From the NCBI GenBank assembly GCA_003024175.1, contig MDYQ01000353.1, positions 1-64,000 of the forward strand: DNA of 64,000 bases, read 5' to 3'. A program made the translations under genes and the position numbers. Shown here piece by piece: positions 1 through 64,000 of this stretch (its first letter is position 1; the number at the start of each line of letters is the position of its first letter). The stretch is from Planoprotostelium fungivorum (Eukaryota > Evosea > Variosea > Cavosteliida > Cavosteliaceae). The notes below the pieces were generated by a model. It did no database searches. It was given only the letters and a program-made list of their open reading frames with translations, and was not told the DNA's origin.

Positions 1-103
1 TCATCAATTTCTCTGATTCGGTGTTGCCGCAGTGTGAACAGTGTCTGTATTCGATAGCACACATACCAGGTGCCTCATCTGACCACATCACTCGTCGTCT
101 CAG
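1..103. repeat. Exact 103-base copy of 682-784 ending at an undetermined base
   Basis: The first 103 bases are identical to positions 682-784 in the same orientation and stop exactly at the single N at base 104. After the N the sequence is unrelated to what follows 784. An exact duplicate ending at an ambiguous base looks like a scaffold join or a misplaced read end rather than a real gene fragment. A recent tandem duplication is the alternative. Confidence 0.75.
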
Positions 104-421
104 NCAAGGCCCACCCACATGCCCTCATTAGCCTCTGCCTCTGTGAGGCAAAGGCTACTATCTTTTAGTATGCAGTGATTTCTACCCAGTCTGTATAAGC
201 ATGCTCTGGGCACACAAAAGCTTACAAATGTTTTGCAAAGAATTTACAAACTGATCACAGGAAGCAAGCATTCAGTATGTGGTGAGTTGTAGATAAATGC
301 ACTATAATACCCTCTTTTTATATGATGTCGAGCAAGTGATTTGGTTTTTCTGGTTGGTGTCCATGCATTTGGATCACTAATTTTTTTGTCGGGCATATCT
401 CAGTAGTCGGGAGAGAAGTGA
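104..421. other. Assembly gap base and gene-free stretch with a loose inverted repeat
   Basis: Base 104 is N. No coding region can be supported from 105 to 421. The stretch holds an 18-base perfect palindrome at 413-430 that overlaps the stop of the next gene. It also holds a looser inverted repeat: 333-358 reads like the reverse complement of about 447-475, with a few mismatches. It may be the 3' flank of the gene on the minus strand. Confidence 0.4.
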
Positions 422-1758
422 TCACTTCTCAATGCACCATTTGACTACCAACCGGAAAAACCGAATCAAGTGACCATTTGAATGATACTGTATGGCCCAA
501 TTGTCCAATATACCATTGACATAGGACAGAACATGAGCCGGTTCGTCTGCCACGGGTGGTGGATCTCTTCTCGCCGTCGATTCAAATTGGGCTGAGAGCT
601 CCTCCATCGTCTGTAACAACCTTCGATTCCCCTTCTCGCAGATGTGATCCATGATCTCTGTCCAATCGATGTCTTCCGGACTCATCAATTTCTCTGATTC
701 GGTGTTGCCGCAGTGTGAACAGTGTCTGTATTCGATAGCACACATACCAGGTGCCTCATCTGACCACATCACTCGTCGTCTCAGCTTCTCGCCCTGCGGC
801 GTAGTCGTATAGAAGTATCTCTTCTGCAGCTTTCCTGTCACACTGTCAGCTACATCTTTCTCCTCCTTGTGTGCTGACACACACCTTGAGAGGGAACATT
901 ACAGCTCGACTTCCACTTGAAGCCGTCACTGCTTCCCGAAGGCAGAAAAGCTCCTCGATACACGTAGCAATAGACGCTGTTCGTGTCGGCCAAGAATTTC
1001 TCTGTGATGATTCAGTTGTTTGAAGGGAAATCGCTTCACCTGGTAATCTCCGTCTCTCTCTCGATGTGCATCGTGGATGATCTCTGGCGTAGAGGATCAA
1101 GTCCTCCACGAAGATCTCCCATTGACGTTTCGTCCAGCTCCTGTCTACACAAGGAGACAGTGGAGGGCTTAGGGAGCTTGATGAACAGGGGCTAAACGGG
1201 ATGGACACAGGGCTTGATAGAGGAAGAACGTCACCGGTGAGGATAGCATTGGAGGCATTGTAAAAAGAGGTCGGTTGCGCAGGTGCATCTTTAAGACTTT
1301 AATCATTTAAGAAAATGATGCTGATGTGACTCACTGCGTTTAGCACGCTTCGCAGTTACCACAACATATCGCTTGTCGGAAAGTTGGACCATTCTCAATC
1401 TGATGGTTGATTAGATCTCAAGAGGGTCCATTCGGCTCACTTTGTGTCAATGATTTGATCCGATGTCCTCAATGTGGCTTCTGAGGTGCCCCCTATCGTA
1501 CCCACTCGATCTACCGTCATCCAAAACTCGGACTGCGTGCTGCTTTCATGTGAGCGATCTGTTGGATCTCACACACTTCACGTACCTCTCATCCACCAAG
1601 ATATCTGACAGCAGCTCGCACGCCGAGTCATTCGACATCGTGATGCGGTGCGGCTCTTCCGAGCAGCATATGACCACTGTGGCCCTGTCGTCTGCCTTCA
1701 ATATCTGGAAGGCTGTCTCTTCCTCTCTTGTGATCGTCTGGCACCTCTGCCTCTTCAT
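422..1758 (-). CDS. Paralogue A: CG-1-like regulator, shortened copy (tentative)
   Basis: Multi-exon minus-strand gene starting MKRQ at 1758 and ending at TGA 422-424. The first exon carries the motif LKADDRATVV, followed by an Asn-Asp-x-Ala segment that loosely recalls a PAS fold. Later exons hold a WxKRQWEIFVEDL segment, then DGFKWK, then KRYFYTTTPQG...RRRVMWSDE...VEYRH. The last run resembles the CG-1 DNA-binding domain of CAMTA factors (DGxxWKK...YYxxxxxxxxRRxYW...LVHY), but the match is by eye and weak. Compared with paralogue B, the spacing between the first exon and the EFVEDL exon is much shorter, so this copy seems to lack internal exons. It is transcribed divergently from paralogue B across 445 bases. 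A real but unassigned gene or a decaying copy are both possible. Confidence 0.5.
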
Positions 1759-2203
1759 TTCTGTGTCTCGTCGAATGTGATTTATGGTGATTCAAACAGG
1801 TGAATGTCTTTCTTCTGCACCAAGAAGAATTCTCAGGCTGATTCTGACGGGACATGTCTGGATTTCCCCCTTAAGGTTGATATAAGTCGGTCTGTTCCGA
1901 TTTACGGTGGTTTGGAACCTGAGAAAGGCTGAGTGTAAACGGTTCGATTTCACTCGAGTCCGAGCGAAAGCCGTGTGATAAAGTGTGTCCTTAGCGGTTA
2001 GTTCACCGGCACCGTGTGAGCTGAAGTTTACGATGCAGCTGAACTCAATAAAAGTGGAGTAGAAATCTGACGGCAAGTGGTTAAAAAGGAAATTAAAATT
2101 TCGGATGCTTGAGAACATGCCTCCTGAGGAAGAGGGGCTCCTGACCTTCGGCCACTGAGAAGTGGCACATGCAAAATCATTTCATAACGAACCGATCGAC
2201 ACG
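1759..2203. promoter_or_regulatory. Shared divergent promoter region of the paralogue pair
   Basis: These 445 bases separate the two start codons of the head-to-head paralogues and contain no supportable gene. Position and orientation imply a bidirectional promoter. I could not single out a specific binding site. Confidence 0.35.
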
Positions 2204-3998
2204 ATGAAACGGCAGAAACGATCAGACGATGGTCCAACCACGGAGGAGGAGGTTGCATTTACGGTCCTGAAGGCCGACGACCGGGCTACGGTTGTATTAC
2301 GATGCTCACCAACCCCAAACCGCATCGCCATGGTCAACGACGCCGCCAGGAGCCTTCTGTCCGATATTCTGACAGACGAGAGGTACCCTCCATCTTTCGA
2401 TGATGATATTGATATTCCACCTTCAGTTTACAGCCAGAATTTTGGAGGGCCGTAGACGGTGTGGGTAAATCGGGCGAACCTTCTGAGAGCTCGATGAAGA
2501 GTGGAGAGAACATCATCTTGGCAAAGTAGACATAATAATCGTCCGATCATGATTTGACCGACATCATAGATTACGGAGAGTCATGTTATCAGAGAAACCT
2601 TACATTGTGGTCACTGCAAAGAAGATGGCACCCCGGCCGATCGAAACCCCCCACTCAAATCCATTTCTCCCCCCGTTCGCATGGGATGAAAGCGTTCAGA
2701 ACACGCTCGACCTCTACACGGAAGCCATAGAGAACGATTTTATCTCTCAAGTGGCCGGAATGGACTCCATCTATCTCGCCCTGACCTCGGGGGTGAAGAT
2801 CTTGGATGCACTCTCGCTGATCTTGACCAGATGACCGAGGAAGGCACCGTCACCTTCCACGCCGTGAATCGCAACGTAGCCCACCATTTCGGTTGTCCTT
2901 TCCCTTTCCTCCTGAGAGGAAAGACTTCACGTGACTCTCCACCTCTGAGATTGTTCTGAAATGCTTCAGTTGATGTGGGGATGTCACCCACGGACATCTT
3001 GCAGATGGGACTCACCCACGCCAGACTCTACGACCCAGCGACGCAGAGATCGAGCTACACGTACACCATGATGGGAATGAACATGTACTGCGAGAACAAG
3101 ACGGTGAGTCGGTGACGCCTCTTCGTCTGATGAAGAGGCAGATCTGTCCGGGGGTCAATCTGTCACTCATCATCGCTCATCCGAGTGATGCAGAGCGTTC
3201 AATACCGTTAAAGTTGGATCCAGGTCAGTTAATTCCGACCAATCAACCTGTGAGGAAGTGGAACAAACATCAGTGGGAAGTGTTCCTCGAAGATTTTCTG
3301 TTATTTGTCAAGGAGAATTCTCAATACGCATCAAGGGAGAGGTGCAAGCTGCCAGGTACAATACGTAGATCTTCTCAGCTCACGCGATAACAGATGGCTT
3401 CATGGGTGACACGAACAGTGTCTTCTGTTACGTATACGTCGGTGGAGACTTCTTACCTTCAGGCATGAGCGACGGCTTCAAGTGGAAGTCGAGCTGTAAT
3501 GTTCCCTCTCAAGGTGTGTGTCAGCACACAAGGAGGAGAAAGATGTAGCTGACAGTGTGACAGGAAAGCTGCAGAAGAGATACTTCTATACGACTACGCC
3601 GCAGGGCGAGAAGCTGAGACGACGAGTGATGTGGTCAGATGAGGCACCTGGTATGTGCGTTGTCGAATATAGACACTTCTTACACTGTGGGAGCACCGAA
3701 TCGGACAAATTGGTGGGTCCGGAGATGATCGATTGGTCGATCGTGATCCATCACGTGAGCATCAAGGCCAATAACAGACTGCTGTCGACCATGGAGGAGA
3801 TCGTGAGTGCAAGTTGTGATGCCGAATTCAGCTCACGAGAGACAGAGCAACAATTTTGAGATGACGGCGAGGCAGAGTGAGCCACCACCGGCTGACGAGC
3901 CTGCGCACGTCATGACATACGTTAATGGTATATTGGACAATTGGGCTATACGATATTCCACTCAGACAACGACAAGCACGACCCGAAAACATTTATAA
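2204..3998 (+). CDS. Paralogue B: CG-1-like regulator, fuller copy (tentative)
   Basis: Starts MKRQKR at 2204 and appears to end at TAA just before 3999. Exons read, in order: the LKADDRATVV...NDAARSLLSDIL block; a block with SQVAGMDSIYLALTSG near 2740; HFGCPFPFLL near 2890; HARLYDP near 3020; NKHQWEVFLEDFLLF near 3270; VYCYVYVGGDFLPSG near 3430; and the CG-1-like KRYFYTTTPQG...RRRVMWSDE...VEYRH block from 3518. A last exon holds YVNGILDNWAI, also present in paralogue A. Positions 3471-3657 are identical to the reverse complement of 741-927, while the flanks have diverged. A likely intron near 3800 interrupts a region that is continuous in paralogue A. The product is probably a nuclear regulatory protein, but this is inferred from a weak CG-1 resemblance only. 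Confidence 0.5.
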
Positions 3999-4195
3999 AA
4001 TTGCATCATGATGAGGTCTCTGATCGAAAGAGATTTCTGGTGGTGTGAAATCATCGCAAAAGTGCGGCGGTTGAAAGACCCAAATTGAATTGTAGAGAAC
4101 GTCAGTCAAATCCGGTGCATCGATCAACGTTGATGATCGAAAATAACACAGGAGCCCAACGACATTGAAATACATCTGCAATCCTTCCTTAAAGA

Positions 4196-5540
4196 ATGGT
4201 GGGAACGAATTCCCCTGCATCTGCTCCCGAGGGTGAGACGAGATCTGCAACCATCTACGAGATCTCTTCTGATCCTAATGCAATGATCCAAGGTTCAGAA
4301 CAATTAAACGAAGGAGAAACGACGGATCAGGGCGAACGACCCCATGATCCGCAGGTAATCGAGAGATCAAATCGGGAGGAGACTTACGTGAACGATCGTC
4401 CAGGAGAAATCATTACTGAACGCTTTCAGGATGAGACGGACGAAGAGTTTGAATTTAATTCTGACGTCGAAGATGATAGATCAAAAATGGATGACGATAC
4501 GAACGATAAGAGGTGAGATGGAAACCGAAAAGTCGAATGACGATGCATCAGACAAGACGTAAATCGCACAAAGAGAGCCTCCCCCAAATATTTCAAGGAG
4601 GAGATCATCGTGGCCCTGGAGAGGGCCTACAAAGAGGGCGGTATCCAAGATGCACAAGACATCGAAGATCTACAGGAGAGCACCGGCCTCACCAAACGAC
4701 AGATCCAGCAGTGGAAGAGTCATCGAAGACAAAAGGAGAAGAAGATGACCGTCACCACGACATCAGATCACGTTCCCACCACGAAATCTCATGTTGGCAT
4801 GACTGAAGCACAGAGGCTCAGACTCGTTCAAGAATACGAGAGAGATGGTAGAGAGTACATTCCCATCGAAGAGAGAGACTCTCTCGCTAGAGAGTTGGGC
4901 ATCACACACCGGAAAGTCACATGCTGGGTGGCCGCCAGACGCAGCCGCGACAGAAACCAGGGAGTCAGCAGGAAGAAGTGGAAGAAGAGGAGGAGAGAAG
5001 TCAGAGGAGAAGATGAAGAATACGGAACGAAGAGCAAGCAGAGGAGGAGGACATCAAGATACGAAGAAGAAGAAGAAGAAGAAGAGGAGGATCACACGAA
5101 CGATATAGAGGGAGAATATGAAGAGAGAAGGGAAGATTCGCAGGATGGCTGGGAGACGGTGAGTGCAGGAGAGAGAGAAGACTGAAGTAGAAGGAGGGAG
5201 AAGAGAGGAGAGACGACCCGAGCAGGATGCCTGAAGTCGTGGAAGAGAGGGACGAGAAGGAAGAGAAGAGAGAGAAGACGATGGTGAGAGGGAGAAGCAG
5301 GGAAGAGCTGAAGAGAGCAGGGAAGGATGGTCATGATGAGTGAGAACGTGATGAAGCAAGTGAAGATGCTGAGGATGACACCGAAAGATGACATCGATCA
5401 AATGGAGATGCAGGTAAAAGACATGATCACCTGGATGATGATGGAGAGATGAGAGACTCATCGCACGTCAGGTGATTGTGTTACAACAGCAGCTCGAGAT
5501 TCAGAGAAAGCTGGCCGAGCAGATACGCCAGGAACTATGA
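4196..5540 (+). CDS. Homeodomain array gene 1 (two homeodomains, coiled-coil tail)
   Basis: Starts MVGTNSPA at 4196. An acidic N-terminal part ends with the array signature EFEFNSD. Probable introns sit at 4388-4430 (phase 0, after a Tyr codon) and about 4514-4551. Homeodomain a (about 4588-4740) has helix 3 reading QIQQWKSHRR; homeodomain b (about 4799-4970) has KVTCWVAARR. The position of the nearly invariant Asn51 is His in the first and Ala in the second. A basic and Glu-rich stretch with an E run follows. Two small tail exons then encode MVMMSENVMKQVKML and LQQQLEIQRKLAEQI, a coiled coil shared along the array, ending at TGA 5538-5540. Likely a nuclear DNA-binding protein that dimerises through the tail. 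Some Glu/Arg-rich reading in the middle may be intron, so the exon structure between 5160 and 5280 is uncertain. Confidence 0.75.
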
Positions 5541-5793
5541 AGAAGGAAAATCTCACTTGCACAAACATTGGACAGTACGGAGGGAAGAATCAAGCTTGGT
5601 AAATAGACGAAAGATAGTATGTTGTCTTCAGTTCATCATCATCGATCATAGACCATGTACGAAAGATGGAAAAAGAAAAAGTGGGCGGTGTAGAGGAACA
5701 AGTTCAAGAACGGCTGAACGTTGGCTGAAACAGATGATTGGAGGCATCACGGGACGATCTCGAAGGTAGAACCATCCAACAATAGATACAGAA

Positions 5794-7051
5794 ATGATGA
5801 GCACATCGACTGAAGCAACCCATGCGAATCAATCAGATTCCACCATCACGCAGAAGGCACGGAAGCACCCAGCGACAAATTCCTTCACTATCATCTCATC
5901 ACCAAACGAATTCCCAACAGATACGGCAACAACAGATTCGAACAAAGAAGCTTATGTGAGAATCGACATCAGAATGCATCATGACATTAGAACAGGATGA
6001 AGACGAGGAGATCTACGAGTTCAATTCCGACTTTGAAGATCCAGACGGATCCAAGCCAGAGGAGACAGACATAGAGACATCGACTACATCTCCCACAGAC
6101 ACTCTACAGAAGGTCCACGTTCAGAGGCCACCCGGGAGGCGCCCCTTCTCGGTTCGAGTCTACGACAGTCTGCACGAAGCTCTCGCAAAATACAATCATC
6201 ACTTCTCCGATCACTTCGAAGAGCTATCCGAGGCCACCGGCCTCACGGCGAAACAGCTGCGAAAGTGGGAAAACAATCAGAGATGGAGATCGAGATCATC
6301 CGCTCGTGAAAAGTCCATGCGCGCCCACCACGCCACGAAAGGAACGGACACGAGTAAGAAGATGTCGGAGAGAGACAAGGAGAGACTCAACGCCGAGTTC
6401 ATGCGGGGAGGAAGAGAGGACATACCTCTATCGGAGAGGAGAGTTCTCGCCGTTGAGTTGGGCATCTCTCGGAACAGCATCAATGGGTGGTTGTCTGCCA
6501 GGAAGAGATATGGATTTAAACCGAGGGAGAAGAGAGATGACGATGACAGCGAGGGAGGAGAAGACTCGTTCGAGTTCACGACGGAAGAGAGGAGGGGAAG
6601 AGAAGAGGAAGGAAAAGAGGGAGAAGATGAAGAGGTGAGATGTGATGATGGAGAGAGGGTGAGACGGTGAAGGAGGGGCGGGGGAGAACGAAAGAAGAGG
6701 AGACGAATGGTAGAGTGTATAGAAGGAGGGAAGCGAGGGGAAGACAGCGAGAGCCCGAGATGATGAGAGAAGTGAACGAAGAGAGAGAAGAGAAGAGAGT
6801 CAAGATGATGGTGAGGGGAGGAAGAGGAGGGAGATTGAAGATGAGCAGGAAAGGATGGTGAAGATGACAGACATCGTCACTCAGCAAGCGAACGTGCTGA
6901 AAGTTACACCGATGGATGATCGAGAAGAAATGGAGTTGCAGGTGAGATGTGAAGAGGAGGTGACGATGACACGGGACAGATGAGCGTGTTGGAACGACAG
7001 ATTGAGATCCAAAAGAGGATCATGCAACAGATTCGCAGAGAGATGATGTAA
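5794..7051 (+). CDS. Homeodomain array gene 2 (two homeodomains, coiled-coil tail)
   Basis: Starts MMSTSTEA at 5794. The Ser/Thr-rich N-terminus is spliced, by a phase-0 intron after a Tyr codon exactly as in gene 1, to DEDEEIYEFNSD. Homeodomain a lies at about 6150-6300 and keeps Asn51 (QLRKWENNQR). Homeodomain b lies at about 6355-6520 and reads SINGWLSARKR, with Ala at position 51. An acidic, low-complexity stretch follows. The tail exons read VTQQANVLKVTPMDD and VLERQIEIQKRIMQQ, ending at TAA 7049-7051. The tail matches genes 1, 3/4, 5/6 and 7 in sequence and in intron position. The gene lies 253 bases after gene 1 on the same strand. Function is inferred as transcription regulation; the target is unknown. 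Confidence 0.75.
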
Positions 7052-7306
7052 AGATGAAGACAAACCGTCCACACGAAAAATGAAAGAAGGAACCGATGAC
7101 CTGAGACACGAACGGAAGAAAGACTTGTTTGAAATAAATAGAAGATGAAGAAGGCAGAAGGTTTATTTTAGGTGGTGGTTGGGTGTGGTGAAGAAAGTGG
7201 GAAAGTTTGTAGATGGGCTTATTTTAAACAAGGTGCGGGCACCATCGCGATGAAATCAACAGATCGCAATCCTGAAAAGATCGACCAGTGAGAATTGCTT
7301 TTGGAG

Positions 7307-9433
7307 ATGAGTGAATCGTCTTCAACCGTGGAAGGTGATAGTTTAGTCACGAACGTTGATCCTTACATGCGCACAGCCATGCCACCGGCGACGGACACCA
7401 TATCACCAGAAGAACCAAATAAATCTAGCACAACACAGGAAGAAACAACCGAGCCTATGGATCAGTCTTCTGACGCCACGAAACGTACCGAGGACCCCAA
7501 TGTAGAAGAATCATATGCGAGTGAACATGGATCAGAACCCTCCATCTGACATCGAATCAGGCCGATAGCGATGGGGAGTTCGAATTCAATTCCGACGTCG
7601 ATGATACTGAGAATACGATGGATGATATGAGGTGGAAGATCAAGAGAAATAAGGGACTGAGAGAACGTAGAGAGAGCAATGGCGGTTCCAGAGGATCGAA
7701 GCCAAGTTATACGGACAAAATCACAGACATTCTGGAATCTGCGTATGTTGACAATCGAATGTTATCACCGGAAGACATCAAGCTACTCGAAGAGGCCACT
7801 GGTTTAACGAGAGACAAGATCAAGTTGTGGAGACAGAACCGAAGGAGGAGAGAGCAGAGACGATATGATTCGGCCAAGCTGCCCCGATCTAGAAAGCCCG
7901 CGACTCTGTTGTCTGACGAGCAGAGGGAGAGACTAGAGGGAGAATACTATCGCGAGGGAAGATGTTACATCCCGCCCGAGGAGAGAGAGTTCTTAGCCAA
8001 AGAGTTGGGTCTCAAACACAGGAAGATCACAGACTGGGTCGCCGCGAGGAAGAGAAAGGACAGGAGGCAGCAAGAGGAGGGAAAGGTGGAAGAAGTGAAG
8101 AAGAGGACGAGTACGGATGAGAGGGGAGAGGATGGAAGGTTCAGAACTAGACAGAAGAAGGTGGAGGGAGAAGAAGAGGAAGAGGGAGACTCTGTACCGG
8201 AAGGAGAGGATGTCATGGTGAGTACAGAGTCTTTGCTCTTTGTGAATGTGAACGAGGATTTACACTGGAGACAGGAAGACGGAGAAGAGGAAGAATTCAA
8301 CTCAGATCCAGAATTCAACGAGAAGGGGTGGGTCATCCTCCAATGACGATCATCATCATCATCGTCCATCATGATGTCTGACGGACGCACAGCGGCCAGA
8401 GGAAGATCAACCGACATTACTTCTCCGAAGACATCACAGACATCCTAGAGAAGGCCTACGTAGAGAGCGAAGAACTCACCGAAGAAGAGATGAAAGAGCT
8501 CCAGCGATCCACTGGCCTCAAGCGAGAGCAGATCAGACGATGGAGGAGAAACCGAAAGTCGAGAGAGCAGAAGATCACTCCACAGAAGCCTCCCACCCCT
8601 CTCACCTTTCTACACGGCAGCAGACAGTCCACCCTGACGCGAGAGCAATGGGAGAGGCTCAGCGAAGCGTTCAGAGAGGGAGGAGAGGACATATCGACGG
8701 AGGAGAGGAAGAGCCTGGCAGAAGAATTAGGCATCACACACAGGAGGGTGACCTACTGGGTTGCCTCGAGGAAGAAGCAAGCGAGGAAAATGGAGGGAGG
8801 CACGAGGAAGGAAGAGGACAAGGGAGAAGGTGAATTAGTGAGGAGCTTGAGGAAGAGGAAGGGGGCGGAGAGGAAGGAAGAGGAGAGAAGTGAAGATGAA
8901 GAGACAGATGAGGTGGGAGGAAGGGAAGAGGAGAGACTGAACGATGTAGGATGAAGAAGTGAGGCAGAGCAAAGAGATCGAGAGGTTGAGAGAGGAGAGG
9001 AGGAAGAGACAGAGGAAGGAGGAGAGGAGGGAGAAGGCAATGGAGGAGAGGAGGGAGAAGGCAATAGAGGAGAGTAGGGAGAAGGCAATGGAGGAGAGTA
9101 GGGAGAAGGCAATGGAGGAGAATAGGGAGAAGGCAATGGAGGAGAAGGGTGAACCCGTGGAGGATCAGGCGGGGAAGAGAGAGAAGACGATGGTGAGAGG
9201 GAGAAGAAGGGGAGAGCTGAAGAGAGCAGGGAAGGATGGTCATGATGAGTGAGAACATCATACAGCAAGTGAACATGCTGAGGATGACGTCTATGGATGA
9301 TGGAGAGCAGATTGAGATGCAGGTGAGAAGAGGAGGAGAGAGGAGAGAATGATAGAGAGAACAGATGAAAGTGCTGGAACAACAGATAGAGATACAGAGG
9401 AAGATCATGGAGCAGATGCGTAAAGAGATGTAG
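7307..9433 (+). CDS. Homeodomain array gene 3/4 (four-homeodomain fusion)
   Basis: Starts MSESSSTV at 7307. The first intron (7517-7560) follows a Tyr codon at the conserved phase-0 site but begins GCGAGT, so it is a GC-AG intron. The signature EFEFNSD follows. Homeodomains at about 7710-7860 (IKLWRQNRRR, Asn51 kept) and 7890-8060 (ITDWVAARKR, Ala51) come next. Instead of a tail, splicing joins an acidic exon with EEEFNSD (8278-8326) to a third and a fourth homeodomain at about 8415-8575 (IRRWRRNRKS, Asn51 kept) and 8620-8800 (VTYWVASRKK, Ser51). An 8-residue REKAMEEx repeat and the coiled-coil tail VMMSENIIQQVNML...VLEQQIEIQRKIMEQ end at TAG 9431-9433. The internal EEEFNSD exon is the N-terminal signature of single members, so this is a fusion of two array genes. 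AATAAA-type signals follow at about 9486. Confidence 0.72.
9020..9150 (+). repeat. 24-base coding minisatellite (REKAMEEx units)
   Basis: About five in-frame units of 24 bases, each close to AGGGAGAAGGCAATGGAGG plus AG-rich bases, encode REKAMEER, REKAIEES, REKAMEES, REKAMEEN and REKAMEEK in the charged helix before the coiled-coil tail of array gene 3/4. A length that is a multiple of three keeps the frame open. Confidence 0.85.
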
Positions 9434-9662
9434 AAGAAAGATCCAAATAGAAAGATAAATATATAGGCCACACTGCTCCAGCAGAAATAAATAAACTTTG
9501 CGGGACGAGTTTCAATAGAACATCTAAATTGGTATGTGATGGTTCTCATCTACTGAGACACAAGAATTCGTGTTGGACTGATCCTATTGGGATTTATTAT
9601 CATTCCACCCTGTTGTAGACCGCCGGTAGGAACCGATCTGCACTGATCATCAGGGGCTACCG

Positions 9663-11921
9663 ATGACCGACCCAGAGCCAGATGGAGATGAAGTCTATGT
9701 GGGTCATCTACAACATCTGGTCCTAGCGTTCTGACGTTCGATAGGTCTCGATCGAGACGGATGACGAGTATGAAATCGGATCTGATCTGGATGATAACGA
9801 AGATGCGAACGATCTGAAGTGAGTCAGAAGCGAACATGACGAGAAGAGACGTGGTGATCGAATAATAGGGAAGATTCTAAACGTAAAGCATATGCGAACA
9901 GAACATTCTTCTCAGAGGAGGTCGTGGGAATCTTGGAGAAGGCGTTTCAACAGAGACTGATCCAATCTGTCGAGCACTTTGTAGATCTGCAACAATCCAC
10001 CGGATTGACAAGAGTTCAGATCAGACAGTGGAGAAACCACCGAAAGAGAAGAGACATCAACAAGATCGCGGATAAGAAGGAAGGAGAGCCGCCTCCAAAT
10101 CGATCTCATGCAAATCCAACATACACGGATCATCAGAGACAAAGGATGACAGAAGAATACGAGAAAGAAGGGAGAAACTACATTCCATCAGTGGAGAGAG
10201 AGACGTTGGCCAGAGAGATCGGTTTGACTCAGAAGAAAGTCACCGACTGGATCTCTACCAGAAGGAGAAGAGATCGAAACAAGGAGAAGAGGGAGAACAT
10301 AGTGAAACCTCCGAATAACGAAGCGTTTGTAAGTCAATGGATCGATGATACATCATATCATATGCATGTCTACAGTCAAGTGATGGACGATGAAGATACT
10401 GAGAGAAGACAGGATGACTCGGACAACTCCGACGATGCCAATGAAGATGACATGATGGACGACAGCAGTGGAGCGAGGTAAGGGAGACAGTTGAGAATAC
10501 CAAAGTGAACGAAACAAAGGGATTCCAGTCAGAAAGAACAACGCTACGGTAGCCGATTCTTCTCCGAAGACATCATCAAAGCTTTAGAGAGCATGTACAG
10601 TGACGAGCGAGAGATCTACACCGAAGAAGAAGTTCAGAGCCTCATGCAGATGACTGGACTGCAGAGGAAACAGATCACAAAGTGGAGATACTACACCCGA
10701 ACGAGGAGAGAACAGACGAGAGATCAAATTATGAAAGACTTGAAAGAGCAGAAAGAGCAGAAGGAGCAGAAGGAGCAGAAAGAGCAGAAGGAACAGAAAG
10801 AGCAGAAGGAGCAGAAAGAGCAGAAAGAGCAGAAAGAGCAGAAGGAGCAGAAAGAGCAAAAGGAGAACATCTCACCACTCAGAACATCTGGAAAGCGTCC
10901 AGAACTATCAGAGGAACAGAAACGGAGGCTGAAAGAAGAATACGAATTGGATGGAAGAGGAGACATACCCACCGAAGAGAGGAAGGATCTCGCCGACCAA
11001 CTTGGTATCACACGAAAGAGGGTGACCAATTGGGTGGCAGCGAGGAGGAGCAAAGATAGAGACCTTCTGAAGAGGGAGGAGTTGGACAAGTGTGCGGAGG
11101 TGAAGAGGAGAGAAGAGGGAGAGGGGGGTGTCAGACAGACGAGGAAGAGGAAGGAGATGGATGTGGAGGAGAAGAGGAGAGAAGAGGAGAGGAGGGAGGA
11201 GGGAGAAGAGGAAGAGAAGAGAGAGAAGGAGAAGAGGGGAAAAGAGAAGAGAGAGAGGAAGGAGAAGGAGAAAAAAGAGAAGGAGGAGAAGGAGAAGAAG
11301 GAGAGAGAGAAAGAGGAAATGAGAGAGAAGGAGAACAAAGAGAAAGAGCAGAACAGAGAGAAAGAAGAGAGGAGAGAGGAGGAGAAGGGAGAGAAGGAGG
11401 AGAAGGGAGAGAAGGAGAAGGGAGAGAAGGAGGAGAGGAAAGAAGAAGAAACGAGAGGAGAGAGAGAAGTTAGAGTAGAAGAGAGAAGAGAAGAGGAGAG
11501 GAACGGGGTGAGGAGAGAGAGAAGGAGAAGAGAGTGACAGTGGACTAGGAAGAACCGAATACGATCAGAAGTGAAGAAGGAGGGAAGCAAGACAAGAGGA
11601 AGAGACAGAAGACCATAGAAACTGACGCTGGATTCAGCGAGCGAAGAGAGAAGACGATGGTGAGAGGGAGAAGAAGGGGAGAGCTGAAGAGAGCAGGGAA
11701 GGATGGTCTTGATGAGCGAGAACATCATGCAGCAAGTGAACATGCTGAGGATGACGTCTATGGATGATGGAGAGCAGATTGAGATGCAGGTGAGAAGAGG
11801 AGGAGAGAGGAGAGAATGATAGAGAGAACAGATGAAAGTGCTGGAACAACAGATAGAGATACAGAGGAAGATCATGGAACAGATGCGAAGGGACGAAGAG
11901 GAGAGGAACCGACTGAGATGA
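9663..11921 (+). CDS. Homeodomain array gene 5/6 (four-homeodomain fusion)
   Basis: Likely start MTDPEPDGDEVY at 9663. A phase-0 intron after the Tyr codon leads to an acidic exon reading DDEYEIGSDLDD, and a further intron leads to homeodomain a near 9890-10050 (IRQWRNHRKR, His51). Homeodomain b lies at about 10120-10290 (VTDWISTRRR, Thr51). An acidic linker ending DDMMDDSSGA is spliced (intron about 10480-10531) to a third homeodomain at about 10545-10700 (ITKWRYYTRT, Tyr51). A run of KEQ triplets separates it from a fourth at about 10905-11060 (VTNWVAARRS, Ala51). A very long Glu/Lys/Arg helix-like region follows. The tail exons VLMSENIMQQVNML and VLEQQIEIQRKIMEQ end at TGA 11919-11921. The tail block is nearly identical in DNA to that of gene 3/4, introns included. 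The exact joins around 11540-11650 are unclear. Confidence 0.7.
10740..10862 (+). repeat. 9-base coding minisatellite (KEQ repeats)
   Basis: A tandem array of AGAGCAGAA or AGAGCAGAAGG-type 9-base units, giving more than a dozen Lys-Glu-Gln triplets, lies between the third and fourth homeodomains of array gene 5/6. It keeps the frame and probably varies in length between strains. Confidence 0.9.
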
Positions 11922-12082
11922 GAGGAAAGAAAAACGGGAAGAGAAGGTAAATAGAAAAGAGAAGCTACCGCGCCATTTTCGTCCCTGAATCGATGATCAT
12001 CATAAATATCTGTTGTAATTGACATACATCCGTACTAGTGGTTGTAGTTTCTATTGCGATCTGGTGCACCATCATCATAACA

Positions 12083-13316
12083 ATGGTTTCCACACACAGC
12101 CCGCTGCTGATAGAATTAACAGCAGCACTGAAAGCTGAGCTCCCCACAGTCAGATCTTTGGGCGGTGCGAGGAGAGCTTTGGGCAAGAGGCTATCGCTGC
12201 TATCTGAGGAGGGTGAGACCTTGGCATATGTTGCTTCTCATCGAATCAGAGTGCCAACGATTGGACGATAGCAAACCATTGCCGGAATCATTGCAGACGA
12301 AGGACAACTCCATCAGTTGGGACATATTATACGCTCTCGCCGGACATCATCCCAAATTGAAACTCTGGGCAAAGCTTTATGGAGGTATGAATCGCATCAT
12401 TCCCCCCTGGTTTACAATCAGAAAAGCACCCTCACCTGTCTCTCCTCATTCAAAAGTTAGACGCCGAAAAGCAGCGGCTGAAACGAAATAGGTACGAGCA
12501 ATCGCGAAAACAGAATGCTATTGCAAAGATGAATGGGTGAGAGCTTAGCCGGTCATTCACTAAGAAGTGACAGCGAAAATAATTACCTCACCGATGATTC
12601 AGAAATGGAAGAAGGAGAGATGATGGGATGTGCACTGCCGACATCTCACGCTGATTCAAATAGTCCCATATCGAAGTCGAAGGATATCATAAGAGATGAA
12701 CCACAGCAGGCGTTACAGATGCACTCTCCAACCGAAACCGGTGACATCCATCTCATCATCGAGATGTATCATCTCGAACGTGACACTGATCCCAGCAGAC
12801 TTCACCACGAAGGAGAGAACAGATGAAAGTGCGCATGCGGATGCCGTGATGTCTTGAGAGGAGAGAGAAGGAGGAGCTCCAAAAGCACAGAGAAGAGAGG
12901 AGAGAGAGAAAGAGGATGCAAAGAGTCATGATCGCGAGGAAAGAACAAGAAGAACAGATATCGGATGACCAACATCAAATACAAGTACAAATCCCACACG
13001 AGAGGAGAGGAGTGGAGGAACAGAAGGACGAGAGGAAAGAGATCGAGAAGGATGAGAGGAAAGAGAAAGCCATGGTGAGATGATGGATGATGATGAGACA
13101 CTGAAGACGAGACAGAATCGAATGGTCATGATGAGCGAGAACCTCGTCCGACAGATTGAAATCTTGAGGCTCATACCGAGAGACGAGAGAGAGCAAGTAG
13201 AATCACAGGTGAAGAGAGAGAAAGAGGAGATGAATGACATAGAACAGATGAGAGTGCTAGAGCAGCAGATCGATGTACAGAAGAAGACCATCCAGCAGAT
13301 GTTGAGAGAAGTATAA
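12083..13316 (+). CDS. Homeodomain array gene 7: tail-only relative
   Basis: The 3' half clearly belongs to the array. A charged helix ends KEKAM before a GTGAGA intron, then MVMMSENLVRQIEILRL and, after a second possible intron, MRVLEQQIDVQKKTIQQML end at TAA 13314-13316. No homeodomain could be found upstream. The 5' part from ATG 12083 reads HSPLLIELTAALKAELP and then an unresolved set of small exons, and a TDDSEMEEGEMM acidic segment near 12597 resembles the acidic leader of the others. It could be a dimerisation partner without a DNA-binding part, or a member whose homeodomains were lost. Exon structure from 12180 to 12560 is not settled. Confidence 0.5.
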
Positions 13317-13347
13317 AATAAGTCTGTTTGTATTTTATTCAGATTAT

Positions 13348-14844
13348 TTACTTGGAGACCTCGATGACGATCTGTGCGATCATCAGCTGGAGATGATGCA
13401 GGTGTCGCTCACCTTGCCCTTTGTCCTTCCCTCCTTGCTCTTTTTAAAGGCTTCACCAACTTGGCTGAGAGGAAACACTTGTGCCACCTCTGTCTTCACT
13501 TTTCCCTCCTCCACCATCTTACTGACCTCCTCCAATTGCTCTCTCTACGACGAGTCAATTTTTCTCTTCCCGCCTTTTTTCACCGTGTTGTTAGGAGTGA
13601 AGAAGTAGAGTTTAAAGAGGCTCCTGTTGTAGTAGTAGTGCTGCAGATTACCCCACGTGAAATCTTTTAAGCTGTTGGCCACTTGAAAGATGAATGACTG
13701 GCCGGTCGTATCATCTATTGGGTTGATTGTCACGGCGATGCCCCCTCTACCGAGGGTCAGGTCGGGAGGACCGAATATTTGAGACGTCACCTCTTTAAGA
13801 GAGGAAAGGCTAGCTCCCTCTCTCTCTTGGCCCCGATGCAGTCGAACAATACGTCGATTTCTTTTCCTTTCAATTTCTCGTTCAACTTCTCGGTCTTGTA
13901 ATCTACAACCTGCCACAGTGTTAGACGGTAGAGTGATCGATGAGCACCTGATCGGCTCCGAGTCCCTTGACATAATCGACTTTGTCAGTGCCGCATGAAG
14001 CGTAGACTTTGGCTCCTTTGGCTTTGGCTATTTGAACACCGAGATGACCCACACCTCCACTGGCTATCAAATTGTGTCAGTCTCTTCATCATCATCATGA
14101 TACGATCGTCGGGCACCGTGATTGGATGAATCATGATGGAACATTGACGAGGAAATGTGACGGAGTGGGGCTCACCTCCGAGGATCAACACGGACTGACC
14201 GGCGGTCAGATGACCAGAGCCGAAGATGGAACCGTAAGCCGTTAGAGCTGCGAGGGGAATCGACGCCGCTTCTTGGTGACTGCACGAGTCAATCACGATC
14301 GCACGAGATCATTTATCCATCTCGATATGATCTCACCTGATGTTCTTTGGCTTGTGTGCGATGGATGAATCGTTGCAGACGACTCTCTCCGCGTGAGCTC
14401 CACTTCCTTTGGGTCCATTGGAGGTGGTTCCGTAGACATGATCTCCAACTTTAAAGTGGGTGACGGAGGGGCCGACGGCAATGACCTGATTCGAAATGTG
14501 AGGGGTAAAGAGGGTATGATGTCAAGGATGATCACCTCTCCAGATAAATCCTGGCCGAAGTGTTTGGGCCAGCTGGTGGGAAGGCCTGGGATGGCCATCA
14601 GACCAGAGGCCAACTGGAGTGTGTATGAGACGTAAGTTGTCACCGTTGAAAATAGAGGAGGAGAGATTGAGATGTTCAAAAAATGCAGCTCAGATCGAGG
14701 TAAGGAGCTCACCTTCCAATCGAGTGGATTGATGGAAGAGTACACGACTCGAACGAGGACGTCATTACCAGTTGGAGCAGCCGGCGCTGCGACGTCGGTT
14801 AATTGTGGAGCATCGTTCCATTTGTGGATGGCTGCTGCCTTCAT
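13348..14844 (-). CDS. Zinc-free MDR oxidoreductase (quinone oxidoreductase-like)
   Basis: Starts MKAAAIHKWNDAPQL at 14844, the usual opening of medium-chain dehydrogenase/reductase proteins of the quinone-oxidoreductase branch. Next come the GroES-like part (VRVVYSSINPLDWK, then PGLPTSWPKHFGQDLSGEV), then AASIPLAALTAYGSI. The NAD(P)H Rossmann segment (SVLILGG, then GGVGHLGVQIAKAKGAKVYA) follows, split by introns. The C-terminus has VFPLSQVGEAFKKSKEGRTKGK, and a last small exon closes at TAA 13348-13350. I see no catalytic zinc cysteines, so a quinone or enone reductase role using NADPH is likely. The gene converges on array gene 7, with 31 bases between the two stops. Confidence 0.85.
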
Positions 14845-15331
14845 CGTCTCTTTCTTGGTTTCTAGATCATATAAGTCGACAATCGAAAAGTATGAAATCG
14901 ATCACCAGACATGTCGTTTCGATATTCTCTTGTTGTTGATGGTGTGATGACGTTGTTGTGGTCAGCTGAGGGGAAAATTGAAATTTCCGCTATTTGTGTC
15001 ATATCACAACTGGCCGTGCGATCTCAATTACCATACAATCACCAACTTCTTCCTCTGCTTACAGCTTTGTTTGAATTTGATCTACGCTATCGCATACAGA
15101 GGTGGAAAGACATTAATCCGCACGAATTTTGTATAGAAGTCAGATGAAAGAAGGATGTGGCTGCAAACGATGAAAATAGAATACATTGGCACTTTTCTCT
15201 GTTACAAATGTCCGGACGAAAAAATGGAATACACCACCGTGTAGCCCAGGTGATTCTACACCTGGGCAAAGTGTCATCAATGACCTGGTACCCTCCCTAA
15301 GATGTGAGGGGAGAAGGATTTATTGTGAAAT
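14845..15331. other. Intergenic stretch without a supportable gene
   Basis: About 490 bases between the start of the MDR gene and the stop of the hexokinase gene, both on the minus strand. It must hold the MDR promoter and the hexokinase 3' end. A short inverted repeat around CAGGTGATTCTACACCTGGGC (about 15247-15267) could form a hairpin. No coding region was seen. Confidence 0.45.
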
Positions 15332-17593
<2,262 letters not shown>

Positions 17594-17842
17594 GTTGTAC
17601 GTTGTTCTTTGTCCTCTGCTTGATGCGGATACAGGGGGAGAAAGATTGGCGCATTCGCAGATCAAAGACACCACGTATCTGTATGAAATCTCTCAGTACG
17701 GCCTTGTGCTCCTCCTTCGCTCTCAAAGAGGACTGTTTGGCTCTATCTCTATAGGTCGATCAGCAGGCGAGCGGTGAGACATCAGACCTGTAGTTCATGT
17801 GTGGACCGTTTGTTCTTCATTGGAATGAAACGCTAAACCAAC

Positions 17843-17891
17843 CACGTGACACGACTTCTTTTTCTCACGTGGGTTCGGAATTAGTCACGTG
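17843..17891. promoter_or_regulatory. Cluster of three CACGTG E-boxes in a divergent promoter
   Basis: CACGTG occurs at 17843-17848, 17866-17871 and 17886-17891, spaced 23 and 20 bases, in the roughly 490-base gap between the hexokinase start and the bHLH start. This hexamer is the classic site of class B bHLH factors. The neighbouring bHLH protein has the His-Glu-Arg residues that select it, so autoregulation, with co-regulation of hexokinase, is plausible. Confidence 0.7.
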
Positions 17892-18084
17892 CAACCTCTC
17901 TCACCACCTTCTCTTCTTCTCATCTTACTACATTATTTCTTTCAACATCTATTGCACTTCGAGGTGATATTAATGAACTCGTCGGATCCACATCGAACTA
18001 TCGATAATACTGCTGTTACATTCGGCGGTGAAGACTCACACCAGGACAGTTGGGATATCCATAGATAGATAACAACGTATTCGC

Positions 18085-19164
18085 ATGGAGTCGAGAGGTA
18101 TGTTTTCATATCATCAACCGCCAGCTGCTAATTGAGAGGAATAGGAATGAACGATATACAAACTGCAGAGACACCCGATATGGTCGAAATCGAGAGGATG
18201 AAAGCAGGGTGAACACACTTTATCATCCTTATACAAGTAGACAGCCTCAAAGAGACGACTGACTCATACGACAGGATGAATTCTCCAAACGTGTCTGACG
18301 GTGAGACTCTCCATTTCCAACATCATCGAGTCCATTCTGATATCCTTGACAGATCACGGCGAGAAATCAAAGAAGAGGAAGTGAGTCCTCGTAGAACGCC
18401 TATCATGACGGACGTCTAACTTCTACATCAGAGTCTCAAACACATCACGAGTATCAGTGCCTCCACCCAACTTGAACATGCCGGGAGCAGAAGCGAGGAG
18501 GGAGAGTCACAAGATCATCGAACAGAGGAGAAGACAGAAGATCAATGAGAAGATCAATGAGCTGCGAGAGATTCTGAATTATCCAGAAGGAGTGCAGAAC
18601 AAAGCCGTCGTCCTCCAAGCTGCCGTCGAGCACATCAAGAACCTGAAGGTGATTTAAACCCTAAAACCCATCGGCCCAATCATTCGGTCCCCCACACCCC
18701 CAACTGACCCACACGACAGACCATCGTCGGAAAATTGTCAGAACATCAGAGACAAGCGCAGGAAGACTACATCCATCTGCTGCATGAGAACGAGAGACTT
18801 AAGAGTTACCTCACGCCCGAGGCCTTGGCCCAAGTTGCCGCACAGTCTGAGCCCCACACTGGCCCCATCACCGCTGATGGGCCGGCCAAAGGTGAAAAGA
18901 TTTGGCGGGTTGTAGTCTGACATCACACAGAGAGCTGGCTGGACCCCAATATCACGGCCACATACAACGTGTACAGTAATTATAACAGACCAATGGCGGG
19001 AGACCACTCCCCCGCCTTCCACCACGTCGGTGTGGGTCACAATCTCAACACGCTCGCAGCTCTATCCACTCTGGGTGAGTCCATGTCATCATCTTCCATC
19101 ACATGGGATGGATGATGTAGACAATGCACGCGTGATGCTGATGGAGGATAGATTATGGAAGTGA
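18085..19164 (+). CDS. bHLH transcription factor, class B type
   Basis: Probable start MESRGMNDIQ at 18085, with five small leading exons joined in frame. The basic region and helix 1 read ESHKIIEQRRRQKINEKINE (about 18508-18567), and helix 2 reads NKAVVLQAAVEHIKNLK. His5, Glu9 and Arg13 of the basic region are present, which predicts CACGTG binding. After an intron a leucine-rich helix follows (LSEHQRQAQEDYIHLLHENE), a possible zipper extending helix 2. A C-terminal Asn/His-rich segment ends at TGA 19162-19164; an alternative last splice could end about 65 bases later. It acts in the nucleus as a dimer and is a candidate regulator of the adjacent hexokinase. Confidence 0.88.
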
Positions 19165-19264
19165 AACGGGTGTAGACAGTCAAGCGACCGACCAAGATGA
19201 TCAGGCATCTCAAGGACAATCGAGCGAGAGCCAGCACTGAGGCCGTTCGAAATAAAAGAGGATT

Positions 19265-20115
19265 TTATTTCTTTTTTCTGTCGGCCAGTCTCAGCCACAG
19301 GTTGTATTCCTCTTCCATCAGGTCTCCCTTGATCATGGACACGTCGATGATGTAGAAGACACGAGATAGAGGATGGTCTAAGATTCGCTTGGAGATGTGC
19401 TGGCGAATGAAAGAAGATGCGAGGACGTGTAATAAATAGAAGTAGACGGCCCCTGTGATGGATCCGATGATGCCTCCCGCGATGATCTGTGGCCAAGTGT
19501 GTAGACCGAGATAAATCCTGAGTGAGACGATGAGACAAGTTTGATGAGGTAATGGGAGGTATAATTGTACCTGGAATAGGCAACGATGACAGATAGGAGG
19601 TATACGCTTGATATTACACCTGCTCTGACAAATTTATTGGGGAAGGAGATCCTGGCAGGATCAGTTGAGATGGAATCATGGATGTGAATGATACCCACCT
19701 TTTGGTCAGAGTGAGGAGAGTGACGAACATGGCAAAGAAGAACATGAACTGAGCGTGATCTGATGGCATCCCATAGCTAGTCTTTCCAAGCTTTCCCGCT
19801 CCTGATTGGTATGAGCGTTAATGGAAATGAGACATTGATATTCACCTGGAGGTCTAGGTTCACGTATCACCTTCTTCAAGACCATATTGAACACCTTTCA
19901 ACAATTTGAAAAATGTCATACCCTCTCGTTATCACCTCATTCAACAGCTGGCCGATGAAGAAGTATAGCATCTGCAATTCTCTTCTGACGATGAGAGCAG
20001 CGACGAAACCTCCGACGATGAACAGAGGCGCCAGAGTGAAGATGGCTAAGATGAGAGAGAGTGGATCGCCTTCTTCATAGAAGACCAAAGTCAAAGAGAA
20101 AGCCTTGTGTCCCAT
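19265..20115 (-). CDS. DOLPP1: Dolichyl-diphosphatase (PAP2 family)
   Basis: Starts MGHKAFSLTLVFYEEGDP at 20115 (an in-frame ATG at 20169 is possible) and ends at TAA 19265-19267. The opening V-Y/E-GD-L segment and then FVAALIVRRELQMLYFFIGQ align well with animal and yeast dolichyldiphosphatases. The three phosphatase motifs are present: VLKKVIREPRP, YGMPSDHAQFM and SRIYLGLHTWPQIIAG, with Gln in place of the third-motif Asp as is usual in this branch. Four to five membrane helices are visible. It removes phosphate from dolichyl diphosphate at the lumenal ER face to recycle the N-glycosylation carrier. OST3/6 at 59.6-61 kb belongs to the same pathway. Confidence 0.9.
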
Positions 20116-20401
20116 CTTGGACGAGATGAGATCTGTGGATCGACCCACGGAACAAAAAATTGAGCCCATCTGCTCATCACACCTTCCACAATCACATCAA
20201 TCATTGTCCACAGCCATAAGAACACCATCTTGTTGTTTATATCAACTCGAATGAGATGGAGACGATTCTGATAGACATCCACTGGCATTGTGCAGTGGAC
20301 AATTCTCACAGCTCCACGAATTACGTGTCAAACTACAACTAGACAGTCACACGAGTTAGTACCATTACCTCCACACTCGAGCTATAGTGAAGTACTTGTT
20401 C

Positions 20402-21857
20402 ATGTCGTGTATGTCTTCTCATTCTATCGACAGCCATGACCTGGGTAAGTCGAAGAAGGGTGAAGCTATCACCCCAGCCAGCTACTCCTTCATCGATGAA
20501 TGATTCATCCAGGTCGAACATGCAACAACCTCCCAGGCCTTCGGTGGGTTACCATCCTCTCTGCCTTTGTTAACACGACTTACAGAGTTCAATCACCGAC
20601 ACCTCGATCAGGGATGGAGAATGGAAGAACCGTGGCACCCCCATGCAACAAGATGGAGGACATCCTTTCACGTCTCGCACGGACGTTTCGATGATTGGAC
20701 CCCAGACGGCCCCACAGGTGAGTTCACATCTCTCATCTTTCACCTTACGTCTGCAGACGATCACCCAATGGACTCAAACCCAAACGTCCACCGTGGTAAA
20801 TTCACTTCTTGTCTTCTCTTCTCACATTCGCAGGAGATGAGAGAGCATGGAGCTCTTACAGCGGTGACTCAGACATCTTCTACCAGCACGACTGTGAGAG
20901 GATAGAACGAAGAAGTGAGATTGAAAGAACGAGCAGGTAGTGGAAGCAGAGCCAGCGGATACGTTCGAAACGGCGGGGGATAGAGATACAGCACCCAAAA
21001 TCGTCTATAAGCCGAGATGGGAAGCCAAAACGAAGGAGGTCGTGGAAACACTGGAGAGAGCGTACAAGGAGAGACCTTTCACTGTGGAAGAGATACGAGA
21101 GCTGCAAGAGGCAACGGGTCTCAGCACAGACCAGATCCGAAGATGGAATTATGATAGGAAGAGAAATGGCAAGCCCAAAGCAACGCGAGTGGGTCTCACG
21201 GACAACCAGTGGCAGAGACTGAGTGAGGAGTTTCACAAGGATGGAAGAGAGTGGATACCGGTGGAAGAGAGACAAGCTTTGGCCGAGGAGTTGGGTCTAT
21301 CACAAGAGAAAATTTTACATTGGACGAGACATTCGAGAAGCAGGGGGAGTGGAAAGAAGATAGGAGGAGAAGAGAGAGAGGAAGAGAGAGAGAATCATAA
21401 GAAGAGACCGAGAGAGAAAGAAGAAGGAAGGAAGACGAGAGGACAGAAGAGGGAGAAGGAGAACAAGAAGGCAGAGGAGAAGAGCGAGGAAGAGAAGAAG
21501 AGAGAAGAGGAACAGAAGAAGAAGGAAGAAGAGGAGAAGACAGTACAGAGGAAGAAGGAAGAAGAGGAGAGAGAGAGGAGAGAGAAGGAAGAGGAAGAGA
21601 AGAGGAGGGAAGCGAACAAGTACAAGGGCATGTGTGAATACGAGGTGAGAGGGAAGATAGAGAAGAGGAGACTGAGAGAAGAGGAGACTGAGAAGAGGAA
21701 CAGATACAGAGAGCGAAGCGTATCGAAGAGAACAATCGGTTTCTCGAGATGCTTCAACTGCCCTCCCTTCTCAACAAGAAGAAGACAGGAAGACGATAAA
21801 GATGATGATGATCACATGCAAATAGAAAGAACGTTCGAATCGATTCTTTCCATGTGA
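20402..21857 (+). CDS. Outlying double-homeodomain gene (array relative)
   Basis: Start at ATG 20402 or 20411. A Ser/Thr/Gln-rich leader made of four or five short exons joins, by a phase-0 GTGAGA intron (about 20892-20936), to EPADTFETAGDRD. Homeodomain a lies at about 21015-21170 (IRRWNYDRKR, Asp51) and homeodomain b at about 21190-21345 (ILHWTRHSRS, His51). A long Glu/Lys/Arg-rich region follows and the frame runs open to TGA 21855-21857. The coiled-coil tail of the array is not recognisable. Domain order and homeodomain sequence (ERAYKE, ERQALAEELGL) are closest to the array at 4-13 kb, which lies on the same strand, 7 kb and four genes away. The missing Asn51 in both domains makes ordinary TAAT-core binding doubtful. 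Confidence 0.75.
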
Positions 21858-21921
21858 TGATGATGAGAGGAACTTAACAGACATGGTGCATGATGATGAT
21901 GCAACGACTTCTACATACTAT

Positions 21922-24900
21922 CTATTCTTGGTTTGCCGCGCACGAATCGTTCTCCTTGTCGTGAATCGCAGCCAGCAACTCCTTCGGTTTGAAAGAGAAG
22001 GAGAAACCCTTCGCCCTCGCCTCGTTGTCCATCTTTGTAACCGCCTCCATCATCTTCATCCTCTCCTGCATCATCCATCAGATGTCACCTCCATCATCTC
22101 CATCACCATCTTGAGTCGGTTGTTCTCGTTCTTCACTCGGGCGTGATGCTGGATCTTCTGCTTCTGATTGTGATGGCCGACGAGGTCGCTGTTGACTCTC
22201 TGCGCCTCTGCGAGTTGCTTCTTTAGATATTCGTGCTCGCGTGTCATCTTCATCTTCTCCTCATCAGAAATGTTGAGTTTCTCTCTCAGCCTCTCGGACT
22301 CTTCGAAAGACATCTGCTCTGATGACTTGAAGCGGAGGATCTGGTCGTTCAACTGGCGCGGTCTCAATGGTTGCGAAATAAAATAGAATAAAAGGTCGTC
22401 TCACCTCTCTGGACTCGACTTCCCTCTGAGAGGTGACGTTCTTCAGTTCTTCTTCTGTCTTTCTGAGTCTGGCGTCGACTGTTCTGGCCTCTTCAGAGAG
22501 TTCAAAGATTCTGGTTTGGAGGTCGGTGTTCATCGTTTCGTACTCTCGAATGTCAGCGTCCTTCTTCTGCAACTCTCTATCCAATTCGTTCGCTTCGTCT
22601 TCCAGCTGCTAGAAATCAGTCTCGTTGTAGACGAATGGAAAGTCTCGTTGTAGATGGAGAAATGACTCGTTGTAGAACGAATGACTCACGTCGAGGACTT
22701 TCTTCTCAGATGTCTCCCTCTCTGCCTCCATGTTCTTCAACTCTTCTCTCAGTTGGTGGATCTCACTCGACTTCAACACGAGCTCTTGAGCTTGGTCTCC
22801 CTCTACCATCTGTGTCTTCAACTGTTCCAAAGACACTCTGTGTTCCTCTTGAATCTGCGTCAATCGCTCGCGCTGCGATTCTCTCGCTCTCTCCATCTCC
22901 TCTTGCAATTCTATTCAACGTCAAAATTGTCTCGTTGTAGATGGAATATTCTCACCTCTACACTCCTTCTCCAAAGAGGACACCTTCTCCTTTAGAATCT
23001 CCTCCTCTCTCATCGATCTCTCCTTCTCTTCTCTCATGTCCGATAGGTGTTTCTCTTCCGATACCTTCTGTTGGCTCATGACTTGTTCTAGACGAGCGAG
23101 ACCGAGACGGTTCGAAGCTTCTGATGTTTCAGAGAACTTCTTAACCTCTTCGAGCTGGGAGGTGAGGCTGAGGATGGTGGAGTCTTGATTCTGAGACGTC
23201 TGTCTTAAATGGAGGACACACTCTTGAGCCGTAGTGTAATCTTTCTGAGAGGATTCCAACTGTTGTCATCAGACATCCGATGTCTCTTCTCTCGTGGAGA
23301 AATGAATATGTGGATCGTGTAAAAAGATGGAAAAATGGGATGTCTCGTTGTAGATGATGAAATCGCACCTGTTGGTTGATCTCCACGATGGTCTCTTCTC
23401 TATTGGACAATTGAGTTCGAATCTCGTCGATGGTTGATTGTAGTTTGACAGCCTCTTCCTCCAATATCGCAATCTCCTCACGCAGCTGTAAGAGTCAATC
23501 GTTGTAGACGACACTTCCTCTTCACCTTTCGGTTCTCATTGTTCAACTCCAGGGCGATTTCGCTCGACTTCTTCTCCTCGTCATTCCTCAGACCTTCGAT
23601 CAACTGACACATCTTCAGTATCTCTCGCCCCTCATGACATCATCGTCCGACATGATGATGAACACCATGTGACATGATGATGATGATGATGATGACTCAC
23701 CCTCGTCTGTCGATCAATCTGTTCGTCTCTTACCGCGATCGCTTCGTCTCTTGCCGTGAGCAATCTTTCCACCTCCCTCTTCGCTTCCACTTCCGATTTG
23801 AGTTGACCCACGAGCTCTTCGAACGTCTTCAACTTGTACTCGTAAGAGGAGACGGTCGTGTCCATCTCTTCTCTCAACGAACTACAATGCGTGAGAAATG
23901 AATTTCGACCGTCTACAACGCGTACCTCAGTTCAGCACTGCGCTCGGCGATGAGAGTGTCTTTCGATTTGGATTCCATCTCTAAGCGGAAGATTTCGCCT
24001 TCCATGTTTCGGTTCGTTGTAGATGAATGGGCGGCGGGCATGACAGACATCCTGCGGGTGAGCGACTTCCTTCTGTCCTCGTTGATGCTATTTTTAGACG
24101 ATTCTAACTCTCTCTTGGTCTCCCTCAAGAGATCTTCCAACTCTTGCACCCTGTTGGCTCTCTGTTTTAGATGAGAAAAATCATTCGAAATGTTTTCGCG
24201 GATCTTTCGATCTACAACGAGCCCACCTGCGACATTTCCCTCGACATCGCTTCCATCTTCTCTCTCAGCTCGTTCGTCTCTTCCTCTGAGCTCTTGACTG
24301 CCCTCGACCATCTTTCCTTCTCTTCGTTGGCTGTGACATCGACGCCCTTCTCCTTCTCTAGTAGACGAGCCTGCAGCTCTCGAATCGTCTTGTCCTTCGC
24401 CGCTTTACTCTTCGTCGTGTTCTCCACCAGCAATTTCATCTGGGAGATTTCCATCAGCATTTCGATCGTCTACAACCAGCCATCTCACTTGCACGTCGTA
24501 TTCGTTGAGTTGCTTCTCCAGGCTGGCCGCTCTGTCTTCGTATAGGTTTCTCTCGTTTTGGATGCGTAACATCTCTTGTTCTTGTCTCTCTATCTCTGAC
24601 AAGAGTTGTTCTTCGTTGCCTCCTCCCATCTCTTGAATCTGCGATTCGAGGTGGTCCTTCTCTTCGGTGAGAATTCGCAGATGCTCCTCGAGTTGGTTGA
24701 GATATTGAGACAGTTGTCCCAATTTCTCGGCTTGAGATTGATCGAAGGAAATTTGAGCTGAGGTAAGTGAGATTTCGTAGAAAACACTTGGAATTTTCGT
24801 GGGAATTTGTAAGAATTTTACCTCGAAGATTCTTATTCTCCAGTTGTAGTTTGAGGACGTTGGGATTGTTGTTGATCTGCTGCTGCATTTCTTTGATAAT

Positions 24901-26824
24901 CTTCTCCAAATCATTGATCTACAACGGTCAATCTCTCATTCCCTTCACATTTCTCACCTGCTCGTTTGTCGATCGACCAGTAGGCTTGTTTCTAAACTTG
25001 AGAACATTCTGTATCCTCTGTTTTCCTTCAATTTCATCTATCTACAACGAACCATGACGAAATTTCACCTGCATTTCGTTGTTGAGACCCGAAATGACAG
25101 AGTTCAGCTGATCGATCGTCTCGTGGCTCTCTTCCAAGCTCTTGCGGTAGTCTCCATTACGCATAGTGCAAGATAAAATCAGCTTCTCCATCTCTGTGAT
25201 TCTGTCGGCAGGAAAATCTTGGGTCGAAACGGGGACGTAAGTCACTGTGCGAGGTCAGAGGTGAAGAAAGAATAAAACGAAATAAAAGATGATGGACGAT
25301 CACATTGTGCGTTGTGGAGCTTCTGCTTCAACTGTTGGATTTCGACTTGAAGGGCGGCGATGCCTCCGGAAGTGTCTTCATTCAGAGTGATCTGTTCGAG
25401 TCAATCTCCCTCCCTTCTCATCATCTCACTTGGTTCTTAATCAGCTTGGCCCTCTGTGCAAATTTGAGGGTGGACAGTGTCTCCGCGTAATGGATGTCTG
25501 AGGGACTGACCGTGGCAATCATCGTACACTTACTGTTTCCGCCAAGAGAATCCTATTCCGTTCAGCCTCGAGACAAAAAGAAGAGACACTCACCCTCAGG
25601 AAAAAAGTCAACTTTGAATCACGATAGGCAACGTGTCTAGATAAACCAGTTCCAACGTCAACGAGAGCTCGGATGACATTGCCCAGGGCAGAGAGGGACT
25701 TGTTGATGCTGCCCGCCTCTTTCAGTCTCACGCCGGTGGCGTCTGTGTTCTTCTGTCTCTCTGAACCAGCCAGATCGATGATGTTGAGCTTGGACGTCTT
25801 GATGGACGTGACGCTGTTGCGGCTCTCGCGAGATTGGATGGAGAGAGTTAAGACAGAGTGAGAGCGAGAGGATTCAGAGTTGGCGGCGGTGGACCCCACT
25901 TTTCGATTGAAATTACCCGTTCGGATGAGCTGTGATGGAGGTGAATCGATGATGGATGGTGATGGAGGTTGGAGATGATGATGGATCACCTGGAGTGCGT
26001 CTTGGACGGTCGTGACTCGCTCTTGCACGAGATTTTCGACGTAGACACCCGATCTCATGTCTTCTCTGATGTCTGATTGTAATGAGTCGAATGAGACGAT
26101 GGCACGAGAGGAATGACTCACTCAGGCCGTGATCTGATGGATTCAAGAGATCCGTGATGTGTTCATTGTAGATCTCAAAGTACGAACACTTGCACAGAAA
26201 CTCGACACCCTTCGAAGAGATCAGAAGAGGAGAAGACAGATGATGGCTCACGTTTCTCTCGGCTCGACTGGTGTGAACAAAGATGTACTCTAATACTCGG
26301 GCTACGAGTCCTCTCTGAGGGTGCGGCACAGCGTCATCACTATCCACTCCACCGATGGTGAAGGTCTTACCACTTCCAGTCTGTCCATAAGCGAAGATGG
26401 TTCCGTTGTATCTGGAAATGGATGTCGGAACAGAGCAAAATAGAGGGAGTGACGGAGGAAACATACCCTGAGAGACATGTGTCTGTGATCGGCTTGGCGG
26501 CGTCGATGAAGATGGATTCCTGAGTCGAGTCCTCTCCTGCGATCCAATCGAAGGTGAAGGCCTTATCTCCATGAACTCGGACCATGTTGGCATTGGTATC
26601 CACTGTGATACATTTTTTACCGTTGACACTGAGCTCTTTCGAGTTCATCGGTCGAACACGAACGCATACCTAGATTAGATTAGACGACGAAAGATTCGTA
26701 CTATTCATGATGCCACCTTGATATTCTCTGTTCCAGCCCTCTCCATGATGGCGGTCAGATGCGGTCGTTTGTTGATTTGAATTTCTGTGATGCCCACTTT
26801 TGCGCGGGAAAACATCTCGATCAT
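21922..26824 (-). CDS. Kinesin, kinesin-12 (KIF15)-like, with long coiled coil
   Basis: N-terminal motor domain: the first exon ends [10 protein letters not shown], continuing [14 protein letters not shown]. Then come [20 protein letters not shown] (P-loop), [22 protein letters not shown] (switch I), [12 protein letters not shown] (switch II) and [19 protein letters not shown]. The neck, with [17 protein letters not shown], leads to [19 protein letters not shown], which closely resembles the KIF15 neck region. About 3 kb of short exons encoding almost unbroken coiled coil follow. The C-terminus reads [17 protein letters not shown] and ends at TAG 21922-21924. The start could be ATG 26824, 26815 or 26747. 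Likely a plus-end motor acting on the spindle. Introns carry many TCTACAACG-type words. A TTTTGCGCGGGAAAA word (26798-26812) lies at the 5' end, and a MITE sits 23 bases upstream of the outermost start. Confidence 0.9.
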
Positions 26825-26846
26825 CTACAACCTAAATTGACAATTA

Positions 26847-26970
26847 TTGTGCGGCCCAAGCGATTATTTACCTTTTCAAATAAGTGCGTTAAGAAGACGA
26901 GTATCCATGGTGATTTTGCGTTATCGTACCGCGTGCTAAAGAAAGGTAAATATTCGCATGGGCCGTACAA
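26847..26970. mobile_element. MITE copy 1 (TA target site, about 30-base terminal inverted repeats)
   Basis: A 124-base element begins TTGTGCGGCCCAAGCG and ends with its near inverse CGCATGGGCCGTACAA. The inverted repeats extend about 28-30 bases with few mismatches, to TATTTACCTTT. It is flanked on both sides by TA, as expected for Tc1/mariner-type insertion. A second copy about 90 percent identical is at 57415-57537. It has no coding capacity. It lies directly upstream of the kinesin start, so it is in the promoter, 5' leader or a 5' intron. Confidence 0.88.
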
Positions 26971-27151
26971 TATCATTCTGTATTTTTCTCGTATTTCAGA
27001 GAGAGAGCACCGTTCTATCACCTCTTCTGTCTTCAGTTCTGAATATTGAAGAACACAAGAGAGTTATGATCATCCAATGTCTCTAATGTGATGACTTTCG
27101 AGAGTTCAGCCGATGTCATCCTGAGGTTGAGATGATGATCGTTTCTTGCTC

Positions 27152-28160
27152 TTACGTCTCCTCCTTTTTATTGTTTTCTTTCAATACAAGAGAAGACAAG
27201 GCATGATGTTCTGGTCGGCTGGAATAATCCTCGATCGTGACGATGCGAGCCGCTGATGTTTCATCATCGAACGTAACGTGCACATTGAGTGTGTCTATGC
27301 AGAAAGCCCAAGCTTCTCCGTTCTTCTGATTCTTCCTCTTCCAACAATAAGACCTCGGGTCCTCTCCTATCACCTGTTTCGTTCAGATTGAATCTCGCCC
27401 CATCGATCATGATGGTGATGGATCACAGGCTTACCTCTTCGATAGCATGTTTTAGACTCTCTGGACTCTTGTAATACTTTGTAATTCCCTGTCCCACGAG
27501 TCTCTTTACCTCTTCCTCCATCCCATCACTCCACATGATGTTCTCGATCTTGGCCCGAGGTGATTCTTCGATCCAAGCGGGATTGGTCGCTTCCTCTATG
27601 ATATCGTAACGAGAGATGTAAGGCTTGACGTCCAAAACAGGTGTTCCTGTTGTGAGAATGAGAAGAATTGATCGTGTTGAAGGTACAATCACCATCGACA
27701 AGATCAACACCAGACAGGTGGAGTGTATCGCCTTCGATCGATTCGAGCTTCACTGCCGTAAGACCGATTGGGTTTGGATGATGGGGCGATCTGATACGAC
27801 AGCGTGAGGACGTTGAGACGATGTCATGCTTTCATCTTCACCTGGTTGCCAAGACTCCCACTTTCTTTCCTTCTAATCTGGGTGGTGCGATCTTCATCAT
27901 CTTGTGTTGGTTTTTGTTCTGATGGAAGACAAAGATCAACCAAACGTGAGAATACTCCTCCAAACCCTCTGTATGAATCAGTTCTGTCTGAAGACTCCGA
28001 GATCACCAAGAGAATGGTCCGCATTGATGTTGGGTCCATAATTGATCTTCAAAGTTGCTTTGGAATGTTTTGAGAGACGACCCTGACGAGGAGTTCCATT
28101 CTTCTCTTTGAAGACACTCTCAATGTAACCAATCGGATCTAATTCAAACATCCTACTCAT
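27152..28160 (-). CDS. TRMO: tRNA (adenine37-N6)-methyltransferase, TRMO/TsaA family
   Basis: Starts MSRMFELDPIGYIESVFKEK at 28160. The family blocks follow in order: KNGTPRQG, then GLEEYSHVWLIFVFHQN, then PPRLEGKKVGVLATRSPYR, TNPIGLTAVKLESIEGD, LHLSGVDLVDGTPVLDVKPY. The C-terminal part with WSDGMEEEVKRLVGQG, SPESLKHAIEEV and DPRSYCWKRK matches the second domain seen in animal TRMO. It ends at TAA 27152-27154 after about five introns. The enzyme adds a methyl group from S-adenosylmethionine to N6-threonylcarbamoyladenosine at tRNA position 37. A last short exon of about 75 residues after IGEDPRSY closes the gene. Confidence 0.92.
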
Positions 28161-28652
28161 CTGATCTGAGAGTTACGCACGCTCCTACAACCCACCAGCG
28201 GACAGATTGTTCTCATTCATCGATCTTCGGCAGCACACATACCCTTTCCTCGTTTTACCTCATTGAATCCGGTGAAATGACAGAGGTGAGCTTGATCACG
28301 ATTAATCATCATCACAAAGACATGTTGCACTAGTCAATAGCCACCCTTGTCAGGTTATCAGAGTGAAGTCTTCCCTTCTGTCCATGTTACATATAGATCT
28401 TTCCTCCATCCTTTCATCATCATCACTCGTTGCTCCCGATCTAGCGTCAGGCGGCAATCGGTGTGCGACACCTGGTGTCAATCACTCCACAGCTTGGTCG
28501 TATGAAGATTTACCCTCCAGCGGAAATTTGGATTGTCTTCCATTTGCTGGACTATTCCAACGTTTGGAAGCCACGCTATCCCTCTCCTCTCTCTCATAAC
28601 GAACACTGTCTGTAACACTACACCAACAACAACACTAGTACCAATAAATACG
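28161..28652. other. Intergenic promoter region between TRMO and the peptide precursor
   Basis: These 490 bases separate two divergent genes. A CT-rich tract and CACCAACAACAACACTAGTA lie just before the precursor start, as a likely 5' leader. No coding region is supported. Confidence 0.4.
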
Positions 28653-30145
28653 ATGAGCCGTATCCTCTTTGCCGTTCTCGGCTTCGCACTCTTGGTCTCA
28701 GCCGACACTACCAACAACATTCTCAACGGTTCCCCCGTCACCCTCTTAAAGAACGGCATCCTCAACGGTGTCCTTCCCCAATCTCTCACCAGAAGGTCTC
28801 ACACCGAGAACAACATCCTCAATGCATCGCCCGTCGGAGGTTTAGATGAGGGCATCCTCAACGGACTCCCTCTTAGCGGCCTCGGCGGCCTCGGTGGCTT
28901 CGCTGAGAAGAGACAGCAACCTCTCGGTTTCCTCTCTGGAGGTCTCCTCCGTGATACCCCCGTCAACTTTTTGGGAGAGGGTGAATTAGAACATGCACGA
29001 TGATGGTAGCTGATGCGAGCAGGTGTCTTGACTCAGGGTGTTCTCAACGGTGCTCGCTTGAAGAGAGATCTGTCCAACAACATCCTCAACGGTTCCCCCT
29101 TCAACATCGCTCAGAACGGTGTCGCCATCGGCCGTCCCTTCTCTCCCTTCTTCAAAAGACAAGTCATGTCCGCCGTCGAGGCCGTCTTCAATGCCATCGA
29201 TGGCGAGTCCGAGGACTTCAAGAGAGGAATCTCTGGTGAGTCTCTCTCCCACTCTTCCCCTCACGTGACGTGCAGTTAACCACCTATCAGAAGACACCAC
29301 TACCAACTTCCTGAACGGCTCCCCCGTCAACGCCGAAGGTCTCCGCGTCGAAAACGTCCAAGTCCTCTCGAACAACCGTTACGGATTCCCCTCCAAGAGA
29401 TCCAGCACCACCAACAACGTTCTCAACGGCTCTCCCATCAACCTCGTCCAACACGGAGTTGCCAACGGCCTCTTCTCCCCCGTCGAGGGTCTCTTGAGCC
29501 AGAACAAGCGCTCTCCCTTCGGTGATGTCCTCACTGACGGTCTCTTACGCAGCCTCTTCCGCGGAAAGGGTGAGTCGTCTTGACATCTACAACCGTCTCT
29601 GATGACGATCATCAGGAATCGCCGCCACCACTTCTTACGGCTCTCGCGTCTACGTCCACGCCGACATCGCAGCCAACATCGCCATCGATATCCCCACTCA
29701 GAACGGTCTCCTCTCTTCTCTCTCCTCCATCGCCGGCGGCATCGTCTCTCTCGGCAACTTGGTCTCTGCCTCTCCCTCTTCCACCGCCTTCTTGTCCATC
29801 AAGGCCGACGCCGACGTCACCGTCAACATTGGTATCGCCGCCGACCTGAAGGTCACCCTCCCCGCCGGCTGCTTCCCCCTCTACACCTCCGACTCCCTCT
29901 TCGGCTCCGCTCAGCTCGGTGTCCGCGTCCAAGTAGAAGGAGAGGCCAACGTTGCCGCTGCCCTCGTCACCCCCGTCTTAGACGCCAGCGTCGGCCCCAC
30001 CAAGGTTGGAATTCTCAAGGTCATCGACTCCGCTCAGAGCACCTTTGCTTCTCTGCCCGTTGCCGTCGAGGCCGGCCGTATCGTCGCCCACTTGGGAGAC
30101 GATTGCAACGGTATCTACATCTTTGTTGGAATCCAGACTAACTGA
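28653..30145 (+). CDS. Secreted repeat proprotein with dibasic processing sites
   Basis: Four exons (28653-28980, 29023-29235, 29291-29569, 29616-30145) join in frame to give 449 residues. Residues 1-17 (MSRILFAVLGFALLVSA) are a signal peptide. From 18 to about 254 the chain is divided by RR at 47-48 and KR at 86-87, 123-124, 154-155, 176-177, 216-217 and 253-254. The segments between share the motif NNILNGSPV or close variants (FLNGSPV, NVLNGSPI, NILNASPV), often followed by a second NGI/NGV-type half. The C-terminal 180 residues form a separate Ala/Val-rich domain with two Cys residues (GCFPLY, DDCNGIY). The architecture is that of a Kex2/furin-processed multi-peptide precursor, as in fungal KEP or RiPP precursors and animal neuropeptide precursors. 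No homologue was recognised and no modifying enzyme lies next to it. Codon usage is strongly biased towards C-ending codons, suggesting high expression. Confidence 0.85.
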
Positions 30146-30240
30146 AAATAAAACGTCGGGTTTGATCGTGATCTTCTTCGTTTTCACATCAGAGTGGAGA
30201 GATGAGGTGATGCGGCCGAGTTCAGAGTCTTTATGTCTTC

Positions 30241-32618
30241 TCATTCGATGTGCTTCTCGAGGCGAGTCAGATCGGTGGAGAGGGTGTCCAGCTGTCGAGT
30301 CATCTCTTCGTCCTTCTGTGAGAAATACTTCCAACTTCCCAATTGAGATCTCCACTGTTCCAGCTGAGAGCGAACGTCTTTCTTCTGAGAAGAAGGTCAA
30401 TTCGAATGTGAGTCGACACACGGGAGCTCACCTCTTCCTCTTTCAGCTGTGAGGACAGATAGGTCTGGATCTGGGTGTTGATCTGCTTCAGATCTGGAGA
30501 CTTTCTCTCTCTGTCCCACGAGATGATCTTCTCTCCCCACTCGTCGATCTCTTTCTCCCAGGTGCTCTATACCGTGTCATTACGTACCATTACGTTCAAA
30601 AATCACTTCATCTACAATGGTGAGCTTTCCTTCGTCCAGGATGCAGCGACCGTCGACCCACGAGTACTCGACGCTGTATCAGATTGAGCGTCTACAACGG
30701 CATTGTAGATGACGTCACCGATTGGTTCCAACGTATACCAAGCTGATGATAGGATTGTAGACCGGTCTCGCCGCTAATTTGACAGCGATCACGTCTGCTC
30801 TCTTTCCTACCTCCAGCGATCCAATCAAATGGTCCAGACCTATCATGTGTCGATATGAAATATAAAATAGATTCAATATGGTTATTGATGTCTCGTTGTA
30901 GATCACCTAATGCCTTCGCTCCGTTCATCGTACCGAATCGTAAGATCTCCGCGCCTGTGCGTTTCATTCATTTGAGACAATCTACAACGAGACAAACTCA
31001 CCCGGTAGGGCGGGGTCCTCCACCTTGTACTTATCTACGAGAGCAGAAGTTCTCATCTCACCCAACATGTCTAAATCGTCATTGGAAGCCGCTCCATCTG
31101 TTCCTAAGCCAACATTGACACCGGCTCGAATCAATTTAGACGTAGGGCAGATACCTATATCAGTGAATAGAGAGAATATAAGAAAAGAGGAGAGAAAAAG
31201 AAAAGAGGAGAGAAAAAGAAAGGAGGAGGGAAAAAGAAGAAGAAAGGAAAAGAAAAAGCGAAAAAAACGGCACCCGATCCCAGCTTGAGATTGGATTCTG
31301 GGCAGTGAGCGACAGAAGCACCGGAAGATGCGACAATGTTGATGTCCTCGTCGGTCAGCTGTGTCATGTGAACGGCGATGAGTCTCTCGTTCATCATTCC
31401 CAAGTCAACCTGTTTCATCGGTCTACATGTGATGACACTCATCTACGATGTGTATCGTATGATGTCATTAGAACCACGATGATCACATGATGATGAGACG
31501 ACAGTGGTGAAGCGATGATCACTTGATGAGATGACGATCATGTCATGATCGAGACACGATGGATGAGATGTTCGTGTTGATGTCATGATGGAGAAGACAC
31601 TTACTAGTCTCTTGATAGGAGATCTTCCCAATTGATCGTTCTTCTTATGCTCTGAAACCTCGAAGGAAGTTTCGTGTAAATGGATGTGAACTTTCGTGTC
31701 ATACCTCTCCGAAATTTCCTTCATGCGGAGGAGATCTTCGTCACCCACTGAGAGGGGGGATCAGGCCGGTGGCACAAATATTCGATCCTCACCCGTGTAA
31801 GTGGCGTGAGGAGCTAAGACGACTCGGATTCTGGAATGTTTCTCGTATTTCTGAATAAGAGCGAGACCCTAACTATTGTTAGAAGAGGTGGTGAATCGAT
31901 GAGATGATTTCATATTTCCACACCGATCATGACGTCGTTACTCTCACCTTGTCGATGTACTCTTGAGATGATGATGCCCAAGCGCTGGGAAATTGAATGA
32001 TGATGGCTCCCACAGTTCCTCTCATGCCAACCTGATCTCAACATTCAATCTCATCTGATACCGATGTGTGATGCCACCACTCACCTGATCGACGACCTCG
32101 GCAGTTACATCGGGGAAGAAGTACATATCGTTGAAGCATGTGACACCACTCTTGATCATCTCAGAGACGGCAATGCGACTTCCTGTTCTGACGAATTCGG
32201 GTGACATCCATTTGCCCTCGTGAGGCCACATGAAATGCTGAGAAGGTTGACTGTTGGATTTGGTTTAAGATAGTTCTCACGATGAGCCACTCGTTCAATT
32301 CGACACCATCGCAGAGACCTCTTAAAAGAGTCATGGGCGAATGAGAATGGAGGTTGACTAGACCGGGCATCAGTGCGTGATGTTTAGACAGATCATGTTC
32401 CTGTCAGTGTCAATCGATCTCGAGTCGTGATTGAACAAAGAGCGGTCGTAGTGAACCACCTTGTCAGCCACATATTTGGACGAGATATCTTTGGTTGGAA
32501 GTATGTCCACGATGACGCCATCACGGATGACGAGGGAGTGGTGCTCGTGATAGACATCTCTAGGTTCTACGGGCACAATCCATCTGGCATGAATGATCGT
32601 ATCCACACGTTGTGCCAT
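30241..32618 (-). CDS. 5-methylthioadenosine/S-adenosylhomocysteine-type deaminase with coiled-coil tail
   Basis: Starts [19 protein letters not shown] at 32618, typical of the TRZ/ATZ amidohydrolases. Metal and substrate motifs follow in order: [19 protein letters not shown] (His-x-His), [73 protein letters not shown] (Asp) and [16 protein letters not shown]. This is the MtaD/SAH-deaminase group acting on adenine nucleoside derivatives; guanine or cytosine deaminase is less likely. After the last amidohydrolase strand ([13 protein letters not shown]) the splicing appears to continue into about 100 residues of charged coiled coil ([21 protein letters not shown]) ending at TGA 30241-30243. The extension is unusual for the family and could instead be a separate small gene. 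Confidence 0.85.
31180..31268. repeat. Purine-rich low-complexity tract in a deaminase intron
   Basis: Repeats of GAGAAAAAGAAAAGAG and shorter variants lie within one intron of the minus-strand deaminase gene. On the coding strand they form a long polypyrimidine run before the 3' splice site. Confidence 0.8.
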
Positions 32619-33052
32619 CGTTGAACTTTCTTCTGTCAAGATGGATCAGGTGATCAGGAAATAATTGTGTCGAGGAAATCGGAGCAAGGTTCGTTGTAGA
32701 TGACCACCTTCAGCTGACACAGAAAGTGGTCGTCTTTCGACTCTTCACAATATCATCTATATTGTCCGTCTGCAATGCGTCACATCGCATTCACTTCCGA
32801 GCAACCTGGGTTGGTGTGGTTCGACCAATGACCTCCTCATGAAACAGTGTCATTCTGATGATTTAAAGAGTCAAAAACGATCGTCCGAGACCATTGTCCT
32901 GTGTACCTTGCTTGGTATCGCTCGGCTGTGCATTGATTGAGAATTCGGCTCCAGAGAGATTACGCAGATGAATGTTCATCATGATAGCAGATGATCTTCT
33001 CTCATTATTCATCTGTCTGTGCAATGTAAGAGGTCCTGCTATTCGATGAAGA
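32619..33052. other. Divergent intergenic region without a supportable gene
   Basis: About 430 bases lie between the deaminase start and the CLU-domain gene. It contains one TCGTTGTAGATGACC word near 32693. A 5' exon of the CLU gene may lie here but cannot be shown. Confidence 0.35.
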
Positions 33053-36000
33053 ATGAAAGTTATTCTGTGTCGCATCGCTGAGAGGCACCATTACGAGCAG
33101 AAACGTGAGAATGACTTTTATTGTTTCAATTTTTCACCGAAGGAACCAGATCTTGAAACATCTGATGACGATCGTCACAACAATTTGAACATGTCTAATG
33201 AATTGCTGGATTTAGAAACGTCTATGAAAGATGGATACAATGCATATTACCATTCACGACCGGAAGATCGAGACAGTGGTCCGTCCAATGATTTCGACAG
33301 CGACGAATACTATTGGAATGAAAGATATCAGAGGATCATGGAATCACCTGCCTTCACACATGAACAGGTTTGTGACTCTGTGTACTGTACCAACATATCG
33401 TCAACTTTTTTCAGTTACGAAAGAGAGACGCAGCAGTCGTCGATTTAGAACGTGAATTCTGCAGTCTGGCCGTTCCCATTGGTGCATTCCGTAATCATCC
33501 ATGTATGTCTGATCTCCCTACCAGCGAAACAAATCATCTTGGACCTTCACCTTCCTCCCGATCAACGTCAATACAAACAAGCCCGCGTAGGTGGCGTTGC
33601 GGGAGGCATAAAGGTGAACATATCACATTGCAATGTCACAACAGCTGAATCCCATCAGTTCATCACGAAGCAGATGTTCTTCAAAGTGGCCGTGGATAAT
33701 TCGTCGACGGGTACTCTGTTCGGAGGTGACGTACAGTGAAGAGAATCAACCTGACGTGGACACAGGAGACGAAAACTCGCAGAAAACTGCAGGACACGAG
33801 TTACTATCCTTGCAGAGGCTGAAGATGTGCAACATACCCGGCTTACATTTTCCCCTCCTCATACTGAGTGAGTCATCATCATCATGATGAAGATGATCTT
33901 CGTGATCTTTATCGCTGATCCATCCAGTGAATGTCTACGGACACAGAGTGTTATGTAACAGTAAACTACCCATCGATAACGATACACTCGTCTACGTGAG
34001 AAAAAAATAGTCCTCTCATCTCTCTGATGAGATGACAGGGATCATCAGACGGAGGACGATGCATTGCGATGAAATCAGAAGATTTGAAGTCTAAGCTACA
34101 GAAAGCTTGCACGATGCTCAATCTGAGAGGTGATCTAAATATAGACCACGTTCATCCGTGATACATGGTAGAACATACCGTGGTGGAAAGAGACAGCCAG
34201 AAGAAGAAGAAAATTCTCGGACCTTTCGATCTGGAGGGCCACGTTGGTACAGACGGCAGGTCCGTAAATTCTTCCGTTTCATTTTAAACCTTAAAACCTC
34301 TCGCAGGATGTACATTGTAGATACGTCGAGATTATTTCCACCGACCCGCAGGCTGCCAGAGTGAGTTCGCAATATGACGTCACGATTTTGATCACGTGAT
34401 CAGTGTGCCGGGTGACTACCTGTTCCGCCTGATGCGACCGGTGAGTCTCTCACTCTTTCATCTACAACGAGCCATCTCATCTTGATCAGGAGCTCGTTCG
34501 ACAGAACCCAATCGGACTCAGCTCAGACATCTTCACGAGTGAAATTTTCTTTTTTCTCCTCATTCTCACACGCGAGCGCAGCGTGGGGAGAACAAGAGCC
34601 GCAGATGAACAAAGATGGCATCCAAGCGACACACCATCTCATCGATGTCATCATCCCAAGATTTTTCGAAGAGATATCTGAAGATCTGAACGGCTCAAAC
34701 TTATCTGTGAGATCGAACCACATCCATTGAAATCGAATGTCCGCAGGAGAAGATGCACGAGAAAGGGATCAACGTGAGGTTCCTCGGAGCTCTCTTTTCA
34801 AACTGCCAGAGTTCGAGAGACAGAGCTACCATGATGTGTGAGGTGTGGAGGCTCGAATGTTTGGTCCGTTGTAGATGAACGAACGTGAGCAGATGATCGC
34901 GAGAGCTTGGAAGAGCATCACGAACGAAAATTTGAGACAAGTCGGGAACGATACCGAATTCGTCTCTCCAAGACAAGAAACCGATTACCCCGAGGTCCTA
35001 ATTCCGTTTCCCGCCAAAATTGACCCCCTCAGGTCTTCTGTCGTCAACTCATTCACCTTTTGGGACCTCCCACAGATGAATCACACGGACACTGGATCGC
35101 CATTCGGAAGCAGATCCTCACGAAATTCTTTCACTTTGAGCTGTGGAAGTTGAACGATATCGAAATTCCATCGAGTTCTACGCGAATTCTACCGACGAGT
35201 GGGGCCTACGGAGGGGGATACGCTAGTTCTGGGAACAGCGTCTCCAATGGTTACGATGAGAATCCCATTGATATGACGTCATCCAGTAGGAGCCTTGTGA
35301 AGAGTGAGTCGTTGTAGATGACACGATTTTTCTCTACGATATCGATCGATTTTTGATGTGACGAGAGATGATAGGTAGTCAACACATGATGAACGATCGA
35401 TTCTTGGAAGAATTGTATTGGTTCGAGGAGAGGTACAATCTATCGAGAGATGAAGATCCAGCGGGTGATCATTTGTCGATTGTATGGAGTTGACGGAGGA
35501 GTAGAGAGCATGAATTGGCAGGTTGTAGATCGAATCCATCAGATGATGAACGTGACGATGAATAAGAAGAGTCTAGAAGACATCATACAGGGTGAAGACC
35601 CTTGCGATACCGCTTCTTCCACGATCGAGGTAGATCTATTTTATTCTATTTTATTCATCTCCATTTTTACAACAACAAACGTTCCGTTTTGAAATTCATC
35701 TGAATAGACGACAGATATCACCCATCGTTCGCACTTGTCACACGTTCAGCACACCTCTCAGCACAGATATCATGGAAGAACACTACTTGTCTGAATTAGA
35801 GAAGAGGAGGGAGAGACTGTCTCCACACCACCCACAGGTCGTACTCAGCCTCGTTCACCTCGCGGAATTTTACTCGGAACAATTCAAATCATCCGAAGCC
35901 GAGGAGCGGTGAGAACGATGATTGGCTCGTTGTAGATGACCTTATTCACATCGTCTTCAGGTTGAAAGAAGCACTCGAAATCACGGAGAAGGGAGGAAGA

Positions 36001-39000
36001 GACGAAGACACAGCTTACATCTTAGACAGTCTGGCCGATGTATACGTCCGTCAAGACCAATTTCCCCATGCAATATCCACATACGAGAGAGCTCTGAAGA
36101 AGAAGAGGGGACGCTACGGATCAGATCATTATGAGGTGAGAAGCATGACGATCTTTCTATCTTCAAATCGGTCTGTCTTCACTGTAAAAAAATTGACATG
36201 TGTGAATGCATTGAGATTGAGGGGAATGATTCACGTCAGGTTGCCATGACATTGTCGAATCTGGCAGCAGTGCAGGCCAGGGTGGGACATCTCAATGAAG
36301 CGAATGCGAACATCGAATCTGCGCTGCGAATCGCGTGAGACATGTCGTCTGTTCTTCTCCCTCACGTCACGCAGCCGGAAGAATTATCCAGAAAATCACG
36401 TGAAAGTGGCACGCGTCTACAACGATTTCTCTCAGCTGCACATCCTCAACGGCAACGTGAGCATGAAATCTCACGGAAATTTCTTCTCATTGAATGAAAA
36501 ACAGATACAGAAGGCATATACGATGATAGAAGAAGCCATCAGAAATCTTGGTGAAAACTCATCGGAATTAGCCGCTGCCGTCGATAATCGTGGGAAGGTG
36601 GGGTGGTAAGTAAGTACCGTACGTAACGATGTGACAGGTCAACTTCGCCCTGGGAAAGTCAACGGAGGCTCAACGGGATTTCTCCACGTCGATGGAAATG
36701 AGACAGAAAGCTCTTGGGACGAAACATTACATTGTGGGCCATTCTATGGATCACTTGGCCTCCAGCATGGTTCATTGTGTTGACAGAGGTGAATGTCGAC
36801 AAACAGATCGTTCGCTGAAGAGTTCAGGTTCGGAAGAACGAAAGAATGCGATGGACCATTATCAGTCGGCCGAGGAGCTATTTTTAGCCTCGATAGGACG
36901 TGATCACTCTGCGTTGTTTGTGTTGTACAACAATATGGCTGGGATCTTACTCAAGCGAGGTGAATCGATCTACATCGTTGTAGATCACACGATTGACTTC
37001 GACGCAGGCCAGAAAAAGGAAGGAATCGAAATGTTACACAAGGCCGCGGAGGCTGCCAAAAAGTTGGTAGAAGTGACCGTGATTCTCGATTCACATTTTC
37101 AGGTTGTACGGAGATCAGAATGCACTGTACCTATTGATCGCGTCGAATTTAAAAGGAAATAAATTCCAAGCCGCATTTCATCCGACTTTCGTCGGATTTC
37201 CCACGGGCCGTAGATTGGAGGTGAATAGATCTATATACAATGAGACAAGCTGATAACAAGGTAGATCTTGGACGTACCGACCGAGTGGAGGGATTTGTTT
37301 GCGGCGGCGGGTATCAGCGAGGCAGCGTTAGAGGATGAAAATTTGAGAAAAGAGATCATGAAGATCATAGGTGATGCATCACACCATCACATCACCACAT
37401 TATCACATCATCTCATCATCTCATCATCACACTATCATCATCACATTATCACATCATCTCATCATCACATCATCACATGACCACATTATCACATCACATC
37501 ATCTCATAAACTAAATCATGTCACACAAACTGAGGGAATGCTAGACACTATGCTACACGATCGAAAGAAACCTCAACCACTCAGTCCTACCTCCTACAAT
37601 GCGAGTGACCTCATGTCCCTCGATGACACACCGGAAAGTGAACTCATCTCCTTCGATGAGGAAGAGGAAGATGTGGAAGAAGAAGCAGCCGAGGAATCGA
37701 AAAAGGAAGAGTGAGTTGATATCGTCCCAGACGAAATCTCATGCGATCAGTTACGCGGATGATGCATCGATGAGTGTAGATGATGATGATATGTACCTTC
37801 CGCCTCCTGCTGGTGTCGCCGTTCAGCCACCACCACCTCCTCCTTTCCTCATGAGAATGGCTTCATTACGACCCGATTCCACGTACGGCACCTTACCTTC
37901 ACCAAATTACGCACAGCAGGCCCCAACATCAAATTACGCATCACTACCATCGTTACCCAGTTATTCTGCGTCTACAACGAGCCCGTTCACCTCCCTCTCC
38001 TATGCCATGGACGATCGAGTCATCGCGGAGACGGAAGGACCTTCTACTACCACCTCTGTCGCTGCCGCCGCCGCCCCCAGTGGCTTCCGCTTAGACAGGC
38101 TAAGCAGAACGTCCGCGGCAGAGTCCACATACGACAGCTTGCCTGCTCTCACCAGTGCTTACCCTGCGTCACAGATGGCCGACACTTTCTTTCGACCGCA
38201 GGTGGCTGCTCCCCCTCCCTCCACCGCACCCACCCCACCCAATCAAGCTGCCACTCCACCTCCACCCCCACCGATGGGTCAATCCATGGACTCTCTGTCC
38301 CTCTTGGAAGTTCCAACGGGCCGTCCATCGGTTCCCATGGTAACCAGTGCTCCTCCATCAGCGGCTCGTATGGTAACCATGAGAGAACCTACCAAGGGAG
38401 GAGGTGGACCACCCCAGAAACCGTCCATCAGACCCATCATGGTAAAGTCATCGGCTCGGATGAGTTCTCCCGTACAGACACCCGGCCGTCCGATCGCCCC
38501 CGCTCCCGTCTCATCGATCGCTCCCGTCTCATCGATCGCTCCCGTCTCATCGATCATATCCGAGATGATGGAAGAGGCCATGAGGTCATCGCAGCCGGCC
38601 ATGTTAGATACGATCGAATCGAGCTTATCGGCCTCCGAGACATTAGAAGATTTGAAAAAACCTGCCGCAAAGAAGGCACCCGCCCCATCGACTTCTTTCT
38701 CCTCTCGGCTGTTCAATTTATTCAAACCGGCGGCACCGGCGAGAGAGTCGATGAAGAGAGAAGAGTTGACGCCCAAGCAGAAGGGAACAACTGCAGTTCA
38801 AGAGAGAACGAAGACGAGTGAGAAGAGAGACACGAGCAGGAGAGAAGAAGGGAGGAGGGAAGACAGGGACGGCGGCAGAGGTAAAGAAGAGAGGGAAGAG
38901 GTGGATGTGGAGGAGAAGAAAGAGAGGAGTTCCAGCAGAGACAGTGTCAAGAAAGAAGTGAAGAGCGTCACGAACAGAGTGGCATCATCTGCTCCTCTGA

Positions 39001-39425
39001 AAAAAACCGTTGCATCGGCACCATCATCTGAGAGAAAAGAAATCGAGCTGGAATCTAATGTGATGATGAAGATGGCGACGGCGAAGAGGAAGAGAAGGTC
39101 ACTCAGCACCCAACCGAAAGAGAAGACGGTGGTGACTACTCCTGTCCTCTCGAAACGCCCCGCGGCGAGATCGAGGGCAGAGGTGGACGAGAAATTGTTA
39201 GAGAGGGTAAGTGGTCGAATGAACTCTCCTTCTAATAGATTACAGGAACAAGAGGCAAGACTCATGCCATCACGTGCTTCCATGATGATGGAGGAGGTGA
39301 AAGAAGAGAAGAAAGAAGAGAAGAGAGAAGAGGCTGGGGAGAGATTGAAAGAAGTGCTTCCGGATCTATCTCGTTTAGATAGAGGACAGTTGCTGCAGAA
39401 GCTGAGGTCTCTCGCTCAAACATAA
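33053..39425 (+). CDS. CLU-domain/TPR protein with proline-rich C-terminus
   Basis: A long multi-exon gene; the start at 33053 is the first usable ATG, not a certain one. An acidic N-terminus leads to YYWNERYQRIM and IILDLHLPPDQRQYKQARVG. The CLU central domain follows: AGHELLSLQRLK, NVYGHRVLCNSKLPI, LVYGSSDGGRCIAMKSEDLK, LGPFDLEGHVGTDGR and MYIVDTSRLFPPTRRLP, then GDYLFRLMRPELV. From 35.8 to 37.1 kb come kinesin-light-chain-like TPR repeats (HHPQVVLSLVHLAEFYSEQ, DSLADVYVRQDQFPHAI, LSNLAAVQARVGHLNEA). Next is DVPTEWRDLFAAAGISEAAL, reminiscent of a CRIB-adjacent segment. A 600-residue tail is rich in polyproline and ends RGQLLQKLRSLAQ, which looks WH2-like. CLU proteins bind mRNAs of mitochondrial proteins and set mitochondrial distribution; the actin-like tail is unusual. 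Two adjacent genes, split near 37.2 kb, remain possible. Confidence 0.72.
37376..37500. repeat. CATCACAT-type microsatellite in an intron of the CLU gene
   Basis: Imperfect repeats of TCATCACATCATC and ATCACATTATC fill this intron. Confidence 0.85.
38502..38555 (+). repeat. Three 18-base coding repeats (APVSSI)
   Basis: Three exact units of GCTCCCGTCTCATCGATC encode three APVSSI copies in the proline-rich tail of the CLU gene. Confidence 0.92.
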
Positions 39426-39443
39426 AGCGGAACACCGTTGTAG

Positions 39444-40509
39444 ATGTCGATCGAGTTTTCTCCCGAATTCACCTTACCTCGTCGGTCTGCGGGCAGATAC
39501 ACACCAGCTCACGATGACAGAGACACAATTTCAATGGCAACTATTCTTCCCTCTCCTCCACAACCGAAGTCAAACATCTCCACCTGAATCATCATCCTCT
39601 AAAACGGATCACCCGTACGTCGCCCAAGGTCAAGTCAAGACGCCTGAAGAGTCGTATGGACTTCCCAGCTTCTTTGGAGGGGCCATTCAGCCAGGAGAAG
39701 AGACAGTGAGTGACGTCACAGAGTTGCATCTTGTATCGAAGGAACTCTCTCATCTGTTGGTCACGGTCACGGAGAAAGAGGCAGAATTCCGAAAGAGAAT
39801 AGATAAGACAAAGGATGGTAAGTTGAAAAATGGATGTATCAATGTCCTGATGTACTCGAGGTGTCGAACAATGGACTACGAGTGAGATCCTACCTCTCAA
39901 TGGAATCTCAAAAGAGGTGTGATAAGATGAGATCATGCTTTAGACCAATGATACGTGATAGGCCGTGCTCAGCGCTCTTTCCAACAGCCAAGATGCTGAC
40001 GCCAAAAAGTTGGCACAGTCACAAGACGCTACGCTTCACAAAGCTCAAGTGAGAAGGTGAATCAACCGTTTGGATCATGTTTGTGAACTCGAAAACAGAT
40101 GGATCAGCCACAAGTCTGAAGGCATCATCACTGCCGAAACCCAACAAATCACGGTGATTCTTCTCTCTTTTTTCATCGTGCAGCCCATCACCATCATCAC
40201 GGACATCAGATGATCGACTGACACCAACAGTTGGAAGGTATTCAAACTCCTTTCCTCTCCGTTTCTCTCCGCACGAAACAACTCCACGCCCTGCAAGAGG
40301 TGATGCACAACATGCAAGAAACCGAAACTCATCCCGATCGACAGGTTCTCAAGTCAACTGCCCTACGCTTATATGTCGAGAGGTTGGGCTTGTCTTTATT
40401 GAACGGTCTCCCTTTAGAATTCACTCCTTTCGCTGAATTAAACCCTTCCAACTGGAACGAGTTTGTATTCCTCAGCACCGACGCACAGAGACAAACACAG
40501 AACGTATAA
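39444..40509 (+). CDS. Coiled-coil protein, possibly Spc25-like
   Basis: Likely start MSIEFSPEFTLPRRSAG at 39444, 19 bases after the CLU stop. A Ser/Pro-rich leader reaches SYGLPSFFGGAIQPGEE, then an intron. A helix-rich middle follows: LHLVSKELSHLLVTVTEKE, FRKRIDKTKDG, KTKQLHALQEVMHNMQETE. A compact end reads ALRLYVERLGLSLLNGLPLE and WNEFVFLSTDAQRQ. The last two segments recall the globular end of kinetochore Spc25/Spc24 (YxxxLGLxx...FxF), but only by eye. Part of the join between the leader and the helix is in a different frame, so an intron there is unresolved. A final small exon may extend the protein to about 40587. Confidence 0.5.
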
Positions 40510-40654
40510 AGAAGTTCAGACGACACACTTCTGTATTTCATTGCAGCAGATGACGTGGGAGAGATGCAGCGCATGAGTCAGCAGTGAGTGGCGCGTTGTT
40601 GTCTGACGTATAAAACGGTTGACAAGTGTGTGACCGAGAGAGGTGGACAAGCCA

Positions 40655-43600
40655 ATGAAGATCTTGTACCTCTTCAGCTTGTTCTTGACGCTCGTCTCTG
40701 CAGGTGATCTGATTCACAACATTCCGACTCATCCATTGACGAATCGTAAGATGATTTCTTCAATGATTGGTCGAGTTTCTTCAATGAATCAGCAGTAGAC
40801 ACGAGTTCTAAAGGCTTGGGTATATCAGCCATTATTTCGGGCGGTGCCTTCGTTGTCGGATTTCTGATCTTCATCATCGCCAGAGACCTCCGTAAAGACT
40901 TCTTCGCTCCGAAATTATCCACCTCTTTGTGAGTTCTTCTTTTGTGATCGAGGGTTTATGATTGTGTGATTGACATCACGGCAGCCGAGATGGAAAGACC
41001 GATGAGGGAATGAGATTCATCGGGTGGATATGGAACGTCTGGATGTATCGAGAGGCGGACATCTTCTACAAACAAGTCGGCATGGACGGTTACATGTACC
41101 TCCAATTCTTGAGAGTGAGTCCTCCATATCATGATGCACCCAATCCGACCCTCGATCAGTACAGCATGGTTTTGTGTATGTCCATGGGCATCTTGGGCCT
41201 TGCCATCATCACACCCATCAATTACCTGGGACAGGTACTCTCCTCAACATCATGTCATGTGATTCTGCTTCCGTCTGACGATTTCCATCAGAATAAAAAC
41301 GAAGTGGACACACCGTCACAGACGGTTGGCCTCGACACGATCTCCATGGCAAACATCCAAAACGGTGACGTCACAATCGTCTCTCACTCTGATCTGATCA
41401 TCAATCAGGAAATCGACTGTTGTACGTACATTACGTCTCTGTCTTCCTCTTCTCTGCCTTCGTGTGGTTCTTCATCTACAAATTGTTCCGCTCGGTAAGG
41501 CTAATTCCCTCGAGTCGAAATTATATATCAAAATCTGGATATTTCAAGTTGAAACGTTCGAGTTGAAATCTCATGTCGACCATTGTGATGAATTTGAATA
41601 GGCTGTACTGTGTCAGATCGGTGTCAGTAAACCAGATGGCATTCTACAACGCTCCGTCATCGTCAAGGACTTACCCCCCGATGTATCGGGGTGAGAAGAT
41701 AATCTTCTCTGAAATTTCCGACCCCACTCACCCCTCCCAGGAGTGCCAAGAACATTCGAAAATATTTCGAGCGAATGTACGGGAAAACTTCGGTTCACAA
41801 CGTTCTACCTGTCCCTAGGCTAGACAGACTGAGTGAAGCACAGAACGAGAGGGCAGATGCAGTGAAGGAGAAGAAGAGGATGGAATACAGAGTGAGAGTG
41901 GGAGCAGAGGATGGGCTCGTGACGATCGGTGGAGTGTTTCCGTTCAATCGATTTCCGAAGAACAAAGAGAATCGATTGTTTGGTCAGAGGGTGAGTGATC
42001 ACCGTCGTCATCATCCTCATCATGATCTTCATCGTGATGCACATTCTGATCGCTTCATCATTCAACACATGACGATCACGATCACATCATCTGACATCAT
42101 CCTCATCCATCGTATGACATCATCCTCATCATTCTCATCACGATCATCCTCATCCATCGTATCGCTTCATCATCTGCGACACGATGATCACAATCACATC
42201 ATCGTGGTGATCGAGAGTGACAGGTGAACGGATTACAATATTGGAAGAAGAAGATATCAGATCTCAATTCGAAAATTCTAGAATTACAAAAGAAAGAGGT
42301 GAGCGACTCACCATCCGAGTGGTAACCATCTTTAGAACATAAGAGGAAGCTATACAGATCATGCATTCGTCTGTTTCAGAACGGTTGGCATCTCTCTATC
42401 TGCTCAGCAGGTGAGATTCAATATGCAATTACATATTCTTTATTTGAGGATTAATTTATATCGTGGAGCGTTGTAGATGACCAAAATCAGAGTCTAATGA
42501 ACATCAACTCTTCCACCTCCGTGGTGTCACGAGCTCCCCACCCGAGTGAGTTCTACACCGTTGTAGATCGTCTCAATTCATTGCGAGGCAGAGAACATCC
42601 ATTGGACAAATCTGACCATCCCCTATTGGCAGAAGATGATCCGCCTGGTGATTCACATTCATCTACAACGTTGTAGTCTGACAGATCTAGTTCGTCTGTT
42701 ACGGAGTATTACTCGGATTATTCATCACGTGGTTCATTCCCGTAGCAATCATCTCCCTGGCAACTCGTCTAGGTTCGTCCATCTACAACGAGTCAGATAC
42801 AAATTCAATATCGCAGATAATATCGCCAGGCTCAACGCTTCGTTGGCACAGACCATAGAAAACAATCCGTTTTTGGCTGGCGCCATCAACAGCTTCCTTC
42901 CTACTCTGGCGTTCAACGTCTTCATCTTACTCTTACCTCATGTCATTCGATGTGATGTCTCAAAAGATGTCTTATCAACTGATCGTGGTTCAGATGTGTT
43001 GTCGTTCGCGGGAATGTTTCGATTCTCGAACGCAGACAAACACTTGATGATCTTCTATTGGTTGTTCTTGTTCTTCATCTCCTTCTTGGGTTACCTCTTC
43101 ACGGGTGAGTCATCTACAACGCGCCAGCTGAAATTTCCAGGATCTTTCGTCCTCGTGGCACAAATATTCGTGACGGACCCAGTCGGAGCGATCAATCAAT
43201 TGGGCAGCGTCATCGCCAGGCAGGGTGCCTACTTCGCCAACTACGTCATACTGCAAGGATGGGGTGAGCGTTGTAGATGAGTCCCAAAAATTTGAGACTC
43301 CGCCCAGCCGGTTCCATTATTTTCGGCATCGCTCGGTTGGACGAGTTCATCATCATGATGATTAAGAGGAGGTTCTTCTGTGTCACAGAAGAAGAGAAGA
43401 AGGAGGCTGATATACCGAGCGTCTTCTCTTATGGCATCAATTATCCGAGACAGCTGTTGGTTCTACTCATCGCCATCGTGTACAGCAGCATGGTGAGGAG
43501 GAAGCATTTTATTTCATTTTATTGTTTCTGATGGGGGCAGGCACCTTACGTGACTGCGTTGTGCTTCACGTATTTTCTAGTCAGTTATTTCTCTGCGAAA

Positions 43601-44430
43601 TATAACATGCTCTACGTGGTTAAACCTCACGTCAGAGGTGAACATCTATTCGTCTACATCGTTGTAGATGGAATAATCATTCGAACAGAGAGTCACTTAT
43701 CTAAAGTCGTCATACATTGTACTGGCATGGCTGTCATTCTCTATCAATTGGTCATGACCAGCGCTCTCGTTCTCAAGGTGATATCTCACGATCCTTTCAT
43801 GATATCTCACGTACGATTTAAACCTTAAGCTTGTACGCAGGGTCTCCCCGCCGCCATATCATTGATCTCACTCGTTTTCGCTTCGATTTTAATCTCCATC
43901 TACAATCACTTCAAATGGTCTAAAGCCTTCCTGCACATGCCAATGGACCAGACAGACGAGAGTGAATCTAGAGAGGTGTTCATCTTCACGATATCATACC
44001 TTACGATATGATATCACACTCACATAATATGATATCATGAGAGACATCACGATGTCATACTTCACGATATGATATCACGCTCATAGGATATGATGTCGTG
44101 ATAGACAATACGATGTCACATCTTAACCATATGATGTCATGAGAAAATGACGCGAAATCTCAGGTACCAACTTCGGTCGACACAAGGAGATTCACGATGC
44201 TGTTTCATCACCCAGCCTTGACACCACCCGATAGAGAAGACGAATTCTTCGTCAGCTTGTCCAACAGCCCCAGCTTGACCCACACTCGGTACAAGGGGAC
44301 GAAAAAGGCGGGAACGAACCCACGCTCCCCTCCCCTCGACAGACCGCAAGAAATCTCGGTGAAAATTTCAGAGTTACGCTCTGCTGACGTCAGCAGGTGG
44401 AAGTCGATTCGCAGCGACAGAGGACGCTGA
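40655..44430 (+). CDS. CSC1/OSCA/TMEM63-type cation channel
   Basis: Starts with signal peptide MKILYLFSLFLTLVSAG at 40655. The first membrane helix is GLGISAIISGGAFVVGFLIF, then ARDLRKDFFAPKLST and the family block GWIWNVWMYREADIFYKQVG. The helix MSMGILGLAIITPINYLGQ comes before the cytosolic RNA-recognition-like insert with VNRDLPPDV-type and FERMYGKTSVHNV segments. The pore helices FVCYGVL-like (42.7 kb), INSFLPTLAFNVFILLLPH, HLMIFYWLFLFFISFLGYLF, FSYGINYPRQLLVLLIAIVY and CFTYFLVSYFSAKYNMLYVV follow. About ten or eleven membrane segments match osmo- or mechanosensitive calcium-permeable channels. A Ser/Pro-rich cytosolic tail ends at TGA 44428-44430. At least fifteen introns are present, several with TCTACAACG words. 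Confidence 0.9.
43976..44163. repeat. Intron filled with CACGATATGATATCAC-type repeats
   Basis: This last intron of the channel gene is about 190 nt, several times the local norm. It contains four or five diverged copies of a CACGAT(A/G)T-rich unit about 40 bases long, each with the self-complementary core GATATC or GATGTC. Confidence 0.8.
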
Positions 44431-44435
44431 AAGGA

Positions 44436-45252
44436 ATGAAACGCTCTAGATATTCCCAACAGAGAGACGAAGAAGAGGAAAGCATCGCTGACGAGGACTT
44501 TGTCTACGAGTCTGCCAGCTCCGATGACGAGTTGTTCGCGAGAGAAGAGATCCAGTCAGAGGTGAAGACTTCGATGACGATCGGATGATGACGGGTGGAC
44601 GATGGTGACGGTGATGCAGTTGTTGAGAGGAGAGAGTCAGATCATGGACCTGATGCCAGCCATTCCTCTCACATTGAGAAGAATCGCGGATAGTTCCGAT
44701 CAAGTCTAGAGTTGAAAGCAGAACGCCATCTGTTGTACGATAATAAATGGATATGGAAAGCATCCACTCATCAAGAGGAGAGGTGATACCACCACCAATT
44801 CCTGTGATTCATCCTCTCACAAGTTTGGGATTTTTCAGAGGATTTTTTCGATGATGTCGCTGATGTTGATGATGAAATAATCTCTTGTGGACAACCTCGG
44901 ATGGATCCGATCCATCAGCAGCAGACAACGAAGCCGTCATGAAGAAGAGAATAAAAGAGGGAAGAGACAGAGGAGAGAAGAGGAGAGAGACCATGGAGAA
45001 TCGAGAGGAATCGACCCACACGATGACGTGGCCGAATATGAAGTGAGTGTGGATAGAGGGAGTGTGAGTGTTGAGAGAGAACAGAGACAGAGAGCGAAGA
45101 CGATCGAGGGTGTCATCGCTTCTTCGAGCAGTTCATACCACCATCACCGACACCGGAAGGATGAATGGAGGTACTTGAGAGGGAAGAGAGAGAGGATAAA
45201 TGTAAAGAGATTCATCGCCACCTGGTCTGAGCGGCCGGGAGCTGCCGTGTAG
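44436..45252 (+). CDS. Small acidic/basic protein of unknown function
   Basis: Starts MKRSRYSQQRDEEEESIADE at 44436, five bases after the channel stop. It continues DFVYESASSDDELFAREEIQ before a GTGAAG intron. Later exons are uncertain: one splicing gives RGESQIMDLMPAIPLTLRR and then EDFFDDVADVDDEII; another uses ELKAERHLLYDNKWIWKAST. A Lys/Arg/Glu-rich segment follows, up to 45252. No family was recognised. The charged ends suggest a nuclear or ribosome-biogenesis role, but that is a guess. The extremely short spacing could mean overlapping transcription with the channel gene. Confidence 0.45.
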
Positions 45253-45406
45253 TCTTAACGAATTCTCTTTCGAATGTGCCCGCGGTCTGAACTTCTTTGG
45301 AAATGTCCCATGAGTCGAATCCATGCCAAACGAGGCTACAAAAAGTATCCATCTCTCCCAAACCACAGAGATGATCCGAAATCGTGGAATAAATGATTTA
45401 TTCTGA

Positions 45407-46635
45407 TTATAGAACGAAGGGCACGAGGATCTTTCTGCTCTTTGGATAATCGGCAAACTCCTTGCGGTATCTCAGATGCTTGGTCTTGGCCCACAAGAAC
45501 ATCTGTCCGGCACCAACCAGGGTGAACAACCAGCTGTCCATCGATGAACATCGTGTCCATCATCTGAGATCGTCTCACCTTCCAATGGAGCCAGTCATGA
45601 GGGAGAAGGCGATCCAAGATAAGATCTCGCAAGTGTAGTTGGGGCAAGTGACGTAGTTGAAGAGACCGCCGCGGGGGATACCTCTCTTTCGGGTGCCGGC
45701 GGGTCTCAAGTTGCGGAGTTGAAGGTGAGTGACTCCGTTGCCAGCCTCGGCGGCCTGTGATAGGTGAGTGTCTCTTCATCGCGGTCGTCATCGTCTCGTG
45801 AGATGGAGATGATGGGATCGTGTGGATCGCGTGAGATGGTGATATGTGTGAATCATGTGAGATGGTGAGACGTGATGCGAGTGATGGAAGGAGAGACTCA
45901 CGATGAAGATGAGGAGAGGAAGGAGGATGGAGAGGAAACCAGAGTTCTCTCCGAAGCCAGAGCGGTTGATCAAGAAACCGTTGACCAAGGCGAAAGACCA
46001 GTAGTACATGCAGTTCTTCCACAGGTTGGACAGGGGCATGGTCTCGCTCGAGAATCGGTGAACGAAGAGAGTTTCGAATTCTCTCTTGACGAAATGGAAG
46101 ATCCAGGCGACAAAGGCGATCCTGAAATGATTTAGAGGATGGTTCGTTTGAAAGTTGATATGAAGGATGAATGATTATCATATTACTTTTGGAGGGTGGT
46201 GGTGGGGGCTTCAGAGTAGATGAAAGAAGGTCTGAGGAAGAAGAAGAAATAGATGAAGATGGGTCCGGCGTATTCGATCAGGAACACCTGTAGATTTCGT
46301 CACACAAATCGTGCATTCTATCGACTCACCGTCTGCCATCCGATCTGTGGACCGAGATCCTTGAAGGTGAGGGTAACTTTTTGTCCGTCTTTGAAACCTA
46401 AAGAACTGAGGATGGCTCCATCATCGCCCAGAGGAGCTCCTTGTTCAGTCGTGAAACGTTGTTGGACCGCTGGGATGTTTGTTTTCTCTTCGGTGGTTCA
46501 GTTTGTGGGCCCGTAAGAAGTTCATATGAACTCACTGTTGAACGCAATCTTGAGTTGTCTGACGGTAGTGTTCTCGTCCAGAGATAGAACGGCCAGACTC
46601 TTGCGGCTTCGCGATTCGATGGTGACTTCTATCAT
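45407..46635 (-). CDS. TECR: Very-long-chain trans-2-enoyl-CoA reductase
   Basis: Starts MIEVTIESRSRKSLAVLSLD at 46635, a ubiquitin-like N-terminal fold with LGDDGAILSSLGFKDGQKVT. Then come KDLGPQIGWQTVFLIEYAGP, AFVAWIFHFVKREFETLFVH (the family FxKRxxETLFVHRF block), TMPLSNLWKNCMYYWSFAL, GGLFNYVTCPNYTCEILSWI and KTKHLRYRKEFADYPKSRK. It ends FVL at TAA 45407-45409. Multiple membrane helices place it in the ER, where it does the last, NADPH-dependent step of fatty-acid elongation. The conserved Tyr of FNYVTCPNYTCEI is present. Confidence 0.93.
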
Positions 46636-46822
46636 ATCTTCGTCCGTGTGATCTGAAGAAAGTTTCTGCGGAGTTCCACCCCGTAACCCGAAATTGCCAG
46701 TAACACCTAATGCCTCCGACTTTTCACCACATTTACTTCGTCTTCAAGAGACAACCTCACTCCATTCGATAAGACGTCTTCACTTACACCTCTCTTTATC
46801 ACGAGAGTTCGTCACCATCTCA

Positions 46823-49282
46823 TCATGCAAATGACACCGTCCGGTTTTTCGCTGGTCTCGAATCGATGGGCGGTAGAGTCAAATTGGCCATATCGCTTCC
46901 TCTAGACGTTGGCCGCGAGCTCTGCGACCTCTTATCCTCCCCTCCGTGCTGCTGTATGGGAGGAAATAAGACCGTGGCAGGTTCGCCCAGTTGTCCTTGC
47001 TTTCCGAGAGCTTCTACCTCCCACACGGACATGCCCCAGCCATCCACGGCTGCCTTCAACTCTTTGATACGGATGAATCTACAATCGATCTCATCATCAA
47101 AGACATGTTCTATCCAGCCTTCTTTGCCGTCGGTGTGATGCACTACCGTTCGCCACTGTCATCCTTAGTAGAGAAAGAAGGGAGGGCGTCTCACTTGGAT
47201 GTTCAACGAATCGATGTGCTCGTTGGACCACACAGAGTCTTTCGGTTTCGTCTCCGTCTCGTTGTAGTCTCCCATCAGCCCCACATCGATCTCGTATTCT
47301 CTAGCGAAGGCCCTCTCGAATCTGATTCTCATCTTGTTGATTCGACGTGATGCCCCGAGATCGAAGCCGAGCACGGCTTGGTCTGGTGGATGTCCACAGA
47401 AGCGGCTGTTAGGATCACCATCGACTGACTTGTCTGGGCCACACTGTCCTGTTTCCATCGGATCGTGCACGGCAGAACACCACGTGGCGATGTGCAGAGC
47501 AAAGTTGACTGAGGTATGAAGATCAGCGTGTGAAGAAGAGAAAGACAGAATATAGAAGAGAGAATAGATAGAAGACTCCTCACTCTGTTGGTTGTTCCAT
47601 GCTTCTTGACGATTCTTCTGCTCTTCTGCCGCTTTCACAGTCTTCTCCTCTCGCAGTCGGTCCTCTTCTTCTCGCTTCAAGCGAAGTGATTCTAATTTCT
47701 TTGCCTTGGCTTCTTCCACCTTGTTCCTTCTCTCTATCTCTTCCTCTTCAGCTCTCTTCTTCTTCTGATCGTCCGTGTTCTAAAGATCGTGTCATCATCT
47801 CGTGAGACAACGATGAGAACATGATCACGATCGATCACCTTGATCAATGTCTTCATGACTTGCATTCGTTTCGCCCTCTCATCTTCTTTCGATACTTTTG
47901 GAGGAGGCAAGGTTTTCACTGCTGGTCTCGATCTCGTCGGAGACGGAGGTTTCTCTGGTTTCTCCGGTGCTTCTCCGGTCGTCGATACGGAAGTAGTCGA
48001 CACATCATCACTCCACGTGGTGGGAGCGGAGCTGGGCGGTTTCTTTGTTTTCGATCTACTCGATGTGGCTTGTTCTGAGGCATCTGTGCTTTTTTTCGTC
48101 TTTCCTTTACTCAGTGCCACTGGTGCAAGGTGAGATGATGTACCATCCACGATGATGGAAACGATCGGGGGCTCACTTTCGATGTAATGCTTCAATTCGG
48201 CCGTCTTAGACTTTTCGAGGGGTAATTCGTCTCTGTTATTCTTGGCATACACGTCCGCTCCATGCTGAATCAACTTTTCCACGGTCACTCTGCGTTCGAA
48301 ATAGACATCATCTCACCTGAAGAGACACCACCTTGTGTCCATTGCGTATGGCGGCGTGTAGCGGTGTGTTACCGAAATTATCTTTCGAATTCACGGAGCA
48401 TCCATTGTTGAGCAAAACGTTGACTGTATCCCACTGTCCTCTGGCTGCTCCTTTGTGAACGGCAGTCTTACCCCAATTATCCTCCAAAACGTCAGACAGA
48501 CTCGATGTTATCACTCGCTCACTCTCAGCTGCACGTCGGCGCCTTTCGCGATGAGGTAATTGACAATGTCCACTCGTCCCTTCTCGGATGCCAGCATGAG
48601 AGCGGTGTTCCCGTCTTTGTCTGTGGCGTCGATGGCGTTGGATGCACCCCATCCACTCAATAAGACAGACAGTCGTTGGATGTCCGCATTGATAGAAGAA
48701 CCTTCTTGATGTCACGTCTCATTTTCTCCATGTGATGTGATACGCACCGGTGGTGGCATTCTTCGACTTGATGCCACTCACTGGCTCAAAAAACGTTTTC
48801 TTCTTCTTCTTTTTGGGCTTTACGGCCGGCTCAGGTCCCAGCGGACGGTTATTGTCTTTCTTTTTGGGTGGATCAGTTGCTGCAACCTTCCGTAACTCCA
48901 CGCCAACTTTGTTTCTGAGATCGCCGTATAGATCTTGCAGCGTGATGAAACGTCTGTCCTCAGCTGGATGACGATTACCACGTGATCGTGACGTCGTATG
49001 TGAAGAGAGACGTGGTGATCTATCGTGCATCTTGTGAAAGGTGCAACAGATCTCACCTTTTAATTGAACGATGTTGGCTGATGTGGACGCCAACGCTAGT
49101 GTTTCCGGTGGTGGAGTGAATGTACCTGATCCAACATGATGTATGGCTGCATTCATATTTCTAAGCGCCGCTGGTCTCATATCCTCCATCGGAGTGGACA
49201 CACTGATGGCGGGCTCATCATCTGGTTCTGATCTCGGTGTCGGCGATCGATGTTCTATGTCCGGCGTCTCATCTTCCATCAT
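46823..49282 (-). CDS. Ankyrin-repeat protein with C-terminal discoidin (F5/8C-like) domain
   Basis: Starts MMEDETPDIEHRSPTPRSEP at 49282. A Lys-rich leader with FITLQDLYGDLRNKVG follows. Then about four ankyrin repeats: DKDGNTALMLASEKGRVDI, DNWGKTAVHKGAARGQWDTV, DNFGNTPLHAAIRNGHKVV and VEKLIQHGADVYAKNNRDE. A Ser/Pro/Lys-rich linker leads to a coiled coil (EAKAKKLESLRLKREEEDRL). The last 200 residues, ALHIATWCSAVHDPM, AVLGFDLGASRRINKMRIRF and WGMSVWEVEALG, look like a discoidin/F5-8 type C jelly roll. It ends at TGA 46823-46825 with a basic Ser-rich tail. No signal peptide is visible, so the protein is probably cytosolic like amoebozoan discoidins. Function unknown. Confidence 0.78.
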
Positions 49283-49448
49283 CAGCGTGTTGGTGTTGTA
49301 CGCAAAGTCGATGGCGAGTTATTTATAGAAAATGATGACAAAAAAAACGAATTCATCGGGACTCGATGCGGTTTCAATCCAATGAGAGAGAATTTGCTTG
49401 GAAAAATCAGATGCAACGGTTGAGCGGGGTTCATTAAGACTGTGCTGC

Positions 49449-51942
49449 ATGGATGAAGAGTTGAATACAACGAAAGACGACGATAGAGAAGTGGAGGTCA
49501 AAGGTCGAAAGAACACAGTGTTACAAAAGGTAAATTCAAAAATGATGCTCCGAAACTCCTCCACCTCTGAATGTAGAGGATCGAATCGTCTTATATGCCC
49601 TCCTATTGTCTTCAGGATCATCTGACTCGATTTCAGATGGTATCTCGAGACAGTTCTCGTTTACGAATCCCAATCACCTCGCCGATGAGAGTGGTTAACG
49701 GAAACAACTTTCCTCTATCCGATGAAGAAGAGGAAGACGAAGATCAATCTGACCTGACAGTTACTCCGAAAAAGAAGAACATCCAGCATTTGAAAAAGTC
49801 GCCCGGAGAGCCCAAGAAGATGGGCACGTTCGATGCTAAGAATCAAGAAGAATACGCCCCACCAGTCATCGCGTTATCATGTATAAAATGCAAGAAAGAA
49901 ATGCAGGTCGATCCCAAAGGTGAGACCCGTTTAGAACTTTTATTTCGCGATCTTTTTCCTGCATCGATGATGCCACTCCCTCGCGATTCGGTCGTGTTGA
50001 TGATCTCGACAGAATACAGCATGGTCCCCTCCCCCTTCGATAAGAAGTACGAATACGAATGTAAGTCCTGCACCAGATCGAAACCCACTCTACGTCACCT
50101 TCCAAAGTCATGGTGAGCATGCACATCACCATCCCCCTCCATCCAATCACCTGAAGGACTTCACCTGTCTCTCCGTGACATTTCAACTGAACCATTCAGG
50201 ACCGAAATCGCTCTCACCGCAGCCTACAACTTACAAGTTACGTTCCAAAAGGAATATTTCCACTCCAAACTCGACATCTGCGATTACGTCGACAAGAATT
50301 GGGACGTCATCTGTCAGGGCAAGACGAGTGAGTCCCAAATCCGTTATCCCCTGACATTTCCAGGAACGGCAACGTGGTGGGCCACCCTACACGCACAGAT
50401 CACGCAAAATAAGCATCTGTTCAAAACGGCCGCGTTTGGTTCGGGCTACTGGGGCATCTGTTACGAGAACCACAAGGACAGAGCCAACATCAATCGATAC
50501 AAGAGGAAGGAGAAGTTAGTACCGAGCGAGCCGAAGCAAGAGGTTCTGCAGACGAGCGACAATCAGCCGGTGTACAAGGTGGAGGCGATCATGGGGAAGA
50601 GGATCCGCGAGGTGAGTCACGTGACACGGTTTTCCCGCCAAAACTGTACAGGGGGAGACGGAGTACCTACTGAAGTGGATGGGTTATTCACACCACGACA
50701 ACACTTGGGAGAGAGAAGAACATATTTTCACGAGAGAATTAGTTTCTACGTTCGAGCAGATGCTGAAAGAGAAGAACATTGTACTCAACGAAGAGAGGAC
50801 GGAGGTGGGTCACGTGACCTCGCTTTCCCGCCAAAACCGTACAGATCCTATTACCACAGCCGCCTCCGTCTACAACGGACGTACACAAGCGTAAGAGGGT
50901 CAGACCGATCACGAACCTCAGATCGCTGGAGGGGGACCAATTGATCGTGCCGGACCAAACGAATGGGACGGGGCCGCCCAAGACCTGCCACCATTGTAGA
51001 TCGAAAAAACCGAATTTATTCACCTGCTCGAAAACAGCGTGTGAGAGAAACTACTGCGGAGACTGTCTATCGAAGAGCTACAAGATGTCTCCCGTCAAGA
51101 TTGCAACCTACACAGCCTGGGAGTGTCCATTCAGTAAAGGTAACTGTCGATGTATCACGTGCAGGAGAGAATCAGGAGAAGAAATAGAGGTGAGAGAATG
51201 TTTGAAGACATGGAAAAGAGAAATGAAATCATGAAATGAGAATTAAAATCGATTGAAAAAGAAGAAGAAAATGATTAATCATAGGAAACCGCTCTTCCCA
51301 ACGAAGAATCTCCCGACGTCAACAACGATAAGGTGAGCTCCATCTACAACCAGCCACTCCCGACCCTCCCCCAGACTCCCAAGAAGAAACGAGACCCCTC
51401 GCAGACCCCCCTACGTCGTTCTGCGTCAGAACACGATCTGGATGATTTCGCCTCTTGTTCTTCCATCTACACTGGGCCTCCAAAGAGAAAAGATTCAGAT
51501 CCCATCACTATCCCATCGTGGAGGGAAGTGAAGGAAGAAGAGATCGTATCCGGGGTGGATTCGAGCGATGAGGACACATCAGATGAGTTTTATGTCAAGA
51601 TGCATCTGACGAGGGTGAGTTGCATTCTTTACATTTCATCACGATCGTGATGATGATTGTGGATCATCATCCACATCGGCACATAGATCGCATCACAACG
51701 CATCATCGACGTTGACATGTAGAACATATCATCGTCATCTCCATCGTGTTGTGATGCACATCTTGAAGAAGAGATGATGACAAGATGAACAGGTGAAGGA
51801 ATACACGGAGATGTATGCACACCGAGATACAAAGAAACAGAAGACACCAGAAGGGCCGACATCACCGAGGGAGAACAATCAATTGCAGACGTCACCATCT
51901 ACACCGATGAGAGGAAGAAAGAGGGCAGATTCAACGACATAA
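49449..51942 (+). CDS. Chromatin protein: winged helix, chromodomain and zf-4CXXC_R1
   Basis: Starts MDEELNTTKDDDREVEVKG at 49449; a phase-0 intron leads to DHLTRFQMVSRDSSRLRI. After an acidic and Lys-rich region, two CxxC pairs appear (ALSCIKCKKEMQ, YEYECKSCTRSK). A winged-helix-like domain reads TAAYNLQVTFQKEYFHSKLD, then DKNWDVICQGK, TWWATLHAQITQNKHLFKTA and GYWGI, as in ASH2-type proteins. A chromodomain follows: VYKVEAIMGKRIRE, then TEYLLKWMGYSHHDNTWERE. A CxxC zinc domain has TCHHCRSKKPN, CERNYCGDCLSKSY, AWECPFSKGNCRCITCRRE, typical of zf-4CXXC_R1. The Ser/Thr-Pro-rich tail ends at TAA 51940-51942. It is probably a nuclear reader of methylated histone. Two introns (50612-50651 and 50805-50844) are near twins. 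Confidence 0.85.
50612..50651 (+). repeat. Twin intron 1 (40 nt, with E-box and E2F-like word)
   Basis: Begins GTGAGTCACGTGAC and ends TTTTCCCGCCAAAACTGTACAG in pieces. It is identical to 50805-50844 at about 34 of 40 positions and also follows a GAG codon. Confidence 0.9.
50805..50844 (+). repeat. Twin intron 2 (40 nt, with E-box and E2F-like word)
   Basis: Begins GTGGGTCACGTGAC and contains TTTCCCGCCAAAAC before CGTACAG. Same length, same preceding codon and the same two embedded words as 50612-50651. Confidence 0.9.
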
Positions 51943-52196
51943 TAAACGAGCCGTCTGTTTGTGCGATAGAATATGGGATGATGTGTTCGAGCGATGCGAA
52001 CCAATAACTGGTTCTGCATCACCATGATATGATCTTCCTTCCATGAACGGAGGGATGTTCAATTGCTGTATGTCTTACGAGCATGAGTAGAGGGAAGATG
52101 AAGGCGTGACGTTTATTCTCGTTCTGTCACGATAAATACAAACTCTGACGGGGCCCCGGGCCAGATATAAAGAAGATGAAAGTCCCCTTCGGAACT

Positions 52197-52645
52197 TCAT
52201 CCTGTGTCTCTTCTTCCTTTCGTTTTGTTTCTCTGCCTCTTATTCTGAAACCATATGCTGATCCTCCTGACAGATGTACCGAGTCGATGTGCAAGGTACT
52301 CCCTTCGAACGATGTTTGGATAAGCTTCATTCTCATATTCTATCTCCAACACCTCCTGTTGTTCGTCCGTGAAGACTCTCCTGCCTGCAAGAATTAGAAG
52401 ATGAGGTTGCAGCATGATATATCCTCCTCACAGTCTACTTTCTGTTGTTTCGCAGGGCGATAGAAGAAGACGTTCTTCTCCTCCGTCTGAGGAGTGCAGA
52501 TAGGAGAGGTACATAACAGGTCCTTCACATCCATATTCGATATTATGTTGCTGCCGAAACTTGTGTGACCCTGAACCCGTAACGCATCAGGTGATATACA
52601 ATGCGTTGCCAAGAAACGCCAGCGAAATCGATGGAAATTTCTCAT
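52197..52645 (-). CDS. Homeobox gene with canonical homeodomain
   Basis: The downstream exon encodes RRVFTDEQQEVLEIEYENEA, YPNIVRREYLAHRLGTSVR and RISIWFQNKRQRNKTKG, a textbook homeodomain with Trp48, Phe49, Asn51 and Arg53. It ends a few residues later at TGA near 52197. The upstream exon appears to start MRNFHRF at 52645, or at an internal Met (MDVKDLLCTSPI), and holds QTEEKNVFFYRPAKQQK. The intron ends TTCTTGCAG next to the homeodomain, but the donor phase does not fit perfectly, so the first exon is provisional. It is a nuclear DNA-binding protein, probably recognising a TAAT-type core. It differs sharply from the divergent homeodomain array at 4-13 kb. Confidence 0.8.
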
Positions 52646-53190
52646 TCTTAAGACCTACTACACGTCAAAACCAAACGAACAGATAGTCTTTGATAGGGGC
52701 ATGGTCGTCAGATTGATCAATGTGCAAACGCCGCAGCCGTCAACTCCAACCGGAAATTAATAGAGAGAGAGGAACGAGAAGACATCTGGGTTTCTGCTGT
52801 ACTCACACGAACTCGTTTTGAGCAGGAACTGCAAAAACCCGGGTACTTCCCCTGATCGATCATTTGATGTGGAGTGGGATGTGACACGAGGCCACACATA
52901 ACATCATCTTGTTGATAGGCTGGGATCGATCAACGTGAAGAAGGGACGGTCAGCTGTGGCTGAGCGGCTCGAGATAGCCGGAGTTGCATCAAATGGGGCG
53001 TTGATCCTTTGTTCCGTTCAAACCCACCGTACGCTGCTAAGAGACGGGACGCCCAGGATTTCCCGCGGGTGTGACGTAATAGTCTTTACTCTTTCCTTAT
53101 GATCGTTCAGAGAAGGTGTTTCTCTGGCTCATTCTTTCGCCTTCATGAGATTGAAATTCTTTCAGTGACACAGCTCCAGTGGATGATGCT
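52646..53190. other. Intergenic stretch with tRNA-like internal promoter words
   Basis: No protein-coding gene is supported in these 545 bases. Near 52955-53025, TGGCTGAGCGG matches a Pol III A box and CGTTCAAACCC approaches a B box. However, the acceptor and T stems do not pair, so no tRNA is annotated. Confidence 0.3.
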
Positions 53191-54697
53191 TTATGTCGAG
53201 AAGTTGTCCCTCCACAAGTATTCAGATAGATATCTGTCGTCTTCTTTGTGTATCGAGTTGCAGCAGCCCTGGCAAGTGAAGACAGTCAACACTCCCCAGT
53301 CGACAGAGTTGCCTTCTTTCACGTCCAGCTTGAGATGGTTCAAGAGCTGTGGGAGGACCTGCACCGTACATCAGGTTTTAGGGTTTACGCGGAAGAGGTT
53401 TCACCTGGAACTCGGGTATGCGTGGTGAACCGCAGTATTCGCAGGGAGGTACCTGCTTCTATCAATCTACAACGAGTCGAGCCCTCACCTCTTGTGCTAT
53501 GGCTGCATTCTCCTCACTGACCGACAGCGGCATACCTCCCTCCCACCCGTAATATCTAACTCGTTCAATTTCAATCCAAATGAGAATCTCACCTCAAACA
53601 TTGATCTGGGTAAGGTTTGACTACCTTCTGAAACTGAAGAGCGTGCTTGTCCTCCTTCATGGCGAAATATTGCTCGTCGACCTGCCGACACTCAATCGCT
53701 CGTAACGCAAGACATCTTCACACCTCCCTGCTGCCCTCCTTCTCTTCTGCATCGTTGGCGGCCTCCACCTTCTGAGCAATCTCTTCGTCCGTGATGTCTT
53801 CTTTCACTTTGACCTTGTCTCTCTCTTCCAGCTCCGTCACCAGCTCGTATTCTAAGAAGCCACCCGAGAAGGTTTCGTCTGCTTCTGCCTTCGGGCACCT
53901 CTCCTTGTGGCCTGTCGGGGTTCAGATACCATTGGTTTAGACGTGATGATGGTGGATGAGTCTGTGATCATCAAGATGATCTCGTGTGGTGATGGGTCAT
54001 CATTTTGTTGTTGATTACCTTCTCTCCAAGCTTCAACTTGATGTTCTTTGCTGCAGTATCTTCCCCTCTTGCACTGACCGCAGACTTTTGTACCGAGGGC
54101 GCCACACACGTCACAAGTCTGTGCTTCTGAGGCATCGCGTGAGACAGATCTTCCAATGTGCATCATGCATAACCTTCACCTGATCTGGACGGTGCAGGTG
54201 TCCAACTCTGTTCTTCTCCCGCGATGTAATATGGATTCTTCTCAGGTAACTGACATCTCAGGACGGTATATCTGATGCGACGTCCAATCAACGACGAGAC
54301 ATCGAGAGGAGTCTGTCTCTCACCTGCCTGCGGCGTGATTCTTGTGACAGTCACCATCTGTGCAGCAGAAGATGTAGAGGGTGCGATGAAATGCATGTTC
54401 GAGTTCCTCATGGGGAGCATAGATCTGATGGAAATGAATCATCCAGTAATGGCGTCATATCCACCTGCAATAACATTCTCATGGGTCGGCGACAGATGAG
54501 GCAGGTCAGACGCTCGACGTTAGGAATGTGATTCGGATTCAACCACACCTAATGAGAGATAAATGAGAGGACGTAGAGGCATCATCACTCACAGGTTTAC
54601 CTCCAATCTTTCCTTGACATCCATCAGGAAAGTCTAAGACGGGGTCAGGCTTCCCCTCAACCGCGAATCCAAGATAGATGTCTATTTCTTCTGGCAT
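53191..54697 (-). CDS. PDCD2: PDCD2/TSR4-like ribosome-assembly chaperone with MYND finger
   Basis: Starts MPEEIDIYLGFAVEGKPDP at 54697. The N-terminal block GGKPVWLNPNHIPNVE, with CLICRRPMRMLLQIYAP and HAFHRTLYIFCC, is the PDCD2 zinc-binding start. A MYND finger follows (CDVCGALGTKVCGQCKRGRY, CSKEHQVEAW), then EYELVTELEERDKVKVKED. The C-terminal domain has PCEYCGSPRIPEF, VLPQLLNHLKLDVK, DWGVLTVFTCQGCCNS and YLSEYLWRDNF, ending at TAA 53191-53193. All expected family blocks are present in order and the length is normal. PDCD2/Tsr4 proteins act as dedicated chaperones of the small-subunit ribosomal protein uS5 (RPS2). Several introns lie within, one holding a TCTACAACG word at about 53465. Confidence 0.93.
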
Positions 54698-54785
54698 GAT
54701 GATTGCGCGATGTGATGTGTGAAGTTTCCGAGATACGTAAGACACTTTTGTTTTTTGATTTAAACTATTTTAGAAGCCGTTGCTG

Positions 54786-56114
54786 ATGGACTCTCCCGGT
54801 TGTGAGTCGTTGAATATCTTCGTAGCTAAATCAAATAGCGGATGATGAGTGGGAGTCTGATGGGTCTTGGTCCGCTGAGGACGATGAAGACGATGGTGAG
54901 ATATGGCTATTAGTAAAGCTGATGAGGCCGGCAGAAGCTCTTCCAGTCCATCATAGTACGTTATCCACAATTTACAATGGCATCATCACCATCCGAGATC
55001 AATTAAAGACATCGAATCAGCTTCTGAGGGTGAGGCGAAATCGGATCCTTCCACTGATTGTACCAGAAGGCGAGCACAGGATCTACAGCACACCCTAACT
55101 ATCAATCAATCAATAGAGAGCTGCACGAAGCATTTTACGAGAGCAAACATATTCTCAAGTCCATACGCAACGATTCTCGATTGAAGAAACCTGAGGAGAT
55201 AACAGTCAGTTCAGATGTCTCACGAGGAACGATCGATCGTGACCAAGAGAGTAATCAGTCACAGGTATTCCAATATCAAAAGCTATACTGATCGCGACAG
55301 CTCATCGATGTGTCGCAAATGAAAGAGATCATCAGTCACCACGCAAATGTACAGACCATGTTAGAGACTAAACTGGAGAATATGAGCCAAGAGAACGAAT
55401 TTCTCAGACGAAAGGTCTTCACATGTATTATACCTTCAGAATGGCTCATCGCTTGGTAGTCACAAGAGGGGCGGAATCCACCGCAGACTAAGGGAAAAGA
55501 GAAAAGTTCTCGTTCATCATTCAACTCGAGATCGTCAGATCACTTACCTCGATCATCGATCACGATCGACGAGTTAGCCGTGATCAATTCTCAATTGCAG
55601 TATAGGAATCAAGAATTGGAAAGAGAACTGCGAGCTGCAAGGGCTGAGAACAGGTGATTCAACGTAAATGTCACAATCGGTTCACCTTTCCACAGAAATC
55701 AAACGAAAGATTTGTCGAAGAGGGCGCAGTCGCTGAACGATCAATTGCAAGACGAAATCAAAGTCGGAGACGCGTTTTGATGAGATACTGATCGTCTGAT
55801 CAGGTGATGAGAAGCAGCTACGAGGCTGTCATCTTAGAGCGTGCCAAATGGGACGAGAAGACAAACGAATTGATCCAGAGAGCCGTGGCCACAACAAAGA
55901 GAGACTCTGAAAAACATCACAAGTCCATTTTGCTGCGAAACCAAGAGAATGCAGAGAAGAGAGTGGAATCTCTCACCCGAAGAGTGAAGGAATTAGAGGC
56001 TCGCAATGTGCAGCTGAAGAACGAACTGAACGTGAAGAAGGTGACGCGATGATTCACGATGTGTGCTCATCACTTCAGGTCTCTGCGCCGGCTGTCGATG
56101 AATGTACGAAATGA
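54786..56114 (+). CDS. Coiled-coil protein of unknown function
   Basis: Starts MDSPG at 54786. Spliced exons give DDEWESDGSWSAEDDEDDEA, HSTLSTIYNGIITIRDQLKT, YQSINRELHEAFYESKHILK, LIDVSQMKEIISHHANVQTM, NMSQENEFLRRK, a Ser-rich linker, IDELAVINSQLQYRNQELER, RAQSLNDQLQDEIK and ESLTRRVKELEARNVQLKNE. The end reads VSAPAVDECTK at TGA 56112-56114. All seven or more introns fit in frame. It is almost entirely helical with heptad-like leucines. The acidic start and long coiled coil would suit a centrosomal, flagellar or cytoskeletal protein, but no family was recognised. The gene begins 88 bases from the PDCD2 start, sharing a short divergent promoter. Confidence 0.7.
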
Positions 56115-56144
56115 TGAAAAATTCCTCTTATTTCACATTTATTT

Positions 56145-56784
56145 TCACGACGATGATGAGCTCGACCCAGGATCGTCAGACATATCTGGGCCCTTTGACG
56201 AATAGTTTCTGACCCACAGCCTCAACTTCTCTCTCGAAATGTTCAACTCTTCGGACAACCTCTTCCTCTCTTCTTTCGGTATACACATGCGATCATCGAG
56301 GTGATACGATTCGAAGAGTCTCTGGTACTGCTCTTTGGTGAGATAGTTCCTCGTCTTCTTGGGTGGTCCTATCCTCTTTCGGTTGTCCCTCCACTTTTGG
56401 ATCTGTTGGGGTGATAGACCCGTCGTGTCTACCAACCTCTTCCTCTCTTCGGTTGACCATCTCCTTTCGTTCTTGAGAAAGGAGTCTTCTAAAACGTCGA
56501 TCACAGAAGAGGGATAGCTTCTACGATGGGAACGCGATGATGATGTCACCTGCCAACACGATCATTGAACTGATTGCGCTATCAGTGCTCACCTCTGAGA
56601 AGGAAGAGAATATTGTTGGTGATCGGTCTTCGTATTCTGAATCCATTTTCCTCTTCTTCGATTGGTGATGGGTCACTATATCTTCTTCAGATGCAGTTCT
56701 GTCGTCCTCTCTCTTCGTAGACGGTGAACTCTGTCTTTCGTTTCTCACGGGGTCCTCTTCAGTCAAGAGAGCCTGTGGTATCAC
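56145..56784 (-). CDS. Double-homeodomain gene on the opposite strand (array relative)
   Basis: The upstream exon reads EEDPVRNERQSSPSTKRED and HHQSKKRKMDSEYEDRSP. A phase-0 GTGAGC intron follows, then TSSSRSHRRSYPSSVIDVLE. Homeodomain a has IQKWRDNRKR with Asn51 kept; homeodomain b has YLTKEQYQRLFESYHLDDR and LRLWVRNYSSKG with Asn51 kept but Arg52 and Arg53 replaced. A Ser run ends the protein at TGA near 56145. The true start is not settled: the frame is open to 56784 without an ATG near its top, and ATG 56643 is an internal option. It lacks the coiled-coil tail. It is the relative with the most standard position 51. Confidence 0.7.
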
Positions 56785-57929
56785 ATCTGGTAAATATGCT
56801 CCGTCGCTCGTGGCCTTCTGAATTCCCTACACCCCATCATCCGTCGCATGCGCAACCTTGTCTCACGTCTTTCGTGTGGATAACCCATCTCCACGTTGGC
56901 ATTCTACTGCGCGAATCTCTCTGCCTGACCCAGTGCTCTGGCGTAATGCGTAAAATGAGTTTTCCACAGATATACGAACCTATGGTGGACTTTCCGAGCT
57001 ATTCCAATGAAAAGGGTCACTCAATGCCTGAATTTTGGGAAACGATCTCTATGGTGAGGCTTGCTTCTTCGGGAATTCCCAGAAAAAACGTCGAGCAATC
57101 GTCCATTCAACAGTGTAAGCACAGTGAGCAGGTCAAAGCCATGCACTCGAGCAGGTGAGACGTCAGACGAAGGGGGAACCCCCTCTTCGGAAGCTCCTGA
57201 GTAAGAGGAGGAGTAAACTGTTGTCATAGTGAGTTGATATCACGAAGCCATCGTTTATTCTTCAGAAGGGGAGACTGTCTCTGTGGAGAAGCTATTTGAA
57301 TTCAGCAATCGCGGCCCAGAGACAACGCCAATGCTTGGGAATCAGGGAGCGAAAGTGCCTATCAATTCGCTGACCGAATTATAAAAGAGAATAAAAGTCA
57401 TACATCTATTATTATTGTGCGGCCCAAGCGATTATTTACCTTTTAAAAAAGCGCGTTAAGAAGACGAGTATCCATGGTGATTTTGCGTTATCGTACCGAG
57501 TGAAAAAGAAAGGTAAATATTCGCATGGGCCGCACGATACTTTCGCCCTGGATGCCGTTGTCCATCGTCCATATGCATCACCTCCGTCATCTCATTGACA
57601 CAGGATGACAGAGACTTGGGTAAAATCCTTTTGTCACACCAGAGCCATCGCTGTGAATGTGAAGTTCCCATCGTGCAACCCCTTCAGTCTCTCATCCAAC
57701 TTCCATAAACCCCAAATCAGGCTTGCTTAGAGTGCGGCACCCCGAAGTTGCATTCTCGTGTGGACACGAATACCACACTGATGCCCGAACGTCACATCAA
57801 CAGCTGTTGCCCATCGGTACTTAACCTGTTCATCGAATCGTGCGGCGACGTTTCGAGATAAGGTTCTACGGTTCTACTTCTACGAGAAGACAATGGTCGA
57901 TTTTCTCTCATTCTTTCCCCTCACACACG
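56785..57929. other. Intergenic region carrying a MITE; no confident gene
   Basis: The plus strand stays open from about 56808 to 57158, with FPQIYEPMVDFPSYSNEKGH in the middle, but there is no domain or splice context to support a gene. The region contains MITE copy 2 and must hold the promoter of the lyase gene at its right end. Confidence 0.4.
57415..57537. mobile_element. MITE copy 2
   Basis: A 123-base element starting TTGTGCGGCCCAAGCG and ending CGCATGGGCCGCACGA, with TA on both sides, about 90 percent identical to 26847-26970. The inverted repeats are slightly better preserved at the right end than in copy 1. Confidence 0.88.
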
Positions 57930-59442
57930 ATGCTCAGGCTGACCATCGCGTGCGCCCTCCTCGTGGCCGCTGTCATGGCGGGCTGTGAGACTGACGGCTG
58001 TCCTTCTCTCGCTCCCTGTTGCTCTCAATGGGGATAGTGGGTAGATTATCGGGCGATGCGGTCTGATGATTTTCAGTTGTGGAATCACGAAACAATACTG
58101 TGACAGAAGCCGTGGTTGCCAATCTGGCTGCTGGGGAGATTCATCCTCTTCTTCCTCGACGTCATCGTCTTCTACTTCAGGATCTTCAGGATCTTCGGGT
58201 GACTCTGGATCGAGCTCGGGAAACAGCTCAACTACTAGTGGTTCTAGTTCAGGAACTACCTCTGGAACAGGTAACGGCGGCTCCTCCACTGGTGGTGGTG
58301 GCAGCGCAGGTATGATATGAAGGTCAATCACACGTCTGACGGTGATCAGGGTCTTGGAGTGGTCGAACTGCCGATTATGCGAACTGGAACGTAAGATCTC
58401 ACTTTGTATCTCCAGATCACCATCTCAATCTCCACAGATCGTTCAAGATGCCTACGGCAAGCAGAACAGAGAGATCGTCTCAGACCCTCTCGGTTCTGAC
58501 CGAGTTCTCAAGATCAACTACCCTCGTGGATCTTTCAACCCATCCCACTCACCCATTGGAGGTGAGCCAGCGACTCTGGTGACATCATCATCTCACGTAC
58601 AAAGGTACCGGTTTCTATGCACAGCCAGCTGATTTGTCCTCTGCCACCACTGTTCGTTTCAACTATTCGGTCTACTTCGATCCCAACTTTGACTTTGTCA
58701 TCGGTGAGCCCCTCACGATTACAAGAGCTCCAAACTCTTACGCGTCGTATGTGTCGCTCATGATTCATCAGGTGGTAAGCTCCCCGGCCTCTTTGCTGGT
58801 CACGAAGGTGCGTTATAGATCGAAGATGATTATTCACTCAATCCTCTCAGGTTGTTCAGGCGGCCGTGATGCCAGCCAATGTATCTCCACTCGGTATTCA
58901 CATCCACACGACATCTCACTCACTCCCCGCCAGATTCATGTGGAGAAAGAATGGCTTGGGTGAGAGCTACCTCTACGTAGATAAGGATGCCAAACAAGAT
59001 CCTGCCTTCTGCAAAGTGAAGCCCAAGAGCATCTGCAATCCTTCTTATGGTGAGGGAGACATCGAAGAGAGAGAATTGAAGTGTGAGCAGGAGATTCCAT
59101 TGGACGTGGAGCGTTCAAGTGGAAGAAGGGACAGTGGAACAGAGTGAGCCAGACCATCACCTTGGGACCCGTCAACAGGTACACTCTTTAGACGATGCAT
59201 GACGCATGATCGTGTTTGGATGATGACGATCTGATCGAGAGTATCACAGTTTATCGGGTAAACTCGTAGTTCAGTACGAGGGACAGACCGTCATCAACTT
59301 TGACCGTTTGAATTGGAGAACTCACAGATTCCCCTTCTTGGGCATCGAATTCGAGACCTTCTTCGGGGGCTCTGATGATTCGTACGCCAGCACCATGAAC
59401 ACATTCACCCTCTACAAGGATGTCTCTCTCACTTGGTGGTAG
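57930..59442 (+). CDS. Secreted chitin-binding (hevein-like) polysaccharide lyase family 14
   Basis: Signal peptide MLRLTIACALLVAAVMAGCE at 57930. A Cys-rich hevein-type module follows (CPSLAPCCSQWG, SCGITKQYCDRSRGCQSGCW), then a Ser/Thr/Gly-rich linker of about 50 residues. The catalytic part has GSDRVLKINYPRGSFNPSHS, TTVRFNYSVYFDPNFDF, GGKLPGLFAGHE, GCSGGRDASQCISTR, MWRKNGLGESYLYVD, GQWNRVSQTITLGPVN and RFPFLGIEFETFFGG. These are the usual blocks of PL14 alginate/glucuronan lyases. It ends SLTWW at TAG 59440-59442. The product is a secreted enzyme that would bind chitin and cleave uronic-acid polysaccharide, fitting a predator of fungi or algae. Confidence 0.87.
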
Positions 59443-59575
59443 ATCTATACCACTACATAAATCATCGTTGCCGATTCAGATTCTTATCTTCCCTGAAGAG
59501 TTGTTAATGAGAAATAAAATGGTGATTTCATTTTTGTCACATAAGAATGATACACGGATGGACGTCTTTATTGCA

Positions 59576-61015
59576 TTAGAGGGGGTAATGTCCGTATTTC
59601 TTTTTCATGATGGCTCTCAGCAAATTGAATCCGTAAACCAATAAGATGATGAAACCCATCGCGAAAGATCTTTGTCTCTGTCAGTCGTCGTGATGACATC
59701 GCGATCACGATCATGATCGTATGATGTTGTTGTTGTCATGAAGTACTGACCTCTGTGTCCACGGGTTTTTGAACATGAAGGGAACCGTATTCAACGCAAC
59801 GACCAATAGTCCCAACCCAGTCACTATTCAGAATGAAGGAATGTTATTCTCGTTCGTATCGAACAAAAAAGGATACGCAAAGATGCCATGATGTAGCCCT
59901 CTACAATAAACTGCTCGCGAGCGCTGGGATAGATGTAAGAGACGACTTTGCCATCAGCAGTTTGATGCCAGAAGGGGGTGCCACGGATGGCGTTGTAGAT
60001 GGATCCAGACATGACGAACATATAGACACACTGTCGAGATCATCAGCATCATGATGATGCATTGACTCGATGTGAAGATAATGCATCGTTGATGGATGAC
60101 GACGTGGACTCACGAGCGCGGCTCCGTACCAGATGAGAGGATCATTCCTTCTAAAATAAATCTTGGGGATGAGGAGAGCAGCCAACAGAGCTGCACCTCC
60201 ATACGTGATCTCCTTCTGGTATACTTCGTAGAAGGGATGAGTGAGAAACTGAAAATCATCATCATCCATCCACATCATCACGTTTCACGTATTGATAAGA
60301 GGTCGAAAAGAAATAAATGTTTCGAGTGATCACCTCAGGTGTTTTCGTTGTTTTAGATACCCACTCTGCGATGGTGAAGGGTGTGAGGTCGTGTCCAACA
60401 TTGTATTGGTTGACTGTGATGTGCTGTCCTTTGTCTGGTTTGTTGGTAGGTGGCAACTCGATGATGGCTGGGACCGTCTGAAGACCTGCCTGCATGGGGG
60501 ATCAACGTGTGAGACGAAAGAAGTGGCTCACGCGTTGGGCGGCTTCAGAGCAGTCGGGGATGTTGCATTTTGCAAAGAAGACGGGATGTCTTCTGAAGGT
60601 GGAAGACCCGAAACCAACGCTGTTCTTGAAAGCCATGTAGACTTTGTAAAATTGAGGCTCTACCATTCTGATGGTTCGTGAGATCCAATGTGATAATGGA
60701 AATCGATCAAGACCGAGTCATGATGATAGAGATGGATATCGTCGACGATAGGTAAGGGTGGGTTGCATTTTCGTATTCTCACTTGCAGAATTGGCAATCG
60801 AATCCAGCATTAGGAGCAGCACCGAAGTAAACGACGAGAGAATAATTTCTGGAGTCAGCCGCCACGTTCATCAGAGACTTGCTGGTGAGTGATAGTAGAC
60901 TACCTTGTGTATTCTTGCTGAGCATCTTCTGATATCTTGACTCATCTGCATGAGCGGGGACGATAGTCGATGTCCATGTGAGGAGCAGTACCAACAAGAT
61001 GGACCAACGCATCAT
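59576..61015 (-). CDS. OST3: Oligosaccharyltransferase subunit OST3/OST6 (MAGT1/TUSC3)
   Basis: Signal peptide MMRWSILLVLLLTWTSTIVP at 61015. A lumenal thioredoxin fold follows with SLVVYFGAAPNAGFDCQFCK, containing the CxxC redox motif, and SSTFRRHPVFFAKCNIPDC. Next come LQTVPAIIELPP and YNVGHDLTPFTIAEWVSK. Four membrane helices follow: ITYGGAALLAALLIPKIYF, LIWYGAALV..CVYMFVMSG, YIMASLRI and AMGFIILLVYGFNLL, with NAIRGTPFWHQTADGKVVSY between them, a family hallmark. It ends KKKYGHYPL at TAA 59576-59578. The protein forms mixed disulfides with nascent chains to help N-glycosylation in the ER. Confidence 0.93.
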
Positions 61016-62373
61016 GAAAAAGATGTGGACGTGTCATCGGTCCTGACAACAGTTGTATCTACAAAGTCAATTAAAAGTGATATAAATCGATCAATTTATC
61101 AGGCCAAACAGAGTACACCCTGTTGACCATTTGATCGCCTCTATAAGCTGAATCACACATAAGAAAATATGGTAGACGATGCGAACGATCTGTCACTGGG
61201 ATACGAAGATGACGAGCGATCATTCAATCGAAGTTGATGTGAAATACTATCCGTAACTTTATAGCAATGGAGGGCGGAACGCCCAGTGATTTATCTCATA
61301 TTGAGTGTAATGATGGTGTTGTCGTTCTCCAGTGAATGTGTGTGCAGTTGACGTGCGTGGTGCTAGTATGTACAGTTGTATACAGAGGATCTCCATGTCT
61401 GATCAGGCAGCCGATGAAGTGCGGGTGATGCCTCTCTTGTCTCTCGTGGGTTTCGTGATGTTCTTGATGTGACTGATGTCTGTCTCCTTCTTCATGATTG
61501 CTGAGTGGATATCGTCGTTAGAGGTGGTAGTGGGTAGATGTTGGCGTTTCGTTCTCTTTGTGTGTGGCATCGGGATGCTTGCGGTCCACTCTCTCTCCTG
61601 TCTCATGATACAACGTATCCTCAGATGTTGTGTTCTCTCTGTAGTGTGCTTCTGATCGGTACCTCGATGCGTCAGCTGCTGGACGGCTTGGCTTGTCTCT
61701 TGTGTGTTGTCGTGATACATGACTTGCTCTATTTAGTAGTAATGTCGGTTGTGTTGTTACTGTTGCAGCCGTCGCTGAAAATGAGAAGCCTTGTTACCAT
61801 CACCGAGCCGGGTTGCGGCAGCTTCCTTGAAAACGTGGAAAAACACGTTGCGAGGAAAGTATCGCGGAACGGGCAAAAAACTGTCACAAGACAAAATTCG
61901 CGCGTTTTCAAAAGGCAAAAGCTCGTTTAGAGAGGTTCCTTGAAGAGGAAGAGGCTGATTTGGCGTCACAGTAAGGGCACCATAGAGAAGACAGTATCCT
62001 GGGTGTGTGTTTCTGTGGAACAAAGTCGCTATCTCGTCACAAATTGAGACTTGGATGCGTATCTTCTTATCGTAGGGAGATTTCTATGAGCTCACTTGTG
62101 ACTTACGCTTGCTTCCACCGACACAAGTGTCTCGTCTTTAGCGAGATTCCCATTCAGCGACTCCGTTTGTGGAGACAATTAGACTCTATCGCTTCAGGAC
62201 CTTCGGCAGAGTACACCAGGCTGTACTCTTCTCGTTCAACCACCATGGACGGCTCAGAGGAGATCGACAGAGGAAGCACTGGCATAGTTATAGACATTTA
62301 TTGTCGAAGGTTCCGGCCGGGACGGAAATTTCATGCGACAACCGATCCGTGAATCATCATCATTTTCACGGAG
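61016..62373. other. 1.36 kb without a confident gene
   Basis: Only fragments look coding. On the plus strand at about 61850-61972, one frame reads AERAKNCHKTKFARFQKAKA and ends EEEEADLASQ, as a terminal exon might. At about 62010, FCGTKSLSRHKLRLGC could be a C2HC finger. On the minus strand 61403-61720 is open but Thr/His-rich and unconvincing. A poorly conserved gene or a pseudogene may lie here. Confidence 0.35.
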
Positions 62374-62785
62374 ATGAGCCGAGACGCAGTCGTTCGACAC
62401 AATGTCTTCTTTCGCTTCAAACCTGAAGTGACTGCGGAGAAACAGAGAGACGTGATGGAAAAGTTTGCATCTCTCAAGGACGAATGTAAGAGGGATGGAC
62501 AAACTTACATTCAAAATCTACACTGTGGTATCAATAACAGTCCGGAGGGTTTCGATCAGGGTATGACCCAAGGTGATGATCCATCACATTCATACTTGAT
62601 GTGAAGTTGATGTGCTCACATCGATAGGATATCTCTTGACCTTCAAGAACATAGAAGATAGAAACTACTATCTGGGCAAGCCACATTTCAGTCCGTATGA
62701 TCCCGCTCACGATGCCTTCAAAGACTTTGTCGTTCCCCTCCTGGACGATAGGGGCGTCTTTGTCTTCGATTTCGTAGACCAATGA
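62374..62785 (+). CDS. Dabb (stress-responsive alpha/beta-barrel) domain protein
   Basis: Starts MSRDAVVRHNVFFRFKPEVT at 62374. Exon 1 (62374-62560) and exon 2 (62628-62785) join in frame to 114 residues. The segments VRHNVFFRFKPEVTAEKQRD, FASLKDECKRDG, YLLTFKNIEDRNYYL, HFSPYDPAHDAFKDFVVPLL and FVFDFVDQ follow the dimeric ferredoxin-like Dabb fold (PF07876) closely. Members of this fold act as stress proteins or small cyclases; the substrate here is unknown. Size is normal for a single-domain member. Confidence 0.9.
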
Positions 62786-63241
62786 AGTCGCACCATGCAA
62801 TGATCCCAAGATCCTCTATAAAAATCTCCTTCGCTCTGATTCCCAACCTTATTTGCGCCAATAGGCCATAAAATATCGCTTATTGGGCGCCCAACACACC
62901 ATCAAGGTGTCCGACTCTAACTCCACCACGATTGACACCGTCCTCTATACCGTTGACCTTGTGACATTCCGCGGGTGGTAAGAGCTCATGTCTGAGCGAC
63001 ACTTCACCTTTGGTTTTTGCTCCAACTGCCCTCAACATAGCGGATGTGCACGGAAACGGCTCGGATTTCAATTTTCCGCGGTACTTGCAGCGGGATATTT
63101 ATCACAAGATGACTCTCCAATGTGATAGCGTGATAGCATTCGATAGGGCACAGCGGACATGATTGGGCTCAAAGTCTGTCGGGCACCTCTATGAAGATTG
63201 ATGAAAGAGGAAATCATTCTTCAGCAGCCAGCACAAGAGCA
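62786..63241. other. Intergenic promoter region of the sedolisin gene
   Basis: No gene is supported. GCGCCAATA (about 62855) and its inverse TATTGGGCGCC (about 62880) form a short inverted repeat that includes CCAAT words. It may be a regulatory site for either neighbour. Confidence 0.4.
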
Positions 63242-64000
63242 ATGAGATACTTCGCCATCCTCGCCATCCTCTTCTTCGCCACAGTGGTCGTCTCGGACAC
63301 GGAGATCCAACACTCTCACGGCAGGCTCTTTCCCGTCCGTCTATTGGCCCATCAGATCGAGGAGTTGATCGAGAGAGATCTCAACTTCACCCTCGGACTC
63401 TTGCACCTCTTTCCCCTGAGAAAGCGTGCTGGCACTGCCCGCGTTCTCACACCGTCTCAGCTACGAACCATCTACAACGTGCCAGGAGGAGCCAACGCTG
63501 GGTCTGGCCAGACCGTAGCCGTCGTCGTGGCTTACGGAGCATCGACTGCAGAGAGTGACCTCGCCGCGTTCAGCTCGAGATACGGACTTCCATCGTGCAC
63601 CACCGCCAACGGATGTTTCAAGAAGGTCGACCAGAACGGAGGCACCAACATCCCCGCCGACGACACGACTCAGAACGGAGGGTGAGAAGACATCGATCGA
63701 CATCGTGTGATTAATGAGACAAACAGATGGTCTCTCGAAACCAACTTGGACCTTCAGACAATCCACTCTGTCGCTCCTTACGCCAAGATCGTTCTCGTCT
63801 GTGCCAACAGTGCCGGCTCCGACCTCTACACCGCCGTCAAGACCGCCGCCAGCTTGTCCTCCATCGTGTCCATGAGCTGGGGAGGAGCAGAAGGCAGCTA
63901 CGTCTCCACCTACTCGGAGAACATCTTCACCAGCGGCCACACCAACGGCGTCAGCTTCTTTGCATCCACCGGAGACGATGGTCAGAAGTCCGGCTACCCT
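63242..64000 (+). CDS. Sedolisin-family (S53) serine-carboxyl peptidase, 5' part
   Basis: Signal peptide MRYFAILAILFFATVVVSDT at 63242. A short propeptide follows with KR at about residue 61. The mature start reads TARVLTPSQLRTIYNVPGGA. Then VAVVVAYGASTAESDLAAF, and, after one intron, WSLETNLDLQTIHSVAPYAK with the catalytic Glu and Asp of the ExxxD motif. SIVSMSWGG and FFASTGDDGQ, with the oxyanion-hole Asp, follow before the window ends. The catalytic Ser lies beyond 64000. These are acid proteases, secreted or lysosomal. Codon use is biased to C-ending codons as in the repeat proprotein at 28.6 kb. Confidence 0.92.

Follow-up and report, generated by a model that had tools for sequence, protein, structure and literature searches.

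Double-homeodomain families with fast turnover are already known from mammals and nematodes. In the HOCHOB proteins of Caenorhabditis (CEH-91, CEH-92 and CEH-93), two divergent homeodomains (HDs) form a unit that is duplicated within the protein, the WF motif is lost in the first HD, and the second HD has extra loop residues; according to the sections of PMC4448998 that deal with this family, orthologues were not found outside the genus. DUX4 has two tandem homeodomains and is organised in tandem arrays (D4Z4; excerpt of PMC12376486). The mouse Obox cluster, together with Crxos, appears in the available part of PMC5787275 as a greatly diverged tandem homeobox cluster with a double-homeodomain locus. 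In Dictyostelium, MatA and MatB have homeodomain-like folds, and their C-terminal tails carry the functional difference (partial text of PMC5580921). A review (excerpt of PMC4901127) refers to double homeobox genes of a protist. For Acanthamoeba, the accessible text of PMC4053784 counts 25 homeobox genes, the excess being mostly Wariai homologues, and double homeobox genes are not described there.

Paired divergent HDs duplicated as a unit, the lost WF motif, the extra loop residues and the tandem arrangement all recur in an array at positions 4196-13316 of the window, that is, the whole stretch of 64,000 nucleotides that was analysed. The array points to a putative lineage-specific expansion of transcription factors. 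In the open-licence literature, where silence is not evidence that a family is unpublished, we found neither a description of this gene family nor homeobox work on Protostelium.

Array layout and homeodomain pairs

Spliced frames running from ATG to stop could be drawn by hand for five neighbouring genes on the plus strand (g1 to g5) at 4196-13316, which bears out the five consecutive same-strand genes proposed in the initial annotation. The genes g1 to g4 follow one order: an acidic leader, one or two homeodomain pairs, then a charged stretch and, at the C-terminus, the common tail. According to the hand models, g1 (4196..5540; 6 exons, 377 aa) and g2 (5794..7051; 5 exons, 367 aa) have one HD pair each, while g3 (7307..9433; 8 exons, 599 aa) and g4 (9663..11921; 7 exons, 663 aa, with a long charged region) have two. 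The fifth gene, g5 (12083..13316), combines an N-terminal part with a charged region and the tail; its three alternative hand models, in which one intron is uncertain, give 305-318 aa. No homeodomain was detected in g5 (profile full score -16.9, best domain -1.0), and 191 residues of its N-terminal part matched nothing in Pfam at E values up to 1. The architecture first attributed to all five genes is therefore complete in four of them. The EFNSD-type leader is likewise less general than first described: the motif occurs once in g1, once in g2 and twice in g3, once for each HD-pair module, whereas the g4 version reads EIGSD and in g5 there is just a loose acidic stretch.

Introns in this DNA are very short, and their positions in our models were picked by hand so that the frames open. 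In the array genes they fall at matching places and phases, and 24 of the 28 modelled introns would break the frame or carry a stop if retained. The recurrent phase-0 intron after a Tyr codon, claimed earlier for the array, is present in all four homeodomain genes and missing from g5; it is GC-AG in g3, and the g1 copy can alternatively be read through. The claim of two tail introns at the same places held for every gene (5/5), both introns being phase-0. Two further regularities were absent from the initial annotation: another phase-0 intron precedes the charged exon in the four HD genes, and a phase-2 intron separates the leader from the first HD (HD1) in five of six modules, one being uncertain. 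The second HD-pair cassette of g3 (8218..8949, plus strand) has phase-0 introns on each side (8218-8274, alternatively readable through, and 8913-8949), so in-frame duplication is a possible source of one or two pairs per gene.

What had been called homeodomain-like folds in the array turned out, in g1 to g4, to be Pfam homeodomains. Five array exons matched PF00046 with E values of 7e-17 to 2e-5, and the sixth matched PF05920 (4e-8). Two adjacent homeodomains were present in all eight paired exons of the window, seven of which exceed the curated PF00046 cut-off of 22.9 bits (24.7-61.4 bits, whole-exon scores) and the eighth of which passes PF05920. The second module of g4 (g4b) is without a PF00046 match up to E 1 and scores 33.4 with PF05920 against a cut-off of 24. 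The assignment of g2 is borderline, with 24.7 bits for PF00046 against 24.0 bits for HTH_3, both just over the cut-off. Bacterial HTH profiles match some of the exons, and those above cut-off are HTH_3 in g2 and HTH_Tnp_1 and MerR_1 in g7.

Two of the eight pairs lie outside the array and go beyond what was found initially: g6 (20925..21857, plus strand), a dispersed open frame with a charged region, and g7 (56145..56561, minus strand), a dispersed open frame that clusters with g6 (local support 0.954). The tail-profile search of the six-frame window found no tail near either of them. A single HD with the sequence WFQN is also present in the window, at 52.2 kb.

The structure predicted for the g3b exon by AlphaFold2 shows three helices per domain, with the ten-residue blocks of 21-60 and 91-130 at pLDDT 91-96; the relative placing of the two domains is unreliable (pTM 0.37). 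At E <=0.001, Foldseek returned seven matches (E 8e-6 to 3e-4), of which six are DUX4 double homeodomains and one is 6m3d, an engineered engrailed tandem. The double-HD matches have rmsd of 8.7-17 A and TM of 0.26-0.28 of the query, a further sign that the pair arrangement in the model is unreliable. Proteins of the tandem engrailed and DUX4 kinds were also on top when PDB sequences were searched with the pair profile.

In canonical homeodomains, Phe49 and Asn51 belong to the core and DNA-contact residues. We scored W48, F49 and N51 as the helix-3 signature. W48 is present in 16 of 16 HDs and F49 in none, and N51 is kept in four of eight HD1s and in one of eight second HDs (HD2s). Since these core and DNA-contact residues are mostly missing, the ability to bind DNA specifically may have been lost in some of the HD2s. 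In HD1, the number of residues between positions 20 and 48 departs from the canonical count by -1 to +1.

The eight HD1 copies form one clade (local support 0.984), and the HD2 copies form no resolved clade in a tree against a single outgroup. Among the six array modules, dN of the HD pairs was 0.50-0.86 (15 comparisons). Of the 28 comparisons over all HD pairs, 16 gave no defined dS and 12 gave values of 1.3-2.7, which makes dN/dS not useful here.

Scans of viral and prokaryotic contigs with single-protein queries, which are sensitive to close relatives only, yielded no confirmed relative: the g1 pair gave 93 pattern matches in prokaryotic genome contigs and the first pair of g3 (g3a) 19 in viral contigs, none confirmed, and the g6 pair gave zero in viral contigs. 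Rfam at gathering thresholds and ARAGORN returned nothing in the window.

The common tail

A tail of two exons is present in all five array genes. On the plus strand it spans 5321..5540 in g1, 6849..7051 in g2 and 13116..13316 in g5, with a phase-0 intron at 5414-5471, 6942-6979 and 13209-13247 respectively, the last of which can alternatively be read through. The last 53-54 residues of g5 match those of g1 to g4 with BLASTP E values of 5e-13 to 3e-16, a likeness beyond chance. In all six gene pairs among g1 to g4, the tails are more alike than any of the homeodomains. Tail dN was 0.20-0.39 excluding the g3/g4 pair, for which it was 0.05. No sixth copy was found in the six-frame window with profiles made from the five tails, whose self-matches are circular, the next matches having E 1.3 and 2.3; Pfam, searched up to E 1, gave no match for the 53-residue tail. 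A single tail exon common to the array through alternative splicing was ruled out because every gene carries its own tail exons.

That the tail is a dimerising coiled coil is plausible but weakly supported. Its hydrophobic periodicity was compared with 5000 shuffles, the best-scoring of four angles being used for tail and shuffles alike. The result was non-significant in nine of ten tests, with p of 0.03-0.45 over the 22 residues of the second exon and of 0.40-0.76 over an equally long stretch at the start of the first exon.

Another feature that the initial annotation lacks is that the g3 and g4 tails differ in only 4 of 243 bases, introns included, along a plus-strand tract at 9178..9420 in g3 and 11645..11887 in g4. 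The tail introns of these two genes are identical (37/37 and 42/42 bases), the tail exons nearly so (90/93 and 58/66 bases), and the flanks of the tract are sharply diverged, with 5-12 of 20 bases identical per 20-base window. Judged by this pattern, the tract looks as it would after recent gene conversion; alternative origins are unequal crossing-over and partial duplication in the recent past. Copying from gene to gene seems to be what keeps the tails alike.

Explanations for the array

The reading that we prefer, with a probability of roughly 0.6, is a tandem expansion of divergent double-homeodomain transcription factors in a eukaryote with short introns, sharing a tail for assembly or cofactor binding. 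In the sequence, each HD pair behaves as one unit, and the pairs diverge while the C-terminal tail stays alike, probably at least in part through gene conversion. Through its basic third helices, each pair would bind a composite DNA site. Its specificity would probably be altered, given that no HD has Phe49 and that most HD2s lack Asn51. An oligomerisation or cofactor-docking role is proposed for the common tail, by which paralogues with different heads would assemble together, and g5 may act without binding DNA itself, as a partner recruiting or dampening the other proteins. Compatible with this reading, and tentatively to be entertained, is a division of labour in which only HD1 reads DNA, while HD2 serves for protein interaction or for clamping DNA non-specifically. 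Asn51 is replaced by Ala, Ser or Thr in all six array HD2s, two extra residues lie between positions 20 and 48 in seven of eight HD2s (one in the eighth), and conservation within the array is nevertheless higher for HD2 (28-56%) than for HD1 (23-45%). However, the same six HD2s still have three or four basic residues within positions 52-55, and HD1 likewise lacks Asn51 in three of six array copies.

An ordinary, mostly neutral tandem family of old and recent duplicates, with g5 and g2 degenerating and a tail of no special role, seems rather unlikely. It would account for the g2 pair being the most diverged in the array, for the absence of a homeodomain from g5, and for in-frame tandem and low-complexity repeats such as the 24-base repeat in the g3 charged region and the 9-base repeat in the HD1-HD2 linker of g4b. 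Yet all five genes can be modelled with open frames and matching introns, pN is lower than pS in every comparison (28 between HD pairs and 10 between tails), and g5 retains the tail. We consider it very unlikely that the array is a locus for mating type or haploid-to-diploid control, in which dimerising homeodomain proteins set sexual identity by partner combinations. Homeodomain proteins do control such transitions in several lineages (excerpt of PMC5580921), the common tail could mediate pairing, and the yeast MAT alpha2 homeodomain was matched, among many others, by the g3b exon (E 0.003) and the pair profile (1e-6), with fold matches at ranks 32, 33 and 47 of the best 50 of 412. But Engrailed, DUX4, CDX and BarH match the pair profile equally or better (best 60 of 214 matches), and MatA is absent from those best 60 PDB sequence matches and from the best 50 fold matches. 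Tail recognition would moreover require variable tails, whereas here it is the DNA-binding heads that vary and the tails that resemble one another. There are also paired-HD genes outside the array, at 20.9 and 56.1-56.6 kb. No result here, from one haplotype, ties the array to mating. We give little credence, too, to a diversity-generating locus, in which paired-HD cassettes bounded by phase-0 introns would duplicate and diverge and gene conversion would hold the assembly tail constant, so that variable heads and a headless partner could join in one combinatorial complex setting cell identity, possibly mating or kin type.

Comparison with known systems

The modelled proteins of g1 to g4, which have 367-663 aa, a tail in common and either two or four HDs, are unlike MatA and MatB. 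The partial text of PMC5580921 describes the latter as proteins of 107 residues built on a single homeodomain-like core, their tails being for the most part unstructured and different between types. The basidiomycete mating-type genes bE and bW encode homeodomain proteins that act through dimerisation, and recognition requires partner proteins of different mating types to pair (excerpt of PMC5871698); in the array, by contrast, the tail is alike and the DNA-binding part varies.

The double-homeodomain families also differ from the array in part. Obox and Crxos belong to an animal lineage; the term gene conversion is absent from PMC5787275, and its available part describes no common converted tail. 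DUX4 is a retrogene, whereas the array genes are modelled with several matching introns, and the pairs here are without Phe49 and often without Asn51. HOCHOB proteins have conserved cysteines in a linker of ~17 residues, and a common tail is not mentioned in the sections of PMC4448998 on the family; the array has such a tail, and none of the eight HD1-HD2 linkers aligned here contains a cysteine.

The array would add material on how often homeodomain expansions serve life-cycle control, and it could serve as a natural test of binding that diversified while one assembly surface was kept. By analogy, our best reading is that it is comparable to the HOCHOB, DUX and Obox double-homeodomain or tandem families. 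With its homogenised-looking tails, diverging heads, atypical recognition helices and tail-only member, it could represent a separate origin of the same design.

Gene models and recurring introns

The window is eukaryotic sequence with high gene density and many very short introns; the analysis drew on this stretch itself together with profile libraries, the PDB and published literature. For the five array genes, all on the forward strand, splice sites were set by hand at corresponding positions. The resulting open frames encode 377 aa for g1 (4196-5540), 367 aa for g2 (5794-7051), 599 aa for g3 (7307-9433) and 663 aa for g4 (9663-11921), while for g5 (12083-13316) three alternative models, distinguished by one intron, give 305-318 aa. 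Intergenic gaps are 161-255 bases. We tallied 28 introns, using the models of g1-g4 and alternative A of g5. Their length was 35-65 bases in 27 of the 28, the remaining, uncertain intron having 95 bases, and their 5' end was GT in 27 and GC in one (in g3). Twenty have a length that is not a multiple of three. In-frame stops occur in four others, and the remaining four (the first of g1, the second and third of g3, the last of g5) would allow read-through. Because introns were picked to open frames, the open frames are not independent proof of the models; the recurrence of intron positions and phases between genes is better evidence.

The two recurring introns that the initial annotation described in the tail, the common C-terminal module, were confirmed: in all five genes the tail is split into two short exons, with a phase-0 intron in front of each of them. 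Profiles built from these five copies found no sixth one in the six-frame translation of the window. The phase-0 intron after a Tyr codon, previously attributed to the whole array, recurs in the four homeodomain genes, g1-g4, as does a phase-0 intron before the charged exon. Between the acidic leader and the first homeodomain (HD1), a phase-2 intron belongs to five of the six homeodomain-pair modules; g2 lacks it, and for the first g3 module it is uncertain. The second module of g3 is flanked by two phase-0 introns and could therefore be duplicated as a cassette without frame shift; hand modelling gave no place for an intron ahead of the second g4 module.

Paired homeodomains

Eight exons each encode two homeodomains, six in the array and two in open frames elsewhere, g6 (20925-21857, +) and g7 (56145-56561, -). 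The earlier assignment of homeodomains to all five genes holds for g1-g4, and g5 is without a detectable one: against the homeodomain profile its full score was -16.9 and its best domain -1.0, and its 191 N-terminal residues had no Pfam match up to E 1. It keeps the charged region and the tail. BLASTP matched g5 to the g1-g4 tails at E 5e-13 to 3e-16 over 53-54 residues; searches from g3 and g4 reached 75 and 84 residues (E 1e-18 and 3e-20), partly low-complexity sequence.

Seven of the eight exons passed Pfam PF00046, and the second module of g4 passed PF05920 only. That of g2 was borderline and also just passed HTH_3; that of g7 additionally passed HTH_Tnp_1 and MerR_1. With FastTree, the eight HD1 copies formed a clade (local support 0.984), no clade of second homeodomains (HD2) was resolved against the single outgroup, and the pair tree joined g6 and g7 (0.954). 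As an internal control for residue comparison we used a single homeodomain with WFQN at 52197-52427 on the minus strand, a canonical exon (PF00046, 5e-17; WFQNKR). W48 is kept in all 16 paired homeodomains and F49 in none, position 49 being K, E, R or N in HD1 and V, L, I or T in HD2. Asn51 occurs in four of eight HD1 copies (g2, both modules of g3, g7) and in one of eight HD2 copies (g7; 0/6 in the array). Between positions 20 and 48, HD2 carries two extra residues in seven copies and one in the eighth.

An AlphaFold2 model of the exon with the second g3 homeodomain pair, computed with eight aligned window sequences, had a mean pLDDT of 73.3, a pTM of 0.37 and two three-helix domains whose core blocks reach pLDDT 91-96. 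The seven Foldseek matches at E <=0.001 were an engineered tandem engrailed and six DUX4 double homeodomains, kinds that likewise topped a PDB sequence profile search. Their rmsd was 8.7-17 A, which means that the individual folds and their succession match but the relative position of the two domains does not; structures with one homeodomain superposed closely (e.g. 1du0, rmsd 1.0 A).

In g4, an in-frame 9/18-base repeat whose length could differ among strains (10742-10865) makes the linker between HD1 and HD2 of the second pair longer. An in-frame 24-base repeat is present in the g3 charged region (8992-9145), and a tandem repeat with 16-base spacing lies right of the array (15847-15974). 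At 10001-12000 the coding strand is strongly purine-rich (GC skew 0.45, AT skew 0.58), probably owing to the Lys/Glu/Arg-rich charged regions of the array. An inverted repeat, 596-954 / 3444-3802, is 84% complementary over 359 bases and lies within two copies of a gene whose open frames had no Pfam match (422-898, -, at E 0.01; 3500-3859, +, at E 1); bases 1-103 are identical to 682-784. Open frames at 28506-30145 carry repeated ILNGSPV-like motifs, with no Pfam match up to E 1 at 29606-30145. Conserved neighbours identified by Pfam are a kinesin motor (25519-26121, -), an RSN1_7TM channel (42567-43280, +), ankyrin repeats (48308-48718, -), zf-4CXXC_R1 (50818-51234, +) and a MYND finger (53852-54175, -).

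Similar tails and divergent heads

Over 53 residues, tail identity is 45-66% between genes and 90% for g3/g4; within the array it is 23-45% for HD1 and 28-56% for HD2. The tail and HD2 ranges overlap, and in all six gene pairs among g1-g4 tail identity is higher than in any HD1 or HD2 comparison of the same pair. pN was below pS in 28/28 homeodomain-pair and 10/10 tail comparisons, dS being mostly saturated; this weak test gave no sign of positive selection in either set.

The g3 tail differs from the g4 tail at 4 of 243 bases (9178-9420 in g3). Introns in this tract are identical (37/37, 42/42) and exons match at 90/93 and 58/66 bases, with differences at the 3' end. Just upstream, a gapped comparison matched 30/60, and ungapped 20-base windows outside the tract match at 5-12/20. 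That the introns are as similar as the exons and that the tract ends abruptly suggests gene conversion. Alternatively, the tract may stem from unequal crossing-over, from a partial duplication of recent date or from intron constraint. Around the first tail intron (5271-5350), g1 matches g3 at 76/80 bases, decaying downstream. In g1, g3 and g4, the copies of that intron itself (5284-5320, 9193-9229, 11660-11696) agree with each other at 35-37 of 37 bases; retention of the intron would shift the frame and remove the tail. Either conversion or a regulated splice could possibly account for this likeness.

Function and known parallels

The data support array products that are homeodomain proteins with a common C-terminal module. 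We infer that the tail may be a coiled coil or dimerising; one of ten tests of its hydrophobic periodicity fell below 0.05. The array is possibly a mating-type locus, as the initial annotation suggested, but the data do not prefer this to a transcription-factor expansion of a general kind. For Dictyostelium, a review (PMC4901127) mentions genes with double homeoboxes. Parallels are known in HOCHOB (PMC4448998), DUX4 (PMC12376486) and Obox/Crxos (PMC5787275).
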